Assembly (NCBI GenBank): GCA_017445755.1
Contig: JAFSSE010000017.1
Span: 1-64,000 of the forward strand
Reading direction: 5' to 3'
Source: Bacteroidales bacterium
GTDB taxonomy: Bacteria > Bacteroidota > Bacteroidia > Bacteroidales > UBA932
DNA: 64,000 nucleotides
Below, piece by piece: positions 1 to 64,000 of this stretch. A program made the position numbers and the translations under genes. A model generated the notes under the pieces. The model saw nothing but the letters and a program-made list of their open reading frames with translations, ran no database searches and was not told the DNA's origin. Numbering within the stretch: position 1 is the stretch's first letter; every line of letters begins with the position of its first letter.

Positions 1-243
1 ACTCCAGTAGCATAGCGATACATACCATTTCTGCGGCCAGTTCAAATCCACGCTCAGCGTCCTGGCCTTCCATAAGCCGAGCCTGTAACAAAGCTTGTGC
101 GCTGCCCACTCCCGGATGAGGCTCTTTCGGGTGCGGTGCCCCACCACGGCCTCGTATTCCGGGGTGTGCTCAAGACCATCAAGCGCGGCCAGAAACTCTG
201 ACCGCGACATGAGACTACTGTCCTTGACGTTGATGTTTGCCAT
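1..243 (-). CDS. Hypothetical phage-type protein, C-terminus outside the window
   Basis: An open frame starts with ATG at 243 and runs off the left edge after 81 codons with no stop. It begins MANINVKDSSLMSRSEF and contains the segment KSLIREWAAHKLCYRLGLW followed by DLNWPQKWYV. It lies directly downstream of the methyltransferase-like gene with a 2-base gap, so it is the next gene of the same leftward operon. I do not recognise a named family. Small proteins of this look occur in phages of Bacteroidales (recollection, not a search). Confidence 0.7.
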   Translation of the reverse strand, partial: MANINVKDSSLMSRSEFLAALDGLEHTPEYEAVVGHRTRKSLIREWAAHKLCYRLGLWKARTLSVDLNWPQKWYVSLCYWS

Positions 244-245
244 AG

Positions 246-977
246 CTACAAGCTTTTCTTGGTGGTGAGAAGGCTGAATTCAGCCGTTTTTAGGAGGTTC
301 AGGCCCGGTTGTGGGGCGAGAGTACCCTTCGAGAACAAAAGGACGTCAGCGGACGCTTTCTTGCTATTCACGACGCGCTTGATGTCTTCCGCGTCAAGCC
401 GCTCCGCATTCAAGGACACAATCACGTCGATGTTCTCGTACGAGAGGTTGCCGACACGCTCCAGGTGCAGCCTCCCCTTCAGGTTCGGACGGGCATCAAG
501 AAGCTGAACGAGTGCCTGCTTCCGATTGTCCACGCCGTGGTAGTCATTCAGTCCAGCAGCTACCTCGAACAGGCCTCCGTTTCCGCAGCACAGGTCGCAG
601 ACCTTCTTGCCATCGGATATGTGGCCGGCAAGGATATCGCGGACGGCATTGTCGTAGAAGATGTCATAGCTGGGGACAAAGTCGGTTTCGTCGATGTAGT
701 CACGCTTGTATTGGTCTCTGTTCACCAGGTCACAGACCTCCGGGGTGGGATCCATATCCCAATACTTGTAGCCCCACAGGTAGAAGTAGCGATACGTCTT
801 TGAGTAGAACCGGCCCTCCCGGGAGTTCTCACGTATGAAGGTCACGAACCACTTGAAGCGGTCGTAGTCGTTCTGGTCGCTGCGCAGGCAGTACCAGTGA
901 GGGATGCTGGCCATGGACTTGGCGAAGTGCCAGTTGTGGGTCTGAATGAATCTTTTTGCTCTTTCGAAGTCGTTCAT
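246..977 (-). CDS. SAM-dependent methyltransferase-like protein
   Basis: About 243 residues from ATG at 977. An upstream in-frame TTG at 992 would overlap the previous gene, so the ATG is preferred. The C-terminal half has a Rossmann-type motif I (KVCDLCCGNGGLFEVAAG) followed by the acidic loop YHGVDNR, as in class I methyltransferases. No NPPY/DPPY catalytic motif of DNA adenine or cytosine-N4 methylases is visible, so the substrate is unknown and the fold may be degenerate. The N-terminal half is rich in Trp/Tyr and unassigned. It follows two ParB-like genes, a pairing common in phages, where DNA modification is one possible role. Confidence 0.6.
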   Translation of the reverse strand: MNDFERAKRFIQTHNWHFAKSMASIPHWYCLRSDQNDYDRFKWFVTFIRENSREGRFYSKTYRYFYLWGYKYWDMDPTPEVCDLVNRDQYKRDYIDETDFVPSYDIFYDNAVRDILAGHISDGKKVCDLCCGNGGLFEVAAGLNDYHGVDNRKQALVQLLDARPNLKGRLHLERVGNLSYENIDVIVSLNAERLDAEDIKRVVNSKKASADVLLFSKGTLAPQPGLNLLKTAEFSLLTTKKSL

Positions 978-981
978 AAAT

Positions 982-1596
982 CTACTTGTCAAATTTCTTT
1001 ATCTGGAACTTGAAGCCGCAGGTCGGGCAAGTGACATCTGCCAGATCCTGCGCTTTCTTCTTCTGTTCAAGGCCTTCCTCAATCTTCTTCTCGGCCGCTG
1101 CCACGTCCTTGCTGGTCGTGATTGAGTTCTGCTGCGTCGGATTGAGGTTCGGCTTGAAGTCCTCCCCCATCGCCTTGGTCTCAACGTCCCAATCTTTCGT
1201 GGTCATGCCCCACTTCTCGGTCATGTACTGAAGGGCGGATTCATCCCACTCCAGGTTCTGCTCAGCAGTGGCATTGTCGGCCGTTGACATGTCCCTGCCT
1301 TTCTTGGAGTCCAAGGACAGATCCTTTCTCTTGACGGCAACAAGCGTGTCCGCATCGGCATCCACAATGATGACCTTCTTTACGCCCTCGGCCTTGGACG
1401 CCTCCTTGGACTTGTTGCCAGCAATCAGGCGATTGTTCTTATCGATGAGCACGGACTTTCCGGCGCCCAGTTCACGGAATGACTTACGCAGCAGCTCCTG
1501 GCCATGGAGCGTACCGCGGTTGGCATTGGCGTTGTCAAGAACGAGCTGGTCGATATCAACCACCTCGGCCGTTTTCTTATTCTTCTTCGTTGCCAT
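982..1596 (-). CDS. ParB-like nuclease-domain protein with C-terminal zinc ribbon (copy 1)
   Basis: About 204 residues from ATG at 1596 (MATKKNKK). Residues about 14-120 match the phage ParB/Srx-like domain: IDQLVLDNANANRGTLHG, then GAGKSVLIDKNNRLIAGN, the loop that carries the CTP/nucleotide-binding region in ParB-type folds. The C-terminus ends in a CPTCGF motif (CxxC), half of a zinc ribbon. It is a diverged tandem paralogue of the gene just upstream and overlaps it by 20 bp. No helix-turn-helix of chromosomal ParB is seen, so a partition role is not shown; phage ParB-like proteins have been linked to DNA binding or nuclease activity. Confidence 0.75.
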   Translation of the reverse strand: MATKKNKKTAEVVDIDQLVLDNANANRGTLHGQELLRKSFRELGAGKSVLIDKNNRLIAGNKSKEASKAEGVKKVIIVDADADTLVAVKRKDLSLDSKKGRDMSTADNATAEQNLEWDESALQYMTEKWGMTTKDWDVETKAMGEDFKPNLNPTQQNSITTSKDVAAAEKKIEEGLEQKKKAQDLADVTCPTCGFKFQIKKFDK

Positions 1597-2110
1597 GGTC
1601 TTCCGGGAAAAATTCAGTGAAACATCTGGGGCAGATGACGGCCGGCGCCTCCGCTGCATCGAACTTCTTGGCCTGGCTTTCCGTGGCCAGCTCGGCCTGC
1701 TCCTTTTCCAGTCCCCAATCTTCGCGCTTGAAGCCGAACTCCTCCTCGGCTTTTTTCAGGGCTTCCTTGTTCCATGCAAGGTCGGCTTTTCCGACAGCAT
1801 TGTCAGCAAGGGCCATTTCCCTCCCCTCCTTCGTGTCAAGGTCTATGTCTTTACGCCGGACGGCCACAAGGACTTCACCTTCCGTTTCCACCACAAGCAC
1901 TTTCTTGATGCCCTTCTTGATGGATGACTGCGCGGTCTTGTTTCCAGCCACCAGCTTGTTGTCTTTGTCAAGCAGGACGGAACGGCCGGCACCGAACTGT
2001 TCAAGGGAGCGGTCCAGCAGCTCTCGGCCTCTCTCCGTTCCAGCATTGACGTTTGCGTCATCACTGACAAGCTGGTCAATGTCGATTTCTTTGATTTCGT
2101 ATTCCTTCAT
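1577..2110 (-). CDS. ParB-like nuclease-domain protein with C-terminal zinc ribbon (copy 2)
   Basis: About 177 residues from ATG at 2110 (MKEYEIKEIDIDQL). It shares the block order of its neighbour: an Asn-rich loop and GTERGRELL, then GAGRSVLLDKDNKLVAGN, then RRKDIDLDTKEGREMALADN. It also ends with a CPRCF motif. The two copies clearly arose by duplication but have diverged through most of their length. It is the first gene after a 180-bp gap that holds a strong hairpin, so it may head its own transcript or be controlled at that leader. A role in segregation, nicking or anti-restriction cannot be chosen from sequence alone. Confidence 0.75.
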   Translation of the reverse strand: MKEYEIKEIDIDQLVSDDANVNAGTERGRELLDRSLEQFGAGRSVLLDKDNKLVAGNKTAQSSIKKGIKKVLVVETEGEVLVAVRRKDIDLDTKEGREMALADNAVGKADLAWNKEALKKAEEEFGFKREDWGLEKEQAELATESQAKKFDAAEAPAVICPRCFTEFFPEDHGNEEE

Positions 2111-2130
2111 AGCGCGATGAGTAACAAACA

Positions 2131-2173
2131 TAAAGCACCCCTGCCACGGCTTATGCCGTAGGGCGGAGGTGCT
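2131..2173 (-). promoter_or_regulatory. Structured leader hairpin upstream of ParB-like copy 2
   Basis: On the minus strand a 7-bp outer stem (AAGCACC with GGTGCTT) encloses a bulged region and a 5-bp inner stem (ACGGC with GCCGT) around an ATAA loop. The 3' side is about 20 nt from the ATG at 2110. There is no T-run after it, so it is not a standard terminator. It may be an RNA leader, a processing site or a DNA dyad. Confidence 0.5.
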
Positions 2174-2291
2174 TGTTGACAATAGATTTGAACTCCGAAT
2201 TAAGGAGCGTTGCAATTATAATCATTTTTCAGCGATTTTGCACCATTTTTGGCCCAAAACCGAGACAAAGATATGTAATTATTACACATTT
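2174..2291. other. AT-rich spacer without a gene
   Basis: With the hairpin, this is the only gap over 150 bp in the leftward operon. It is AT-rich, and I see no convincing TTTG-N19-TAnnTTTG promoter on the minus strand and no gene. It may hold an internal promoter for a phage sigma or activator. Confidence 0.3.
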
Positions 2292-3098
2292 TCAAACATT
2301 TTTAGGCAAAAACCGACTTACGGGGATTCCGGTTACCTTGAACGTGTCCAAGTTCATGTAGAAGCCGCGCGTGCTGATGACTGCATCCTTGAATAGCTGC
2401 CACAGCAGACTCCCGGCCAGCTGAACGAGTGCGGAGTTCACGAACAGATCCTGCTTCTCAAGGGCCTCCGCCACTGAGCAGCTAGGGCCGGAATCCTTTT
2501 CGTCCACGAGCGTGTAGTCAAACTCCTCCGTGGCAAATGGGAGAATGCCGACCGGCCGATAGGCGTCCGACTTGGGCTGGTCAATCTTGGCACTGCCGAG
2601 GATGGCCTGGCCAGTACGCTGACCGTTGCCAAGGTCGAGCCAGTAGTACGTGGCGTTCTCGGGAATCATCGGAGCAGACCGCTTGCGCAGCTCGGCAAAG
2701 TGCTTGCCGATTTCCTCCCTGGTCTTGATGTTGTCAACACAGGTAATGACAATATTCGCCATTACAGAGGCAGAATACTTCTTCGGTTCGGCATTCCAGT
2801 CCAAGCCGAAAAAGCGGTTTATGCGCGTGATGAACGCCTGTGCCTTGTTCAAGCCAATCTCGCCATCGGAGAACAGCTGCCGGCCGATGTTGGCTTCCGT
2901 GACCGTGTCGGGGTCGTATGCGGTTACCTTCAGTCCCGGATGGCCCATTGCATACAAGGCATGGTCTATCCTGGCGAGGGCTGAAAGCATCTGACAACCG
3001 CTGCCACCAACACCAACGAGGTCGATGCTGATCCTGTGGACGGGATTCAGGAAGTAGGGTGCAACAAAATGCACGTAGGGTTTCTTTTCTTTAGACAT
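2292..3098 (-). CDS. PRTRC system ThiF family protein
   Basis: About 268 residues from ATG at 3098 (MSKEKKPYVHFVAPYF). It is an E1/ThiF/MoeB-type adenylating-fold protein: the nucleotide loop GVGGSG near residue 30, then YDPDTVTEANIGRQLFS (the conserved D and the N-x-x-R-Q of E1 enzymes), then ITCVDNI. The typical ThiF zinc CxxC pairs are absent. This arrangement fits the ThiF member of the PRTRC cassette (ParB-related, ThiF-related), whose function is unknown. The other recognisable PRTRC genes (B, C, E) lie 7-10 kb upstream in the same operon, an unusual split. Two ParB-like genes follow directly. Confidence 0.8.
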   Translation of the reverse strand: MSKEKKPYVHFVAPYFLNPVHRISIDLVGVGGSGCQMLSALARIDHALYAMGHPGLKVTAYDPDTVTEANIGRQLFSDGEIGLNKAQAFITRINRFFGLDWNAEPKKYSASVMANIVITCVDNIKTREEIGKHFAELRKRSAPMIPENATYYWLDLGNGQRTGQAILGSAKIDQPKSDAYRPVGILPFATEEFDYTLVDEKDSGPSCSVAEALEKQDLFVNSALVQLAGSLLWQLFKDAVISTRGFYMNLDTFKVTGIPVSRFLPKNV

Positions 3099-3444
3099 GT
3101 TGCTTTTGTTCTTCTGTGTTCTGTTTCTTCTTTGCCTGCTGCTTTTCGTAGGCGTCAATGATGAGACCGAGCCGATAGGTGGCTGCATCGCCCAAGACAA
3201 CGATAATGCGGCGTTCCGTCGATGGCAACTGGCACCTCTTCTGGAGGCACAACTTGTACTGCTCGGCGATGTAGTCGGCACTCCATTTCACCCTTTCATA
3301 CCCCCCCCTCCTGAAGTACCTGCCATGCTCGGCTGCTGCCCTCTCTGCCTTGTTGCGCTCCTCCGCATAGGCACGCATTTCATCGCGGACGCACTCCACG
3401 AACAGCTCATCCATCGTGACTATGGTCTTACCCCTCTTGGTCAT
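3091..3444 (-). CDS. Hypothetical protein
   Basis: 117 residues beginning MTKRGKTIVTMDELFVE. It is highly charged, with a Lys/Gln-rich C-terminal tail (AKKKQNTEEQKQ). It overlaps the ThiF gene start by 8 bp and the previous gene end by 17 bp, as expected of a translationally coupled operon. No family recognised. Confidence 0.6.
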   Translation of the reverse strand: MTKRGKTIVTMDELFVECVRDEMRAYAEERNKAERAAAEHGRYFRRGGYERVKWSADYIAEQYKLCLQKRCQLPSTERRIIVVLGDAATYRLGLIIDAYEKQQAKKKQNTEEQKQHV

Positions 3445-3886
3445 GGCTCATCGTTTTACTGGTTTCTGCAATCTCTTTCTGGAAGTCAGCTATCTGCTGG
3501 CGGATGTGCTCTTGCGTTTCCTCATACTGCTTCAGCTGCTCCTCCGTGTAGCGAGGTGCACCGAGGCACCAGTTCTCGTAATTCAGGTGCTTCATGCTGA
3601 AGTCGTGAGGCCCACCTTCCATTTCCTGCTGGGTCAGCTCGATGGTGTGAACGCGCAGCATGTAGTCAAAGTACTTCTCGAACTCGCCCACAGGCACGTC
3701 ATTGTCAATGTCGTAGCGAATCTCGGTCATGTTGGCAGAGAACCCATCCTCACCAAGGATGACGATATCTCCGACTTCCTGGCGCGGCCAATAGGCATCC
3801 TCAAAGGGAATGTCATGCTTCTTGCAGAACTCCCGAAGATAGTCATTGCAGACCGCATTCCAGCGAGTTTTCAAAAGGTCTTTCAT
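3428..3886 (-). CDS. Hypothetical protein
   Basis: About 152 residues from ATG at 3886 (MKDLLKTRWNAVCNDYL). The last third is probably helical or coiled (EEQLKQYEETQEHIRQQIAD). No catalytic motif is evident. It overlaps the genes on both sides by a few bases. Family not recognised. Confidence 0.6.
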   Translation of the reverse strand: MKDLLKTRWNAVCNDYLREFCKKHDIPFEDAYWPRQEVGDIVILGEDGFSANMTEIRYDIDNDVPVGEFEKYFDYMLRVHTIELTQQEMEGGPHDFSMKHLNYENWCLGAPRYTEEQLKQYEETQEHIRQQIADFQKEIAETSKTMSHDQEG

Positions 3887-4182
3887 TCTGCTTCCTCCTC
3901 TTTCTCCACGCCCTTGAGCATTTCGCGGACATAAATCTGGTCGGCCAGATCCAGTGTGCTCTTTCCGGCCTTGATTTCCTCGTAGGCCTTGGCCATCTTC
4001 TCGGGCTTCCACAGGCCCTGACGATGCAGGCGCTCCCACGGCCCGTCCGATGCGACTATGTTCTTTTCCTTGTAGAGCTTTTCAAGGACAGCTCTGTTCT
4101 CCTCGGCCACTTTCATAGCCTTCTCAATCTTTGCTACCTGGCCGGCCTTGCCGGTGGTGGCGGTCTTAGCACTCTTTGCCAT
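3883..4182 (-). CDS. Small charged hypothetical protein
   Basis: 99 residues, Lys/Ala/Glu-rich (MAKSAKTATTGKAGQVAK at the N-terminus, VEKEEEAE at the C-terminus), likely helical. Its stop overlaps the next start by 4 bp. Genes on both sides overlap it, which supports it being real. No function assigned. Confidence 0.55.
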   Translation of the reverse strand: MAKSAKTATTGKAGQVAKIEKAMKVAEENRAVLEKLYKEKNIVASDGPWERLHRQGLWKPEKMAKAYEEIKAGKSTLDLADQIYVREMLKGVEKEEEAE

Positions 4183-4456
4183 AATCTTTAACTGGTTTAT
4201 TGGGTTTCTTGTGGTACTTCGTACCGGTTTTCAATCTTCTGTTACGCTCTGCGGTGGCCTCGCTCCGGAGACAGCCACAGGAGCGAGTGATACCCCTTGT
4301 CAGGTTCGTTCCAAGGGTGTTGAACTCAACTCCGCAATCACAACGGCACCGCCATATCGTAGTGCGGTTGTCGGACATATCGTTCTCCTCCAGAACGACT
4401 ACCCTGCCGAAGCGGAGACCTGTCAGATCCTTGAAGTTCCAAGCGTGCTTGTCCAT
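4166..4456 (-). CDS. Small zinc-finger protein of the AP2/HNH-associated type
   Basis: 96 residues from ATG at 4456 (MDKHAWNFKDLTGLRFGR). The order RFGRVVVLE, then WRCRCDCG, then TRSCGCL is the four-cysteine module often found at the N-terminus of phage AP2-domain or HNH homing endonucleases and as a free-standing phage protein. Here no AP2 or HNH part follows; the tail is basic (RNRRLKTGTKYHKKPNK). Nucleic-acid binding is likely; nuclease activity is not supported. Confidence 0.6.
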   Translation of the reverse strand: MDKHAWNFKDLTGLRFGRVVVLEENDMSDNRTTIWRCRCDCGVEFNTLGTNLTRGITRSCGCLRSEATAERNRRLKTGTKYHKKPNKPVKDYGKEC

Positions 4457-4457
4457 A

Positions 4458-4655
4458 TCAGCCAATCTTTGTGAACAGGATATCCGTGCGCACAATGGTC
4501 TTGTGCCATTCAATCTTATCCTCGGCAAGCGCCTGGGCGAATGCCACGTCTGTTGGCTTGTGGGCGCCAAGCTCGAACCAATGCTTGAACTTTCCGCGCT
4601 GAACAAACACGCGATGTACGCCGTTGTCGTCTCTTTCGATTCTTGCCTTTGTCAT
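4458..4655 (-). CDS. Small hypothetical protein
   Basis: 65 residues from ATG at 4655 (MTKARIERDDNGVHRVF), preceded on the minus strand by a clear GGAG ribosome-binding sequence about 8 nt before the start. That is unusual for Bacteroidota and supports this start over the in-frame ATG further upstream. No family recognised. Confidence 0.5.
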   Translation of the reverse strand: MTKARIERDDNGVHRVFVQRGKFKHWFELGAHKPTDVAFAQALAEDKIEWHKTIVRTDILFTKIG

Positions 4656-4670
4656 AGTGCTATCTCCTAT

Positions 4671-4742
4671 CAAAAAGGGGCGGGCCGCATACCCCATCGG
4701 TATCAATATTTATTCGGTTATTCGTTAAACATAGCGGCCCTT
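4671..4742 (-). promoter_or_regulatory. Candidate folded RNA leader
   Basis: In the 97-bp gap between two genes the minus strand has a 7-bp closing stem (GGGCCGC with GCGGCCC, about 50 nt apart) and a small hairpin (ATACC with GGTAT) stacked against the 3' strand. The end of the structure is close to the GGAG site of the next gene, so it could control its translation. It has no T-run. Confidence 0.35.
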
Positions 4743-4752
4743 TCATAAGTGA

Positions 4753-5406
4753 CTACTTTACCAACTTGAATGAGTAAACAAACACCCAAGGATTCTTCTC
4801 CCATGTGCCCTTTCCGGAAATCTTGTCAATGAGAGCAGCGAAGGCATCGCGAGGCGAGTTGTAGCACATTTTCGAGCCATTGAAAGCATATCCGCTTGCA
4901 TAGTAGGAAAGCCCATCATGGTCTTCCAATTCAATGGGTTCATGATATACTCCCTCGCGCAGACACTCCTCCTCACTGATGCCCTGTAGCCGCTCTACCT
5001 TGATGCTGGTGATCCGGATGCGGTTTGGCATCAAGGTTGGGCGAACAAACATCTTGTTTCTCCAGCCGGCACTCTCTGTTACCTTGCCAAACTCATAAGC
5101 TGAATGACCGTTTGCTAGCCGTATGCGCTTTGCCACCGTTAGGCATTCTGAAATACCGAGATCCTTGTACGGTTGCGCGACGGCAATGACCTCGCCAATA
5201 TTGTATTTTGGCTGAAGCTCTTTCGGGGCAAACAAAGAAGGAAGTCCAGTGTCAAAATATAAGACGCCATTTTCAATAAACGCATCGATGACGGAGCCCC
5301 AACCATAATTACTAAAGTCATAAATAATCCGTCGCGTCATTGTCTTTGTCCCTTCTAGAACGGCCTTTGTGAGGCCATAATGGTCATCAAACATTATCTT
5401 CTTCAT
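4753..5406 (-). CDS. ASCH-domain-like phage protein
   Basis: 217 residues. The order KAVLEGTKTMTRRI near the N-terminus, YNIGEVIAVAQPYKD, RPTLMPNRIRITSIKVERLQ, and the C-terminal NPWVFVYSFKLV is the pattern of ASCH/YqfB-like phage proteins that bind RNA or modified nucleotides. The conserved K-T-x-T-R-R block at the ligand-facing edge is intact. The biological role in phages is unknown. It is separated from the next gene by the structured leader at about 4.7 kb. Confidence 0.65.
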   Translation of the reverse strand: MKKIMFDDHYGLTKAVLEGTKTMTRRIIYDFSNYGWGSVIDAFIENGVLYFDTGLPSLFAPKELQPKYNIGEVIAVAQPYKDLGISECLTVAKRIRLANGHSAYEFGKVTESAGWRNKMFVRPTLMPNRIRITSIKVERLQGISEEECLREGVYHEPIELEDHDGLSYYASGYAFNGSKMCYNSPRDAFAALIDKISGKGTWEKNPWVFVYSFKLVK

Positions 5407-5415
5407 ATCACCCTC

Positions 5416-6084
5416 CTACAAGTCAATACATTCAACGGGGACTTGGTTCACGCACGGCATTACACCTGCATAGATGCCATTCTGAAGCTCTATCTTCATG
5501 CAGCCTGTTTCGCTGAACGCCGTGACATGGAGGTTGGTTTCTCCGAGCATGTTCCAGGCATTGGCAACGACAGCAAGGACGGGGGCAAAGAACTGCGCCT
5601 TCTTATCTCCGTGCTTGATGCGGAATGCCGCCAGCGAGCTAACCGGCCTGGCCATTCCGGGAACTATTGCATGAGGGTTGCTATTGAGCTTGCCAGTGCC
5701 GCCACAGACGGGGCAATCACCCTTTCGGTCATAGGTATCAACTCCATCTTTCGCCCAGTACACCCACGTCACCTTTCCTTTGCCATTGCACTCCGGACAA
5801 TTCTCCTCCTCCGGGTGGCGTTTCAGTCTCTGGTACAGATCCTTGATGTTGATGTCGAACTTGTCAGAGACACCAAATTGAACATTGGCCGGGGATGCCT
5901 TTTCGTTTGTGGGCATACTCCCAAAAGTCGGCAGTAACGTCTTCGGTACAACAATAATCTTCTTTCCATCCGTTCCACAGATGTGGCCATCGCCATCATC
6001 GTAAGGCGCACGGAATCTTTCCTGCGCACCGCTCGGCAATTCGCAGAACGTGGTAATGATTTCAAACAATAACTTTTCGTCCAT
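5416..6084 (-). CDS. Hypothetical protein with DnaJ-like zinc motif
   Basis: 222 residues from ATG at 6084. A central pair of CxxCxGxG motifs (CPECNGKG and CPVCGGTG, about 30 residues apart) forms a DnaJ-type zinc finger. The C-terminal part (LAVVANAWNMLGE onward) is regular alternating sheet-like sequence of unknown fold. No J domain is present, so it is not a chaperone. It sits between small phage proteins of unknown role. Confidence 0.6.
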   Translation of the reverse strand: MDEKLLFEIITTFCELPSGAQERFRAPYDDGDGHICGTDGKKIIVVPKTLLPTFGSMPTNEKASPANVQFGVSDKFDINIKDLYQRLKRHPEEENCPECNGKGKVTWVYWAKDGVDTYDRKGDCPVCGGTGKLNSNPHAIVPGMARPVSSLAAFRIKHGDKKAQFFAPVLAVVANAWNMLGETNLHVTAFSETGCMKIELQNGIYAGVMPCVNQVPVECIDL

Positions 6085-6089
6085 AACTG

Positions 6090-6476
6090 TTACTTTTTGA
6101 TGACAATCTCAACACGCGCAGGCTCCAGGTCTTCCCACTTGACGGACGGAAACGCGTCCTTGTCAACCTTTATCCATTCCCCCATTTCGCAGGGGCGTCC
6201 CCACGATGCTCCGTGGTCGAAGTTCATCTCCTTCTGTGGCACTGATACCCACAAGCGGAGCTTTCCGTTCTTATCTCTGGCAAGCCACCCTTCCATCTTA
6301 AACACAGCCTCATCGCTTGGCTTGACATTACCGCGGTTGGCATTCCAGAACCTGTCCTTGCACTCCCTGGAGCAGAAGGCCTGCGAGTACTGGGCCTTCT
6401 TGAACTTCTTGTGGCAGACCGGGCACTCGATTTCGGAGCCAACGGCCGCTTTCTTATTGTCGTGATACTTACTCAT
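6090..6476 (-). CDS. Small zinc-binding hypothetical protein
   Basis: About 128 residues from ATG at 6476 (MSKYHDNKKAAVG). The N-terminal half holds CPVCHKKF and then FCSRECKDRFW, a CxxC...CxxxC zinc knuckle like those in short phage DNA-binding proteins. It overlaps the gene upstream by 8 bp. Function unknown. Confidence 0.6.
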   Translation of the reverse strand: MSKYHDNKKAAVGSEIECPVCHKKFKKAQYSQAFCSRECKDRFWNANRGNVKPSDEAVFKMEGWLARDKNGKLRLWVSVPQKEMNFDHGASWGRPCEMGEWIKVDKDAFPSVKWEDLEPARVEIVIKK

Positions 6477-6861
6477 AGACCGTGAACTCCTTTTCGATGT
6501 GGCACACGTTGAACACGTTCTGCAGCTCGTGCATGGCGCTGACGAAGCCCTCAAAGTATCTGTAATCCACCATGCGGTCTGCATCGCCTTGCCTTGCCGA
6601 GATCCAGAGGCCTTCATCGTCTACATCAACCACCACGGCGGCTTGCTGGGCCTTGTCCTCAAACTCCCACTCAAGCTTGCACTCCGCCTTGACAAAACCG
6701 TTCTTTTCCAGCAGCTCCGTTGTCAAAGGGATTGGCTTAATTTCGCACAGGTCAAGAAGACCATCGACAACTCTCGCGTCGTTCTTCTCGACGCCGGTCA
6801 GTTGGTAGTTCCATCCGTCGAAGCTCACAATGTCTCCGAACATCAATTCTTTTGCTTTCAT
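6469..6861 (-). CDS. Hypothetical phage protein
   Basis: 130 residues from ATG at 6861 (MKAKELMFGDIVSFDG); the in-frame upstream extension would run through a perfect hairpin and is rejected. The layout (KELMFGD at the start, then IKPIPLTTELLEKNGF) is one I associate with a common family of unknown function in Bacteroidales phages and conjugative elements (recollection). Its transcript begins with, or is cut at, the hairpin immediately upstream. Confidence 0.6.
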   Translation of the reverse strand: MKAKELMFGDIVSFDGWNYQLTGVEKNDARVVDGLLDLCEIKPIPLTTELLEKNGFVKAECKLEWEFEDKAQQAAVVVDVDDEGLWISARQGDADRMVDYRYFEGFVSAMHELQNVFNVCHIEKEFTVYE

Positions 6862-6875
6862 GCTATTGCCTTTTT

Positions 6876-6920
6876 CTTTGCATCCTCGCCCTTTGAAATA
6901 GGGCGAGGACAGCAAAGGTT
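6876..6920 (-). promoter_or_regulatory. Strong two-part hairpin leader
   Basis: On the minus strand an outer 6-bp stem (CTTTGC with GCAAAG) and an inner perfect 10-bp stem (TCCTCGCCCT with AGGGCGAGGA) surround a 7-nt loop, with only 1-2 unpaired bases between the stems. It ends about 20 nt before the ATG at 6861. No T-run follows, so it is not a simple terminator. Confidence 0.55.
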
Positions 6921-6931
6921 TCAAAGTAAAT

Positions 6932-7600
6932 TCATCGGACGGGGCGCACCGAGAAGCCGTAAGCGCGGTTGCTGTCGTTCAACGGATAGACGCTGCCCGA
7001 ATCGAAGTACAAGTTGTACGCGTAGGTCGCACTGTAATTCACGCTCGGAGTCTTGGTCCAGATATCACCTTCGTCTCCGTCATACTTGACAGGGCCACCT
7101 TTCCAAGTGTAGCCATCGGCCGGGAAGAAGATGGACTTGCCATTCGGGCCGGTGAACTTCATTCCGGGCTTTCCGTTCTCGGTAACCCATTCATGAGTGC
7201 ACTCGGTTGCCAACTCTACGGCCTGGGCCGCGGTAGGCATCTGGTCACCGAACAAACCGATGGCCTCATCAAAGTCGAACAGTTTCTTGCCGTTATGCTC
7301 GGCATTGTTCTTCGCCCAGAGCGTTCCGGAAGTCAGGCCCAGATCCACGAAGCCAGTGGCTTCTTCTTCCGCGGTGCTGGCCTCGCTTACGATGGTGTCA
7401 ATAACGCCAAGCGTAGTGGCGCCACTGACGCGGTCATCCGCGATGCTGATTCCAAACTCCCTGTCAATTTCAGACAGGAGCGTTGCCCGGTCGAGCGAAT
7501 CGAAGCCGAGAGAGTCCAAACTGTTGGAGGTGGCGAGTTCTCCTTCAAAGCCGAGGGTTTCGCGATATCGTTCTACGATAGCAATAAGACGTTTGTTCAT
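6932..7600 (-). CDS. Acyl-carrier-protein domain fused to a C-type-lectin-like (FISUMP/DUF1566-type) domain
   Basis: 222 residues from ATG at 7600. Residues 1-75 look like an acyl carrier protein: helix 1, then LGFDSLDRATLLSEIDREF with Ser35 in the DSL phosphopantetheine site, then an acidic loop. From about residue 85 the sequence (FVDLGLTSGTLWAKNNAEH, FFPADGYTW, YNLYFDSGSVYP, GFSVRPVR at the end) matches the Fibrobacter-major-paralogous-type C-lectin repeat common in Bacteroidales surface proteins. This fold is also used by variable proteins of diversity-generating retroelements. There is no signal peptide, so it is cytoplasmic or part of a virion. The fusion is unusual; I know no function for it. 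Confidence 0.65.
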   Translation of the reverse strand: MNKRLIAIVERYRETLGFEGELATSNSLDSLGFDSLDRATLLSEIDREFGISIADDRVSGATTLGVIDTIVSEASTAEEEATGFVDLGLTSGTLWAKNNAEHNGKKLFDFDEAIGLFGDQMPTAAQAVELATECTHEWVTENGKPGMKFTGPNGKSIFFPADGYTWKGGPVKYDGDEGDIWTKTPSVNYSATYAYNLYFDSGSVYPLNDSNRAYGFSVRPVR

Positions 7601-7614
7601 AATGTTGCTGATTT

Positions 7615-7824
7615 TTATTTCTTACGTTTCTTTTCTTTTTGCATACGGAGGGCGTACAGGCTTGGCGATTCATAGCCTTCGCAATCATCGGCCGGCTCAA
7701 GCTCTGGCCAGAGCCGATATCCGAAACGGCGGCAGGCCTCCCAGCGTTCACCCTTCCAGACTTCGTCCCGGTAGTGAGCGCAGGCGCCACACTTGGTGCA
7801 CTTCCTCCAGTACTCCTTACTCAT
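7615..7824 (-). CDS. Small cysteine-rich protein
   Basis: 69 residues (MSKEYWRKCTKCGACAHYR) with CxxCxxC near the N-terminus, further cysteines at about residues 31 and 48, and a basic tail ending KEKKRKK. A metal-binding role is likely; no family named. It overlaps the next upstream gene by 8 bp. Confidence 0.55.
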   Translation of the reverse strand: MSKEYWRKCTKCGACAHYRDEVWKGERWEACRRFGYRLWPELEPADDCEGYESPSLYALRMQKEKKRKK

Positions 7825-8128
7825 TGGCTTTCTGCTCGGGAGTCAGTACATCCAGATAGCAGTTGTCGCCATCAACAATGATGAATCCGTCAAGCAGCCG
7901 TGACAGCTTCATTGCGAGGTACTGCGCGGTTATCTTTTGCGGCTTATCAGCGCAGAGCCGTACGGTACGGCGGAGATGCTTGTCATACTTGAAGGCAAGG
8001 TCATCACAGACCTTTCTCTGGCTTTCTAGCTCCTGGGTTAGGGAATTTACCTGCTTCTTGCGCAGGAACGCGACAGCGGCTAAAACAAGGACTGCCACGG
8101 CGAGGATTACAATGATTACTGTTTTCAT
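7817..8128 (-). CDS. Small single-span membrane protein
   Basis: 103 residues. Residues 3-22 (VIIVILAVAVLVLAAVAFL) form one hydrophobic helix followed by a positive RKK, giving N-out/C-in or signal-anchor topology. Then comes a helical region that may coil (QVNSLTQELESQRK). A holin- or spanin-like role is possible, but the gene lies among replication genes, so that is a guess. Confidence 0.55.
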   Translation of the reverse strand: MKTVIIVILAVAVLVLAAVAFLRKKQVNSLTQELESQRKVCDDLAFKYDKHLRRTVRLCADKPQKITAQYLAMKLSRLLDGFIIVDGDNCYLDVLTPEQKANE

Positions 8129-8153
8129 GGTGTAGAACTATTTGGGTTGAACA

Positions 8154-8489
8154 TTAACTTTCCGGCTCAGTGATGACATCGATTTCATCTGCGACCACGA
8201 TGGTCTGGGTGCGGTCATAGCCCTGCTGGTCTTGGTACTGATCCTGTTTGATGCGACCACAGACGTAGAGCTTCTGACCGCGAACGATACGGTCTGGGGT
8301 GGCGCGGCCGAAACCGGCCCATGACTCCACTCGATGCCACGTTGTCTCTGTTTGCCAATCTCCGTTGGCGTCCTTGTACGAACGGTTGGTTGCTAGCGTG
8401 AACCTTGTCACGGTGGTGTTGCCAACGTCTCTGGTAGCATCCACGCTACCTACGTGTCCTTTCAATTCAATTCGGTTCAAATCTTTCAT
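8154..8489 (-). CDS. ssb: Single-stranded DNA-binding protein
   Basis: 111 residues from ATG at 8489 (MKDLNRIELKGHVGSVDA). It has the OB-fold pattern of bacterial SSB: the N-R-x-x-L-x-G start, TRFTLATNRSY, then WHRVESWAG and LYVCGRIKQDQYQD. It is short, and the acidic DDDIPF-type tip is replaced by a short ending (DEIDVITEPES), so binding to host partner proteins through the tip may be weak. It is located with the helicase loader and initiator, consistent with phage or plasmid replication. Confidence 0.85.
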   Translation of the reverse strand: MKDLNRIELKGHVGSVDATRDVGNTTVTRFTLATNRSYKDANGDWQTETTWHRVESWAGFGRATPDRIVRGQKLYVCGRIKQDQYQDQQGYDRTQTIVVADEIDVITEPES

Positions 8490-8511
8490 TGTCTTAACTG
8501 TTTTTTGGGTT

Positions 8512-9183
8512 TTACATTCTTCTATAACTCTGGCCTGCATAGTACAGGCGGTCAAAGGTCTCGCTCATCCTGTCCTGCATACGTGCGCCATAGCGCTCGG
8601 TCAGCTCACGGTCTTCCAGATTCGTGGATATCACCGATATCAGCTGCTGGTTGTAGCGGTGGTACAGAACATCAAGAATCGGGGTGCGCTCCATGCCGTA
8701 GGTCATACAACGGACCGGCTCGCTGCCAAGGTCGTCGATGAACAGTATCTTGCTTTCCGCGAACTCCAGGTATCTGGATGCCTTTCCGTCTTGGTAGGCA
8801 AGGAACTGGTCAACAAGGTTGGTGGCCGACACGTAGCAGACTTCCGTCCAGCTCGACGCGCCATTCCTGACAACCTGGTACATAGCCTTCATCATCGTGG
8901 TCTTGCCGGTGCCCACCTTGCCATAGAGCAGAAGACCTGTCTTCCGGGTGGTGGCCAGCCACTGGCCAATCTTGCAGACCAGCTGCTGCGTTGCCTCATC
9001 GGGAACGAGCTCCCGGCCACGTGCTTCAACCTCGTAGATGTAGGCGCCGTACAATTCGCCAGCGAGCAGATCCTTTCCCTTTCCGGTGATGCGCTCCGGG
9101 AAACTATAACGTGCTGCTTCCCCCTTTGACTTCTTCAAGAGGGATAAGTACTGCTGAGCTACCTTGGTGATTGATTCTTCCAT
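8512..9183 (-). CDS. DnaC-like helicase loader ATPase
   Basis: 223 residues from ATG at 9183. AAA+ motifs: Walker A GKVGTGKTT near residue 88, Walker B ILFIDDLG near 147, and a sensor-like STN (VISTNL) near 187. This is the DnaC/IstB-type loader module that places a replicative helicase on an origin. The start overlaps the end of the initiator gene by about 80 bp, as in many phage O/P-type pairs. No helicase gene is seen in the window, so the host DnaB is the probable partner. Confidence 0.8.
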   Translation of the reverse strand: MEESITKVAQQYLSLLKKSKGEAARYSFPERITGKGKDLLAGELYGAYIYEVEARGRELVPDEATQQLVCKIGQWLATTRKTGLLLYGKVGTGKTTMMKAMYQVVRNGASSWTEVCYVSATNLVDQFLAYQDGKASRYLEFAESKILFIDDLGSEPVRCMTYGMERTPILDVLYHRYNQQLISVISTNLEDRELTERYGARMQDRMSETFDRLYYAGQSYRRM

Positions 9184-9970
9184 TTCCTTGATCCTTTAGT
9201 GAGAACAGACCCTGCCATTCATTGGCCATAGACTGGTCAACAATCATCCGCATCTTCCACGTCTGGCCATCCGCAAGATTAACGAGGTGGGCATACCCCT
9301 TCTCGACGCCTTTCTGCGTTCCGTAGGGCTTGCCTGCCTCGATACGGAAATCAATCCAGTCTTGGAAGATGGCAAGCCGTTCCTGGTCCTCGATGAACGA
9401 GAGGTCGGGGACGAACTTGGGCTTGCGGACTTTTTCTTTTGAGGGTTTTTCTTTTTCAGTAGTAGATATATTACTTTCTTCTTTTATTAAAGAAGGGAGT
9501 ATATCATCCCGTGATTCCGCGGAATGCATTCCGCAATTCTGCGGAATGGAAACCACGCCATTCTGAGCGGGATTTTTGAGCATTTCCGATTCCGCAATTT
9601 CGCGGAATGGACTCCGCAATTCTGCGGAATGCATTCCGTAGTTTTGCGGAATGGAACCCAGATAGTTCAGGAACTTATCCGAGAACGTGTACCAGGCAGT
9701 CCGGTCGGTCGGGTTGTCATTGAATGACCCCTTTACCAGAACTCCGGCACGGAGCAGTCCGGCAATGTGCCGCTGCACCTTGTCTTCGCTCAGGTAGGGG
9801 AACAGTACCGCCATCGAGCGCTGCGAACTGCAGGCCCAGAAACGCCCATCATGGAAGTGCTGACTTTCGGCAGCATTCTTCTCGATCCAAAGGGCGAAAT
9901 AGTACAACAGTACCGCCTTCTCAACGCCGTAGTCCTTGGCTACCTGCGGTATGAATGAGTGTACTATCAT
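9104..9970 (-). CDS. Phage-type replication initiator with internal iterons
   Basis: 288 residues from ATG at 9970. Residues 1-100 look like a winged-helix initiator domain (EKAVLLYYFALWIEKN, then YLSEDKVQRHIAGLLRAGVL), as in DnaD/O-type phage proteins. A low-complexity middle part carries a repeated IPQNxGMHSAE peptide, which is the translation of palindromic DNA repeats. The C-terminal part after residue 200 is a second helical domain. The lambda O gene likewise contains the origin iterons, so origin binding at 9514-9652 is the natural inference. The DnaC-like gene follows. Confidence 0.7.
   Translation of the reverse strand: MIVHSFIPQVAKDYGVEKAVLLYYFALWIEKNAAESQHFHDGRFWACSSQRSMAVLFPYLSEDKVQRHIAGLLRAGVLVKGSFNDNPTDRTAWYTFSDKFLNYLGSIPQNYGMHSAELRSPFREIAESEMLKNPAQNGVVSIPQNCGMHSAESRDDILPSLIKEESNISTTEKEKPSKEKVRKPKFVPDLSFIEDQERLAIFQDWIDFRIEAGKPYGTQKGVEKGYAHLVNLADGQTWKMRMIVDQSMANEWQGLFSLKDQGNGRINHQGSSAVLIPLEEVKGGSSTL
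9514..9652. repeat. Palindromic iteron cluster, candidate replication origin
   Basis: Five related palindromes: ATTCCGCGGAAT at 9514-9525, then 20-bp units at 9528-9547, 9589-9608, 9611-9630 and 9633-9652. Each is built from ATTCCGCA facing TGCGGAAT, with 1-3 changes. The last three lie exactly 22 bp apart (about two helical turns). The cluster is inside the initiator gene, in the position of the lambda origin. Confidence 0.7.
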
Positions 9971-10320
9971 AGCGCGGGCAGGATTCCAAAGGGCAGCAAC
10001 ATATCGAAGGCAATCTTCTGGACGATTCTTGCCCTTTCCTCATCGTTGGCTGGGTGGTACTTTTCGTTGATGGCGTCTATGTCGTGATAGGCCTTGACGT
10101 GCTTCTTGGTGTTCTTTGTCTTGATCCAGACATCATCGCCAAGATTCACCTCTCTGCCAGCTTTGATTTCGGACATCCGGCCCTTGACATTCAGACTCCC
10201 ATATTGCTGGAGGCCAACCAGCGATGTGACTACGCCGCCGGCCTTCATTGTGGCAACCATCTTCGCTCTTTGCGACTGGCTGCTTCCCTCATTCGGGTTT
10301 TCGTTAACTTGAGTGTACAT
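9967..10320 (-). CDS. HTH_39-type helix-turn-helix protein
   Basis: 117 residues. The segment QSQRAKMVATMKAGGVVTSL, then YGSLNVKGRMSEIKAG and WIKTKNTKKHVKAYH, fits the small phage winged-helix family in which a first helix pair is followed by a short sheet. It lies between the initiator and PRTRC B with a 4-bp overlap and a 1-bp gap. It probably binds DNA, perhaps as a regulator or replication accessory factor. Confidence 0.6.
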   Translation of the reverse strand: MYTQVNENPNEGSSQSQRAKMVATMKAGGVVTSLVGLQQYGSLNVKGRMSEIKAGREVNLGDDVWIKTKNTKKHVKAYHDIDAINEKYHPANDEERARIVQKIAFDMLLPFGILPAL

Positions 10321-10321
10321 A

Positions 10322-11008
10322 CTATCTCATTAAGTCTTTCAACATATATCGGCCTTTGAGCAGCTGCTTGGTGTCAAACGGCTTCTCTCGGCTTTCTTTG
10401 AGAGCAAGCACCAGGTTCCCCTTCACCGGATTCGCACCGAGCAAATGGGAGTTCGTGCTTCCCCAGAACAAGGTCTCCCAGTATCGAGTAAGGGCAGACC
10501 AAGTGTAGTCCCTTGCCTTCGTCGCCTTGGCGTTACCGAGGCAGACATGGCAGTCATCATAGACGTTGAACATCGGATACCGGCTCAACTTCCGTTTGGC
10601 CGACGGGCGACTGCCCTTGAAGGCATAAACGGACAGCGTGCGGTCTCTGACCACGTACACGATGCCGGGGACATAGTAGTCACCATCTTCGATGGAAAGA
10701 CCGTCCACGAAGCTCATATTTCGTTTCTGCGGCGGGTTCCACCAGATGAAGGTCTTGTGGCCGGGCCGGTCATCAACGTACAGCATAGAGCTTGGCATGG
10801 CTCCGTGCGGGGTTTCAGCGAAGGATGTGGAGAACGTCTTGACCATTCCGTCAATCAAGCGCTTGCTGACGGGCTTTGCTTCACCGAAAGCACCATTTCC
10901 ATTGACGGGCCGGCTCTCCAAGTAGTACCTGTTGCTTGGCGAGGAATATGCTACAATCACCGCCTTGGGTGTGTAGGTCTCCTTCAGGGCTTGAGTAAGA
11001 TCCTTCAT
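10322..11008 (-). CDS. PRTRC system protein B
   Basis: 228 residues from ATG at 11008. The order matches the PRTRC-B family as I know it: AVIVAYSSPSNRYYLESRPV, a central MLYVDDRPGHKTFIWWNPP block, YVVRDRTLSVYAFKGS, and MFNVYDDCHVCLGNA with ALTRYWETLFWGSTNSH near the end. Its biochemical activity is unknown. It overlaps the F-like gene by 4 bp and belongs to the contiguous B/F/C/E block. Confidence 0.75.
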   Translation of the reverse strand: MKDLTQALKETYTPKAVIVAYSSPSNRYYLESRPVNGNGAFGEAKPVSKRLIDGMVKTFSTSFAETPHGAMPSSMLYVDDRPGHKTFIWWNPPQKRNMSFVDGLSIEDGDYYVPGIVYVVRDRTLSVYAFKGSRPSAKRKLSRYPMFNVYDDCHVCLGNAKATKARDYTWSALTRYWETLFWGSTNSHLLGANPVKGNLVLALKESREKPFDTKQLLKGRYMLKDLMR

Positions 11009-11928
11009 GACTTTATCACCTCCGGTAGTTTTGCAAGCGCTTCTACGAAACGCATATATCGGCCAAGATCCGGGTGCAGGCGTGGCTCTCCTTTCGGGGT
11101 TAGCACCACCTCATCAACGAGGACATCTTGCTCGGTATCTCCGCTCTGGTAGTAGTTGCTGATATCCTGGACTATCGTGTCGATAACGTCATCATTGTCA
11201 TACACGATGCTGAACAGCTCCTCGATGGGGTTCACAATCGGCTCACCACCATCGTAGTCGTTTTCATCAAAGTCGCGATACCGCGACACCGACCAGGCGA
11301 AGTTCTCAAGATAGGACGGATAATCATCTGCGATGAAATCGATGCCACTTGCCAGCAGGTCGTAAATGGCCTTGTCTGCCTTCTTCGGCTTGAATGCCAG
11401 AAACTCCTCGGCCGTGAGCAGTGGGGCTTCGTAGAACTCGTCTATGAGCTTGCGCGTCTTTCCGCCTGTGGCATAGGACTGGTACATTTCCATATCGTCA
11501 TCATCGAGTGAATCCTGATCATACATGACGTTCTCCAACAGGGCTTCAAAGTAGTAGCTGTCGTAGACACTGCACCAGCCACCTTTCTTGGCAAACGTGC
11601 GCAGGAATCTCCTGGCAAGCGCCCCGAACTTCTTGTCCTTGACCTTGAACGTCCATGCAAATGGAATGAAGTACACCATTTCGTAGTACATCGGCCAATC
11701 CTTCAGCACGAACTGGTATTCCTCCATTTCATCATCGTAGTACAGCTCGATGGACTCCTTGTCCTTTAGCAGATTGTTCATCTGGTCAAAGAGCGCTGCC
11801 AGCACCTCGGCATTGTCCTTCCCTTCGGGAATATCCAGCCTGGCGCCGCGGCTCTCCGCAAAGTTTGATGCCGAAGCAACCAGCCTGCGGAAAGCACGAG
11901 CGCCCAACTTGAACGGGAGGATGTGCAA
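11005..11928 (-). CDS. PRTRC-linked acidic protein, possibly protein F
   Basis: About 307 residues if it starts at TTG 11928 (LHILPFKLGARAFRRLV). A longer frame from further upstream exists, but its first 50 residues overlap a better ORF in another frame, so they are probably not coding. The protein is very rich in Asp, Glu and Tyr and mostly helical, without catalytic motifs. Its place between PRTRC B and C fits PRTRC F, but I cannot confirm the family by eye. Confidence 0.55.
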   Translation of the reverse strand: MHILPFKLGARAFRRLVASASNFAESRGARLDIPEGKDNAEVLAALFDQMNNLLKDKESIELYYDDEMEEYQFVLKDWPMYYEMVYFIPFAWTFKVKDKKFGALARRFLRTFAKKGGWCSVYDSYYFEALLENVMYDQDSLDDDDMEMYQSYATGGKTRKLIDEFYEAPLLTAEEFLAFKPKKADKAIYDLLASGIDFIADDYPSYLENFAWSVSRYRDFDENDYDGGEPIVNPIEELFSIVYDNDDVIDTIVQDISNYYQSGDTEQDVLVDEVVLTPKGEPRLHPDLGRYMRFVEALAKLPEVIKS

Positions 11929-11951
11929 CCTGGTCTGCTTGATCCTGTTCG

Positions 11952-12095
11952 TCAGAAAACTATCTCTAACAGGTCCACCGGCACTTCTATCAGTTCCGGC
12001 CGAGACCTGTCCCGGGAATCGTCCACTTCGTCCAAGATGAGCTTGGCCAGTGCTTCGACCTCTGCGTATGTCAATGCTTGCTTGCATTCTTTCAT
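11952..12095 (-). CDS. 47-residue ORF coupled to PRTRC C
   Basis: This short gene begins MKECKQALTYAEVEALAKL and ends VPVDLLEIVF. Its ATG overlaps the TGA of PRTRC C in a TGATG arrangement, typical of translational coupling, and it stops 23 bp before the TTG of the F-like gene. Composition is acidic and helical like its neighbours. No family recognised. Confidence 0.5.
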   Translation of the reverse strand: MKECKQALTYAEVEALAKLILDEVDDSRDRSRPELIEVPVDLLEIVF

Positions 12096-12304
12096 CAGCC
12101 TTTCGTTCCAACCGTTGTCTTGAACGTGTACACAAGGTTATCACCCTTGTACTCCGGGCCGTGCACGGATGACGTGACTAGCTCTGGATAGGTGTTCGAG
12201 TAGAACTGCATCACCTGGTCCGGCGTCATGCTGGAATCGGGGTCTGCAAGCGTGATGTTCTTCTTGTCAATGACAAACTTGCGTGTGAGTTTAATCTTGT
12301 CCAT
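12095..12304 (-). CDS. PRTRC system protein C
   Basis: 69 residues (MDKIKLTRKFVIDKKNI). The core LADPDSSMTPDQVMQFYS, then YPELVTSSVHGPEYKG and the ending TVGTKG, is the PRTRC-C signature: a short protein with the PDP-x-x-M-x-P-x-x-V box and a GTKG tail. Length is as expected. Function unknown. It lies 9 bp after protein E in the same operon. Confidence 0.85.
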   Translation of the reverse strand: MDKIKLTRKFVIDKKNITLADPDSSMTPDQVMQFYSNTYPELVTSSVHGPEYKGDNLVYTFKTTVGTKG

Positions 12305-12313
12305 GGCGACCTC

Positions 12314-12958
12314 CTATGCTTCAGGTAAATCATCATTCTGTTCCTGCTCCTCTGGCGCTTCTTCCTGCTCGGCAGGAGCTTCCTCGGCCGGCTGCTCCTG
12401 GGCAGGTGCCGCTTCGGTTTCTTCCTCGCCGAATCCATCACCGCTGAACAGGTCGGGGACGTCCTGCTCCTTGCAGTAGGCAATGCCTTCATCGCACTTT
12501 GCTTTATCGTCCTCGCTGGCGAATTCCTTGGCCGAAGTGAGGGCAGATATAGCTTCCTTCCATTTGCGTTCAGCCTGGGCCTTTTTAGCGGCATCCAGAT
12601 ACTTGGTGTACTGTTCCTTCCGGGCCTTTTCCTCCTCCTTCTCTTTCTTCTTCTGGTCGGCCAGTGCCGCGCTCTTGGCTTCGGCCACTTTCTTCGCCGC
12701 CTCGAACTCCTGCATGGAGGTCTGAAGCCCAGCGGACTCGGCAATCGGCTTGGATATCTCGGCCACGAAGCCGCCGTCCAGCTCGGCCGGTGTTCCACTT
12801 ACGATGAAGGGCTGAAGCAGATCCTTCGCTTCATCCTTGACGGCATTGTTGCGGAAGTTCACGCTGACGGTCATCTTGTCCTCAGCGAGTTTCCTGATGA
12901 CTATGGTCGTGTCATTGCCCACGCCCATAATCTTGTTCAATTCTTCAAACATGTTCAT
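12314..12958 (-). CDS. PRTRC system protein E
   Basis: About 214 residues from ATG at 12958 (MNMFEELNK) or 12952. The N-terminal 70 residues follow the PRTRC-E pattern (KLAEDKMTVSVNFRNN, then LLQPFIVSGTPAELDGGF). Residues 80-130 are a Lys/Glu/Ala-rich coiled coil. The C-terminal 50 residues are extremely acidic and proline-rich (APAEQEEAPEEQEQNDD), likely disordered. It is encoded between the VRR-NUC nuclease and PRTRC C. Confidence 0.8.
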   Translation of the reverse strand: MNMFEELNKIMGVGNDTTIVIRKLAEDKMTVSVNFRNNAVKDEAKDLLQPFIVSGTPAELDGGFVAEISKPIAESAGLQTSMQEFEAAKKVAEAKSAALADQKKKEKEEEKARKEQYTKYLDAAKKAQAERKWKEAISALTSAKEFASEDDKAKCDEGIAYCKEQDVPDLFSGDGFGEEETEAAPAQEQPAEEAPAEQEEAPEEQEQNDDLPEA

Positions 12959-12961
12959 AAT

Positions 12962-13366
12962 CTATTGTCTTTTGATGTTTCCATTCATGTAGAGCGTCAC
13001 CATGTCAATGAAGTCCTCCACGCTCCTGCATATACAGGACTTGTTGCCAGCGGCCTCGAACTCCTGCAGCCAGACCTTCTGGTCATCGTCAACCTTACCC
13101 TTTGGCGTCTTGAACTCGATGGCCAGGGCACCATAGCCACCTCTCGGAACGAGGAGCAGCATATCGGCGGCTCCCTTGACCATGCCCTCGGCTTTCGCCC
13201 TCTGTGCAGAAGGGCAGACGTAACGATAGCTGCCGTCCTTGCGACGGACTAGCTTCATGTCACGCTTCGCCTCGTTCGGCACCTTGATGAGCAGGCGCCA
13301 ATAGGTCGGGAATTGCAACCTAAACCACTGGACGGCTCCTTGCTGGATGAAACTCTCTTGATACAT
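12962..13366 (-). CDS. VRR-NUC domain nuclease
   Basis: 134 residues from ATG at 13366 (MYQESFIQQGAVQWF). It carries the compact PD-(D/E)XK fold of VRR-NUC proteins: an early QWF...P segment, then GAADMLLLVPRGGYGALAIEFKTPKGK (catalytic D, E and K in order) and DDQKVWLQEFEAAGN. Free-standing VRR-NUC proteins in phages act on branched DNA such as Holliday junctions; that role is inferred from the family. It is part of the recombination block with RecT-like and SbcC-like genes. Confidence 0.8.
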   Translation of the reverse strand: MYQESFIQQGAVQWFRLQFPTYWRLLIKVPNEAKRDMKLVRRKDGSYRYVCPSAQRAKAEGMVKGAADMLLLVPRGGYGALAIEFKTPKGKVDDDQKVWLQEFEAAGNKSCICRSVEDFIDMVTLYMNGNIKRQ

Positions 13367-13370
13367 TGTG

Positions 13371-13766
13371 CTAGTTGTTTTGGACTGGCCCGGAACCACA
13401 CTCCAGGGCCATCTGTTGCTTGATGAAACTTACCTGCGTGCGGATGTTGTCGCTCTGGTGGGTGCAAGCTGCATTCAGCCTGTCAAGCACCGTCACCATG
13501 GCAATCTCCTTCGCACACATATTCTCCACGAAGTCCTTCTGAACGGTTGCCGGCATCTTGCACAGCGAAGCGAAATGCTCCACCTGCACCGCCTTCTTAG
13601 CGTTCCGGAGTTCTTCTTGCGCCTTGCCGAGCAGTGTGCCAGCCCACGCCATGTAGGCATTGAGGTAGGACAGCCTGTCGGTCAGTACGTAGGGGTCATC
13701 CGGTGGCGCCACCTGCTTCAGGAACGCCTCCATTTCTTCGATTACTTTCAGTTCTTCCTGTGTCAT
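13371..13766 (-). CDS. Hypothetical helical protein
   Basis: 131 residues, almost entirely helical (MTQEELKVIEEMEAFLKQV). No motif identified. It lies between the MBL nuclease (1-bp gap) and VRR-NUC (4-bp gap) and is probably an accessory protein of the recombination block. Confidence 0.6.
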   Translation of the reverse strand: MTQEELKVIEEMEAFLKQVAPPDDPYVLTDRLSYLNAYMAWAGTLLGKAQEELRNAKKAVQVEHFASLCKMPATVQKDFVENMCAKEIAMVTVLDRLNAACTHQSDNIRTQVSFIKQQMALECGSGPVQNN

Positions 13767-13767
13767 A

Positions 13768-14505
13768 TCAAAACTCGTGATTGAAGTCTATTGCCAAACC
13801 TGCGTCAGCAACGAACACTCTCTTGCCAGTGGCCAAGGATACCTCCTGCTTCATCAGCTCCGGGTCACCATTGCCAACGGACAGATGGATGAGTACGATG
13901 TTCACCACGTGCCGCAGGTCGTGCTCCAGCAGCGTCTCGATGCACTTCGGCAGAGACATGTGCGATTTCAGCGTGCGCCTCTTGACAAGAGGATGGAGCT
14001 TTCCGGATGCCACGTTGTCATCCAGCTTCTCGGGAACGTAGTTGCACTCTATCAGGATATTGTTCAGGTTCGTGAAACGATACTTGATGTAGTAGGTGTC
14101 GGTGGCGAACAGGACGTTGCCACACTCCTCGTGCGTGACTATGTACCCAAACGGCTCCTTGCCATCGTGCTGGGTGGGGAACGGCGTCACCGTCCACTCT
14201 CCGATATGCACGGTCTTGAGGGCCTCAAGCGGCATGACATTGTGCCTCTCTCCAAGCTCCATTCCCTTGATTGTTCCTGCACTCGCATAGACTGGTATGC
14301 CTGCCTCCAGATACTGGTCCACGAAACCGCAGTGGTCTTTGTGCTCGTGCGTTATCAAGCAAGCGGCAATGCGCTTGACATCGTAGCCGTACATCTTGTA
14401 CAGATCCTTGATGTGCACACCGGCTTCAAGCACGATGGCAGTCTTGTCATTGTACAGGACGTAGCCGTTTCCGGCACTACCGCTTGCTAGGACACTCAAT
14501 TTCAT
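13768..14505 (-). CDS. Metallo-beta-lactamase-fold phage nuclease
   Basis: 245 residues. It begins MKLSVLASGSAGNGYVL, the start of the YycJ/WalJ-type MBL family, with the metal motif THEHKDHCG (HxHxDH) near residue 53 and FATDT near 135. The family includes DNA exonucleases. Position next to RecT, SbcC-like and VRR-NUC genes suggests 5' end processing in phage recombination or repair. The metal ligands seen are intact. Confidence 0.75.
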   Translation of the reverse strand: MKLSVLASGSAGNGYVLYNDKTAIVLEAGVHIKDLYKMYGYDVKRIAACLITHEHKDHCGFVDQYLEAGIPVYASAGTIKGMELGERHNVMPLEALKTVHIGEWTVTPFPTQHDGKEPFGYIVTHEECGNVLFATDTYYIKYRFTNLNNILIECNYVPEKLDDNVASGKLHPLVKRRTLKSHMSLPKCIETLLEHDLRHVVNIVLIHLSVGNGDPELMKQEVSLATGKRVFVADAGLAIDFNHEF

Positions 14506-14508
14506 CTG

Positions 14509-15333
14509 CTAGTCGTTGAAGATTGCAGGGGTGGGAGATTTGCCTACTGGCTTCTGTGGAGAGTCCGGAGTAGGCTTCGGGGATTCGGAGACAACCACGG
14601 GCTTTTCAGGGGCTTCCTTGACCGCGCCGGGCGCTTCCGGGATGTTCACGACCTTGGCAGGTTGCTGCTGCTCATCCACAGGTTCTCCGCTTGCCTCATC
14701 GGCATCACCAAGGTCAACGCCAGTGATGAACTCGTACAGCACCTTCTTGGCCTTGCGCTCTGCCTTGCCCTTGATTTGGTCGATGCTGGAATAGCCGTCC
14801 TTCTTCACGTTGGCCACGTAGCCAAAGGACTTCTTCTCGTTTCCGTACTCGTAGGTAATCTTGCAGTCCACGTCAGCGGTGTTCTCGCTGAGACGGGGTG
14901 CGCCATAGCTGATGAAGTACTTGCACCCAATCTTTCGGAGCAGGGCGGTGTACCCTTCCTTGGTCGGATACATTCGCTCGGCAATGATGTTCATCTGGTT
15001 GCCGGTGGGCATAAGACCGAAAGCAATGGCATCAATGATGGCATCACGGACTACGGGGATGCTGTACGGAGTTTGAGGCCTGCCGTTCTTGTCCGTGCGT
15101 TTGGGGTCACGGTCGGTACGGAAGCCGATGGTCGTGTTCATCAGGGGCATGAACACCTGTTCCATGACCTGATCCGTGAGGGCTTCACGGAGCTTGCTGA
15201 CCACACCGACGGCCACGAATGCGGCGCCGAAGTTGTTGACGATTTGGAGCTGCTGCGCGTCCTTGCACGCCAGCTCGAACTTCTCTCTTGCTACTACAAT
15301 GAGAGCGTTCTGTTCTTCTTGCTTGTTTGCCAT
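14509..15333 (-). CDS. RecT-like single-strand annealing protein
   Basis: 274 residues from ATG at 15333. Residues 1-200 match phage RecT-family recombinases: FMPLMNTTIGFRTDRDP, YSIPVVRDAIIDAIAFGLMP, then NIIAERMYPTKEGYTALLRK and KGKAERKAKKVLYEFITG. The last 70 residues are proline- and glutamate-rich with a PxxP-rich tip, perhaps a partner-binding tail. It would anneal single strands made by the exonuclease encoded nearby. Confidence 0.75.
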   Translation of the reverse strand: MANKQEEQNALIVVAREKFELACKDAQQLQIVNNFGAAFVAVGVVSKLREALTDQVMEQVFMPLMNTTIGFRTDRDPKRTDKNGRPQTPYSIPVVRDAIIDAIAFGLMPTGNQMNIIAERMYPTKEGYTALLRKIGCKYFISYGAPRLSENTADVDCKITYEYGNEKKSFGYVANVKKDGYSSIDQIKGKAERKAKKVLYEFITGVDLGDADEASGEPVDEQQQPAKVVNIPEAPGAVKEAPEKPVVVSESPKPTPDSPQKPVGKSPTPAIFND

Positions 15334-15343
15334 AATGTTACAC

Positions 15344-17302
15344 TTATTGGATTGTGAGGTTTGCTTCTTCTGTTACACGGAGCGTGACCAACTGACAGTC
15401 ACCTCCGAGGATGGTGTTCACGGACTCTGCGTTATCAACCCAGATTGGCGCCTTCATGCCATAGGCAAGGGCGAGGGTGCGGCAGATGTCAATGCCGGCA
15501 TTGATGCGGCTTGCGGTGTTCAACACGGAATACGGAATGCCGTCAACAGTGATATCACACACGTCCTTCACGCCGTCATTGGTCAGGTTCTGCTCGAACA
15601 TCCGTATCTTCACGAACTGGAACATTCCGTTGATCCTTTCCTCAATGGCGTTCATCTTGCGCTGGCTGAAAGCGGTCAGTTCATCAAGCTGCTTCTCGAT
15701 GTCGGCACGCTCCTGGCCAAGTTTGCGGTCCTGTTCCTTCAGTTCCGCGATTCGTGCATTGGCGTTCTTTATCTGCTGCTCCTTGGCTAGATTGGAGTTC
15801 AGGCTGGCTATCTCGGCGGTCAAGCCAACCATTGCACCCTGCTCCTGCTTGATTTCCTCATCGTAGGTCACGGGCTTGTCGCTGGCGAGCTGCTGCTCCA
15901 GGGTGCTGCGCTTCTCAATGAGTGAGGCATACTCTGCATTGGCGGCAACACGCTCCTCGGCAGTCTTGACTACTACTGGATTCTTGGATGCATTGTCGGC
16001 AATCTCCTGCAGACGCACCACTTCGTCCTCGGCCTTCTTGACCTTTTCCTCGGCAGCACGATGGTCATCAGACAGCTTGTCAATGACGGCTTTCAAGGCC
16101 TTGGCCTTCTCCTCCTTCTCGTTCATCCGTTTCAGCTTGTCGGAATTGAAGATGCGGACGGCCTTGTCGGCACGTTCCGCAAGCTCCTCCGGAGTGAATA
16201 CGTGACCGCAGGTGGGACAGGCGGCATCGCTCTGCCCGGGGGCGTAGGATTCCTCGTTGATGGCATTCCATTCGGCACGGAGCGTTTCAAACTCCTCCTT
16301 CTTCTTGAGGATGTCATTCCCGATTTCCTCCAGTTCCGCAGCAAGGGCCTTTTTCCGGCGTTTTGCGGACTCCAATTCCATGTTGGTAGCCATGAGTGCA
16401 TCCTGGGCTTTGTTGCGCTCCTTCGTGAATTCCAAGGTGGCCTCACGCGTAATGGCGGCAATCTTGTCGGCCACGGCATTCAGCTCTTTCTTCACCTCTG
16501 AATTTGCACCAGCGATGGCCAACTGGCGATATCGCTCAATGGCTTTCTGATGGGCTTGCTTCTTGGCTTCGCTCTCGGCCAACTGGTTCCGGAGTTCATC
16601 GAAGTCCATCGTCTCGGGAATGCCGCGCTGGATTTCATCGATGCGGACAGGAATGGCTTCCGCTTCGGTCTTCACCCTGGCCATGCGCTTGCGCAACTCG
16701 GCCTGCAATTCCTCTATGGTCTTGCCTTCCGCAGATGCCATCACAACAGTAGGGTACTCCGCAGAAATGAGCTTTGTCAGGGACTCGACATCGGCTATCT
16801 GCTCAAGGATGCCGCGCCGTTTGGCAACATCAAACGAGGCAAACAGATTGATGTTCGATACAAGCTCGAAGCGCTCCCTGTCAAAGAACTCCTCAATCTT
16901 CTTGTTGTACTCCGACATCGAAAGCGGGACATCGTTGTAGAAGTAGTCGCTTGCATTGCCGTTGTACACATACTCGGTCGTGCCGCGCTTCTTTGACCAG
17001 CTCTGGTAGAACTCCCTGCGGAAGTCCACCCTCTGGCCGTCAATGAGGAAAACGACGGAAACGACGGTGCGGGCTTCCCTTTCCACCTTGCCGTCATCAT
17101 CCATCTTCTGCACCTTGTCTATCACCCTGCCGCGACTGTCCTTGTTGAACAGGCACCACAGATAGGCGTCATAGACGCAGGTCTTGCCGAGTGCGTTCCT
17201 GCCGCTTATCTCGGTGCGCTCGCCGAACTGGACATCCAAGACATGCAGGCCCTTGAACTTTTCGACGTGCATTGATTCTAACTTGATTTCTTTCATATAC
17301 AT
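15344..17302 (-). CDS. Rad50/SbcC-like AAA ATPase
   Basis: 652 residues (start at 17302, or ATG at 17296, MKEIKLESMHVEKFKG). It has N-terminal ATPase half GRNALGKTCVYDAYLWCLF (Walker A), a long coiled coil with a zinc-hook-like CPTCGH near residue 370, and a C-terminal half with ICRTLALAYGMKAPIWVDNAE, where the Walker B acidic pair is replaced by VDNAE. This is the arrangement of phage SbcC/RecN-like proteins. No SbcD/Mre11 gene is adjacent, so the partner nuclease may be the MBL or VRR-NUC protein. Confidence 0.8.
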   Translation of the reverse strand: MYMKEIKLESMHVEKFKGLHVLDVQFGERTEISGRNALGKTCVYDAYLWCLFNKDSRGRVIDKVQKMDDDGKVEREARTVVSVVFLIDGQRVDFRREFYQSWSKKRGTTEYVYNGNASDYFYNDVPLSMSEYNKKIEEFFDRERFELVSNINLFASFDVAKRRGILEQIADVESLTKLISAEYPTVVMASAEGKTIEELQAELRKRMARVKTEAEAIPVRIDEIQRGIPETMDFDELRNQLAESEAKKQAHQKAIERYRQLAIAGANSEVKKELNAVADKIAAITREATLEFTKERNKAQDALMATNMELESAKRRKKALAAELEEIGNDILKKKEEFETLRAEWNAINEESYAPGQSDAACPTCGHVFTPEELAERADKAVRIFNSDKLKRMNEKEEKAKALKAVIDKLSDDHRAAEEKVKKAEDEVVRLQEIADNASKNPVVVKTAEERVAANAEYASLIEKRSTLEQQLASDKPVTYDEEIKQEQGAMVGLTAEIASLNSNLAKEQQIKNANARIAELKEQDRKLGQERADIEKQLDELTAFSQRKMNAIEERINGMFQFVKIRMFEQNLTNDGVKDVCDITVDGIPYSVLNTASRINAGIDICRTLALAYGMKAPIWVDNAESVNTILGGDCQLVTLRVTEEANLTIQ

Positions 17303-17307
17303 AAGGT

Positions 17308-17532
17308 TTACTGATGTTGTCTTACCACGATGCGGTGCCTCTCCACGAAGGCATCAACATCGTCCTTGCGGTACAGAATCTTCCGGCCGAGCTGGTAGAA
17401 CGGCAGTTCTCCGTTGTCGCGCCATTCCTTCTGCGTATCACCGTTCCCAAAACCAAGGTACTCCGTGAGCATTTCAATCGTCAGGTACAGGCGCTCACAG
17501 GTGACTTTTGCTATTGCCTTGTCCTTCACCAT
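17308..17532 (-). CDS. Helix-turn-helix excisionase-family protein
   Basis: 74 residues. The segment LYLTIEMLTEYLGFG, then WRDNGELPFYQLGRKILYRKDDVDAFVE, is the MerR/excisionase-type HTH_17 fold. It may be an excisionase or an early regulator. It lies 2 bp after the LuxR-type gene and 5 bp before the SbcC-like gene. Confidence 0.7.
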   Translation of the reverse strand: MVKDKAIAKVTCERLYLTIEMLTEYLGFGNGDTQKEWRDNGELPFYQLGRKILYRKDDVDAFVERHRIVVRQHQ

Positions 17533-17534
17533 AC

Positions 17535-18086
17535 CTACCTCGTTTTCGGGAACAGATTGTGGGCTTCGGCATACTTGAAGAACTCGGCCTCCGAGTGGAC
17601 ATCGAGCTTCTTGTATGCGTGCTTGATGTGGTTCTCCACCGTGTACTGTGACAGGTACAACTTCTCCGCGATGAGCACCTTCGGAACGCCTTTGTAAAGC
17701 AGCTCCAGAACGCGCAGCTCTGCGCTGCTGAGCGATGAACTGAAGCGCGGCTTGCAGACCAACCCTTCAAGGCGGCATTCTCCGCGCAGGGGGCACGGCA
17801 CGTACTCGAACACCAGGCGCTCCTCATCAATGTCAAACTTGTCATCAATGTTGGAGAAATTGCATTTGAGGAACCTGCGTACAATCAGGTACTGGTGGTA
17901 GCGGATGTTGTCGGCCGCTTCGGAATATGTCTCACGCAGGGCCTTCATTGCATCGGGGTACTGCTCCTCGATGACCTTGAACAGGTCGGCAATGATATCC
18001 GAGGTGTCAGACAGCTTCCTGGCGGCGGCGCCGTTCTCGCTATACCACACTTCGTTGTTGTACGCAAAGAATTCTACTCTGGCCAT
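17535..18086 (-). CDS. LuxR-family regulator with cysteine cluster
   Basis: 183 residues. The C-terminal 65 residues are a clear LuxR/GerE-type HTH (LSSAELRVLELLYKGVPKVL, AEKLYLSQYTVENHIKHAY). The N-terminal part has no receiver or autoinducer domain but has a cysteine cluster (CPLRGECRLEGLVC) just before the HTH, possibly for zinc or Fe-S. It is probably the activator or regulator of the leftward operon. It overlaps the next upstream gene by 13 bp. Confidence 0.75.
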   Translation of the reverse strand: MARVEFFAYNNEVWYSENGAAARKLSDTSDIIADLFKVIEEQYPDAMKALRETYSEAADNIRYHQYLIVRRFLKCNFSNIDDKFDIDEERLVFEYVPCPLRGECRLEGLVCKPRFSSSLSSAELRVLELLYKGVPKVLIAEKLYLSQYTVENHIKHAYKKLDVHSEAEFFKYAEAHNLFPKTR

Positions 18087-18328
18087 AACTCATTCACCGG
18101 GATTCCGGTCATTTGTGATAGAACCTCTTTCTGCTCATCCGTCTTCGGACGGTTGCGGCCCATGATCCAGTTGCGCACCGATGCTTCGTCCACTCCGCAC
18201 CGAGCGGCCACGTCCTCCACGAACTGCGTCTTGGGGAACGTCCTTGGCGGGAGTGCGTTATAATAACCCAGTAGGGTCATTCTGCCTCCAGCTGCCGTTT
18301 TTTGTTTCTTTTTCTCCGATTTATTCAT
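18074..18328 (-). CDS. Small DNA-binding regulator
   Basis: 84 residues from ATG at 18328, or about 68 from MTLLGYYNALPPRTFPK. It is an HTH of the Cro/XRE type: FVEDVAARCGVDEASVRNWI then GRNRPKTDEQKEVLSQMTGI. As the first gene of the leftward operon, transcribed from the promoter at 18363-18393 and divergent from the repressor-like gene, it is placed like Cro. Confidence 0.7.
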   Translation of the reverse strand: MNKSEKKKQKTAAGGRMTLLGYYNALPPRTFPKTQFVEDVAARCGVDEASVRNWIMGRNRPKTDEQKEVLSQMTGIPVNELWPE

Positions 18329-18339
18329 AACTTTGAGTG

Positions 18340-18422
18340 TTGAATATTTGAATATCTGACTGTAAAGATAGTATATCTTGCTGATATTACAAAATATTTT
18401 GCGATATATTTTTGAATATCTG
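18340..18422. promoter_or_regulatory. Divergent immunity promoter and operator region
   Basis: Leftward promoter: TTTG (minus, 18393-18390), a 19-bp spacer, and TATCTTTA (18370-18363), close to the Bacteroidota consensus. Rightward -7 candidate: TATTTTTG at 18407-18414. The exact 12-mer TTTGAATATCTG occurs at 18347-18358 and 18411-18422, covering the leftward start and the rightward promoter. A perfect CAAAATATTTTG palindrome (18390-18401) overlaps the leftward -33 box. These are candidate repressor sites. Confidence 0.65.
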
Positions 18423-18457
18423 TGCTGATTTTTTACGGTCGCAAACCAGAAAAGCCT

Positions 18458-18775
18458 ATGCTAGTGTTTGACCTCAAGGGTTTTAGGCGTGCCCACGGCA
18501 TCAAGCAGACGGACATCATGAAAATGCTTGATTGTGTGCAGTCTTACGTGTCACAAATAGAGAATGGCACGCGCCCAATGCCGGAGAATCTCATCGAAAT
18601 GCTCCGGAATCAATACGATGACGTTGATGACTTCATGACAGAACAGGATGAGCCGGACATCCCACAGACGCCTACTGCCAGGCTGATGGAAGAGAACGCA
18701 CGGCTGATGGAAATAGTCGAGAGTCAGCAGCGTACCATCGAGAACCTTTCACGCCTTACCAAGCTGCTGAAGTGA
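18458..18775 (+). CDS. XRE-family repressor-like protein
   Basis: 105 residues from ATG at 18458 (MLVFDLKGFRRAHGIKQTD). The N-terminal HTH is of the XRE type (DIMKMLDCVQSYVSQIENG), followed by a C-terminal coiled coil (RLMEENARLMEIVESQQRT) for dimerisation. No LexA/CI-type serine peptidase domain is present, so induction would not be by RecA-stimulated self-cleavage. It is divergent from the Cro-like gene, as expected of an immunity repressor. Confidence 0.75.
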   Translation: MLVFDLKGFRRAHGIKQTDIMKMLDCVQSYVSQIENGTRPMPENLIEMLRNQYDDVDDFMTEQDEPDIPQTPTARLMEENARLMEIVESQQRTIENLSRLTKLLK

Positions 18776-18975
18776 TGGTTGCAAGACTACTCCGCTTGAT
18801 TGACCTTTACAAGCAATCTCCGTCAGCTGAGACGGCAGAACTGGCGAAGCAGATCCTGCTAGACGCACGGCTGGAGCAGGACCGACTTTACGTTGCCGGT
18901 GATAATATCAGCGATATTACAAGATTTATCAGCGAGGTCGAATACTACCTGTATGAGTATTGCGGCGCAGTTTAG
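18775..18975 (+). CDS. Small hypothetical protein
   Basis: 66 residues from ATG at 18775, overlapping the repressor stop (TGATG). It is helical (LLRLIDLYKQSPSAETAEL). No family recognised. It is translationally coupled to the repressor and overlaps the next gene. Confidence 0.55.
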   Translation: MVARLLRLIDLYKQSPSAETAELAKQILLDARLEQDRLYVAGDNISDITRFISEVEYYLYEYCGAV

Positions 18976-19327
18976 GGCCTCGGAGCAGGACAGCATGAGC
19001 GACCTGCCGATTGTCGTTGGCAAGGAAATCCATCCGGCCATCGGAAAGCCGAACTGCCCATTGTGCGAGAAACTGGCCGGCCGATATCCAAAGGACTTCC
19101 ATTGGACTGGGTGGTGCGACAAATGCAACGGCTATGTCACTTGGCTTATGGCCACTCCTGGCGAGCGAAACAAGTGGATGCGCGACGGCGAGGACTTCAT
19201 TTCCGCGAACACCATAACGGATGTCCCGGAGAACTTCAAGCAGTGGTGTGATGACAACAAGCACCTCATTGACAGCGCCGATGCGCCAGACTTCATCATT
19301 ATGAACAGAAAATACATAACAAGGTAA
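18953..19327 (+). CDS. Small zinc-motif protein resembling the C-terminal tip of Mu F-like head proteins
   Basis: 124 residues from ATG at 18953 (MSIAAQFRASEQDSM), with an alternative at 18995. The core CPLCEKLAGRYPKDFHWTGW followed by CDKC resembles the C-rich, G-R-Y-P-x-D-F...GWH end of Mu gpF-type minor head proteins. Here it stands alone, without the head domain, and in the immunity region. It may be a captured domain or an anti-superinfection decoy; this is inference. Confidence 0.5.
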   Translation: MSIAAQFRASEQDSMSDLPIVVGKEIHPAIGKPNCPLCEKLAGRYPKDFHWTGWCDKCNGYVTWLMATPGERNKWMRDGEDFISANTITDVPENFKQWCDDNKHLIDSADAPDFIIMNRKYITR

Positions 19328-19638
19328 TGTCAAACGTATATGTCACCAATACCGCAGCAGCAATCGAAATCACAGGACGGTTCTTCGAGGCAATGGACTA
19401 TCTTGTGGCAGCTCGTATTGTACGAGGTTACAAGACGGTTACTGACCTATGGGGAATCGACAGACGAAACCTTGCCAAACTGAAGGCCGAACCTCAGCAC
19501 CGGACGCTGAAGCCGGAGTACATCTACTATCTGGAGCGGGACTACGGAATCTCCTCCAGGTGGGTGGTCACAGGCCGCGGCCGGATGCTGCTCCCAAGCC
19601 GCCAAACGGATGAGCAAAATCGGCCAAAAATGCAATAA
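19327..19638 (+). CDS. Small hypothetical protein, likely DNA-binding
   Basis: 103 residues; its ATG overlaps the preceding TAA. Residues 20-85 look like a helix-turn-helix of the phage repressor N-terminal type (VTDLWGIDRRNLAKLKAE, then YGISSRWVVTGRGRML). It is the last gene before the tRNA fragment. Confidence 0.55.
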   Translation: MSNVYVTNTAAAIEITGRFFEAMDYLVAARIVRGYKTVTDLWGIDRRNLAKLKAEPQHRTLKPEYIYYLERDYGISSRWVVTGRGRMLLPSRQTDEQNRPKMQ

Positions 19639-19704
19639 GCATGCAACAGATTTGCACCTGCTCGCCAACGCGCCTGCGTATCAAATAGTTATGAATGTAT
19701 GCGG

Positions 19705-19752
19705 AATGCTTTGCAAGCATGGGGTCGCCGGTTCGAATCCGACTACCTCCAC
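19705..19752 (+). other. 3' fragment of tRNA-Ala(UGC), candidate attR
   Basis: Bases 19705-19721 form an anticodon arm with loop TTTGCAA (anticodon TGC), then a variable loop, a T arm with TTCGAAT, the acceptor strand TACCTCC and A73. No D arm or 5' acceptor strand lies upstream, so it is not a working tRNA. The outermost anticodon-stem pair (A27-G43) is mismatched, which places the crossover edge near 19705/19706. The intact gene should be at the other end of the element, left of the window. Confidence 0.75.
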
Positions 19753-19878
19753 AAGCAACGAAACCGCCGAACGTATGTTCGGTGGTTTTTTTCGTATCCG
19801 GTAGATTCGAACTCGTTCGATATCTGTCGGATATGAAAAAACCTCTGGAGCGCAGCTCCAAGGCGGTTTTCGTTGCTT
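19753..19878. repeat. 126-bp segment bounded by imperfect inverted repeats
   Basis: The 16 bases at 19753-19768 are the reverse complement of 19862-19878, apart from a 1-base indel. The segment sits between two copies of the tRNA 3' end and may be a remnant of an earlier insertion. Confidence 0.45.
19764..19792 (+). terminator. Intrinsic terminator after the tRNA fragment
   Basis: A 9-bp stem (CCGCCGAAC with GTTCGGTGG, one G-T pair) and a GTAT loop are followed by seven T. It is probably the original terminator of the tRNA gene. Confidence 0.75.
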
Positions 19879-19917
19879 AAGCGGCCCTGCGGGAGCAAGT
19901 TCGGATAGCGCGAAGCG

Positions 19918-19935
19918 GAATCCGACTACCTCCAC
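19918..19935 (+). repeat. Second copy of the tRNA 3' end (18 bp)
   Basis: GAATCCGACTACCTCCAC here is identical to 19735-19752. It indicates a second attachment site, left by tandem or successive integrations at the same tRNA. Confidence 0.7.
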
Positions 19936-19939
19936 TTTT

Positions 19940-19977
19940 AGGACTGTAACTCTTTGAGTTGCAGTCCTTTTGTTTTT
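19940..19977 (+). terminator. Intrinsic terminator
   Basis: A 13-bp stem (AGGACTGTAACTC with GAGTTGCAGTCCT, one T-G pair), a TTT loop and a T-rich tail. It directly follows the second tRNA-end copy and can also act for leftward transcripts, since the stem is symmetric. Confidence 0.7.
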
Positions 19978-20058
19978 CTACATACAATTTTACATACAAA
20001 AATATCCCAATTCAGCACTCCGTCCGGAATGTCGGGGACAGTACTGGAAAATGTGAAT

Positions 20059-20463
20059 CTACATGATTGACAAGTAGTAGTACAAGATATGCGAATCACT
20101 GTCATAAATGAGAAACGTACACTCCAATTCCTGTTCGCCTTGCTCGAAATAATACACGCCATTGGTGGCACATTCAATGCCTGATCTTCGCTCAAGCCAT
20201 CCTTTCGTTTTTTCCGGTTCTGCGATTGGGAGCAGCTTTGCACCATGGGAAATCAGATTGTCAATGTCTTTCTGCGGCAATTCTACAGTCATTTTTATCT
20301 CTGTTTCGCCATCGCCATTACCGCACCATTGATCCTTAAAGGATGTCACACTGTGTTCTAAGCCTTTTACATTAATACCCCAAGCCCTTGTAATAATGTG
20401 TTCAGGTGTCCTGGAGCATGAAATAAAGGACAATAAGATACCCCAAAGAAAGAACTTCTTCAT
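20059..20463 (-). CDS. Small lipoprotein of unknown function
   Basis: 134 residues. An N-terminal signal ends in a lipobox (MKKFFLWGILLSFISCS; lipid Cys16), followed by Ser-Arg-Thr. The mature part has no recognised domain. The region is AT-rich compared with the flanks, suggesting acquired DNA. It lies 10 bp downstream of the next gene, in the same direction. Confidence 0.65.
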   Translation of the reverse strand: MKKFFLWGILLSFISCSRTPEHIITRAWGINVKGLEHSVTSFKDQWCGNGDGETEIKMTVELPQKDIDNLISHGAKLLPIAEPEKTKGWLERRSGIECATNGVYYFEQGEQELECTFLIYDSDSHILYYYLSIM

Positions 20464-20473
20464 AAAGTCGAAT

Positions 20474-20869
20474 TTACAGCAGAGTTAAATCTCCATCAAC
20501 AAAACCTACGGCCAGTCCTTGACGTTCTTTTAACACCGTTCCATATCTTCCTTTTCGTAAATACTCCTTTAACATCTTTATGACTGCCCTCTGGACATCT
20601 TGCCATTCTCCATCATCATACCAGGTGAGAAGATTATTTCTCGATGTGAATACTTCATCGCAGACCCAGTCAGTGTCATTGATATCAAAAGAGCCGGCTC
20701 CAATCAATTCAAGAGACCAAGCTTTATTGGCATCCTCATACAAGTTGAAACAAAAAGCCACAACATCATCAGAGATAGTAGTTTGCATAATACTGTCTAT
20801 CCAGGCTTCTAATTGATTATATGTGAAGCCTTCTTTAATCTTTTTTTTGAAGAGGCTAAATATCTTCAT
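20474..20869 (-). CDS. Hypothetical protein, immunity-like composition
   Basis: 131 residues with no signal sequence after MKIFSLFKKKIKEGF. The middle (VAFCFNLYEDANKAWSLEL, then TWYDDGEWQDVQRA) is acidic and aromatic, resembling immunity proteins of polymorphic toxins. No toxin gene is adjacent, so this is only a guess. Confidence 0.55.
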   Translation of the reverse strand: MKIFSLFKKKIKEGFTYNQLEAWIDSIMQTTISDDVVAFCFNLYEDANKAWSLELIGAGSFDINDTDWVCDEVFTSRNNLLTWYDDGEWQDVQRAVIKMLKEYLRKGRYGTVLKERQGLAVGFVDGDLTLL

Positions 20870-20895
20870 GTATAAACGTGGTCTTATCGTTTTAT

Positions 20896-21570
20896 CTATG
20901 AATTCATCAGGTGACCTTCTTTCACTATCAGATCCAATGCATTCAAGACTTCTTTCCTAAAATATTTCCGTTTTGCCTCGAATCTGGCGTATACACCAAA
21001 ATCTGTATTCACAATTGATATTCCGTCAGTCAGTATCGTTTCTTCGATTATCCGGTCATTAAAATCGTCCTCTGTGTATGTGGTTGATACCCTTATGTAT
21101 TTCTTGACGTTTTTTCTTATATGGCCGGACTTCCACCTGCTGTAGGAAACAGATTCTCTATATCCAACAGCAAGATTATAACCTCGATAAGTGATTATCC
21201 ATGTATCAAGGTCTTCACGATTTATTTTTGGTGAATCAGGTATATACCTATCAACGAATCCTTCTACTCTTTTTTGAATAGTCCGAGGGAGAATAAATGA
21301 ATGCCAGCCGGTTACTATCCAAACTAAAGCAAGAGTAAGTCCTCCTACAGCAAGAAGGAACGTCCACATATTTGATCTTTCATCCGGCAGTGTCCCGTCC
21401 AACTCTCCAGCCAAAAAAATAATACACAGAAGAGGAACAATGATTATCAGTGCTTTTAAAGTGCTGAACAGAAACCATTTAAGAACGGAGCCGAATACAA
21501 TCGGATTATTCAAGATGCGGAAATATTCTTTGAACGAATAATTGTCGCCGCTGAGAAGTTTTTGTTCCAT
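20896..21570 (-). CDS. Two-span membrane protein of unknown function
   Basis: 224 residues. Two hydrophobic helices (about residues 37-55 and 70-88) are followed by a soluble C-terminal part of about 130 residues (DTWIITYRGYNLAVGYRES and onward) reminiscent of YcxB-like domains, but not certain. AT-rich. It probably forms an operon with the two small genes downstream. Confidence 0.6.
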   Translation of the reverse strand: MEQKLLSGDNYSFKEYFRILNNPIVFGSVLKWFLFSTLKALIIIVPLLCIIFLAGELDGTLPDERSNMWTFLLAVGGLTLALVWIVTGWHSFILPRTIQKRVEGFVDRYIPDSPKINREDLDTWIITYRGYNLAVGYRESVSYSRWKSGHIRKNVKKYIRVSTTYTEDDFNDRIIEETILTDGISIVNTDFGVYARFEAKRKYFRKEVLNALDLIVKEGHLMNS

Positions 21571-21954
21571 GGCTCTATCTATGTTCTAATGGCTGTTTAT
21601 GGCAGATATATCACTTCAATGTCCATGCCAGCATATTGACACTCAGACCAAAGTTGATGGTCCAGGATGGAGCGGGCGAAGGGAAGGAGGTGTGTGCGAC
21701 ATAAAGACGGGACCTGACAGAGAATTCGGAAAGACCTTCCAGCGCTGAAATATAATCCACTACCCTGTAAAACTTGAGATCTGCCGAAATTCCTGCCTGA
21801 GTCTATCGGCACAAGAGCGACTACTACGAGGAGAAAACGGCCTTCAAGGAAGGAACGCATCATCTGATGGAGCTGGAGCTTAAGCAAGTTAGTCACATTC
21901 ACTCTGGTTAAACCCAATTGTTGTAATCACGAAGATTAATGATGACAAACCATG
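21571..21954. other. 384-bp stretch with no supported gene
   Basis: A frame of 106 codons exists on the minus strand (21597-21917), but its composition is not protein-like and it has no recognisable motif. The + strand has only short fragments such as YYEEKTAFKEG. It may be decayed coding DNA. Confidence 0.4.
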
Positions 21955-21985
21955 TTTGAATTATCCAGAGAATTGCATATCTTTG
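21955..21985 (+). promoter_or_regulatory. Bacteroidota consensus promoter of the toxin-antitoxin pair
   Basis: TTTG at 21955-21958, a spacer of exactly 19 bp, and TATCTTTG at 21978-21985. Predicted start near 21992, about 20 nt before the antitoxin ATG at 22013. Confidence 0.85.
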
Positions 21986-22012
21986 TGATTGACAAGAAAA
22001 AAAGTAAAGTGT

Positions 22013-22204
22013 ATGACGCAGATTGTACTTACAGTTCCCAATGGAGAGGTCTCCTTCCTTTCTACTCTCGCAGAGAAGATGGGGTGGAGCTTCCAGACCA
22101 GTGAGAATCTTGTCGAGAAGTTTATCGCCTCCTGTCCGACAGATGTCAGTATTTCAGATGAAGAGATTCAGGCAGAAGTGAATGCTGTCAGATACGGAAG
22201 ATGA
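22013..22204 (+). CDS. Antitoxin-like protein of a PIN-domain pair
   Basis: 63 residues from ATG at 22013 (MTQIVLTVPNGEVSFLS). Short, with an acidic C-terminal region (SISDEEIQAEVNAVRYGR) like the toxin-wrapping tails of small antitoxins. Its stop overlaps the toxin ATG (ATGA). No classical ribbon-helix-helix motif is obvious, so the family is assigned by context. Confidence 0.7.
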   Translation: MTQIVLTVPNGEVSFLSTLAEKMGWSFQTSENLVEKFIASCPTDVSISDEEIQAEVNAVRYGR

Positions 22205-22620
22205 AAGTAATACTCGACACAAATATTTGGATATCCTTCCTTCTTGGTAAAAGATTGACCATCCTTAGGGAAATCATTGAAATGGAGGAAGTGGAGATTT
22301 ATGTGTCTGATGCCTTGCTCTCTGAACTCAGGGATGTTGCCTTCCGTCCAAAATTCCTTGGCAAAATAGGGTTACAGGCAATTGTCAATCTGTTCGAACT
22401 CATACATGCCAAATGTAGAATCATCAATGGATATGCGGATGCAGAGTCTGCAATCCGTGATATAAAGGACTTGTATCTTCTGTCAATGGCAGAAAGCATC
22501 CCTGCTGATTACCTTGTAACAGGTGACCAGGACCTGCTTGTTCTCAAAAATCACCTGGGGACAAAGATTATAACATTTGCTGAATTTGTTTTGATAGTTC
22601 AAGGGAACCAGACCCACTAA
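22201..22620 (+). CDS. PIN-domain toxin
   Basis: 139 residues. PIN fold with the four acidic positions: Asp at residue 6 (VILDTNIWISFLL), Glu near 42 (LLSELRDV), Asp near 90 (IRDIKDLYLL) and Asp near 109 (DYLVTGDQDLL). It belongs to the COG1569-like group (putative toxin-antitoxin PIN proteins). Expected activity is site-specific RNA cleavage, from family knowledge. Confidence 0.85.
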   Translation: MKVILDTNIWISFLLGKRLTILREIIEMEEVEIYVSDALLSELRDVAFRPKFLGKIGLQAIVNLFELIHAKCRIINGYADAESAIRDIKDLYLLSMAESIPADYLVTGDQDLLVLKNHLGTKIITFAEFVLIVQGNQTH

Positions 22621-22695
22621 AATCTGGTGCATTTTGGGTTCAAAAAAGTTGCACCAGGATAAGTAAACATTCGTCCCTGACAATCTAGACAATAT

Positions 22696-22980
22696 TCACA
22701 ACTTCATACTCTCCTCATAGGAATAAGCGTACATCTGCTCGTCGGTGCAGTCGCCGTGCAGGAGTTTGCCCCAGACATACTCACTCGTGGCTGTGCAATT
22801 CTCAAAGTGGTTCTTCAGGTCGATGAACAGGCTGCGCTCGAAAGGCCGCGAGGCGCTGATGTAGGCTTCTGCGAGCCACTTGTCTCCTGCTTCCAGTGTC
22901 CGGAAAGTCTTTCTGCGCCAGTTCTTCCGCTCCCGGAACTTTTCGTCCGGGATTTCTGAGTAGGAAGGGTAGGTTATCAT
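22696..22980 (-). CDS. Hypothetical protein
   Basis: 94 residues from ATG at 22980 (MITYPSYSEIPDEKFRER). Charged, aromatic and helical. It is divergent from the DUF4143 ATPase gene with three phased repeats between them. No family recognised. Confidence 0.5.
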   Translation of the reverse strand: MITYPSYSEIPDEKFRERKNWRRKTFRTLEAGDKWLAEAYISASRPFERSLFIDLKNHFENCTATSEYVWGKLLHGDCTDEQMYAYSYEESMKL

Positions 22981-22983
22981 CTA

Positions 22984-23054
22984 CTTTCTCCCGAAAAATC
23001 TTCCAACTTTTTCCCGAAATTTTTTTATACTTTTTCCCGAATTGATTATCTTTG
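22984..23054 (+). promoter_or_regulatory. Promoter with three 23-bp-phased repeats
   Basis: CTTTCTCCCGAA at 22984-22995, then CTTTTTCCCGAA at 23007-23018 and 23030-23041, each 23 bp apart (about two helical turns). They end just before the -7 box TATCTTTG at 23047-23054. Phased repeats on one face of the helix suggest cooperative binding of a regulator. Confidence 0.65.
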
Positions 23055-23072
23055 CCTCAGAAAATACTTGAT

Positions 23073-24374
23073 ATGGAAGGATATAAGCATAGAATCGCAG
23101 ATGCCCTGCTTGACAGGAAACTCAAAGGAAACGGAGCCGTTGTGATAGAAGGCCCCAAATGGTGCGGCAAGACCACCACAGCAGAGCAACTCGCGGGTAG
23201 CGTCCTCTATATGGATGACCCGGACAAGATCACCGAGCACATTACTATGGCCAATATCCGTCCCAGGGATCTGCTTCTGGGAGACAATCCGCGACTGCTT
23301 GACGAATGGCAGATCGCTCCACAGTTATGGGATGCTATCCGCTTTGAAGTTGACCATAGAAAAGGACAAGGCCACTTTATTCTCACAGGCTCATCCGTAC
23401 CCATTCAAGAAGATGATGACAAAGACATCCCGGAGAATCAGAAGATTCGTCACTCCGGCACAGGCAGATTCGGATGGCTCAGGATGCGTCCCATGGCCCT
23501 TTATGAATCCGGAGAATCCAACGGTACCATAAGCCTGAAGGAACTCTTCACCGCTCCCGAAATGATATATGCCAAGAGCACGCTAACCCGGGAAGACATT
23601 GCCTACCTCATTTGCCGCGGAGGTTGGCCGGAAGCCCTTGAAATGGACAAAGAAATTGCGCTGGACAAGGCTTTTGATTATGTTGATGCCATTGCAGAGC
23701 GGGATATGTCCCGCGTGGACAAGACCAACCGAAGCCCGGAGAGAGTACGTCGACTGATGCGTTCCTATGCCCGCAATCAAGCCTCGCAGGCTACTTTTGA
23801 GACAATGGCAGAGGACATGCGTGCCAATGAGCCAAAGGCTTTGGATACCGACACCATTGCCTCCTATATTACTGCTTTGCGCAAGCTCTTTGTAGTGGAA
23901 GAGTCGGAGGCCTGGAATCCAAACCTGCGCAGCAAAACAGCTATACGCACTTCTAATACCCGGTATTTCACAGACCCTTCCATTGCATCTGCCAGTTTAG
24001 GCCTAGGCCCGAATGACCTTCTGAACGACTTCAACACCTTCGGGCTCCTGTTTGAGACGCTAGCTGTCAGAGACCTGAGAACCTATGCCGATGCCCTGAT
24101 GGGAAAGGTTGCACATTATCGCGACGTTACGAATCTCGAATGCGATGCGGTAGTCCACCTGCGAGACGGCAACTATGGCCTTGTTGAGATTAAAATCGGC
24201 GGTGACAACCTCATCGATGAGGGCGCAGATTCACTTAAGAAGCTCCGCGACAAGATTGACACCACCAAAATGAAGAAACCTTCCTTCCTGATGGTGCTTA
24301 TCGGCATCGGTGAACTTGCTTACCGTCGCGACGACGGTGTATATGTGGTTCCGCTTGGTTGCCTGAAGGATTAA
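23073..24374 (+). CDS. AAA ATPase with C-terminal DUF4143
   Basis: 433 residues from ATG at 23073 (MEGYKHRIADALLDRKL). P-loop GPKWCGKTTTAEQLA near residue 30, a D-D-P sequence after the next strand, RLLDEWQIAPQLWDAIR as Walker B region, and HFILTGSS as sensor. The C-terminal part (NLECDAVVHLRDGNYGLVEIKIG) is the DUF4143/PD-(D/E)XK-like fold with D, E and K in order. Such ATPases are widespread in Bacteroidales and of unclear function. Confidence 0.85.
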   Translation: MEGYKHRIADALLDRKLKGNGAVVIEGPKWCGKTTTAEQLAGSVLYMDDPDKITEHITMANIRPRDLLLGDNPRLLDEWQIAPQLWDAIRFEVDHRKGQGHFILTGSSVPIQEDDDKDIPENQKIRHSGTGRFGWLRMRPMALYESGESNGTISLKELFTAPEMIYAKSTLTREDIAYLICRGGWPEALEMDKEIALDKAFDYVDAIAERDMSRVDKTNRSPERVRRLMRSYARNQASQATFETMAEDMRANEPKALDTDTIASYITALRKLFVVEESEAWNPNLRSKTAIRTSNTRYFTDPSIASASLGLGPNDLLNDFNTFGLLFETLAVRDLRTYADALMGKVAHYRDVTNLECDAVVHLRDGNYGLVEIKIGGDNLIDEGADSLKKLRDKIDTTKMKKPSFLMVLIGIGELAYRRDDGVYVVPLGCLKD

Positions 24375-24419
24375 CCTGTCTTCCGAATTCAATGCAAGTA
24401 TTCGTTTTCACTATTACTA

Positions 24420-24746
24420 TTGCCCTTTTCATCATTGGCTTTTTGGTACGGCCTGGCGGTGAAGGAATACACATTTTTGAGGACAAGGGCGTACGGGGAG
24501 AAAGAATTGTCGGATCGGTACTGGCTGATCAGCCGGAAGGATATTTTTCTGGGTACTCTGAACTGCGGCCACCCCGGGGGCATGCTGCCGTTGACTCCGG
24601 CCGAGTCGCAAACGCTGCACTCTTCCACCCTTCCAGCCAATATGTATGTCGCAGATGCGTCCATTCTGCCCGAGTCACCGGGTCTGCCTCCAATCCTCAC
24701 GATAATGGCGCTTGCAAAGCGCATTTCAAAACTGATAAAGGCATAA
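24420..24746 (+). pseudogene. C-terminal remnant of a GMC-type FAD oxidoreductase
   Basis: In this frame the sequence GTLNCGHPGGMLPLTPAES, then LPANMYVADASILPESPGLPPILTIMALAKRISKLIKA, is the C-terminal active-site and FAD-closing segment of GMC oxidoreductases (the conserved N-x-G-H-x-G and D-A-S-x-L-P motifs). The FAD-binding N-terminus is missing: the upstream gene ends at 24374. It is a deletion scar. The 100 bp after it hold no gene. Confidence 0.7.
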
Positions 24747-24842
24747 AGCCGTCCACGTTCGGGTTTATCCAAGTATTTTTCGTAAATTGCAGCGGATTCT
24801 CAAAATTCCGCAGGGATTAACGTAAACTAGCTTTTAGAAATA

Positions 24843-26291
24843 ATGCCAGAGAGACGAATTTTGTTGTTGCTGACCATCCTGACCATGTCGGTGTGCTCCT
24901 GCCGGCAGGACCGCTCGCACGGGAAGGAGCTGCGCTCAGAGGCCGACCTGACAGGGCTTACCATAAGCACTTCCGCCGGGAACTATTTCGACACGAAATA
25001 TTCCGGGCGCGAGGATGTTACCCTCTTCCGGGTAAATAGTGAGGTTGATGGGGTCCAGGCAGTACATCAAGGGATTGCCGATGTCTTTGTAACGGACGAG
25101 GTGGCAATACCAAAGGATGCCCGGGAGCGACTTAAAATCAAGCTGGCTTTCCGCGGGGAGGAAGTCTTCGATGTGGCTTTCGCCATTCGGAAAGGGGACG
25201 ACAAGCTCCGCGAACAGTTGGACAGCTTCATTGTCGAATCCAGGGCGGACGGCTCTCTGGATGCGGTTATTTCCCATTGGATCAACGGGACTCCCGCTCC
25301 TCCGGATCCGGCCCCGGGTACCCCTTCCGGCGAAGGGCCGGTCCGCTGCGTAACAGGGGTCAACATGGAACCGGTCTGCTTTCTTGGAGACGGCGGGGAG
25401 TGGAAGGGGATGGATGCCGATATCCTCCGGCGCTTCGCCCTTTGGAGCGGCCGCCCCTTCGAAATGAAGTTCCAGGACCTTGGCTCGGCCATCCTGGCCC
25501 TCAGCACCGGGGGCTGTGACGCGGTTTCGGCCTGCCTTTATGTAACGGAAGAAAGGAAGAAATCCGTCGATTTCACCATACCGTATTACAAGTGCCGTCC
25601 CGGATACTTTGTCTTGGATAGCGGAAAGTCAGCGCGCCTCGGCTGGGGTGAACGGCTGAAGATGAACCTCGTGAAGGAAGGGCGGTGGAAGCTGATAACC
25701 AGCGGCCTTCTGGAAACGCTGAAGATTACTTTCCTTTCCATCCTCCTCGGAACCATTCTCGGGGTCGGCATCTGCGCCATGCTGCGAAGCCGCCGCAAGT
25801 GGCTCCGCTCGACGGCTAACCTCTACGGGGGCTTCATCCAGGGGATCCCGACGCTGGTCCTTCTCCTTATCATGTTCTATGTCGTCCTCGCCGACACGGG
25901 GCTCAGCGCCACGCTTGTCGCCATAGTGACCTTCGCCCTCTGCTTTGCCTGGTCCTCCGGAAGCATCTTCAATTCAGTCATTTCCTCTGTCCCTAAGGGT
26001 CAGACGGAAGCGGGTCTCAGTCTCGGCTTCACCCCGCTGAGGACCTTTACCGGCATCGTTTTCCCCCAGGCGCTGCAACGCGGCCTGCCTCTCTATGCGG
26101 GAGAGTGCGTTTCCCTTCTGAAGAGCACCTCAATCGTCGGGTACATTGCCATCATGGACCTGACCCGCGCCAGCGACCTGATCCGGAGCCGTACCTTCGA
26201 CGCCTTTATTCCTCTGCTGGTAATCACCGTCGCGTACTTTGTCCTGGCCTGGCTGATCCGCCTTTTGTTGAACCTTCTCCTGAAAAAGTAA
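24843..26291 (+). CDS. Amino-acid ABC transporter, fused substrate-binding and permease protein
   Basis: 482 residues. Lipoprotein-type signal ([14 protein letters not shown]), then a periplasmic part of about 240 residues, then a HisM/GlnP-type permease from about residue 275 with helices and the EAA loop ([17 protein letters not shown]). In the periplasmic part, a segment typical of the second SBP lobe ([17 protein letters not shown]) precedes one typical of the first ([18 protein letters not shown], then FTIPYY), so the lobes may be permuted or one domain partial. It forms an operon with the ATPase gene 1 bp away. Confidence 0.8.
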
Positions 26292-26292
26292 T

Positions 26293-27369
26293 ATGATAAG
26301 CATCAAACATTTAAGCAAGAGTTTTCGCGATCCGGACGGAAGCGTTCTGACCGTCCTGAAGGATGTCAGCTGTGATATCCAAAAGGGAGAAGTGATAAGC
26401 ATTATCGGCCCTTCCGGAACGGGGAAGAGCACTTTCCTGAGGGCCCTCAACATGCTGGAGCCCCCCACCGGCGGAGAAATCTGGGTGGACGGGGAGAACA
26501 TCATGGCAAAGGGCTATCCGCTGGACCTTCTGCGCCGGAAGATGGGCATGGTCTTCCAGAGTTTCAACCTCTTTGAGCACATGACCATCCTCGGGAACAT
26601 TACCTATGCCCCTGTCCGGTTGCTGGGACTCTCCGAGGAGGAGGCCAGGGCTGAGGCCATGGAGCTGCTCCGGAAGGTGGGCCTTTCCCAGAAGGCCGAC
26701 GTCTATCCCGCATCCCTCTCCGGCGGGCAGAAACAGAGGGTCGCGATAGCCAGGGCCCTGGCCATGCACCCGGAGGTAATCCTCTTTGACGAACCCACTT
26801 CTGCCCTCGACCCCACCATGGTCGGGGAGGTTCTCAGCGTCATCCGGCAACTCGCCAAGGACGGGATGACCATGCTCATAGTGACGCACGAGATGCGTTT
26901 CGCCCGGGATGTTAGCACCCGGATCTTCTTTATGAACGAGGGTGTCATCTACGAAGACGGCTCTCCGGAGCAGATCTTCGAGCATCCGGTCCGGAGCGCC
27001 ACGAAACAGTTCGTGAACCGGATTCAGAAGCTTGTCTATGAGATTGACGGCGACGGCTTCGACTACCTCCAGATCCGGACGGAGCTCAGCCAGTTCTGCC
27101 TGAAATACAATATTTCGGACAAAGTGGAGCCCTCGTATGCTATTATTAAGGAAATGCTCTTTGAGCACCTGAAGGACATCCGCCCGCTTACCTTCCGCAT
27201 TACCCATGCCGAGCTGAGCGGGGAAACGGCCCTCGACTTCATGGCAGAGGGCCTTACCGAGTCGCCGCTTCCGAAAAACGAGGCCGTCGAGGCCCTTCGC
27301 GGCCGGGTTAAGGAAATTGTAGAAGAACCGACGGCCCGCGGTTTCCGGGTAAAATTAATCCTCAAGTGA
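26293..27369 (+). CDS. Amino-acid ABC transporter ATPase with C-terminal extension
   Basis: 358 residues. GlnQ-type ATPase: Walker [10 protein letters not shown] near residue 39, Q-loop [11 protein letters not shown], signature [15 protein letters not shown], Walker [14 protein letters not shown] and H-loop VTHEM. The last 110 residues (after [13 protein letters not shown]) are an added domain, perhaps regulatory, not recognised. Pairs with the fused SBP-permease upstream; amino acid or peptide uptake is inferred. Confidence 0.85.
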
Positions 27370-27382
27370 AAGGTTTAACAAG

Positions 27383-29652
27383 ATGAATACTTCCAAAAAG
27401 ATGATCGGCGGCCTCGCCGCTACTGGAGCCCTCCTCGCTCCGGCAACCCTTTCCGCCCAGTACAGCCCCGTGGCGCCTTTCCACGGAAAGTCGGCAGGAC
27501 GGTGGAAGAAACCAAGACTGATTATCCCCTCCACAATCCCGTCGCCCGCCAGGGAGCCCCGAACGTTGTCTGGATCATCCTGGACGACACCGGCTTCGGC
27601 GTCAGCTCCGCCTTTGGCGGCCTCGTGGAGACTCCGACCCTGGATTACCTTGCCGAAAACGGTCTGAGGTTCAATAACTTCCATACTGCGGCCATCAGCG
27701 CCGCAACCCGTGCGGCCCTTCTGACCGGCCGCAACCACCACTCTTCCCACATGGGCCGGTTCAATGACGACCGCTTCGGTGTCCCCGGCTACGATACCTA
27801 CCTTCCGATGGAGAACGGTACAATTGCCGAGGTGCTCCGCGAGAACGGCTACGCGACCTTCTGCGTGGGTAAGTACAACGTGGTTCCAGTCGGCGACGCC
27901 TCCAATGCCGGTCCTTTCAACCGCTGGCCGACCGGTCGCGGCTTTGACCATTACTACGGTTTCAACCCCGCCTCGGGCTCCGGTGACCAGTGGCATCCGC
28001 TCATGTACCGGGATACCCATCGCGAAGGGGAGGACCCGGAGGGCCGCGTTGCCATCGTCCGTCTCGCAGATGAGGCCATCAACTACATAGCCGAAGAAAA
28101 GACGGCTGCACCCGACAAGCCCTTCTTCCTGTACTTCGCCCCGGGAACGGCCCATACGCCCTTCCATGTGGATAAGGAATGGGTCGAGAAATACAGGGGC
28201 CGCTTTGACATCGGCTGGGACGAGTATGCCCGCCAGACGCTCGAGAACCAGATCCGACTCGGAATAGTGCCCGAGGGGACGGTCCTTCCGGAGCGGAACC
28301 TGGACGTCCAGCCCTGGGAGGAGGTTCCGGAGCAGGAACGCCGGCTTTATGCCCGCCAGATGGAGACATTCGCCGGCTTCATGACCCAGACCGACTGGGA
28401 AATCGGCCGGATCATAGAGTTCCTGCGTCGGAGCGGGGAGCTCGACAATACCATTATCATGATCGCCCTCGGCGACAACGGCCCCTCCGGAGAGGGCGGC
28501 CGGATCGGTTACAAGGAAAAGGTGTCCAAGGATAATGAACAGTCAATCCTGAATGCGGAATATGCCAAGATGGACCATTATGGGGACGAGCGCACATGGC
28601 CCTTCTATCCAGTCGGCTGGGCCCAGGCCTGCGCAACGCCCTTCCGCTATTATAAGAAATGGGCTGACTATGAGGGCGGAACCCATGACGGGCTCATCGT
28701 ATTCTACCCCGCCGGGAACCTCGAAAAGGGAGGAATCCGTACCCAGTATACCCATGTGGTCGATTTCCTGCCGACGACCGTGGAGCTGACCGGCTCGCGC
28801 CTTCCGAAGAATATCAACGGCTACAGGCAGACGCCCCTGGAGGGAGTGAGTTTCGCCTATGCCGTCCAGGCCCCGGACAACAACATCGTCGATCGGAAGA
28901 AGGTCCAGTACTATGAGATGAACTCCTCATATGCCCTCTACAAGGACGGCTGGAAGGTCCAGTTCCCTAACGGACTCACCAACAAGCAGGTCCGTCCCTT
29001 CTTCCAGGACACCGAGGTGCATCTTTACAACCTCAGGGAGGACTTCAACGAGGCCCATGACCTCGCGGCCGAGAACCCCCGCAAGGTAAAGAAGATGCTA
29101 AAGGAGTTTGACCGTCTCGCCAAAAAGTATCATGTATATCCGCTGAAAAACGGAAAGAGTGCGGACAAGAACTATCCCGACCCGGTCCGGAACCATGTCG
29201 ATATTTATGTGGGCGCCCGCCGCTGGGGTGAGTATCCCTACGGTAACGGTACCCAGGGCAGGCCTTATACGCTCAGCGTGTATATCGACGAGGGCGGTCC
29301 TTCTTCGAGCGGCATCCTCGCCTCCCAGAAGGGCTGGGCCCTGTATGTGCTGAACGGCTATCCCGTGTACGCCACCGCCGGCGGTGCGAAGCTGGTCGGG
29401 AGCAGGCCCCTTCCAGAAGGCCCCTGCGTAGTTTCAGCCCGGGTGGAGTACAAGGACAAGAAGACTAATCTGACGCTTCTCATAGACGGCGAAGTCGTAG
29501 GTACGATGACCCCCGGAGCGAAACTCCAGATCGGCGTCAAGGCCAATGCGGTCAACGTCGGCCGCCAGTGGGGCCTGCCGGTCAGCGGCGACTATGAGTC
29601 TCCCTTCATCTACACAGGCAAAATTTTCAAGGCCACAATTGATTTGGACTAG
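27383..29652 (+). pseudogene. S1-family arylsulfatase, signal peptide and catalytic part in different frames
   Basis: The signal-peptide start (MNTSKKMIGGLAATGALLAP, 27383) runs to FHGK at about 27489. The catalytic protein resumes one frame over as KVGRTVEETK, from a GTG at 27502 if counted alone (716 residues). One added base near 27490 would join them. The catalytic part is otherwise intact: LDDTGFG metal Asps, and the formylglycine motif as Ser-type SAATR (Ser66 of the GTG frame), which in anaerobes is converted by anSME; no anSME gene is in the window. Without the signal the enzyme would stay in the cytoplasm. It heads the SusC/SusD locus. Confidence 0.8.
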
Positions 29653-29653
29653 T

Positions 29654-29815
29654 ATGAAAACAATTTTAAAAAACGGGAAGATTTATGACTGCTTCCCGAA
29701 GTTCATCCGTGATTCCCTCCTTGGGAAGGGCGATACCATGCCCCGGACCGTCCTGGGAACGAGGCGCTCAAGACTTCCGGCCAGGCACTTAGATTCACGC
29801 AAACCACTCAGTTAA
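29654..29815 (+). pseudogene. Short remnant, possibly an amidohydrolase start
   Basis: 53 codons beginning MKTILKNGKIYDCFPK, which resembles the first strand of amidohydrolase-type enzymes (compare MKTLIKNGRI of nagA at 58281). It then becomes non-protein-like and stops. It fills the gap between sulfatase and SusC and may mark a deletion. Confidence 0.35.
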
Positions 29816-29825
29816 ATCAATAAAT

Positions 29826-32800
29826 ATGGTTCACAAAAGTCACATTCACTTATCAGGATGGCTTTTAGGCGTGCTGCTAGGGCTGTTTTCAGTCCTTCCG
29901 GCATTTGGCCAGGAGAAAACGGGGACCGTCACGGGCACCGTTTCTGATACGGACGGCTACCCCCTTCCCGGGGCAGCGGTGTTCGTTAAGGGAACGAATG
30001 TCGGGACGACGACCGATGAATCCGGCCGCTTTGCCCTCTCGGCCAAAGAAGGCGATATCCTGACTTTTTCCTTCCTCGGCTTCAAGGAGAAGGATGTCCG
30101 TGTGGATAAGAGGACGAGCTATTTCGTCACTTTGGAACCGGACAGCGAGTTCCTCGAAGATGTCGTAGTCGTCGGCTATGATACCCAGAAAAAGGTCAAC
30201 CTGACCGGTTCCGTCGCGGTTATTTCGACGGAAGAATTCAATTCCCGGCCTATCGTCCAGGCATCCACCGCCCTTCAGGGCATGGCCCCGGGAGTTACTG
30301 TCACGACTGCCGGCGGCTCCCCGGGCGGAGATTCCGGCAATATCCAGATCCGTGGTATCGGCTCCTTCGGAGGTTCATCCTCCAGCCCGCTCATCCTAAT
30401 CGACGGGGTGGAAGGGAACCTGAACCTTCTGGACGCCTCCCAGATTGACCAGATTTCGGTCCTGAAAGATGCTGCTTCGGCGGCTATCTACGGCAACCGT
30501 GCGGCCAACGGTGTCATCCTCGTGACCACAAAACGCGCCGACAAGGAGAAGTTCTCCGTCTCCTATCGTGGATATGCCGGCTGGCAGACCCCGGTCGTCT
30601 ATCCGAGTGTCGCCTCGGCCCGGGAGTACATGCTCCTTTCCCGCCAGGCCTCGACCAACGACGGAGCCCTTTCGCTCTATACGGATGAGTACATAGACAA
30701 TTACATGATAAACCATTGGCTGGACCCGGACGCCTTCCCGATTATTGACTGGCAGAAGCGCCTCATGACCGGCGACGGTTTCACCCACAACCATGTGCTG
30801 AACCTCTCGGCGGGCTCGAAGATGCTCCGGAGCAGGACATCCTTCGGCTACCTCGACCAGAACGGTATCATCCGCAATTCCAACTACCGGCGTTATAACC
30901 TGAGGAACAACTCCGACATTGAGTTCTCGGACAAACTTTCCATGCGCCTGGACCTCTCGGTGACCTATTCACAGCGTCATACGAACCCTTATGAGAGCGC
31001 GGTTTTCAATATCATGAACTCGAGGGATCCGCTGATGCTCGCCCAGTGGTCCGACGGAAGCTATGCTCCTTTCACGGGAGGTACGACCAATGTCCTTCCT
31101 ATGATCGAGGAAGGGCTCGGAGGGACGCGCCGGACTGACAGGGTTTTCCTTTCCGGCTCCGTTTCCCTGAACTGGAAGCCCCTGAAATGGCTTTCCATCG
31201 AAGGGAAGTTCTCTCCCCGGGTGACCGTCGTAAGGACCCACAATTTCAATGACGTGGTCCAGTACCATTCCGATCCCTATGGAAACATTTCCAACGTCCA
31301 GAGCCGGGAATACAGTTCCCTGACCGAGACGGATACCTTTACATACAACTCCCTCAGCCAGCTCACGGCCATCGCCTCGAAGAAGTTCGGGGACCATTCC
31401 TTCCGCTTCCTCCTCGGCTGCTCGTATGAGGACCAGGATTACCAGACCCTGTCCGCATATCGCCAGGATTATGCCTATCCCGAGTATGAGGTAATAAGCG
31501 CGGGCGGAGACAACGAATTCAAAGACAACAGCGGAACCCATACCCAGCTCTCCCTCGGCTCATTCTTCGGCCGTATCAATTATAATTTCAAGGAGCGTTA
31601 CCTCCTGGAGGCGAATTTCCGTGCGGACGGTTCATCCCGCTTCGCTCCGGAAAACCGCTGGGGATTCTTCCCTTCGGCTTCCGCCGCATGGCGTATCAGT
31701 GAAGAGCCCTTCTTCCTCCCTGTCAGCAAGACGGTTACGGAGCTGAAGCTGCGCGCTTCCTATGGAACCCTCGGTAACCAGAACATCGGGTCATCCTACT
31801 ATCCGACGGCCCAGACCCTTGTCCAGAGTTCCATTTTCGCCGGGACGGGACTCCATCCTATTGTCGCCCTCAACACTCTGGCTAACAGGGACATAACCTG
31901 GGAGACTACCCGGATGGCCGACGCCGGAATTGACCTTTCCCTCTGGAACAAGCTGTCGCTGACCGGGGATTTCTACCACAAGATCACAGACGGCATCCTC
32001 ATGACCCTCGACATCCCTTCCTCCATCGGTCTCGGTGCCCCGTACCAGAATGCCGGAAAGGTGCAGAATGTCGGATGGGAGGTCAGTGCGTCCTACCGGG
32101 ATTCCGCCGGGGATTTCCGCTGGGGAGCAAGTGCGAACCTTTCGGATGTGAAGAATGAAATCCTTAACATGAAGGGCACTTTCGAGAGTTCCGGCGTTAT
32201 CCGGAACCAGGAGGGATACCCCATCAATTCCATCTATGTCCTCCACTGCCTCGGCAAGGTACAAACCCAGGAGCAGGCCGACTGGATGAATGAAAACTGC
32301 CCCCAGTACGGCCAGGTGACCCACCCCGGAGACCTTGTATACGAGGATGTAGCCGGTGCCTTTGACGCGGACGGGAATCCGGTTCCGGACGGAAAGATTG
32401 ACGATAACGACAAGCAGATTATGGGCTGCCTGATACCCCGTTATACCTATGGCCTTACCCTCGATTTCGGGTGGAAGGGCATTAATTTCAGCGCCCAGAT
32501 CCAGGGCGTCGGAAAGGCGGACGCATATATCAGCGGCTACTATACCCAGCCCTGCGTCAGCGGAGGAACCTTCCGGAGCGAGCACATGGACAGCTGGACT
32601 CCGGAGAACCCGAACGCGAAGTTCCCCCGCCTCTCGTACACGGACGACCTGAACCGGAAGGTATCCACCTTCTGGATGGCGGACGCCTCGTACCTGCGGC
32701 TCAAGAACGTGGAACTCAGTTATACCATCCCCTCAAAGCTTACGCGGCGTTTCGGGGTGGGGAAGGCGACAGTCTTTGTCAATGCGACCAACGTGCTGAC

Positions 32801-32936
32801 CTTCAGCAACTACTACCAGGGATACGACCCTGAGACCGCCTACCAGGGCGGCGCCCAGGGTGCGACAACCGGTTCTATCGGAAACAATTATCCGCTCGTT
32901 TCCACCTATACGGGCGGCATCGAACTAACTTTTTAA
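29826..32936 (+). CDS. SusC/RagA-type TonB-linked outer-membrane protein
   Basis: 1036 residues. Signal peptide ending LPAFGQ, a CarboxypepD_reg-like domain (about 35-115, TGTVTGTVSDTDGYPLPGAA), the SusC signature region (LEDVVVVGYDTQKKVNLTG), plug (DGVEGNLNLLDASQIDQISV) and a long beta-barrel ending GGIELTF with the terminal Phe expected of outer-membrane barrels. Imports oligosaccharides with its SusD partner directly downstream. The sulfatase upstream suggests a sulfated glycan as substrate. Confidence 0.9.
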   Translation: MVHKSHIHLSGWLLGVLLGLFSVLPAFGQEKTGTVTGTVSDTDGYPLPGAAVFVKGTNVGTTTDESGRFALSAKEGDILTFSFLGFKEKDVRVDKRTSYFVTLEPDSEFLEDVVVVGYDTQKKVNLTGSVAVISTEEFNSRPIVQASTALQGMAPGVTVTTAGGSPGGDSGNIQIRGIGSFGGSSSSPLILIDGVEGNLNLLDASQIDQISVLKDAASAAIYGNRAANGVILVTTKRADKEKFSVSYRGYAGWQTPVVYPSVASAREYMLLSRQASTNDGALSLYTDEYIDNYMINHWLDPDAFPIIDWQKRLMTGDGFTHNHVLNLSAGSKMLRSRTSFGYLDQNGIIRNSNYRRYNLRNNSDIEFSDKLSMRLDLSVTYSQRHTNPYESAVFNIMNSRDPLMLAQWSDGSYAPFTGGTTNVLPMIEEGLGGTRRTDRVFLSGSVSLNWKPLKWLSIEGKFSPRVTVVRTHNFNDVVQYHSDPYGNISNVQSREYSSLTETDTFTYNSLSQLTAIASKKFGDHSFRFLLGCSYEDQDYQTLSAYRQDYAYPEYEVISAGGDNEFKDNSGTHTQLSLGSFFGRINYNFKERYLLEANFRADGSSRFAPENRWGFFPSASAAWRISEEPFFLPVSKTVTELKLRASYGTLGNQNIGSSYYPTAQTLVQSSIFAGTGLHPIVALNTLANRDITWETTRMADAGIDLSLWNKLSLTGDFYHKITDGILMTLDIPSSIGLGAPYQNAGKVQNVGWEVSASYRDSAGDFRWGASANLSDVKNEILNMKGTFESSGVIRNQEGYPINSIYVLHCLGKVQTQEQADWMNENCPQYGQVTHPGDLVYEDVAGAFDADGNPVPDGKIDDNDKQIMGCLIPRYTYGLTLDFGWKGINFSAQIQGVGKADAYISGYYTQPCVSGGTFRSEHMDSWTPENPNAKFPRLSYTDDLNRKVSTFWMADASYLRLKNVELSYTIPSKLTRRFGVGKATVFVNATNVLTFSNYYQGYDPETAYQGGAQGATTGSIGNNYPLVSTYTGGIELTF

Positions 32937-32951
32937 TCAGGAGGACAGAAT

Positions 32952-34754
32952 ATGAAAAAGCATTTATTACTCTCCCTGATCTCCGTGACGCTTCTTTTCG
33001 AAGCATGTACGCTCGACCGTTATCCCCTTACAGGACCTTCTACCGGGACTTTCCCGGCCAGCGAAGAGGAGGCCCTTGCGGGACTGCTCGCCGCATACAA
33101 GAACCTCGCGAACAATGTCCAGCTATACGAGCCGTTCCCGAACCGCTGGATGGACCAGCTCAGCGATATCGGCTGCACCCGTACGGTTCTCAGCCATTGG
33201 CCGGATTATACCCTGTCAACGATTACCTCCAACACCTCCCAGGTCAAGCAGTCCTATGCCAGGATATACAAGACGGTGGGGCGTGTCCACATGGTCCTCG
33301 ACAACCTGGACAACCTGAAAAGCAAGCTCGATGAACAGACCTATAACCAGTTCAAGATAGAGCTCCTCATGCTCAGGGCCTATGTCTATGACCAGGCGGT
33401 CCAGCTCTACGGGGACATCCCCTTCATCGACCATATGCTCTCGCTCGACGACTATGCCTATGCGAGGACCCCGAAGGATGAGGTTATCGCTCGGATTATA
33501 AGTGACATGGACGAAGAACTTATGGAGTCCCTGCCGGTCCGCTGGGCCAAGGATGAGTGGGGCTCCGCACGCCTTGGAAGGGCCGCCGCCTATGCCCTTA
33601 AGGCCAGAATCTGCCTCGAGTGGGGCTTCTTCGAAGATGCAGCCCGCTGCTCTGCCCGCGCCCTTTCGCTTGCGGAAGGAGTCTATGACCTGACGCCCCT
33701 CGACCTTACATATTATCCGACCCATGCCGACGGCGAACCGGATCCGACTCCGCTCTTCGGTTTTGCGGCCGAAAAGGACAGCAAGGAGTGGCTCTGGTCG
33801 ATTCCTTTTGACCGCCTTGCCGCCTCCAATACCCATACGGGGATTTATTCCTTCACCTCCAGGGTCCACAACGGTTCTTCCGGTGCCGGACCTTCCATGG
33901 CCTTCATGGACAGTTTCCAGTGTACGGACGGGCTTTCGATTGTCGAATCACCCCTCTATGACTGGACCCGTCCCTGGGCCAACCGCGATCCCCGGCTGGA
34001 CCTCTATACCGTCCGTCCCGGGAGCCGCCTGATGGGTATCCAGTTTACGACGGATCCCGCCGTAAAAACTGTCCTGGACTATCATACAGGGGAGTATGTC
34101 AACAATGTCGATGTTACCGGAAACAAGTCCGAGTACGGCCCGAACGGCATCCAGGGCATCTGCGGCTTCCTCTGGCGCAAGTACTGTGATCCGTCCTACT
34201 ATGGAACCATTACCGGGACCAGCTACGAGGATGACCTCGATGTTCCGGTAATCCGTCTCGCGGAAGTGCTCCTGGTTGACGCCGAGGCCAATATAGAGTG
34301 GGCTGGAGGTGACCTTTCGAGGGCAGCCGCCCAGATAAACCGTGTCCGCCGCAGGGCCGGAATGCCGGATGTTACCGCTACTACCCGTGAAGGACTCCGG
34401 ACCGCCCTCCGCTATGAGCGCAAGATAGAACTCTGCGCCGAGGGCTTCCGCTGGTTCGATATCCGCCGCTGGAAGGAGGATGACGGGGTCACGCCTCTGG
34501 CTCTCAAGGCCATAAACGGTCCCCAGTACGCCCCCGCCTTCGGACAGATTACCTGCAATGCCAAACCGACAATCGACAAGAACTGGATTGTCACCTACGA
34601 CGGAGTCACGACCTTCGGAGGCGGCGCCTTCAACGGACGAATCCATACGACCCGGAAGTTCAACGTCGGAAAGGACGAGCTCTGGCCCTTCCCGTATGAC
34701 GAAATGACGACGAATCCGCTGATCGGACTCGAGAACAATAACCCTGGATATTGA
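32952..34754 (+). CDS. SusD/RagB-type surface glycan-binding lipoprotein
   Basis: 600 residues. Lipoprotein signal (LLFEACTLDRYPL; lipid Cys19), then helical TPR-like repeats (EEEALAGLLAAYKNLAN, DQAVQLYGDIPFIDH) and the C-terminal FRWFDIRRWK typical of SusD. It lies 15 bp after SusC and works as its lid and substrate-binding partner at the cell surface. Confidence 0.9.
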   Translation: MKKHLLLSLISVTLLFEACTLDRYPLTGPSTGTFPASEEEALAGLLAAYKNLANNVQLYEPFPNRWMDQLSDIGCTRTVLSHWPDYTLSTITSNTSQVKQSYARIYKTVGRVHMVLDNLDNLKSKLDEQTYNQFKIELLMLRAYVYDQAVQLYGDIPFIDHMLSLDDYAYARTPKDEVIARIISDMDEELMESLPVRWAKDEWGSARLGRAAAYALKARICLEWGFFEDAARCSARALSLAEGVYDLTPLDLTYYPTHADGEPDPTPLFGFAAEKDSKEWLWSIPFDRLAASNTHTGIYSFTSRVHNGSSGAGPSMAFMDSFQCTDGLSIVESPLYDWTRPWANRDPRLDLYTVRPGSRLMGIQFTTDPAVKTVLDYHTGEYVNNVDVTGNKSEYGPNGIQGICGFLWRKYCDPSYYGTITGTSYEDDLDVPVIRLAEVLLVDAEANIEWAGGDLSRAAAQINRVRRRAGMPDVTATTREGLRTALRYERKIELCAEGFRWFDIRRWKEDDGVTPLALKAINGPQYAPAFGQITCNAKPTIDKNWIVTYDGVTTFGGGAFNGRIHTTRKFNVGKDELWPFPYDEMTTNPLIGLENNNPGY

Positions 34755-34758
34755 TGCT

Positions 34759-36396
34759 ATGAAAAAGATACTGAAATATTTAGCAGGTACAGTCCTCCTG
34801 CTGTCATGGTTCTCCTGCAAGCCCGCGGAGGAAACAGACGGCGTAAACGTGGATACCCGTTTTTCAAGGACGGGGAACATTACCCTTATCGCTTCCATCG
34901 AGAATGCCTCCGTTAAGAGCACGATAACAGGCCGCGGAGAAACCCGCTGGCTCTCGGATGACAAGATTCTCGTCCTTCTAACTGACGGGACTACGGAGGA
35001 AATGTTCGTCGACGGGACCGGAGGAACGCGCCGGGCGATTTTCAAGGGAACCGTCCCGGAAGGGAAGACCCTCGGGAACCATGCCTTCTATCCCAAGTCG
35101 GCAATCAGCTCTGCTTCAGAGAGTTCCATACAGTTTACCCTCCCTTCGGAGATGGGACTTTCCCAGGCGTCGGACTGCTCCGTTGCAGTCGCTCCCATTG
35201 AGGAAAGCGTCTATGTCGAATTCCGTCAGATACTTTCCTATGCCCTTCTCGAATTCAGCAATGTCTCGTCCGATACACGGAAGATTGTCCTCAGTTCTGA
35301 CCGGAACCTTTCCGGCAGTTTTACCGCCTCCATTCCCTCCGTCCTTACGGAAGGGGCCGCCGCCGTTTCCGGGAATAACACCCTTACAATCCTTACCGGA
35401 GAGAATCCTGAGCCGACATTTACGGTTACCGTTCCGCTTCCGGTAGGGACGTACAATCTCCTGACGGCGAAGGCCTATGACGCCTCCGGGAAGAACACCG
35501 CCAGCATCGACCTGATCAATTCCCTCTCTGAATTCGATCGCGGGGCGATGAGGAGTATCAGTGTGGTGATGCCCGATGCGCCGAAGAAGGAGCCCAAGGA
35601 GGGTGCCGCCCTCGTTGCGGATATCTACTGGGCGCTCGGGAACCTGGAACATGTTGTCGGTTCCACCGGCGACGGTTTCCAGACCGACTGGCTTCTCGGA
35701 CCCGCCCAGTGGCACTATTCCAATTGCGAGAATGCCGAAAGTACGGCCAAGGCCGTGGTTTACAAGCCGACGGATTATTCTAACTGCAGCCACTTCAATT
35801 ACGGCGGTATCGAATATCCCTTCGACGCTGTCGTGGAACATGGCGCCGCGCCCGCTGTCGGGACGCAGATTGCAGGGAAGATGTTTACCGACCGCAGCTG
35901 TACGGTTGAAACAACCGATTTCTCTGCCGCTAAGTACGGGGACATCGCCTTCTGGGCCTCCAAGGGCAAATACCGCATGCCTACCGCCGAAGAGGTTATC
36001 GCCCTTCTGGCAAACGCTTCGCGCCAGTATGGATTATATACGCCGTCCCCCGGTCATGTAATCCCCGGCATCCTCTTCTTCGACCCGGTCGGCGACGCTC
36101 CGGTATTCAGCGACGTTGAGGCCGCTTTGACGGACGAAGACCTCGCAAAGGGAGTATTCTTCCCCTATGCGGGCCGTCGCTACAATACCCAGCCCTTCCA
36201 GGTGAATGTCCAGGGAACCCAGGGGCCCTACCGTACCGGCGACTGCGAGACCGCTGATGGTGCCAACGAGGGGGTTACCTACGGAGGCATCCTGGCCCTT
36301 CTGAATGCCGCTCCGAGGGCATATCCATATTTCAACAAAGCAATTGACGCCCAGGCCGGACTCTCCATCCGCCCGGTTCTGGTTGACCAGCAGTAA
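34759..36396 (+). CDS. Fimbrillin-like surface lipoprotein with lectin-like C-terminus
   Basis: 545 residues. Lipobox SWFSC (Cys20). The N-terminal half follows the fimbrillin/Mfa-like pattern (STITGRGETRWLSDDKILVL, then HAFYPKSA and LPSEMG). The C-terminal half (KYRMPTAEEVIALL, then FFPYAGRR and LSIRPV) is related to the FISUMP/C-lectin type, as in the phage ACP fusion at 6.9-7.6 kb. Probably a surface glycan-binding or adhesive protein of this locus. Confidence 0.65.
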   Translation: MKKILKYLAGTVLLLSWFSCKPAEETDGVNVDTRFSRTGNITLIASIENASVKSTITGRGETRWLSDDKILVLLTDGTTEEMFVDGTGGTRRAIFKGTVPEGKTLGNHAFYPKSAISSASESSIQFTLPSEMGLSQASDCSVAVAPIEESVYVEFRQILSYALLEFSNVSSDTRKIVLSSDRNLSGSFTASIPSVLTEGAAAVSGNNTLTILTGENPEPTFTVTVPLPVGTYNLLTAKAYDASGKNTASIDLINSLSEFDRGAMRSISVVMPDAPKKEPKEGAALVADIYWALGNLEHVVGSTGDGFQTDWLLGPAQWHYSNCENAESTAKAVVYKPTDYSNCSHFNYGGIEYPFDAVVEHGAAPAVGTQIAGKMFTDRSCTVETTDFSAAKYGDIAFWASKGKYRMPTAEEVIALLANASRQYGLYTPSPGHVIPGILFFDPVGDAPVFSDVEAALTDEDLAKGVFFPYAGRRYNTQPFQVNVQGTQGPYRTGDCETADGANEGVTYGGILALLNAAPRAYPYFNKAIDAQAGLSIRPVLVDQQ

Positions 36397-36399
36397 GTA

Positions 36400-37668
36400 A
36401 TGAGACGAACCGTAATTTTTATTGCAGCCGCCCTTGGGCTGATTTCATGCAAGGGACAGGGAAACGAGAGCAACAAGATGCCCTGGGAAGACGACCTTAA
36501 GGAAAAAGAGACGACTGTCAAATATGAGGTCGGAGCGGCCCTCCCTGGCTGGGAGGAGGGGTATCTGGATATTCATGCAATCAATTCCGGCCGGGGAGAA
36601 TGTATCTTCTACATTCTTCCCGACGGGACCACGATGCTCGTCGATGCCGGGGAAGTAACGGCTGTGGCGGAGAACATCCAGCGGAAACCCACCGAGGCCT
36701 TCCGCCCGTATGTTACTTATTCCCGTTATATCAAGCATTTCCTGCCGGAAGGTAAGACCAAGCTGGACTACATGTACCTGACCCATTTCCATATCGACCA
36801 CATGGGGGAGGACAGTGCCAATAATGCGGTGAATGCAAACGGCTACAAGACTGTCGGCGTCAGCGGCGTATGGGAGGAAGTCGGATTCACGACCCTTCTG
36901 GACCGGGGATATCCGAACTATGGGGAGGATACTTCCATCCTTCCCCCGGAATCGTCGGCGACGAATAATTATATCGCCTTCGTTAAATATGCAACCTCGA
37001 AAGGCGGACTCAAGGCGGAGCGGATCAAGGTCGGTTCCGACACCCAGGTCCGGCTCCTCTCGAAGCCGTCAGACTATGACTGCAAGATACTCAATATAGT
37101 CGGAAACGGGGAGTTCGTCACCCGGAACGATGCCGGTTCAATGACGGTTGACAAGGTTGCGATTACCGCGGAGAACCCCGCTTCCTGCGGCTTCCATCTC
37201 CGTTACGGGAAGTTCGATTACATCGCCTGCGGTGACCTTACCTCGACACCCCAGAACAAGATGGCCGCCTACTACAAGGATTTCATCGGAGTCCTCGAGG
37301 GCTTCAAGGGCAACCACCATCTCAGCGCCAATTCCTGGGGCTCCCAGATGCAGAAAAACGCCTTCTCGCCGAGGGTCCTTGTGAATGAGTCCTTTACCAA
37401 TTATCAGCCGGACAAGGACCTGATGACAAGTATCAATACGGGAGTTTTTGCGAACAATACATACACCTGGACCAAGGATATCTTCCTGACGAATCTCCAC
37501 ACCGACCTTTCCACGGCTTATCCGGACGTTTATCGGAACTGCCATGCCAATGGCCACGTCGTTATCCGCGTGTCCCCAGGCGGCGGAAACTTCTATGTAT
37601 ATCTCCTGGACGACTCGGACTTCGAATATAAGATTAAGTCCATCCACGGGCCGTTTACTTCGAAATAA
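36400..37668 (+). CDS. MBL-fold lipoprotein hydrolase
   Basis: 422 residues. Lipobox GLISC (Cys17), and a ComEC-like metallo-beta-lactamase domain: HAINSGRGECIFYIL, VDAGE, THFHIDHMG (His129, His131, Asp133, His134), and later HLRYGKFDYIACGD. Exported to the periplasm or surface. Substrate unknown; a phosphoester or other ester is likely. It overlaps no gene and is the last member of the sulfatase/SusCD locus. Confidence 0.75.
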   Translation: MRRTVIFIAAALGLISCKGQGNESNKMPWEDDLKEKETTVKYEVGAALPGWEEGYLDIHAINSGRGECIFYILPDGTTMLVDAGEVTAVAENIQRKPTEAFRPYVTYSRYIKHFLPEGKTKLDYMYLTHFHIDHMGEDSANNAVNANGYKTVGVSGVWEEVGFTTLLDRGYPNYGEDTSILPPESSATNNYIAFVKYATSKGGLKAERIKVGSDTQVRLLSKPSDYDCKILNIVGNGEFVTRNDAGSMTVDKVAITAENPASCGFHLRYGKFDYIACGDLTSTPQNKMAAYYKDFIGVLEGFKGNHHLSANSWGSQMQKNAFSPRVLVNESFTNYQPDKDLMTSINTGVFANNTYTWTKDIFLTNLHTDLSTAYPDVYRNCHANGHVVIRVSPGGGNFYVYLLDDSDFEYKIKSIHGPFTSK

Positions 37669-37687
37669 TCCCTAAAAGAATAATATT

Positions 37688-38587
37688 ATGGCAACACTAA
37701 ATCTTTCCTATGAAGATCTCGCTTCTGTAATCTGTCTGGCCTGCCATCTGGCCAATGCCGACGGAGATGTTTCCGAAGTCGAGATGGAGGCCATCGTCAA
37801 GGCCATTATCGACCAGTACAATTTTGAGGGCAAGGCCGACCTCCTTAACGAATACATCAATGACGGAACCAAAATGGATCCCCAGGAGGCCCTGCGCCGC
37901 ATTGCTGCCTTCGGCCCCGTGGAAAAACAGTGGACCTCCAATTTCTTTGTGAAGACCATCGTCTCCGACGGAAACCTGACGGAGAACGAGAAGAGTCTTT
38001 ACTGGGATATCATGGATAAATGCGGTCTTCCGGATCACAACCTGGAATCCGACAACACGGCTGCCGCCCCGGAAGACGACCGGCAGCTCAAGTTCCAGAC
38101 CTGCGTAGTTGTGGAATATACACGGGTACAGGGCGACATCCTGGACGGCACTGTCAAGTTCCCCCAGTTCGAGCGCAAAGGCGCGGCCGCAATGCGCAGT
38201 GACCTGTTCGGCTGGTTCGGCCTGGATTCCCTCCAGTTCGAACGCGTCTCTGACGTCCTGGATTCCATGAACGAACACCTCGGGATGAAGGCCGGCTGGA
38301 AACTAATCATGGTCTATGGAAAAGCCGAGCAGTGGGCCTCTCCCAAAATCAATCAGGTTGGCACGTATGTGGCCGGGGAAGACGTCTATGGCCCCGTGTT
38401 CTTCCTGCTGGAAAATGACAGGAAAGAGCTGATGGGATTCAACTACAAGAGCTTTATCAAAACCCTCCTCGAGATGTTCAACGGCATGGGGGACAGCATC
38501 ATGGTTAGCGGCGAACACAATCCGGAACTTTCCCGCCGTTACCTCATTACTGCCCTTACCAAGCTGAACTCCCTGGAAACTATATAG
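37688..38587 (+). CDS. TerB-like domain protein
   Basis: 299 residues. Residues 1-115 are all-helical with a DLASVICLACHLANADGDVS...E segment, the acidic metal-coordinating pattern of TerB, and a second DGNLTENEK. The C-terminal 180 residues are alpha/beta and unassigned. Cytoplasmic. TerB proteins are tied to metal and stress responses; no ter neighbours exist here. Confidence 0.6.
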   Translation: MATLNLSYEDLASVICLACHLANADGDVSEVEMEAIVKAIIDQYNFEGKADLLNEYINDGTKMDPQEALRRIAAFGPVEKQWTSNFFVKTIVSDGNLTENEKSLYWDIMDKCGLPDHNLESDNTAAAPEDDRQLKFQTCVVVEYTRVQGDILDGTVKFPQFERKGAAAMRSDLFGWFGLDSLQFERVSDVLDSMNEHLGMKAGWKLIMVYGKAEQWASPKINQVGTYVAGEDVYGPVFFLLENDRKELMGFNYKSFIKTLLEMFNGMGDSIMVSGEHNPELSRRYLITALTKLNSLETI

Positions 38588-38933
38588 TTCCTCCGCCAGC
38601 AGGCGGTAGTCGCCCCCCGGAAGGTTCCGTTCGCTTCGCTCACTTCATCCCTCCCAACGTCTGCCGCGTCCGTTACACTGCACAAGGTCGAAAAACAGGT
38701 GGGGGACCTTGTGCACAAAATCCTTGCTGGAGGGCATTAGAGGGCACATTCGCTGCGCAAGGTCCCCGAGGTAAAATTCGACCTTGCGCACGTGGAGGGG
38801 CCGAAGTGAGCGCAGCGAACGAAGTTCCGCCAGTGGCTGGACTCCCTTCCGGACGACAATCCCATAAAAAAAGAGGGTGACCTAAAGTCAGAAGACTTAT
38901 TGGCCATCCTCCTGTTTTTTGGATAAGGTCAGA
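38588..38933. repeat. Structured intergenic repeat region
   Basis: Two 11-bp-stem hairpins: TGCACAAGGTC (38679-38689) with 38705-38715, and TGCGCAAGGTC (38754-38764) with 38780-38790. They differ by a compensated A-T to G-C pair. Both lie inside an 18-bp inverted repeat with one mismatch (38629-38646 and 38803-38820; core TTCGCTtCGCTCACTTC). No gene. It separates the TerB-like gene from the convergent BACON lipoprotein gene. Confidence 0.6.
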
Positions 38934-40115
38934 TTAATTTGCGGCGGGAAGGATGCAAATCATCGTGTTCTTGTTGATAGGGGCGCAGCCGCCGTTGTCA
39001 CGCTCTCCGACGAGCATGACGACCGGGTTCGCCGCCTTGGTGAGGACGGAGCTGCCGGTGTAGTCTCCGATGTACTCTGCCGGTCCCATTCCGTCCTCGG
39101 CATAGAGGGTTGTCACGCAGGTAATCCTCAGCTGGGGATCCTTTGTGGCGGAGGTAAGGGTGTAGTTGACATCGCAAAGGGCGGTAGTCGCGTTCGGATC
39201 CTCGGCGGTCTTCGCGGCGCCGTTCTTGAAGGTCAGCTCCATGTTGTATTCAACCTCGACCTCGCCGACGATAACCTTCTTGGTTTCCATTGCAGGGACC
39301 CATTTGTCTCCGTCCTTGATTTCAGCCAGCCAGTGCTTCGGGGTGATGGCCGTGTTGGCCCTCAGGGCAGCGAAGAAGTGGAGGGTGGAACCGGCGGCAA
39401 CGGCCTCGTCGGTCTCGGCGGTAATAAGCCAGTAGTCTTCTTTCCAGGGTCCGAACTGGCAGAGGGCGGCGGTACCGACAACTCTCTTGCAGCGGCCTCC
39501 AGGGTTGATTTCGCTCTTGTCAATGCCATTGTAGTATTCGATACGGCCCTTTCCTGCGACGTTCGGCTCTACATACAATCCGCCGTTTCCGGGTTTCATG
39601 GAGTCGGGGTTCGTGCTCTTGTCGGCCAGTTTTGCGAGCTCGGAGAAGTTCTTGGTCAGGGCCTCTTCGGAGTCGGAATTGGGGCCGAAGTGCCATCTGG
39701 CGAGGAAGGTGGTGTCTGCCGGAGCGGGGGTCGGGGTAGGATCCACTTTTTCAGCAGCTGCCTGGGTGAAGGAAACTGCGAAGGATTTTGTGGAAACCGC
39801 TTCGGTGGTTGCGACGGTAATCGTTGCGGTTACAGCAGTTTCGGCCTCATTGGCTGCGAAGGAGAGGGAGATTGTGCCGGCGCCATTGCCGCTGGCGGGG
39901 CTGACTGCGACAGCGTTGTTGTTGCTGGCTGCGGTCCAGGCGACATTACCCTTTACGGAAATGCTTGCAGTAGTGGCGTCTGCCGCTACGGAAACGCTTG
40001 TCGGTTCAACGGCGAAAGTCTTGGCTTCAGTCTTGTCGCCTTCATTGGGTTCATCCCCGTTACATGCGGCAAAAGCCATCAGTGCAATGGGAAGAAGATA
40101 CAGATACTTTTTCAT
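38934..40115 (-). CDS. BACON-domain lipoprotein
   Basis: 393 residues from ATG at 40115 (MKKYLYLLPIALMAFAAC). Lipobox with Cys18, a BACON-like beta domain (FAVEPTSVSVAADATTASIS and onward, ending TKSFAVSFTQAA), a proline-threonine linker (VDPTPTPAPADTTF), and a C-terminal beta-rich domain of about 250 residues. Likely a surface-exposed carbohydrate- or protein-binding lipoprotein. Alone, with its own consensus promoter at 40159-40189. Confidence 0.75.
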   Translation of the reverse strand: MKKYLYLLPIALMAFAACNGDEPNEGDKTEAKTFAVEPTSVSVAADATTASISVKGNVAWTAASNNNAVAVSPASGNGAGTISLSFAANEAETAVTATITVATTEAVSTKSFAVSFTQAAAEKVDPTPTPAPADTTFLARWHFGPNSDSEEALTKNFSELAKLADKSTNPDSMKPGNGGLYVEPNVAGKGRIEYYNGIDKSEINPGGRCKRVVGTAALCQFGPWKEDYWLITAETDEAVAAGSTLHFFAALRANTAITPKHWLAEIKDGDKWVPAMETKKVIVGEVEVEYNMELTFKNGAAKTAEDPNATTALCDVNYTLTSATKDPQLRITCVTTLYAEDGMGPAEYIGDYTGSSVLTKAANPVVMLVGERDNGGCAPINKNTMICILPAAN

Positions 40116-40158
40116 ATCAATTGATTTAAAAACATTGGTTTCGTGGTTATTATCTTTG

Positions 40159-40189
40159 CAAAGGTATGCTTTTTTTTGTTTAATGCAAA
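40159..40189 (-). promoter_or_regulatory. Bacteroidota consensus promoter
   Basis: On the minus strand TTTG (40189-40186), a 19-bp spacer, and TACCTTTG (40166-40159). Drives the BACON lipoprotein gene, with a leader of about 35-40 nt. Confidence 0.8.
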
Positions 40190-40227
40190 ATACCCGTCCA
40201 TTTTCTTCCCCTTTGGGGAAGCTCATC

Positions 40228-40258
40228 TTTTTAATCTCGGATAAAATGTGTAAATTTG
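40228..40258 (+). promoter_or_regulatory. Promoter of the polysaccharide export operon
   Basis: TAAATTTG at 40251-40258 with TTTT at 40228-40231 (19-bp spacer), a one-base departure from TTTG. About 60 nt upstream of ATG 40325. Confidence 0.55.
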
Positions 40259-40324
40259 CAGCGATTATGCGCTGGAAGTAACTTTAGCTGCGCAAAACGA
40301 AAAGGATAAATATAATTAACCGAT

Positions 40325-43009
40325 ATGAAGAAAAGACTTCTGATGATTCTTTTGGCCCTGCTTCCGCTGGCCATGAATGCACAGTCTCCCGCAATGATGG
40401 CACTGGCCCAGAGTGAGCTCCAGAAAAGAGGGCTGACCGAAGGTGAAGTCAGGGCACGCCTGGTGCAGAGAGGCATTGATATCGATGCAATCTCCCCGTC
40501 CAACTATGCCTCCTATCAGGGCCAGGTAATCGCCATCCTCGATGAGCTCCAGGCCGAAAAGTCCTCCGCTGCCGCTTCGGCGAGTACCGCTGCGGCCCAG
40601 TCGGCTTCCGCCCAGGCAGCCGGCCCTTCAACCCTGGAAGAGGTTCCGGTAACGACGTCAAGCGAGGCCGCCGCGGAACGTGAGGCCCAGGTTGTCCAGG
40701 CGACCGTAGCCCAGGCAGAGGAAGGCGGTTCCGGGATTTATGGCCATTCCCTCTTCTCCCGCCAGGCCCTTGAGGTATTCCGTACGACCAACGGCGCCGA
40801 AGCCCCGGATACCTATGTGCTCGACGAAGGAGATGAAGTCCATATTTCGATTTTCGGTGCATCGCAGACTGAGATCCACCAGAGGATCGGGTCCGACGGA
40901 TCCATCCAGCCGGTCGGGGCCAATAAGATTTTCCTCAAGGGCATGACCCTCGCCCAGGCCCGTTCGGCCATCATCAACAACATGGCCGCCCATTATTCCT
41001 TCCGCCGGGACCAGATTGCGGTGACAATCACGACGGCGAGAACCATCTCGGTCAACATCTACGGCGAAGTCGGTACGGCCGGCGGCTTTACCCTCTCCGC
41101 CCTCAACACCGCCTTCAACGCCCTTGCGGCGGCAGGCGGCCCGACAGAACTCGGTTCGGTCCGTAATATCCAGCATACCCGCGGAAACAAGACTACGACC
41201 CTCGACCTTTATGCCTTCATGAACAAGGCCGGGGACAAGACGGGTTATGACCTCAGGAACAACGATATCCTCTATGTCCCGACCGCCCAGAAGATCGTCC
41301 GTATCGACGGTGCCGTGAAGCGCCCGATGCGTTACGAAATGATCGAAGGGGAGACCCTCCTCGACCTGATTAATTATGCAGGCGGCCTCAGGGACGACGC
41401 CTATCCCACCTTCGTCCAGATTGAGCGCCATGAAAACGGGGAAATCAAGTATCTCGAATACGACCTTTCCAAGATAATGTCCGGAAGCCGGAAGGCAGCC
41501 CTTTCCGGAGGTGACGTCGTCCGCATCAAGACAGTTGCAAAGCCGATGGAAAACTATGTTTCCATCCAGGGGGATGTCTATTACGGAGGTAATTTCGACA
41601 TCGATGAAAACAGCAGTCTGAAGGGGCTGATTGAGAAGGCGGAACCCCGCTATACCGCCCGTAAGGACTATGTCTTTGTCGAAAGGACCAATCCGGACGA
41701 GACCGTAGAGATTCTGACGGTACCCTACCCCGGGGAGAACGGGAATCCGGATTTCAAGCTCCAGGCAAGGGATGTTGTCCGCGTGCTCGAGCTTGCCCAG
41801 TTCCGTGACGTAGAGTCCATCTCGGTCTCCGGCCAGGTCCGCCGTCCCTTCTCAAGGGAGTTTGGACTTACTACCAGGATGACTGTAAATCAGGCGATTG
41901 AGTATGCTGGTGGACTTAAGGAGAACGTTTTCCCTGTCGCCTACATTGTCCGCAGGGACCTGAAGAACCCTACGCGCCGGGAGTATATCCGCCTCGAACT
42001 TGACAAGGACGGCGAGATGGTCCTGCAGCCGGGAGATGAACTGAACGTCTATGACAACTCGACCTATTCCAACATCGGGGAAATCCGGATCAGCGGAGCG
42101 GTGAAACGTCCGTTCGGAACCCCGTATGACGGGACCATCACCCTCCACGACCTTATTACCATGGCGGGCGGGTTCTCTGTCGGGGCGGCATATGACCGCG
42201 TTGAGGTTTTCCGCACCAATATTTCCCGGACCGACGAGAAGCGCCTTGAGCTGGTCACCATTGCAGTGGATTCGACCTACAACGTTACCAGCGGCGATTT
42301 CCAGATTCAGCCGTACGATCATGTTGTGGTCCGTATGACTCCGAACTTTACGACGGGACGTACCGTGGAGCTTAACGGCCGTGTCCGTTATCCCGGCGCC
42401 TATGTCATCGATGACAACAAGACGACCCTCGCCGAGGTTATCGAAAGGGCGGGAGGCCTTATGGATGACGCCGATCCGTATGCTTCAGTGTTCCGTACAT
42501 TCAACGGCCGCGGGAATATCGCCGTAAACCTCAGCAAGGCGACCTCCGGAAAATACGGTCTGAACTACAATCCGATCCTGATGGACGGCGATGTAATCAA
42601 TATTACCCGCCAGGAGAACATCGTCGTGATCCGTGGGGTCGGAACCCGTATGAACCAGTATTCTCCGCCCGGATATGATTCGAGCGTCCTTACAATTACC
42701 TATCAGGGCAAGCATGGCGCCGACTGGTATATCCGCAAGTACGCCGGAGGATTCCAGAAGGCGACCGACCGGAACAGCGTGACCGTCACGATGCCTAACA
42801 ACCAGATGCTCGGGACCCAGAAGGTCCTCGGTATCAGGGACTATCCGACTGTAGAGCCGGGAGGTACCATTACCATGCAAATCGACCCGAGGAAGCAGGA
42901 AAAACTTGAGAAGCCGAAGGAAAAGGTAGACTGGGATGCTACTCTCGCGAAGTGCCTGACCACCCTGACTTCCGCAGTATCCATGATTGCCATTATCACG
43001 AGACTGTAA
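40325..43009 (+). CDS. SLBB-domain polysaccharide export protein
   Basis: 894 residues. Signal peptide (LLPLAMNAQ) without a lipobox Cys. Ala/Ser/Gln-rich linker (about 75-130), a Poly_export domain (YVLDEGDEVHISIFGAS and onward, 160-245), then five or six SLBB repeats (such as VSGQVRRPFSREFGLTTRM and ISGAVKRPFGTPYDGTI). The C-terminus is hydrophobic (SAVSMIAIITRL). It is an outer-membrane export channel of the Wza/capsule type, larger than Wza. Followed by a Wzz-type gene 6 bp downstream. Confidence 0.85.
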   Translation: MKKRLLMILLALLPLAMNAQSPAMMALAQSELQKRGLTEGEVRARLVQRGIDIDAISPSNYASYQGQVIAILDELQAEKSSAAASASTAAAQSASAQAAGPSTLEEVPVTTSSEAAAEREAQVVQATVAQAEEGGSGIYGHSLFSRQALEVFRTTNGAEAPDTYVLDEGDEVHISIFGASQTEIHQRIGSDGSIQPVGANKIFLKGMTLAQARSAIINNMAAHYSFRRDQIAVTITTARTISVNIYGEVGTAGGFTLSALNTAFNALAAAGGPTELGSVRNIQHTRGNKTTTLDLYAFMNKAGDKTGYDLRNNDILYVPTAQKIVRIDGAVKRPMRYEMIEGETLLDLINYAGGLRDDAYPTFVQIERHENGEIKYLEYDLSKIMSGSRKAALSGGDVVRIKTVAKPMENYVSIQGDVYYGGNFDIDENSSLKGLIEKAEPRYTARKDYVFVERTNPDETVEILTVPYPGENGNPDFKLQARDVVRVLELAQFRDVESISVSGQVRRPFSREFGLTTRMTVNQAIEYAGGLKENVFPVAYIVRRDLKNPTRREYIRLELDKDGEMVLQPGDELNVYDNSTYSNIGEIRISGAVKRPFGTPYDGTITLHDLITMAGGFSVGAAYDRVEVFRTNISRTDEKRLELVTIAVDSTYNVTSGDFQIQPYDHVVVRMTPNFTTGRTVELNGRVRYPGAYVIDDNKTTLAEVIERAGGLMDDADPYASVFRTFNGRGNIAVNLSKATSGKYGLNYNPILMDGDVINITRQENIVVIRGVGTRMNQYSPPGYDSSVLTITYQGKHGADWYIRKYAGGFQKATDRNSVTVTMPNNQMLGTQKVLGIRDYPTVEPGGTITMQIDPRKQEKLEKPKEKVDWDATLAKCLTTLTSAVSMIAIITRL

Positions 43010-43014
43010 GAGCC

Positions 43015-44151
43015 ATGAGTGAATATCAGGAAATCCAGATGGACAGCGCCGAGGAAGGAATTGACATTCTCGGTCTTGTAAAGGGGCTCCTCAAGGGATG
43101 GAAGACCATAGCGATTGCCGTTGCGGTCTGCACCGTCCTCGGCCTTGTGGCCGCCATCACCATGAAGAGGACTTACACCGTTTCATCCGTTCTCGTGCCG
43201 CAGTCTTCCTCGAGGAGCAATTCTTCGCTCAGCTCCCTTGCCTCCCTGGCGGGGTTCAACATTGGTTCCACCCCCACGGCAGAACTCTCCCCGCTGGTCT
43301 ATCCCCAGATTGTCAGCAGCGTTTCCTTCCGTAAGGAACTGCTCCATGCCCCTCTCCATTATGAGAAGGCCGATACCGCTGTTTCCATCCTTACATACCA
43401 GAAGGAATATGTGAAGCCGACCGTTTTCGGAACGATTCGGAAATACACCATCGGGCTCCCGGGCGTGATTCTCGGGGCGCTGAAGAAGGAAAAGCCGGAG
43501 ATGAAACTGCCCGCCTCCGCGGATGGGGAAGGATATGCCCCGAAACCGGTTGTGCTCACAAAGGACGAGCAGAAACTGATGCCGATGATTTCACAGGCGG
43601 TATCCCTTATGGTCGATAAGAAGGAGGGTTACCTCACCCTTACGGTCAATGGCTCTGAACCGATTCAGACGGCGGAACTTGCCATCAAGGCCCAGACCAT
43701 GCTCCAGGATGAAATCACCCGTTTCCGTACGGAAAAGGCCCAGGATGAGTTGAATTACATCCAGGCCCGTTACAATGAGGTCAAGGCCGAGGCCGAGCAG
43801 TGCCAGTACGCCCTCGCCCGCATGGTGGACCGTTCGCAGAGCATGACCACTTCCCGCGCCCGTATCGAGCAGGAGCGTCTCCAGAACAAGTATGCCGTTG
43901 CCAATTCGATTTACCTCGAGATGGCAAAGCAGCTTGAGAGCGCAAAGATGACGGTGAAAAAGGATACTCCTACCTTTGCCGTAATCCAGCCGGTCGCAGT
44001 TCCTACAAAGCCCAGTAACAGCCGTGCCAAGACCCTGATAATCTGGATGTTCCTTGGCGCAGTTATCGGCTGCGGCATCGTCCTTGTCAAGGAGTACCTC
44101 CCGAAGTTCAAGGAGAAATGGAACGAGGCCGGAGAAGAAGAGGAATCCTAA
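43015..44151 (+). CDS. Wzz-family chain-length determinant protein
   Basis: 378 residues from ATG at 43015 (MSEYQEIQMDSAEEGID). Two membrane spans: residues about 29-51 (TIAIAVAVCTVLGLVAAI) and near 345-365 (LIIWMFLGAVIGCGIVLV), with a periplasmic coiled-coil region (YNEVKAEAEQCQYALARM). It has a proline-rich site before span 2. Co-polymerase with the export protein upstream. Glycosyltransferase genes are absent from the window, so this pair is detached from a capsule cluster. Confidence 0.85.
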   Translation: MSEYQEIQMDSAEEGIDILGLVKGLLKGWKTIAIAVAVCTVLGLVAAITMKRTYTVSSVLVPQSSSRSNSSLSSLASLAGFNIGSTPTAELSPLVYPQIVSSVSFRKELLHAPLHYEKADTAVSILTYQKEYVKPTVFGTIRKYTIGLPGVILGALKKEKPEMKLPASADGEGYAPKPVVLTKDEQKLMPMISQAVSLMVDKKEGYLTLTVNGSEPIQTAELAIKAQTMLQDEITRFRTEKAQDELNYIQARYNEVKAEAEQCQYALARMVDRSQSMTTSRARIEQERLQNKYAVANSIYLEMAKQLESAKMTVKKDTPTFAVIQPVAVPTKPSNSRAKTLIIWMFLGAVIGCGIVLVKEYLPKFKEKWNEAGEEEES

Positions 44152-44161
44152 TCCACATAAT

Positions 44162-45139
44162 ATGAAAAAGACCATCATTCTTACCCTCGCGCTCCTTGCC
44201 CTTGTCGGATGCAGTCAGCGCAGCAGCGGCGACCTCCGCCTTGTGTACTGGAATATCCAGAACGGCATGTGGGACGGTCAGGACGACAATTATGACCGCT
44301 TCGTCAGTTGGGTCAGCGCCCAGAAACCGGACGTCTGCGTCTGGTGCGAAGCACAGCCGATATATAAACCCGGCACAGCCGAGAAGCTCGACAATATCTC
44401 CGAATGGCGGGCCGACTCCCTTCTGCTTTCCTTCTGGAAGGAAACCGCAGCCCGCTATGGCCACAAGTATATTTTCCTTGGAGGCCATCGCGACAATTAT
44501 CCCCAGGTCATAACAGCGAACCGTCCGGTCGAAGGCGTTGACCGGATAATCGGTAACGGAGCAGACTCCGTCGTCTCCCATGGCGCCGGCTGGGCCCGAA
44601 TCGAGGTGGAAGGGCAGAAGGTCAATATCGTGACCCTCCACACCTGGCCCCAGGCCTATTCCATGAACGTTGCGGGCCGTTCCAAAGAGGAAATCCAGGC
44701 CTCAAAGGATGCCCATGAGGGAGACCTCTACAGGGCGCAGGAGATGCAGTATATCTGCGAGCACACCATAAAGACCTCGGCGGAGCCCGAAAACGAGTAC
44801 TGGATGATGATGGGCGATTTCAATTCCCGCTCCCGCGTCGATAACTGGGTATATCGCTACGAGGACGGCGACCCGCGCCTTCTGGTCCATGACTATATCC
44901 TTTCGAACACCCCGTATATCGACATTATCCACGAGCGCTATCCGGATGACTTCCGGACCTCGACCGGAGGCCGCGCCCGCATCGATTACGTTTACTGCAC
45001 GAAGGCCCTCAGCGACAAGGTGGTGTTCGCGGAGATCCATACCGACGACTATACCCGTCCGGTACGTGATGCAAAGAAGATTTCAAACTTCTATCACCCC
45101 TCCGACCACCGTCCTATAATCGTTGATTTCTCCTTCTAA
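44162..45139 (+). CDS. Endonuclease/exonuclease/phosphatase-family lipoprotein
   Basis: 325 residues from ATG at 44162. Lipobox ALVGC (Cys16). EEP fold: VYWNIQNGMWDG, VVSHGAGWARIEVEG, MMMGDFNSRSRVDN, and SDHRPIIVDFSF at the C-terminus, giving the catalytic Asn, Asp and His set. Usual first-motif Glu is in CEAQPIY. Exported; may act on nucleic acid or phosphoesters in the periplasm. Same direction as the Wzz gene, 10 bp apart. Confidence 0.8.
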   Translation: MKKTIILTLALLALVGCSQRSSGDLRLVYWNIQNGMWDGQDDNYDRFVSWVSAQKPDVCVWCEAQPIYKPGTAEKLDNISEWRADSLLLSFWKETAARYGHKYIFLGGHRDNYPQVITANRPVEGVDRIIGNGADSVVSHGAGWARIEVEGQKVNIVTLHTWPQAYSMNVAGRSKEEIQASKDAHEGDLYRAQEMQYICEHTIKTSAEPENEYWMMMGDFNSRSRVDNWVYRYEDGDPRLLVHDYILSNTPYIDIIHERYPDDFRTSTGGRARIDYVYCTKALSDKVVFAEIHTDDYTRPVRDAKKISNFYHPSDHRPIIVDFSF

Positions 45140-45146
45140 AGACAGC

Positions 45147-45177
45147 GAGGGCTGATCCGAAAGGGTCGGCCCTTTTT
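45147..45177 (+). terminator. Intrinsic terminator
   Basis: An 11-bp stem (45148-45158 with 45163-45173, two G-T pairs) closed by a GAAA tetraloop and followed by five T. It ends the EEP-family gene. Confidence 0.8.
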
Positions 45178-45180
45178 CTT

Positions 45181-45487
45181 GCCCCCGGGAGGGAAGGTGT
45201 CCGGGGGCTTGTCCACCCCCGGACGAGTATAGGGGGATGGGGCCCGTTGGATACACGTTCCCGCGAAAGCGGGGACGAAGGAGACAATGGGAGGGGCCGG
45301 AACGGAGCGAAGCGAAGTGGAGTCCCCCGGACACCTTCCCTCCCGGGGGCTTGTCCTTCCCAGGACGAATATAGGGCGGGGCCCGTTGGATACAAGTTCC
45401 CGCGAAAGCAGGGACGAAGGAGACAATGGGAGGGGCCGGAACGGAGCGAAGCGAAGTGGAGTCCCCCGGACACCTTCCCTCCCGGGG
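45181..45487. repeat. Tandem repeat element with 27-bp inverted ends and GNRA hairpin
   Basis: 27 bases at 45181-45207 are the exact reverse complement of 45324-45350; the same end recurs at 45463-45487. Between them lie two copies of a 139-142-bp unit. Each unit carries a 9-bp (first) or 8-bp (second, one mismatch) stem closed by GAAA (45256-45277; 45396-45415) and the string GGAGCGAAGCGAAGTGGAG. It fills the gap between two convergent genes. Confidence 0.8.
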
Positions 45488-45506
45488 ATAACTTGGCCCT
45501 TCGGGA

Positions 45507-47219
45507 TCAGAGAGTCTGTCCGCCGATAAATTCCCTTAGGATTGAGGTCGGCGGAATGGCGGCTATCTCTGACGGGGTAAGGGCGACGATGTATTCCAGG
45601 AATTTCAGAAGCCGGACCGCCTCAGAGTAAGCGGGGGAGTTCGGGTGGATCCTCCTCAGGAGCGGCTCAGCATAGTATTTCAGCAGCGGAAGTTCGTACA
45701 GGAGGGCCGAGTTGAAGAGGACGTCGGCGTTTTCCTGGAAGGGGAAGATGTACTTGTTCTCACCGCGTCGGACCGAGGGCCAGCCGAGGATGGTGTTCTC
45801 CGGGGTATGTCCGCGGTAGTTGTAGTCCCTGACCATCCGGCGGAGCATCCTGTTGTCGGAGGTTGAGATATTGTTGTTCTCATCGAGGTTCAGCGAGGTC
45901 AGGGCGGAGGCGTAAACCCTGAAAATTCGGCTCTGGTCGACGTCCGGGACCATTGCGGGGTCGAGGGCATGGATACCTTCCATTATGAGGATGTCCTCAT
46001 CTTCGAGGGTCATCCGCCGGCCTTCCCACTTCTTTTCACCCGCCTTGAAGTCATAGCGCGGAATCTCGACGGTATCGCCCCTAAGAAGGCCGTTCAGCGT
46101 ATCGCCGAGCAGTTTCAGGTCCATCGCCTCGAGGCACTCGTAATCGTAGTTTCCATCCTCGTCCCTCGGGGTCTCGGTCCTGTTTACGAAGTAGTTGTCG
46201 AGTTCGATGACCTTAGGGTTCATGCCGAGGATCCGGCACTGCTGGGCTATCCTAAGGGAGGAAGAGGTCTTGCCGCTGGAAGAGGGGCCGGCAATGAATA
46301 CTATCCGGATCCGGTCTTTCTCCTCGAAAATCCGGTCTGCCACGGCGGCATATTTCCGCTCCTGGCGCGCTTCGCAGAGGTTTATGAGCTTCACTGCGCC
46401 CCCGCCGAGGAGGGTCTTGTTGAGGGTGCTGACGCCGATGATTCCGGTCGTCCGGCACCATGAGGAATAATCCGCGAGGGTCGCCGCCATCTTGGACTGC
46501 TCCCGGTAGGGGATTACCTTTCTGTAATCGGTGTCGGAAGGGTACTGGAGGCAGAATCCCTTGCCGAAGGGGAGGAGGTTGAATGTCTCGAGGCAGCCGG
46601 TCGAGGGGACGAGGGGGCCGTGGAAGGAATCCACGTCCTCTCCCATGTAGTAAATGCTGCAGAAATACCGCCCGAGGGAGGAATGGAGCTCGGATTTGAA
46701 GGGCTGAAGGTTCTTTTCGAAAATCTTCTCCGCCGTTTCAGCGAGGATCTTCTCCTTCCGGAAGGGGATGTTTTCCTCTACCTTCCGCCTCATTACGGCG
46801 ATGAGAGCCGCGATTTCTTCCTCCGTTATCGGATGGATTGTACTGTGCTCATTCTCCTTGCCGGGGCTGAGGATTTCGCAGTACAGCCCGCTCGGAAGGG
46901 AATGGTCGATTACGAGAATCTTTCCCGGGAGCACCTCCCTGACCGCGCCCTGGAGAAGGAAGCTCAGCGACCGCATGTAACAGCGTTTGCCATCCAGATT
47001 ATTGTATCCGATAAACTCCACATCGTGGGGATAGAACATGTCGTAGGAGAGTTCCTTCAGTTTGTGGTCCACGAAAGCTGCGAGAATCGGATATTCCACC
47101 CCTGTTTTCGGGTCTTTCACGACGCCCCCGATATTCTTTGCGAGGGAGGAAAGGGTCATGCCCGGGGCAATTTCATATTCCCGGCCGTCGTTAAGGCATT
47201 TGATGGTAACGTTATTCAT
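45507..47219 (-). CDS. TGS-domain uridine-kinase-type nucleoside kinase
   Basis: 570 residues. An N-terminal TGS-like part (about 1-65), a ThrRS-type second domain (about 80-230, STIHPITEEEIAALIAVM), and a C-terminal uridine-kinase-like P-loop domain (GPSSSGKTSSSLRIA near residue 308, then ELDNYFVNRTETPRDEDGNYDYE, and MEGIHALDP). The same three-part protein is common in Bacteroidota. It phosphorylates a nucleoside, probably uridine or cytidine. Overlaps uvrA by 8 bp. Confidence 0.85.
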   Translation of the reverse strand: MNNVTIKCLNDGREYEIAPGMTLSSLAKNIGGVVKDPKTGVEYPILAAFVDHKLKELSYDMFYPHDVEFIGYNNLDGKRCYMRSLSFLLQGAVREVLPGKILVIDHSLPSGLYCEILSPGKENEHSTIHPITEEEIAALIAVMRRKVEENIPFRKEKILAETAEKIFEKNLQPFKSELHSSLGRYFCSIYYMGEDVDSFHGPLVPSTGCLETFNLLPFGKGFCLQYPSDTDYRKVIPYREQSKMAATLADYSSWCRTTGIIGVSTLNKTLLGGGAVKLINLCEARQERKYAAVADRIFEEKDRIRIVFIAGPSSSGKTSSSLRIAQQCRILGMNPKVIELDNYFVNRTETPRDEDGNYDYECLEAMDLKLLGDTLNGLLRGDTVEIPRYDFKAGEKKWEGRRMTLEDEDILIMEGIHALDPAMVPDVDQSRIFRVYASALTSLNLDENNNISTSDNRMLRRMVRDYNYRGHTPENTILGWPSVRRGENKYIFPFQENADVLFNSALLYELPLLKYYAEPLLRRIHPNSPAYSEAVRLLKFLEYIVALTPSEIAAIPPTSILREFIGGQTL

Positions 47220-50013
47220 ATTGCTTTAAATTTTCCTTAAGGTAAGGTCCGGTCACCGAGGAAGGGTCTTCGGCGAGTTCTTCCGGAGTTCCGGCGGCGA
47301 CTATGCGTCCCCCGCGTGCGCCCCCTTCAGGGCCCATGTCGAAGAGATAGTCGACTGATTTCAGCACATCGAGGTTATGCTCTATTATTATAACGGTATT
47401 TCCCTGGTCCACAAGGCGTTGGAGGACCCCAAGAAGGACCTTTATATCCTCGGAGTGGAGACCTGTCGTAGGTTCGTCGAGAAGGTAGAGGGTCTTCCCT
47501 GTCGAAGGGCGCGAAAGCTCCGCCGCGAGTTTCATGCGCTGCGACTCCCCGCCGGAGAGGGTCACGGCCGACTGGCCGAGGTGGATGTAGCCGAGTCCGA
47601 CGTCCAGGAGCGCCTTCAGCTTGGCGGCGATTTTCGGGACCGGGCGGAAGAACTCGTATGCCTCGGAAATCGGCATTTCAAGCACGTCGTTGATGCTTTT
47701 TCCCTTATAGTGGACGGATAGTGTATCCTCTTTGTACCGGCGTCCACGGCACTGGTCGCAGGGAACGTTGACCGAGGGAAGGAAGTTCATCTCGATGACC
47801 TTGATGCCCGCTCCCTTGCACTCTTCACACCGTCCGCCGGGGACATTGAAGGAAAAGCGGCCGGCCTTGAAACCTCGGACCTTTGCGTCCTGGGTATTCT
47901 CAAAGAGGAGACGGATGTCGTTGAAAACGCCCGTGAAGGTTGCCGGATTGCTCCTCGGGGTTCGCCCGATAGGGGACTGGTCGATTTCAATCAGCTTATC
48001 TATGTTCCCGACCCCGTCGATGCTCCGGTAGGGGAGCGGCTTCTCCCTGGAACGGTACAGCTTGTTTTTCAGGATCGGCATCAGCGTCTCGTTGATAAGG
48101 GAGGATTTTCCGCTTCCTGAAAGTCCGGCCACGCCGACAAAACAGCCGAGCGGGATATTGATGTCGACGCTCTTGAGGTTGTTTCCGGTGGCTCCGCGTA
48201 GGGAGATGAAGCTGCCGTTACCCTTTCTGCGATGCTCCGGAACGGGGATTTGGCGTATTCCCTTGAGGTAATCCAGGGTCAGGGAGGGCCTTCTGATGCA
48301 ATGCTTCATGGTGTCCTCGTCGGGAGCGGCCCCGCCGAGCAGCCATGAAACCGGGCCGTTAAGGCAGATTTCCCCTCCGAGGGCTCCGGCTCCGGGGCCG
48401 ACGTCCACCAGCCAGTCGGCGCTTAGCATTGTCCCGGTGTCATGTTCGACGACCATTACCGAATTGCCCTCGTCCCGGAGCGCTTTCAGCGAAGCGATGA
48501 GTTTCATATTGTCGCTCTGGTGGAGTCCAATTGAGGGTTCGTCGAGTATGTAGAGCACGTTTACGAGCTTCGATCCTATCTGGGTTGCGAGGCGGATTCG
48601 CTGGGATTCACCTCCGGAGAGGGAGCCGGTCGGCCGGTCGAGGGAGAGGTAGTCCAGCCCGACATCAAGCATGAACTGGACCCGGTCGCGAAGTTCCTTG
48701 AGGATATCCCTTGCGACGTTTTTCTGCCTTTCATTGAAGGAAGAGGGTATCTTGTCAATCCACTCCCGAAGCTCTGTCATCTCCATCGCCGAGACCTCCG
48801 TAATGGTCTTTCCGTCAATCCGGAAGCAGTTCGTCTCGGAGTTCAGGCGTGAGCCGTTACAGACGGGACAGACTATCTTGTCCTCGATATCCTCGGCGAT
48901 TCCGTCGAAGGAGACCATCTCGGAGAGGTTGTTGTCCCCGACCCGGAATAGCTCGTCGGAGCCGAAGACAAGTAGCGAAACCGCCTCGTCCGGAATCGCT
49001 TCAATCGGGTCATAGAGCGAAAAACTGTATTTCCGCGCTATGGAGCGGATTATGTCGAATTTCCGGTTTTCCCGGACCTTCCCGAGGGGAACTATGCCTC
49101 CGTCGGCGATGGATACGCTGCGGTCGGGGATAATCGTGTCCATGTTGATATCCACAATCATCCCGAGTCCCTTGCAGTGGGGACAGTAGCCCTGCGGGGA
49201 GTTGAACGAGAAGGAATGGGGCTGGGGCTCCTGGAGGGAAATGCCGCTCTCCGGATCGACGAGGTGCTTCGAGAAATGCCGCAGCTGCCCGGTTTCAAGG
49301 TCCATGACGGCGACAGAGCCGCGGCCGGTGTTGAGGGCGGTCATGACAGAGTCGCGGATTCTTTTCCCGTCCCCGTCCTCCGGTTTCAGCCGGTCCACGA
49401 CAAGTTCGATAAAATGGACCTTGTAGCGGTCCAGGGCCTCGACTGAGGAGAGGGGAAGGATTTCCCCGTCAATCCGAACCTCGAGGTAACCCCTCCGCCG
49501 GAGCTGGTCGAAGAGCTCGCGGTAATGGCCTTTACGTCCCCTGACGAGCGGGGCGAGGAGATAGCATTTCCTGCCCCTGTAATCCTTCATTATAAGGTCA
49601 ACGATCTGGGCGTCGGTATAGCGGACCATTTCCTTCCCGGTTTCCGGGGAGTAGGCCCTCGAGCCCTTCGCATAGAGGAGCCGGAGGAAGTCGTAGATTT
49701 CAGTGATTGTCCCGACCGTGGACCTGGGGTTGTTGCCGGTTGTCTTCTGTTCGATGGCGATAATCGGGCTGAGGCCTGTAATGTCCTCAACTTCAGGTTT
49801 TTCCAGAATGCCCATGAAGTGTTTTGCATAGGTTGACAGGGTATCTATGTACCGCCGCTGGCCTTCCGCATAAATAGTGTCGAAGGCCAGGGAGGACTTT
49901 CCGCTCCCGGACAGACCCGTAACGACTACGAGTTCGCCTCTCGGGATATCTACGTCAATACCCTTCAGGTTGTTTGCCTTCGCTCCCCGGACCCCTATAT
50001 ACTCTTTCGCCAT
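47212..50013 (-). CDS. uvrA: Excinuclease ABC subunit A
   Basis: 933 residues from ATG at 50013 ([19 protein letters not shown]). Two ABC ATPase halves: [19 protein letters not shown] near residue 30 and [17 protein letters not shown] in the second half; signatures [11 protein letters not shown] and [14 protein letters not shown]; zinc fingers with CPVCNGSR and [20 protein letters not shown]-damage recognition in nucleotide excision repair. Its -7 box lies only 7 bp before the ATG, so the message is probably nearly leaderless. Confidence 0.95.
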
Positions 50014-50019
50014 AGATTG

Positions 50020-50056
50020 CAAAGATACGAAAATACCCGGGTTTTTACTATCTTTG
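50020..50056. promoter_or_regulatory. Divergent -7 boxes of uvrA and panE
   Basis: TATCTTTG on the minus strand (50027-50020) is for uvrA, and TATCTTTG on the plus strand (50049-50056) is for panE. Neither has an obvious TTTG -33. The uvrA box ends 7 bp before the ATG. Confidence 0.65.
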
Positions 50057-50082
50057 TGTCCTGATACTTAAAAACCTGAATC

Positions 50083-51087
50083 ATGAGAAAAGCAATCTAC
50101 GGCGCCGGTTCCCTCGGGACGATTCTCGGCGCCTATATGACGGCAAAAGGCGAGGACATCGACCTTATAAACAGGAATAAAGCCCACGTGGAAGCCCTTC
50201 GCGAAAACGGGGCGACAATTACCGGAACGGTCAGTTTCAATCAGAAGGTAAAGGTCCTCTTCCCGGAAGAGATGGAGGGGCTCTACGATATTATCTTCCT
50301 TATGACAAAGCAGCAGGCGAACGCCGAGGTGGTGACGCGGCTCAAGGATTTCCTTGCGCCTGACGGAGTCATAGTTACCCTTCAGAACGGCCTTCCGGAG
50401 CCCGGAATTGCCGAAATTGTCGGTGAGGAGAGAGTCCTCGGGTGCACTGTGGCCTGGGGCGCGACGATGACCTCCCCCGGAGTGTCCGAGCTGACCAGTT
50501 CCCCTGACAGCCTGACTTTCTCCCTCGGAGCAATTTCCGAAAAGAAGGTCCCCCACATGGAAGAAGTAAAACGCCTCCTGGAGCTCATGGGCCCGGTTGA
50601 GGTCGTTCCGAATTTCATAGGGACCCGCTGGAGCAAGCTCCTGATTAACGCTTCCTTCTCCGGAATGAGCGCCGTTCTCGGGTGCACCTTCGGAGAGGCC
50701 GCTGCGGACAGGCGTTCCCGCAAGGTCGTCCAGCAGCTTATCAAGGAGTGTATAGACGTCTGCGCCGCCGGAGGAATCCGTATTGAACCGGTTCAGGGTA
50801 AGGACATTGTGAAGCTGCTCGACTACCATGGTCCGGTAAAGAAGGCCATTTCGAATTTCATTATCCCGATAGCCATCCGTAAGCATGCCCGCCTCAAGGC
50901 CAGTATGCTTCAGGACATCGAAAAAGGGAAAAAGACGGAGGTCGATGCAATCAACGGGGCGGTCTGCGCCTTCGGCCGCAAGGTCGGCTGCCCGACTCCC
51001 GCAAACGATACCGTGACGGACATTATCCACCGCATCGAAAAGGGCGAACTGACCCCTTCATACGACAACCTCCGTTTCTTCGAATAA
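50083..51087 (+). CDS. panE: 2-dehydropantoate 2-reductase
   Basis: 334 residues. Rossmann start YGAGSLGTILGAYM (GxGxxG), NADP-type loop RNKAHVE, the conserved LMTKQQANAEVV and TLQNGL, and the C-terminal domain with the catalytic Lys in RWSKLLINASFSG. Makes pantoate for coenzyme A. Alternative: a KPR-family reductase of other substrates, less likely. Followed by the MBL hydrolase with a 1-bp gap. Confidence 0.85.
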   Translation: MRKAIYGAGSLGTILGAYMTAKGEDIDLINRNKAHVEALRENGATITGTVSFNQKVKVLFPEEMEGLYDIIFLMTKQQANAEVVTRLKDFLAPDGVIVTLQNGLPEPGIAEIVGEERVLGCTVAWGATMTSPGVSELTSSPDSLTFSLGAISEKKVPHMEEVKRLLELMGPVEVVPNFIGTRWSKLLINASFSGMSAVLGCTFGEAAADRRSRKVVQQLIKECIDVCAAGGIRIEPVQGKDIVKLLDYHGPVKKAISNFIIPIAIRKHARLKASMLQDIEKGKKTEVDAINGAVCAFGRKVGCPTPANDTVTDIIHRIEKGELTPSYDNLRFFE

Positions 51088-51088
51088 G

Positions 51089-51787
51089 ATGATCCACCTT
51101 AAGAGATTCGTTTTCAACCCTATCTCGACCTGCTGCTACGTGGTCTGGGACGAGGAGAGGACCGGCTGCGCGGTGGTTGATCCCGGCATGTGGCGTCCAG
51201 CTGAGCGGGAGGAGCTCTTCGGCTACCTCGACAGGGAGGGGCTCCGACCGGGAAAAATTCTTCTGACCCACGGCCATTTCGACCATGTTCTCGGCGTCTC
51301 TTCGCTTATGGAAAGATATGGCTCAGAGGTCTTTATGCACCCAAAGGATGCCGCCCGCGTAACCGAATCGAATATCTTTACGACGGCGCTCCAACTCGAC
51401 CCTCTTCCCCCCTTCCATTTTACTGAAATCCACGAAGGGGACCATGTCGCCGTCGGGAATCTGGATTTCGAGGTCATGGAAGTTCCCGGCCATACAGGCG
51501 GGAGCGTCGCGTGGATTGACCGCGAGGACCGAATCCTCTTTTCCGGGGATACCATAATGAAGGACAGCATCGGAAGGACGGACCTTCCGGGAGGGGAGTA
51601 TGACGACCTTATCCGGAGCATAATGGACAAAATCATGGGGCTCGACGGAGAATTTACCCTCCTGCCGGGCCACGGCAGTGAAACAACCGTCGGGTACGAG
51701 GCGGTCCACAATCCCTTCCTCGTCCCCTTCAATGAACCGGACACCCGTTGGTGGGAGCAGGACGGCCTCTCCCTCGACGGCCGGTGA
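51089..51787 (+). CDS. MBL-fold hydrolase, glyoxalase-II-like
   Basis: 232 residues. Metal motif THGHFDHV (HxHxDH) near residue 58, then PGHTGGSVAW and SGDTIMK, and PGHGSETTVGYE near the end. Typical of bacterial YcbL-type hydrolases. Substrate probably a thioester or similar; not assigned. In an operon with panE. Confidence 0.8.
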   Translation: MIHLKRFVFNPISTCCYVVWDEERTGCAVVDPGMWRPAEREELFGYLDREGLRPGKILLTHGHFDHVLGVSSLMERYGSEVFMHPKDAARVTESNIFTTALQLDPLPPFHFTEIHEGDHVAVGNLDFEVMEVPGHTGGSVAWIDREDRILFSGDTIMKDSIGRTDLPGGEYDDLIRSIMDKIMGLDGEFTLLPGHGSETTVGYEAVHNPFLVPFNEPDTRWWEQDGLSLDGR

Positions 51788-51801
51788 TTCAGGACACAGG
51801 G

Positions 51802-51920
51802 AAAAATTACCTACTTCACTTTCATCGCCTGTGCCACCCTCGGCATCATAAGAGGGAGGGGCCCTTTAGGGAGGGGTCGCCCACAGGGCGACGGCAGGGA
51901 AAGTGAAGCAGGTAATTTTT
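51802..51920. repeat. 119-bp element with 22-bp terminal inverted repeats
   Basis: Bases 51802-51823 and 51899-51920 are reverse complements with one mismatch in 22 (AAAAATTACCTACTTCAC at the start). The interior has further short GGGCCC and CGCCC/GGGCG pairings. No transposase. The pattern resembles a MITE-type repeat or a structured intergenic element. No clear target duplication seen. Confidence 0.65.
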
Positions 51921-51973
51921 TCGCTGCCGCTTAAAAACTTACGGCGAAAATGGAGGAAGAAGAAAAAAATTGC

Positions 51974-51981
51974 TACCTTTG
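51974..51981 (+). promoter_or_regulatory. -7 box upstream of the deoxynucleoside kinase pair
   Basis: TACCTTTG matches TAnnTTTG 25 bp before ATG 52006. No TTTG at -33; the site there is TGGA. Confidence 0.6.
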
Positions 51982-52005
51982 GAAATGCTAAACAAAACCT
52001 AAGCG

Positions 52006-52620
52006 ATGCACATCGGCATAGCAGGCAACATAGGTTCAGGTAAAACCACCCTGACCCGTATGCTCTCGGAGCATTACGGGTGGACTCCCAAGTATGAGTC
52101 CGTTACTTATAATCCGTATCTGGAAGACTACTACAAGGATATTCCCCGCTGGTCCTTCAATCTCGAAGTCTATTTTCTCGAGCAGAGGTTCCAGGACGTC
52201 CTCGAAATCGCCAAGTCCGACAAAGTCATAATCCAGGACCGGACCCTCTATGAGGGAGTTTATATTTTTGTCGCGAACAACTATGCCATGGGGAACCTGT
52301 CGGAGCGGGATTTCAAGACCTATATGTCCCTGTTCCACATGCTTACATCGCTCGTGAATCCGCCGGACCTGATGATATACCTCCGCTCTTCGATTCCGCA
52401 CCTCGTTTCCCAGATCCAGAAGCGCGGCCGGGATTATGAGCAGTCCATATCCATAGAATACCTCAAAGGTCTGAACGACCGCTATGAGAAGTTTATCGGA
52501 GAGGATTACAAGGGAAAGGTTCTGACTATTGATGCAGACAACCTTGACTTTGAAAACCGCCCCGAGGACTTCTCCCTTATTACAGATAAAATCGACGCAG
52601 AACTCTACGGACTCTTCTGA
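52006..52620 (+). CDS. Deoxynucleoside kinase (copy 1)
   Basis: 204 residues. P-loop AGNIGSGKTTLTRML at residues 6-20, DRTLYEGVYIF (the DR substrate loop), YLRSSIPHLVSQIQKRGRDYE (lid). Salvage of deoxynucleosides. A paralogue follows after 35 bp, so together they may cover deoxyadenosine/deoxycytidine and deoxyguanosine, as in two-subunit dGK/dAK enzymes; specificity not readable by eye. Confidence 0.85.
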   Translation: MHIGIAGNIGSGKTTLTRMLSEHYGWTPKYESVTYNPYLEDYYKDIPRWSFNLEVYFLEQRFQDVLEIAKSDKVIIQDRTLYEGVYIFVANNYAMGNLSERDFKTYMSLFHMLTSLVNPPDLMIYLRSSIPHLVSQIQKRGRDYEQSISIEYLKGLNDRYEKFIGEDYKGKVLTIDADNLDFENRPEDFSLITDKIDAELYGLF

Positions 52621-52655
52621 CGTCTTAAATATAGTTGAATCAAAACATTTGTCGT

Positions 52656-53291
52656 ATGCATATAGCGATAGCAGGTAATATCGGCAGCGGAAAGACGACG
52701 CTGACCAAGATGCTCGCCGCCCACTACGGGTGGACGCCGAAGTTCGAATCGGTCGAGTTCAATCCTTATCTCGCCGACTTCTATGAGGACATGGAACGCT
52801 GGTCCTTCAATATCCAGATTTACTTCCTCAACAAGCGCTTCAAGGATGTGGTCGACATCTCCCGCCAGAAAGACATTATCATCCAGGACCGTACAATTTA
52901 TGAGGACGCCCGGATTTTCGCGCCGAATCTCCACTCCATGGGGCTCATGTCAACCCGCGATTTCGAGAACTACAGCGACCTCTTCGACCTGATGATGTCC
53001 CTGGTTGCGAAGCCGGACCTGATGATATACCTCCGCTCCTCGATTCCGAACCTGATCGCCCAGATCCAGAAGCGCGGCCGCGAATATGAGCGTTCCATCC
53101 GCATCGACTATATCACCGGGCTGAACCAGCGCTATGAGGACTGGATCAAGGACTATGACGGCCGCCTCCTTATCGTTGACGTGGACCAGATAAAGTTCGA
53201 AAACCGGCCAGAGGACTTCCAGGTCATAACCGACCGCATCGACGCCGAGCTCTTCGGTCTTTTCCCTTCAGAACAAACTAATAATCAATAA
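52656..53291 (+). CDS. Deoxynucleoside kinase (copy 2)
   Basis: 211 residues from ATG at 52656 (MHIAIAGNIGSGKTTL); an upstream TTG start is less likely. Very similar to the copy above over most of its length, with GRNIYED-type loop DRTIYEDARIF and lid KRGREYERSI. The two share the same motifs and length and were probably made by tandem duplication. In an operon with the acyl-CoA synthetase that begins 3 bp later. Confidence 0.85.
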   Translation: MHIAIAGNIGSGKTTLTKMLAAHYGWTPKFESVEFNPYLADFYEDMERWSFNIQIYFLNKRFKDVVDISRQKDIIIQDRTIYEDARIFAPNLHSMGLMSTRDFENYSDLFDLMMSLVAKPDLMIYLRSSIPNLIAQIQKRGREYERSIRIDYITGLNQRYEDWIKDYDGRLLIVDVDQIKFENRPEDFQVITDRIDAELFGLFPSEQTNNQ

Positions 53292-53293
53292 TT

Positions 53294-55213
53294 ATGGCAG
53301 AAAGAACAACCTTAATCGACTTTATTGAAAAGTATAGCCGTGAGTATGGCCCGGACACATACCTCCGCGAAAAAATCGACGGCGTGTGGAAGGAGATTTC
53401 CTTCGACGAGACCCGTAATCAGGCCTACCGCATCGGCGCCGGCCTGATGGCCCTCGGGGCCAAGAAAGGTGACAAGGTCGCCCTCCTCTCCGAAGGCCGC
53501 AGCATGTGGATGATTTCCGAATTCGGAGCCATGTATGCCGGTATGACCGATGTTCCCCTCTCCATCAATCTCGGAGAAGGCCAGGACCTCGTTTTCCGCA
53601 TCAACCACTCCGATTCCGAGTGGGTCCTCGTCTCGGGCTACCAGCTTCCGAAGATCCGTGCAATCATGAATGACTGCCCCCAGATCAAGAAGGTTATTGT
53701 TTACGATGACACCGCTTTCGAATGGGAAACCCTCGAAGAGAAGGAAATCAGGATGAGCGAAGTCCAGGCCCTCGGCGACAAGTTCCTCGCCGAGCATGAG
53801 GATGAGTTCATCGCGCGCTATAAATCCATCGGCCCGGATGACTATGCCAACATCAGCTATACCTCCGGTACTACCGCTGATCCGAAGGGAATCCTCCTTA
53901 CCCATCGTAACTACACGGCCAATGTCGCCCAGGGCAACTCTGTCATCTCGATTCCCCGGGGCGGAGTCATGCTCAACATCCTCCCCTTCGACCACTGCTT
54001 CGCCCATGTGGCAGGTATCTATACGATGATGATTTACGGCGGTTCCATCGCTACCGTTCCGATCGGCAAGACCCCTCTGGCGACCCTGAAAAACATCCCC
54101 GGGGCCATCAAGGAGGTCCGCCCCCACGTAATCCTCTCCGTTCCCGCCCTCGCCCGCAACTTCAAGAAGAATATCGAGAAGGGAATCCAGGCGAAGGGAC
54201 CGACCGTCGTGAAGCTCTACAACTTCGCGCTCAAGAACGCCATTAAATATAATAAGGAGTATTACAACCGCGGCGGCATCAAGGACTTCTGGAGGAAGCC
54301 CCTCATGGCTATCTTCGACAAGCTGATCTTCAAGCAGGTCCGCGAGAGCTTCGGCGGCAGGATGCTCTTCTTCGTCGGTGGCGGCGCCCTCCTCGATATC
54401 GAGCTCCAGCGCTTCTACTGCGCAATCGGCATCCCGATGTTCCAGGGATACGGACTTACCGAGTCCACTCCTATTATCTGCGCCAATTCCGCCGGCCATG
54501 CAATCTTCGGTTCCTCCGGCCGCCTTGTGAAGCCGATGGACATCAAGATCTGCGACGGTGACGGAAACGAGGTCCCGATTGGTCAGAAGGGTGAAATCGT
54601 AATCCGCGGCGAGAACGTCATGGCGGGTTACTGGAAGAATCCGAAGGCCACGGCCGACACTATCATCGACGGCTGGCTCCACACCGGAGACATGGGTTAT
54701 ATCTGCCCGTTCGACCACGAGTTCCTCTATGTCGTAGGACGTTTCAAATCCCTCCTTATCTCCTCCGACGGCGAGAAATATTCCCCGGAGGGCTTCGAGG
54801 ATGGCCTCACTGACAGTTCCAAGTATGTCAACGCCTGTGTTCTCCACGATAACCAGGATCCTTTCGTCGTCGCCCTTATCGTCCCTGACAAGGGTGCCTT
54901 GAAGGAGGCGGTTGAGGCCAAGGGCCTTGATCCCGAGAGCGAGCAGGGCAAGGTTGAGATGCTGAACATCATCCAGGGCGAGGTTGACTCCTACCGGAAG
55001 GGTGGGAAGCATGCCGGCATCTTCCCTGAGCGCTGGCTGCCTTCAGCGGTCGGTATCTGCGACGAGGAATTCACCATCCAGAACCGTATGCTGAACTCCA
55101 CCTCGAAGATCGTCCGCGGCAAGGTCGAGGAACACTACGCCGATCTTCTCGCCTTCCTCTACACCGCCGAAGGCAAGAATATCGTCAATCCCCGCAACAT
55201 TGCAGCCCTCTGA
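53294..55213 (+). CDS. Long-chain acyl-CoA synthetase
   Basis: 639 residues. AMP-binding motif YTSGTTADPKGILLTHRN near residue 193, GYGLTESTPIICAN near 390, then DGWLHTGDMGYICP and VVGRFKSLLISSDGEKYSPE, the acyl-CoA synthetase set. Activates fatty acids with ATP and CoA. Closest to FadD/FACS-type enzymes; chain length not readable from sequence. Ends before a strong terminator. Confidence 0.85.
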   Translation: MAERTTLIDFIEKYSREYGPDTYLREKIDGVWKEISFDETRNQAYRIGAGLMALGAKKGDKVALLSEGRSMWMISEFGAMYAGMTDVPLSINLGEGQDLVFRINHSDSEWVLVSGYQLPKIRAIMNDCPQIKKVIVYDDTAFEWETLEEKEIRMSEVQALGDKFLAEHEDEFIARYKSIGPDDYANISYTSGTTADPKGILLTHRNYTANVAQGNSVISIPRGGVMLNILPFDHCFAHVAGIYTMMIYGGSIATVPIGKTPLATLKNIPGAIKEVRPHVILSVPALARNFKKNIEKGIQAKGPTVVKLYNFALKNAIKYNKEYYNRGGIKDFWRKPLMAIFDKLIFKQVRESFGGRMLFFVGGGALLDIELQRFYCAIGIPMFQGYGLTESTPIICANSAGHAIFGSSGRLVKPMDIKICDGDGNEVPIGQKGEIVIRGENVMAGYWKNPKATADTIIDGWLHTGDMGYICPFDHEFLYVVGRFKSLLISSDGEKYSPEGFEDGLTDSSKYVNACVLHDNQDPFVVALIVPDKGALKEAVEAKGLDPESEQGKVEMLNIIQGEVDSYRKGGKHAGIFPERWLPSAVGICDEEFTIQNRMLNSTSKIVRGKVEEHYADLLAFLYTAEGKNIVNPRNIAAL

Positions 55214-55237
55214 CGATTATATCTTAAGAATGAATAA

Positions 55238-55266
55238 AGAACCGGATGAGAATCCGGTTCTTTTTT
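55238..55266 (+). terminator. Intrinsic terminator
   Basis: A 10-bp perfect stem (AGAACCGGAT with ATCCGGTTCT), a GAGA loop and a run of T. It ends the dNK/acyl-CoA synthetase operon. Confidence 0.85.
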
Positions 55267-55321
55267 GGATATATGGGAAAATATTCCTAAATTTGCAAAA
55301 ACTGTGTACGTACACAGTTTT
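55264..55321 (+). promoter_or_regulatory. Promoter with 24-bp perfect palindrome at the start
   Basis: TTTG at 55264-55267, a 20-bp spacer, and TAAATTTG at 55288-55295. A perfect 24-bp palindrome (55298-55321, with the core ACTGTGTACGTACACAGT) begins 2 bp after the -7 box, covering the expected start site. It can bind a dimeric repressor as DNA or fold as a 5' RNA hairpin. Confidence 0.75.
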
Positions 55322-55337
55322 AAAAAATAACACTGGA

Positions 55338-56966
55338 ATGAAAAGAATCATGCTTTTTGCCATATCTGTCCTCCTGGCGCTTCCGCTCATGGCGGAGGAG
55401 AAAGCCCACGTTACCGGCCGGGTGACGTCGGAAGGAAGGCCAGTTTCTTCTGTCCGGGTTTCCGACGGAAAGGACATCGTCCTGACAGGAGCGGACGGCA
55501 GGTATGCCCTCCCTACCGACAAATCGACCGGACTTGTTTTCATCTGTCCTCCGTCGGGCTTCGTTCCGGTATCAAAGGATGGGCTCCAGCCGGCCTTCTA
55601 TGCCCACCTGGAGGGTAATTCTGAGGATGAAGTTCATGATTTTGAGCTGGTTAAGGAGAATCAGGAGAATTATACCGTCCTCTTCGTGACGGATATCCAC
55701 CTTTGCAACGCCGCTTTCAAGAATGACCTGAAGGTCTTCCGGAAAAAGGCGATGCCCGCTTTTCGGAAAGTGGCCGGGGAAGTGGCCGGCCGGGGGACGA
55801 GATACATAATCAATCTCGGGGACCTCTCCCATGAACGCTACTGGTATGAGTACGATTACAATCTCGAAGATGCGTATTCAACCCTTCTGAAGGCCGGTTT
55901 TCCGGGTCCTATGTACAGCGTTCCGGGGAACCATGACAACGACTGCGCCGTGATTTCCTCCCGGACGGACTTCGACGCCGGCTGGCTTTACCGCAAGGTG
56001 CTCGGTCCGGAGTACTATTCGGTTGACATCGGGAATGAGCACTGGATATTCATGGACGACACCGTCTATGAAAACAGCACGGAGATTCATGCCAAGCCCT
56101 GGCCCGTCGGTTCCGCAGGGTCCATAAGTTATTTCCGAGGCCTTACCCAGACCCAGATGGACTGGATTTCGAAGGACCTTTCCTATGTCCCTTCCGATAA
56201 AAATGTGATTATCTGCGCCCATATTCCGCTCCTTTCGGACAACAAAAACGGGACGGCCTTCAAGCCGGAGCAGTTGGAGCAGCTTTCCGGAATGCTCTCC
56301 CGTTTCGGGAAGGTCAAGGTCTATGCCGGCCATATGCACCGGATGCAGTATATCGACAGCCAAAAATTCCCGGTCTTTGAGCAGTGGACAGTCAGCGCCT
56401 TCTCCGGAGATATGTGGGAATCCGCCCCGAACCGCCTTCTCGGCATTGAGGGGGAGGAAGGCGGAACCTTCGAGGTTACCTTCGGGAAGGACGGCGGCAG
56501 CTATGCATGGAGGTCCCACCAGAGGGGAAAGATGGTCCTTCGCTGCTATGATCTCAACACCGTGGGAAAGCGTTACCGTAAGGATAAGAATATCCGCACC
56601 CAGATGGAGAAGTTCCCGAAACGTAACGACTACTCGAAGGAGCAGTACAGGGATTATGTCCTAGTCAACTATTGGCTTTACAGGGACGGGGAAACGGTCG
56701 AGATAAGCGAAGGCGGGAAAGCCCTGAAGGTCGAAAAAGTGAACTGGGAGGACCCGCTTTTCAACATTGACTATTATGTCGAAGCCCTTCTAAGCGACAA
56801 CAAGGTGGCGCCTTCCCAGGATAAGGTGCCGAACCGGCATATGTTTGCGGCGAAGTGCTCCTCCGCGAAGTCCACGGTCAAGGTTACGGTCCGTGACTCC
56901 GAAGGGAAGATAATCCATGAAGAAACCATGAAACGGCCGAAATCCTTCGGTCCAAGAATGAAATAA
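55338..56966 (+). CDS. Calcineurin-like metallophosphoesterase, secreted
   Basis: 542 residues from ATG at 55338 (MKRIMLFAISVLLALPLMAE). Signal peptide of 20; an N-terminal beta domain (HVTGRVTSEGRPVSSVRVS); then Metallophos motifs VTDIHLCN (D-x-H), NLGDLSHE (GD), PGNHDND (GNHD), AHIPLLSD and GHMHRM. Three-domain Bacteroidota phosphoesterase of the kind found with N-terminal MetallophosN and C-terminal MetallophosC. Substrate unknown. It may share regulation with the palindromic leader. Confidence 0.85.
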   Translation: MKRIMLFAISVLLALPLMAEEKAHVTGRVTSEGRPVSSVRVSDGKDIVLTGADGRYALPTDKSTGLVFICPPSGFVPVSKDGLQPAFYAHLEGNSEDEVHDFELVKENQENYTVLFVTDIHLCNAAFKNDLKVFRKKAMPAFRKVAGEVAGRGTRYIINLGDLSHERYWYEYDYNLEDAYSTLLKAGFPGPMYSVPGNHDNDCAVISSRTDFDAGWLYRKVLGPEYYSVDIGNEHWIFMDDTVYENSTEIHAKPWPVGSAGSISYFRGLTQTQMDWISKDLSYVPSDKNVIICAHIPLLSDNKNGTAFKPEQLEQLSGMLSRFGKVKVYAGHMHRMQYIDSQKFPVFEQWTVSAFSGDMWESAPNRLLGIEGEEGGTFEVTFGKDGGSYAWRSHQRGKMVLRCYDLNTVGKRYRKDKNIRTQMEKFPKRNDYSKEQYRDYVLVNYWLYRDGETVEISEGGKALKVEKVNWEDPLFNIDYYVEALLSDNKVAPSQDKVPNRHMFAAKCSSAKSTVKVTVRDSEGKIIHEETMKRPKSFGPRMK

Positions 56967-56967
56967 T

Positions 56968-58284
56968 ATGGCAGCGACTACTTCCAGAAAGGGATATATT
57001 CTTTCGGTTGCAACCCTTGGCGCCCTCTTTTTCGTCTTCGGGCTTGTCTCCTGGGTGAATTCGATTCTGGTGCCCTATTTCAAGGTTTCCTGCGAACTTC
57101 ACAGCGAGGCGCAGAGTTACCTTGCCAACTTCGCCTTCTATATCTCCTACCTTGTGATGTCGATACCGTCCTCGGTGCTTCTGAACAAGGTCGGGTTCCG
57201 GCGCGCCTGCCGTTACGGGCTCTGGGTCCTCGCCTTTGGCGCCCTCCTCTTCGTCCCGGCGGCCATGACGCGTCAGTACTGGCTCTTCCTCGTCGCCCTG
57301 TTTACGATGGGTACTTCCCTGTCCATCCTTCAGACCACCGCAAATCCGGCGGTTACCGTTATCGGCCCGCTTGAGAGCGCGAGCCGGAGGATCAGCATTA
57401 TGGGCGTCTGCAACAAGTTCGCCGGCATTATCGCCCCTCTCCTTTTCGCGGCCCTTGTGATCCATCCCGGAGACGAGGCGGTCATGGCGGCTGTCCAGGA
57501 CGGATCCCTTGTCGGCGCTGCGAAGGATGCAGCCCTTGGATCGCTGATCCGTAATGTCATCCCGCCGTATATCGGACTTGCGGTGATACTCTTCCTGTTC
57601 TCCCTGATTTTCTACCGCCCGGTCATTCCGGATATCAATCCATCAAAGGAGAATGCCGCCGGGGCCGGGGAAGGGACGGAAAGGTCCTCGATACTCGCTT
57701 ATCCGTACCTCGTCCTCGGTGTACTCGCCCTTCTTCTCCATGTCGGCTCCCAGGTTATCAGCGTCAACACGGTGATTGGCTATGGCCAGAGCATGGGCCT
57801 GACCCTTTCGGAAGCGAAAATATTCCCTTCGGCGACCCTTTTCTGCATCCTTATCGGTTATACCGCGGGTATTGCTCTTATTCCCAAGCGGCTCTCCCAG
57901 CAGACAGCCCTTAAAATATGTACCGTGACGGGACTTGTCCTGTCCCTTTGTGCGGTGCTTATCCACGGGGAGGTCCGCTTCTTCGGGCTCACGACGGATA
58001 TTTCAATCTGGTTCCTTGTGCTTCTCGGGATTCCTAACTCCCTGATTTATGCGGGAATATGGCCCCTTGCGATCCGCCGGCTCGGGAAATGGACCAACCT
58101 CGGATCCTCGCTCCTTGTCATGGGCCTTTGCGGCAACGCCATCCTTCCCCTGGTTTATGCCTGGGTCGCCGACCGGACCGGAAGTCTCGCGACCGCCTAC
58201 TGGGTACTGGTCCCGTGCTTCCTGTACCTTATTTACTATGCCTTCTCGGGCCATAAAATCGAATACTGGAGGAAAAGCAAATGA
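56968..58284 (+). CDS. MFS sugar transporter
   Basis: 438 residues with 12 predicted spans (such as ATLGALFFVFGLVSWVNSIL, NPAVTVIGPLESASRRISIM, and TAYWVLVPCFLYLIYYAFSG). It is of the FucP/glucose-galactose MFS group; the position before nagA and nagB points to GlcNAc or another amino sugar, in the manner of NagP. Inner-membrane H+ symport is inferred. It lies 1 bp after the metallophosphatase gene and overlaps nagA by 4 bp. Confidence 0.8.
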   Translation: MAATTSRKGYILSVATLGALFFVFGLVSWVNSILVPYFKVSCELHSEAQSYLANFAFYISYLVMSIPSSVLLNKVGFRRACRYGLWVLAFGALLFVPAAMTRQYWLFLVALFTMGTSLSILQTTANPAVTVIGPLESASRRISIMGVCNKFAGIIAPLLFAALVIHPGDEAVMAAVQDGSLVGAAKDAALGSLIRNVIPPYIGLAVILFLFSLIFYRPVIPDINPSKENAAGAGEGTERSSILAYPYLVLGVLALLLHVGSQVISVNTVIGYGQSMGLTLSEAKIFPSATLFCILIGYTAGIALIPKRLSQQTALKICTVTGLVLSLCAVLIHGEVRFFGLTTDISIWFLVLLGIPNSLIYAGIWPLAIRRLGKWTNLGSSLLVMGLCGNAILPLVYAWVADRTGSLATAYWVLVPCFLYLIYYAFSGHKIEYWRKSK

Positions 58285-59465
58285 AGACCCTGATTAAAAA
58301 CGGGCGGATAATAACCCCGGACCGTATCTCGGAAGGGGCCCTCGTTCTGGAGGGCGGGAAAATCGCCGGAATCCTTCCCCTCGGGGCGGAGCTTCCCTCC
58401 GATGCGGAAGTAATTGACGCTGAGGGGAATTATGTCTCTCCTGGTTTTATTGACATGCATACCCACGGGGCCGGCGGAGCCGATTTCATGGACGGAACGC
58501 TCGAGGCCTACCGGACGGCTGCGAGGATGCATGCACGCCACGGGACGACCCTTCTTTTCCCGACGACCCTGACAAGCACCAACGAGCAGCTGTTCGAAAC
58601 CTTCGATATCTACCATGAAGCGGCCTCCAGGCCTTCTCCCGACGGGGCGGCCCTCGGCGGTCTCCATCTGGAGGGTCCCTACTTCGCTCCAAGCCAGAAG
58701 GGTGCCCAGGATCCCCGATATCTGAGGAATCCTGAGCCGAAGGAGTACATGGAAATCCTTTCCAGGACGGACGAAATAGCCCGCTGGAGTCTCGCTCCGG
58801 AACTTCCCGGGGCCCTGGAATTCGCGCGGGTGCTTCGCGAGCGGGGGATTCAGGTGTCGATGGCCCATACCGACGCTACCTTCGAAGAGGCGGAAGCCGC
58901 TTTCCGGGCCGGATTCACCCACCTTACCCACTTCTATTCCTGCATGAGCACCGTAACCCGCCGCAATGCCTACCGCTATGCCGGCGTCATCGAGTTCGGC
59001 TACTATGAAGACGGGGTCACGGCGGAAATCATAGGCGACGGAATCCATGTTCCCAAGTCGCTTATAAAGCTCATATACAAGTTGAAAGGTCCGAAACGCC
59101 TCGCCCTTGTGACCGATTCCATGAGGGCTGCGGGCATGCCGGAGGGCCCAAGCATCCTCGGCGGACTCGCCGATGGCCAGGAGGTCCTCGTTGAGGACGG
59201 AGTTGCAAAACTCATGGACCGGAGCGCCTTCGCCGGAAGCGTCGCTACCGACGACCGCTGCGTCAGGACCATGGTCCAAATAGGGGAGATTCCCCTCCGG
59301 GAGGCGGTCCGGATGATGACCCTGACTCCCGCGGAAATCATGGGAGTCGCATCCTCCAAGGGCTCGCTCGAAAAGGGCAAGGATGCCGATATCGCAATCT
59401 TTGACGAAGGAATAAACGTAAAAAGAACAATGGTTGCCGGACGTACTGTCTGGGCAGCCCGATAA
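58281..59465 (+). CDS. nagA: N-acetylglucosamine-6-phosphate deacetylase
   Basis: 394 residues. Amidohydrolase metal motif DMHTHGAGG (His60, His62), GLHLEGPYF with the metal Glu, VSMAHTDATFEE and HLTHFYSCMS, and LVTDSMRAAG with the catalytic Asp. Converts GlcNAc-6-P to glucosamine-6-P in the cytoplasm. Start overlaps the MFS stop (ATGA). Next to nagB. Confidence 0.9.
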   Translation: MKTLIKNGRIITPDRISEGALVLEGGKIAGILPLGAELPSDAEVIDAEGNYVSPGFIDMHTHGAGGADFMDGTLEAYRTAARMHARHGTTLLFPTTLTSTNEQLFETFDIYHEAASRPSPDGAALGGLHLEGPYFAPSQKGAQDPRYLRNPEPKEYMEILSRTDEIARWSLAPELPGALEFARVLRERGIQVSMAHTDATFEEAEAAFRAGFTHLTHFYSCMSTVTRRNAYRYAGVIEFGYYEDGVTAEIIGDGIHVPKSLIKLIYKLKGPKRLALVTDSMRAAGMPEGPSILGGLADGQEVLVEDGVAKLMDRSAFAGSVATDDRCVRTMVQIGEIPLREAVRMMTLTPAEIMGVASSKGSLEKGKDADIAIFDEGINVKRTMVAGRTVWAAR

Positions 59466-59469
59466 AGTT

Positions 59470-60237
59470 ATGGAAGAACCGGTAAAAAAATTCAGGAAAG
59501 ACCTCCTGGAGGTCGAGATTTTCGCTACGCGGGATGCGATGGGAAGGGGAGCCGCCGCCGAGGCCGCACAATGGCTGCGGAAGCGTCTTTCGGAAAAGGA
59601 AAGCGTCCGGGCGGTATTTGCCGCAGCACCATCGCAGAATGAATTCCTTGCAGCCCTCTGTGCTGCTCCGGGAATTGACTGGAAGAGGGTTCATGCCCTC
59701 CATATGGATGAGTACGTCGGTCTCCCGGAGGGAGCGCCGCAGACCTTCGGAAGTTTCCTTCGGAACGCCATTTTCGACCGGGTCCCCTTCGGCTCCGTCG
59801 AGTATATCGGCTCTGAAGGGACCCCCGAGGCCCTCTGCGCCCGCTACGATGAGATTCTTCGCCGGAAGAAGGTGGATGTGGTTTTCATGGGTATAGGGGA
59901 GAACGGACATATCGCGTTCAATGACCCCCATGTCGCCTTCTTCGACGATCCCGTCCTTATTAAAAAGGTCGACCTTGACTGGAAATGCAGGATGCAGCAG
60001 GTCCATGATGGCTGCTTCCCCACCATCGAAGCCGTCCCGAAATACGCTCTAACCCTTACGATCCCGGCGATGACCGTCGCGGACCGCATTTTCTGTGTCG
60101 TGCCGGCCCCTTCAAAGGCCGATGCGGTGTATTCTACCCTTACGGGTCCGGTCTCTGAGACCTGTCCTGCATCTATCCTTCGTCGGCATCCTGCCGCAAC
60201 CCTGTATCTCGACGCGGATAGCGCCGCAAAACTATAA
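59470..60237 (+). CDS. nagB: Glucosamine-6-phosphate deaminase
   Basis: 255 residues from ATG at 59470 (MEEPVKKFRKDLLEVEIF). HMDEYVGLP, then FMGIGENGHIAFNDP with the active-site Asp/His, the NagB-type pair of motifs. Converts glucosamine-6-P to fructose-6-P and ammonia. Length fits the short NagB class. Directly follows nagA. Confidence 0.9.
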   Translation: MEEPVKKFRKDLLEVEIFATRDAMGRGAAAEAAQWLRKRLSEKESVRAVFAAAPSQNEFLAALCAAPGIDWKRVHALHMDEYVGLPEGAPQTFGSFLRNAIFDRVPFGSVEYIGSEGTPEALCARYDEILRRKKVDVVFMGIGENGHIAFNDPHVAFFDDPVLIKKVDLDWKCRMQQVHDGCFPTIEAVPKYALTLTIPAMTVADRIFCVVPAPSKADAVYSTLTGPVSETCPASILRRHPAATLYLDADSAAKL

Positions 60238-60251
60238 GTATTCTACAAGTC

Positions 60252-63200
60252 ATGCGAAAAAAGATGCTCTTAATCCTCGCCGCCTTCCTGACGGTCCTTT
60301 CCGCCTCAGCGCAGAACAGGGTCGTAAAGGGGAAGGTCGTCGATGCCGACGGGGCGCCCCTTCCGGGCGTAGCCGTCATCCTGGAAGGAACTTCCAATGG
60401 TACAATGACCTCTCCTGACGGCTCATTTACCCTTAGCGTCCCTTCTGGTGAAGCGACGCTCGTCGCCTCATACCTCGGCTATTCCGACGGGAAAGTGTCT
60501 GTTCCCGCCGGCAGGACGGAAGTTTCCATTGTCCTGCAGGAAGATGCCCTGTACCTGACTGAAACCGTGGTCGTTGGTTACGGTGTCCAGAAGAAGGTGA
60601 ACCTGACCGGCGCCATTTCGACTGTCGATACAAAGACGCTCGAAAACCGTACGGCCCATTCGCTTTCCCACATGCTCCAGGGAGCGGTTCCGGGACTTAA
60701 CATTACGACCTCGACTGGCCATCCCGGCAGTTCCGCCTCGCTGAACATCCGTGGATATACATCCATTAACGGGGCCTCCCCGATGGTTCTCATCGACGGG
60801 GTTGTCGGAGACCTCAGCAGGGTCAACGCCGATGACGTGGAATCCATTTCGGTCATTAAGGACGCCTCTTCCGCAGCCGTTTACGGCGCCCGGGCGGCCT
60901 TCGGTGTTATCCTCGTTACGACCAAGTCTGGAAAGTCCTCCGGCGGCAAGACCCGCGTCCGCTACAGCGGCCGCTGGGGCATTGTAAGCCCGACCACTTC
61001 GACCGATTACGAGTCCACCGGTTACTGGTCGGTCTATATCAACAACCTTTTCTGGAAGGCCTATTCCCAGGGCGAAGGTTATGTCCGTTACAACGACGCC
61101 GACATGTACCAGCTCCTTCTCCGTATCAACGACAAGACCGAGAATCCGGAGCGTCCGTGGGTGACCATCCAGAACCGCAACGGCCGTGAAGAATACGTTT
61201 ACTACGCCAACTTCGACTGGTACCACTACCTCTATCGCGACCGCCATCCGGTCCAGCAGCACACCATTTCCATGAGCGGAGGGAACGACCAGGTCAAGTA
61301 CTATGTATCAGGCGCTTACGACAATGAAACGGGCGTTATGAACATCCGTCCAGACGTGTTCAACAAGTATAATCTCCGTTCCAAGATTGATTTCCGTCTG
61401 AACAAGTGGGCGCGCTTCTCGAACAACACGACCTTCTACGCCTCTACCTACGAGTTCCCGGGTATCTCCGATCCGGAGGATTCCTTCGCTTCCGGCGGCC
61501 GTCACTGCCTCGCGAACTTCACCCCGCAGAACCCTGACGGCACCTGGGTGTATATTACATCCTGGACCAACTACCAGATTAACAACGGCCGTCATATCGT
61601 AATGAACGAGGGCAACAATGTCAACCTCCAGAGGCGGGCCGACTTCGCGAACACCTCCGAGCTGACGGTAACTCCGTCTCCTTACCTTACCCTGAAGGCG
61701 AATTACACTTACCGTACCTATCAGACCCGGAATACTTACCGCAGGACCGGCTTTACTTATTCCCGGTATCCCGGCGAGCTCATAGAGTTCTCCAACACCG
61801 GCGCCTATGAAGACCGTATGAACGAGACGGTAAATACCGTCAACTATCACTCGGCCAACGCCTACGGGACATATGAGAGGACTTTTGCGGACGCCCACCA
61901 TCTGACCGGAACCGCCGGTTACAACCTTGAGGTTTATAACCGCAAGGACGTCGGCGCGGTAGGTAAGAACCTGATTACCACGAACCTTTCCGACCTCTCG
62001 CTGGTCGGCGAGGATGAAACCGGAAACGTGATTACGAGCGTATCCGGCGGCCAGTCCGCCTATGTGGTCCAGGGCTTCTTCGGCCGTCTGAATTATGACT
62101 ACAAGGGTAAATACCTCTTCGAGGTCTCGGGCCGTGCTGACGGAACCTCCCGCTTTGCCAAGGGCCATCGCTGGGGTTTCTTCCCTTCCGGCTCAGTGGG
62201 CTGGAGAATCTCCGAGGAGGAGTTCTTCGCTCCGCTCAGAACCGTCTTTGACAACCTGAAGATCCGCGCTTCCTACGGAGCCCTCGGAAACCAGGATGTC
62301 AGTAACTACGCCTATCTCCAGACTATCAGCATTTCGGCCCTTTCATATGTCTTCGGCGAGGGAACCACGAAACCTAAATACGCTTCCGTTTCCTCTCCGA
62401 ATGCGACCGACCTTACCTGGGAAGTCTCGAAACAGACGAACGTCGGCCTCGACGCCGCCCTCTTTGACAGCCGCCTTACCCTCTCCGCGGAAGGATTCAT
62501 CCGCAACACAGAAGGTATGCTTACGACCGGCCCTTCGCTGCCGTCCGTTTACGGTGCGACCGAGCCGAAGGTCAATGCCGCCGACCTCAGTACCAGAGGT
62601 TACGAGCTGACTGCCGGATACAAGGATGATTTCATGCTTGCGGGAGACCGTTTTTCCTGGAATATCGGAGGAAACCTCGGTTTCTCATCGACGAAGATTA
62701 CGAAGTTCGACAATGAGACGAAAACCTTCGCCAAGAGTTATTATGAGGGGCAGGAAATCGGAGAAATCTGGGGCTATGTCATAGACGGGCTCTTCGCTTC
62801 CGACGAGGAGGCCGCCGAGTACACCTCCCTGGTCGACCAGTCCTTCTGCACCACTTATCTCGTCGGCGGCTGGAAGGCCGGTGACGTCCGTTACGTGGAC
62901 CTTGACGGCGATGGAATAATCAGCGTTGGATCCAATACTGTGGATAAGCCGGGAGACCGGAAAATCCTTGGAAATTCCAGGGCCCGCCTCCGTTACGGAT
63001 TCAACTTCGGATTCGACTGGAAGCACTTTGATTTCTCCGCAATCTTCGAGGGGACAGGCAACCACTACTGGTACCCGAATGGCGAAACCTTCGCCTTCTG
63101 GGGCCCTTACAGCCGCCCTTATGTCGCCTATCTGCCTACGAATTACATGGCAAATATCTGGGCTGAAGACAATACGGACGCCTACTTCCCGAGGCCTCGC

Positions 63201-63512
63201 GGCTACGTCGCCCTCTCCTCCGGAACCCGTGAGCTCAACCAGGTCAACAGCCGGTATCTCCAGAATATCCGCTACCTCCGCCTCAAGAGCTTGTCCTTCG
63301 GCTATACCCTTCCGTCCTCCCTTACCGGGAAGATTGGAATGGATAAGGCGCGCATTTACTTCTCCGGAGAGAATATCGCCTATTGGTCCCCTCTGACCCG
63401 GGTTACCAAGTATATCGACCCGGAAGCGGCCATCAACCGTTCCAGCTCCGACAACAATGGCTTCTACCCTTGGCAGAAGACATATATGATTGGCATTGAC
63501 ATCACCTTCTAA
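60252..63512 (+). CDS. SusC/RagA-type TonB-linked outer-membrane protein
   Basis: 1086 residues. Signal peptide ending SASAQ, CarboxypepD_reg-like domain (VVKGKVVDADGAPLPGVAVI), the SusC signature TETVVVGYGVQKKVNLTGA, plug (DGVVGDLSRVNADDVESISV) and a long barrel ending MIGIDITF with the terminal Phe. It lies 14 bp after nagB, so the amino-sugar catabolic genes and this importer probably form one operon for a GlcNAc-containing glycan. Confidence 0.9.
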   Translation: MRKKMLLILAAFLTVLSASAQNRVVKGKVVDADGAPLPGVAVILEGTSNGTMTSPDGSFTLSVPSGEATLVASYLGYSDGKVSVPAGRTEVSIVLQEDALYLTETVVVGYGVQKKVNLTGAISTVDTKTLENRTAHSLSHMLQGAVPGLNITTSTGHPGSSASLNIRGYTSINGASPMVLIDGVVGDLSRVNADDVESISVIKDASSAAVYGARAAFGVILVTTKSGKSSGGKTRVRYSGRWGIVSPTTSTDYESTGYWSVYINNLFWKAYSQGEGYVRYNDADMYQLLLRINDKTENPERPWVTIQNRNGREEYVYYANFDWYHYLYRDRHPVQQHTISMSGGNDQVKYYVSGAYDNETGVMNIRPDVFNKYNLRSKIDFRLNKWARFSNNTTFYASTYEFPGISDPEDSFASGGRHCLANFTPQNPDGTWVYITSWTNYQINNGRHIVMNEGNNVNLQRRADFANTSELTVTPSPYLTLKANYTYRTYQTRNTYRRTGFTYSRYPGELIEFSNTGAYEDRMNETVNTVNYHSANAYGTYERTFADAHHLTGTAGYNLEVYNRKDVGAVGKNLITTNLSDLSLVGEDETGNVITSVSGGQSAYVVQGFFGRLNYDYKGKYLFEVSGRADGTSRFAKGHRWGFFPSGSVGWRISEEEFFAPLRTVFDNLKIRASYGALGNQDVSNYAYLQTISISALSYVFGEGTTKPKYASVSSPNATDLTWEVSKQTNVGLDAALFDSRLTLSAEGFIRNTEGMLTTGPSLPSVYGATEPKVNAADLSTRGYELTAGYKDDFMLAGDRFSWNIGGNLGFSSTKITKFDNETKTFAKSYYEGQEIGEIWGYVIDGLFASDEEAAEYTSLVDQSFCTTYLVGGWKAGDVRYVDLDGDGIISVGSNTVDKPGDRKILGNSRARLRYGFNFGFDWKHFDFSAIFEGTGNHYWYPNGETFAFWGPYSRPYVAYLPTNYMANIWAEDNTDAYFPRPRGYVALSSGTRELNQVNSRYLQNIRYLRLKSLSFGYTLPSSLTGKIGMDKARIYFSGENIAYWSPLTRVTKYIDPEAAINRSSSDNNGFYPWQKTYMIGIDITF

Positions 63513-63524
63513 CGGCTTCGCATC

Positions 63525-64000
63525 ATGAAAAAATATATAATTTCCCTCATGGCCGCGGCGCTTTGCCTCGCCTCCTGCGACGACTGGATGAACCTCTCGC
63601 CTGCGGATAAGCTGACTCCGGATTCCTATTTCCGGACCGAGACCGACCTGAAGATGTTCTCGAACTCTTTCTATTCTTCATGCTTCCAGACCAACTATTT
63701 CCGCAATCAGAGCGATGTCATTATCGAGAGCTCCCTCTCCGACCCGCTCCGCGGCGGAACGAGCCGTGAGGTCCCGAACTCGGGCGGCGGCTGGTCATTC
63801 ACCCTGCTGAGGAAGATCAACGAGATGCTCGCGAACATGGACAAGTGCGAGAATGAGACGGTGAGGGCCGAATATACCGGTCTGGCCCGCTTCTTCCGCG
63901 CCTATTATTACTATCTGAAAGTACGCCGTTTCGGTGATTATCCCTGGATCGACCATGTAGTCGGATCCGACGAGGAAGCGACGCTTTATGCCCCGCGCGA
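63525..64000 (+). CDS. SusD/RagB-type lipoprotein, C-terminus outside the window
   Basis: It begins with ATG at 63525 and is open to the right edge (about 158 codons). Lipobox LCLASC (Cys18) followed by DDWMNLSPADKLTPDSYF; the conserved early SusD pattern (LARFFRAYYYYLKVRRFGD) is present. It is the partner of the SusC directly upstream (12-bp gap). Confidence 0.85.
   Translation, partial: MKKYIISLMAAALCLASCDDWMNLSPADKLTPDSYFRTETDLKMFSNSFYSSCFQTNYFRNQSDVIIESSLSDPLRGGTSREVPNSGGGWSFTLLRKINEMLANMDKCENETVRAEYTGLARFFRAYYYYLKVRRFGDYPWIDHVVGSDEEATLYAPR

Follow-up and report, generated by a model that had tools for sequence, protein, structure and literature searches.

A JAB-less PRTRC cassette in the replication operon of a Bacteroidales prophage: a predicted ubiquitin-like conjugation system with a possible link to the sliding clamp

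At the left end of a 64,000-nucleotide stretch of Bacteroidales DNA (hereafter the window), a PRTRC cassette sits among the replication genes of a temperate prophage (Table 1). As described in an initial sequence-only reading, E, C, an F-family protein and B are encoded side by side (10.3-13.0 kb), with ThiF standing apart at 2.3-3.1 kb. That reading placed the cassette within a phage replication operon, which is borne out by matches of the SbcC-like (phrog_77), VRR-NUC (PF08774), O-like initiator (phrog_11233 and phrog_678), DnaC-like loader (phrog_50) and SSB (phrog_44) genes. Its RecT-like label for the gene at 14509-15333 is not confirmed, there being no match in NCBIfam, PHROGs or the PDB and only Pfam matches at E 0.038 or worse. 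The two genes beside ThiF retain their ParB-like label through phrog_620, but neither protein matches an NCBIfam model at E<=1, the PRTRC ParB model included. As the contig begins at window base 1, the left part of the prophage was taken from two near-identical IMG/VR contigs. In a near-identical record, marks of a temperate tailed phage are recovered by Pfam, namely an integrase domain (PF13102, 2.3e-14) and a portal (PF05133, 8.9e-28), and the large terminase, capsid and tape-measure genes were labelled by eye, with no supporting Pfam match in that record. In a related record, the tRNA-Ala sharing the attachment repeat stands beside the integrase.

Table 1. Features of the prophage replication region and PRTRC cassette, in window coordinates
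Feature	Position	Strand	Basis
Two ParB-like genes, downstream of ThiF	982..2215	-	phrog_620, ~1e-13 each
PRTRC ThiF, predicted E1-like adenylating enzyme	2292..3098 (ORF extends to 3281)	-	TIGR03736, conserved catalytic residues
SSB, DnaC-like loader and O-like initiator, between B and ThiF	8154..9970	-	PHROGs
PRTRC B, predicted E2-like (Prok-E2_D)	10322..11008	-	PF14460, conserved Cys/His
PRTRC F family protein, mostly helical	ORF 11005..12144	-	F profile, AlphaFold2 model
PRTRC C, predicted ubiquitin-like modifier with glycine end (VGTKG)	12095..12304	-	PF14454, C-terminus
PRTRC E, proposed adaptor	12314..12958	-	PF19556; model pLDDT 86
VPDLF, residues 167-171 of E, weak clamp-binding-like motif	12446..12460	-	start of disordered tail
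VRR-NUC, 131-aa gene, metal hydrolase, 'RecT-like' gene and SbcC-like gene, upstream of E	12962..17302	-	
Right attachment repeat	19723..19752	.	29/30 bases common with tRNA-Ala 3' end

Profile searches place ThiF (TIGR03736, 1.1e-71), C (TIGR03738, 8.9e-21) and E (TIGR03741, 8.4e-13) above the NCBIfam cut-offs of the families to which they had been assigned by eye, with Pfam matches of C to Prok_Ub (2.8e-28) and of E to PF19556 (2.4e-38). B exceeds the Pfam cut-off for Prok-E2_D (2.1e-30), yet falls below the curated NCBIfam one (TIGR03737, 5.3e-21). The catalytic residues of ThiF are invariant across 125/125 relatives, and its best matches among solved structures are UBA6 and UBA1, followed by ThiF and MoeB. 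B possesses both a cysteine (C156) and a downstream histidine (H188), the E2 cysteine being kept in 126/126 relatives and the histidine in 118/126, while C is a single domain of 69 amino acids. The sequences thus make a strong case for predicting ThiF, B and C to be an E1, an E2 and a ubiquitin-like modifier (Ubl), respectively. The label of the F-like protein stands in part: it matches a Bacteroidota F profile built without the phage lineage of the window (1.1e-27), but no NCBIfam model, and PF14456 at just 0.046; further, no significant similarity to proteobacterial F was detected. Its true start probably lies downstream of 12095, and its AlphaFold2 model is helical (pLDDT 85). A fold search with the models of E and F recovered no PDB match at E<=0.001.

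Neither PRTRC A, the JAB protein, nor the actin-like D had been seen in the window, and extension leftward through related records likewise did not yield them. Prok-JAB (PF14464) is absent from both of the related phage records searched (control positive in 11/14 genomes), and PRTRC_D (TIGR03739) from all three; the PRTRC_A model was also silent in three records, as was its control. That A and D might hide in the absent left part was rejected on the basis of a 60-kb relative, which gave no matches (again with a silent PRTRC_A control). The absence of A is the normal state in Bacteroidota: it is missing from 80/80 Bacteroidota-type genome loci, and the JAB is thus not a defining mark of the wider PRTRC family. 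The usual form in these loci is a contiguous E-C-F-B-ThiF array without A (70/80). The displacement of ThiF by about 6-7 kb from B in the window phage was considered as a general phage design and rejected, since among the Bacteroidota-type loci surveyed a separation above 1 kb is limited to this phage lineage (the window, L002 and L004). Smaller gaps of 498-695 bp are seen in five loci (L019, L028, L074, L120 and L152). Additionally, in a fragment of another kind (L011) ThiF lies 4.8 kb from B, with no viral relatives of this ThiF confirmed, and in three loci (L097, L098 and L143) ThiF is alone in the available stretch. Near-copies of loci were merged at a ThiF identity of at least 97%. More broadly, PRTRC-type ThiF genes occur in 383 of 72,556 plasmid records, as well as in many phages and chromosomal islands. 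An order-wide survey recovered ThiF in 6/295 genomes, two as fragments only and none with a second clamp, which are too few for a test.

The form of the modifier's C-terminus follows the presence of the JAB. Without a JAB, C ends at its glycine in 134/135 loci; with one, C bears a tail in 17/17 loci and in 11/12 plasmids (the nonredundant counts being 107 loci without A and 14 with it). The JAB represents one change on the ThiF tree, and a reading of this rule as many independent events was accordingly rejected. The plasmids add further lineages, the one exception among them being a Sphingobium plasmid in which A is present yet C ends GTKG. As the window C is, by its sequence, encoded already mature, the missing JAB would not be needed for starting the cycle.

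Immediately upstream of E, 20 of the 62 nonredundant viral loci with upstream room carry a gene for a DnaN-like sliding clamp, at a spacing of -13 to 109 bp, and a clamp is present in 25/72 nonredundant viral loci, about a third. Among nonredundant genome loci with upstream room, such a gene adjoins E in 3/50. The clamps are just 18-32% identical, which makes the arrangement an old one. On the ThiF tree the clamp label is scattered (13 changes, at least 6 of them forced). Clamps are also found near the cassette on plasmids of P. aeruginosa, Vibrio, Aeromonas and Leptolyngbya, in the last of which holA immediately follows ThiF, and further in X. euvesicatoria and Anabaena. Within the stretches read, only 4/16 cassette plasmids contain one. 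Clamps without a cassette account for 5/7 clamp-bearing plasmid stretches and 4/4 phage-collection stretches, and the view of the two as obligate partners was rejected upon failure of this reciprocal test. The idea of a hidden clamp gene in the window phage was set aside after a profile search revealed none.

Inspection of the E family reveals a motif resembling the beta-clamp-binding motif, the bacterial version of which is QL(S/D)LF, within or at the end of its flexible tail. The pattern [STDNG]LF is present in 59/101 E tails as against a shuffled mean of 4.4 and maximum of 13, the E rows being related and the counts therefore not independent; in other genes the corresponding figures are 155/600 against 90. 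For these statistics two structure-free rows (L083 and L164) and the copies of the window phage were removed first, followed by the JAB-type and three reference loci, reducing the rows from 115 to 101, of which 98 entered the column count. The E proteins of proteobacterial plasmids end in [LM]F in only 4/13 rows. In the window E, family alignments place F176, not F171, in the conserved column, such that VPDLF is out of register.

The interpretation to which we incline, with slightly less than even confidence, is that the cassette encodes a ubiquitin-like conjugation system used in phage replication and tethered by E to the replication clamp. ThiF would activate the C-terminal glycine of C, which would then be transferred to the active cysteine of B and joined to a protein. 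E might function as an adaptor, with its folded part holding the enzymes and its flexible tail gripping the beta sliding clamp, such that C could be placed on the clamp itself, or on proteins of replication and recombination that act there, as with eukaryotic PCNA. As this phage lineage has no clamp of its own, its E would use the host DnaN; clamp targeting is accordingly at its most tentative for the window phage. For F, a part as a structural subunit or one conferring specificity is probable, and the JAB-less cassette would not itself reverse the modification. Of the roles suggested in the sequence-only reading (replication, maintenance or protein modification of a phage-like element), one in replication through protein modification is the best direction available, and that reading is partly supported overall.

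A possible alternative, although we think it somewhat unlikely, accepts the conjugation as real and regards the clamp link as co-residence in replication modules, with the target elsewhere, e.g., ParB, a topoisomerase, SSB or a host protein. Its appeal lies in the 29 nonredundant genome loci in which a topoisomerase or DUF3945/DUF4099 gene, rather than a clamp gene, occupies the upstream position, in the ParB genes that precede plasmid cassettes, and in the cassette-free clamps noted above. However, it sits less easily with the maintenance of the clamp-E spacing across such diverged clamps and with the enrichment of the motif in E tails, which holds in clamp-less loci too. It is improbable, in our estimate, that the cassette serves as a weapon aimed at other phages or at the host, whether through Bil-like tagging of rival virion proteins or as counter-defence. 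The cassette is mobile, and the related E1-E2-Ubl-JAB system Bil is reported to act on phage tails, in work cited within PMC12135933. Against this, the cassette is located inside the replication operon and not among the lysogeny genes, and it recurs beside replication genes in plasmids and phages alike. Least probable, and very unlikely, is that C is a sulfur carrier and not a protein tag: a PAPS-reductase-domain gene lies downstream in a related phage (L002 13675-14841, PF01507 4.2e-18) and two plasmids have genes annotated as PAPS reductase family close to their cassettes, but we know of no sulfur-carrier pathway with a conserved E2 bearing an invariant cysteine, and the structure matches of ThiF rank UBA6 and UBA1 above ThiF and MoeB.

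Among the closest known systems is the operon type 6d that Iyer, Burroughs and Aravind described in 2006, which NCBIfam calls PRTRC and for which the relevant passages of PMC1779556 predict a Ub-like protein, an E1, an E2, a JAB and helical proteins; the earlier statement that PRTRC has no known function is outdated by this predicted ubiquitin-like pathway, while no experimental function was found in the literature searched. The window shares with type 6d the Ub-like C, the E1 ThiF, the E2 B with its cysteine and downstream histidine, and carriage on mobile elements, with its F, helical by model, as a putative further counterpart. It differs in the absence of a JAB, which those passages describe as always fused or adjacent, in a modifier encoded mature, in the distant ThiF and in the phage replication operon. 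Burkholderia phage BgVeeders33 (OK665841) is likewise a tailed phage whose cassette comprises E, C, an F position, B and ThiF; however, this cassette includes A, its C is extended by a C-terminal tail, and no clamp was found in the phage. Bil resembles the window in being a bacterial E1-E2-Ubl conjugation system, but it is a defence system with its own JAB maturing BilA, and the portions of PMC11354881 and PMC13373217 concerned with it do not describe a tie to replication clamps. Bil is further marked by a two-domain Ubl and a JAB, as opposed to the one-domain C and JAB-less set seen here. Among the papers listed in literature searches, none concerns a link of a sliding clamp with ThiF, JAB, E1-like or E2-like proteins, and the rule connecting the C-terminus of C to the JAB, the clamp-E adjacency and the E-tail motif were met in none of the papers searched. 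Given the neighboring clamp, the candidate motif for docking in E and a minimal set of five genes lacking a JAB, the system is open to direct tests. In eukaryotes, PCNA is modified by ubiquitin and SUMO, the modifier being set at the sliding clamp via a clamp-docked partner, and the way of working proposed here would, by analogy only, be the same. It is possible, at a clearly lower confidence than the tethered conjugation itself, that PRTRC is the bacterial counterpart of PCNA modification, whereby mobile elements tag their own or the host clamp to take over, protect or restart forks, with E docked on the clamp as adaptor and the JAB-less lineages, their modifier being encoded mature, using it as an irreversible switch. 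If so, the ubiquitin-like marking of the replication clamp would gain a counterpart in bacterial mobile elements.

There is strong support for the window carrying, within a phage replication operon, a ubiquitin-like conjugation cassette that is JAB-less and whose modifier is encoded mature. The sequence-only reading had named E, C, B and ThiF as PRTRC proteins, and this was borne out by matches of all four to their respective models. The protein between C and B, which it had called F-like, is a member of the Bacteroidota F family (1.1e-27, with a profile built without the window lineage), but its similarity to proteobacterial F is not significant. The RecT-like label given to the gene at 14509-15333 found no convincing family match; this gene occupies the position where a recombinase would be expected.

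PRTRC genes of the window and their neighbours
Feature	Position	Observation
PRTRC E	12314-12958	matches its model
PRTRC C	12095-12304	matches its model
PRTRC B	10322-11008	Pfam E2-family cut-off passed; NCBIfam cut-off not reached
PRTRC ThiF	2292-3098	matches its model
Genes upstream of E		VRR-NUC, 131-aa gene, metal hydrolase, RecT-like-labelled gene, SbcC-like gene
Genes between B and ThiF		O-like initiator, DnaC-like loader, SSB, small genes
Genes past ThiF		two ParB-like genes, possible methyltransferase

This cassette is carried by a prophage. Contig C34 of a 2.18-Mb genome in 44 contigs begins with the window, and two IMG/VR contigs, with ThiF 99% identical, align to the window with 95-98% identity across most of its first 19.7 kb, with the exception of 4.7-6.8 kb. 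Past the window's left edge, the 60-kb IMG/VR contig encodes a portal protein (PF05133, 8.9e-28) together with an integrase (PF13102, 2.3e-14); ORFs on the relative's contig that look, on visual reading, like large terminase, capsid and tape-measure genes had no supporting Pfam match. Collinearity with the relative ends at window position 19721, and 19723-19752 repeats the 3' end of the integrase-adjoining tRNA-Ala at 29 of 30 bases.

The sole strongly divergent stretch relative to the near-identical relatives, 4656-6843, lies between SSB and ThiF and is a swap region made up of small genes. Additionally, the phage carries a diversity-generating retroelement (window 6932-7600; 4488-6098 and 6825-8120 in the record L005), comprising a reverse-transcriptase gene (PF00078) with a template-like repeat. 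In its tail-region target 17 of 18 mismatches fall at template adenines; a second target-like repeat, fused behind a phosphopantetheine-attachment domain (PF00550), shows 9 of 15 in the window and 11 of 13 in the relative.

Related loci were collected with a four-row ThiF profile, taking the best 80 of 166 viral relatives (78 of these 80 new) and the best 80 of 308 genome relatives, in which E, C, F and B were located by local profiles. By these profiles, 70 of the 80 genome loci contain all of E, C, F and B, and ThiF is at most 300 bp from B; in two others the distance from B to ThiF is 651 or 695 bp. Eight are without some cassette genes in the stretch covered, five of which (L110, L113, L114, L148, L165) end at a contig edge near ThiF. 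The other three of these eight, the Bacteroidota loci L097, L098 and L143, show a PRTRC-type ThiF alone, E, C, F and B all being absent from the stretch covered. The eight ThiF residues checked, covering the ATP site and the candidate catalytic cysteine, are invariant in 125 nonredundant sequences (near-copies merged at ThiF identity of at least 97%), the cysteine of B is invariant in 126 sequences and its histidine is conserved in 118 of these. The best solved-structure matches of ThiF, albeit weak, are human UBA6 and UBA1. Two E2-like B genes (2120-2851 and 6210-6953) occur in the one cassette of Vibrio pAM7 (L175), and PAPS-reductase-domain genes lie near cassettes in the related phage record L002 (13675-14841) and the plasmids L012 (20724) and L181 (11382-12500).

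The JAB gene, A, is absent from all 80 genome loci surveyed and present in 13 nonredundant viral loci, which a single change on the ThiF tree accounts for, and also in the fragment L011. Where A is missing, C terminates at the glycine in 134 of 135 cases (the exception, L031, ends in GTKA), whereas all 17 C proteins from loci with A extend past it, to a total of 128-157 aa (107 and 14, respectively, when nonredundant). Sixteen cassette plasmids were fetched through ThiF (15 of 383 by a spread list, and L009, likewise from that list). Ten have A, nine of them with 2 to 84 residues past the glycine and that of Sphingobium with none, and in the six without A (L009, L012, L172, L175, L181, L182) C terminates at the glycine; in two further A-bearing plasmids, fetched through the clamp, the C tail is 61 or 82 residues long. 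Of the C proteins counted here, the four from cyanobacteria were assigned by position and motif rather than profile. The simplest reading of these sequences is that JAB would mature the modifier, which after JAB loss would be encoded mature; the JAB-less cassette would presumably work without deconjugation.

Clustering of neighbouring genes returned a family of 26 members. DNA polymerase III beta domains were recognised in its representative (L011, 1679-2761), PF02768 slightly above and PF02767 below the cut-off. This sliding clamp is present in 25 of 72 nonredundant viral loci, and starts the run clamp-E-C-F-B-ThiF in 20 of the 62 with upstream room, at -13 to 109 bp from E. Among genome loci with upstream room it occurs in 3 of 50; a topoisomerase or DUF3945/DUF4099 gene is found upstream instead in 29 nonredundant genome loci and two viral ones. 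The clamps share 18-32% identity with the first row of their alignment, and the arrangement is therefore old; the clamp label changes 13 times on the ThiF tree, at least six of these changes being forced by well-supported branches. L011 itself (MT835919, 1-10931), an unannotated human-gut contig, carries JAB-ThiF-clamp and, further along, an E2-like B, a Rad52/ERF-type-looking annealing gene (by eye), SbcC-like and primase-like genes, the same gene company in an element of a different kind.

On plasmids, the clamp lies in the stretch covered in only 4 of the 16 fetched through ThiF, these four being from outside Bacteroidota: 4 kb past ThiF in P. aeruginosa pPUV-14, immediately past it in Vibrio pAM7, upstream of C in Aeromonas pQZ124-211, and upstream in Leptolyngbya pLBX, where holA is next after ThiF. 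Searching with the clamp recovered X. euvesicatoria pXpT39.1 (dnaN, then ParB-E-C-F-B-A-ThiF-ssb) and Anabaena pANACY.02 (dnaN 1.2 kb past ThiF, with a gamma/tau gene next); cassettes were present in 2 of 7 clamp-fetched plasmid stretches and in none of four phage-collection records, two of which resemble chromosome fragments by eye. Both this count and the 4 of 16 above set limits to the clamp link. Hits to clamp queries number 461 among 72,556 plasmid records and 71 among 50,697 phage records, and clamps thus look rare in general, a comparison that is no formal test as the local profiles have the higher sensitivity and the collections are not alike. The gut phage L192 (MT839543, 1697-3215) has a clamp without a cassette, and the 135-aa ORF that comes next terminates in QFSLFEGL, which again resembles a clamp-binding motif.

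In the predicted model of the window E, a small alpha/beta head is followed by a helix of 73 residues, then by a helical pair that extends to residue 165, and last by a low-confidence tail. Where order ends, the E family keeps an LF-type motif, with F in 90 of 93 at one column of a 98-protein alignment. The consensus for bacterial clamp binding is QL(S/D)LF or QLxLF, frequently C-terminal (PMC9690074, PMC4549789). Among 101 nonredundant Bacteroidota-type E proteins, [STDNG]LF occurs somewhere beyond residue 105 in 59 (shuffled mean 4.4, maximum 13), Q..[LMI]F occurs in 30 (2.9 in shuffles) and the loosest form in 91 (15.2), counts that are not independent as the rows are related; the ratios in 600 other genes sampled from the same loci are only 1.2 to 1.7. 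Examples include QNSLF, QGSLF and QTNLF, with HPSLF at the extreme end; the VPDLF of the window E is a weak one, and it is instead F176 that aligns to the conserved column. Proteobacterial E is homologous (4.2e-16), and 4 of 13 plasmid rows end in SLF, QLF, ELF or QMF, the remaining nine in LLD (2), LL (2), RF, SF, LW, DL and EC (an Aeromonas gene placed by position). In four cyanobacteria the gene at the E position, for which homology to E is not demonstrable, ends in or shortly after QLTLF, QLSLF, QRSLF or QMTLL.

The reading in which PRTRC-type cassettes work at the sliding clamp and E serves as the dock is moderately supported. This reading is weakest for the window phage itself, in which profiles found no clamp and which, if the model holds, must use that of its host. 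PRTRC is the counterpart of operon type 6d in Iyer et al. 2006 (PMC1779556), which comprises a Ub-like protein whose C-terminal glycine is conserved, an E2 that has a cysteine and, downstream of it, a histidine, and in addition an E1, a JAB and a helical protein. Relative to this known kind, 6d/PRTRC, three things seem to be new within the literature searched, mostly by listings: the rule that ties JAB to a precursor form of C, the clamp as a neighbour, and the motif in the tail of E.
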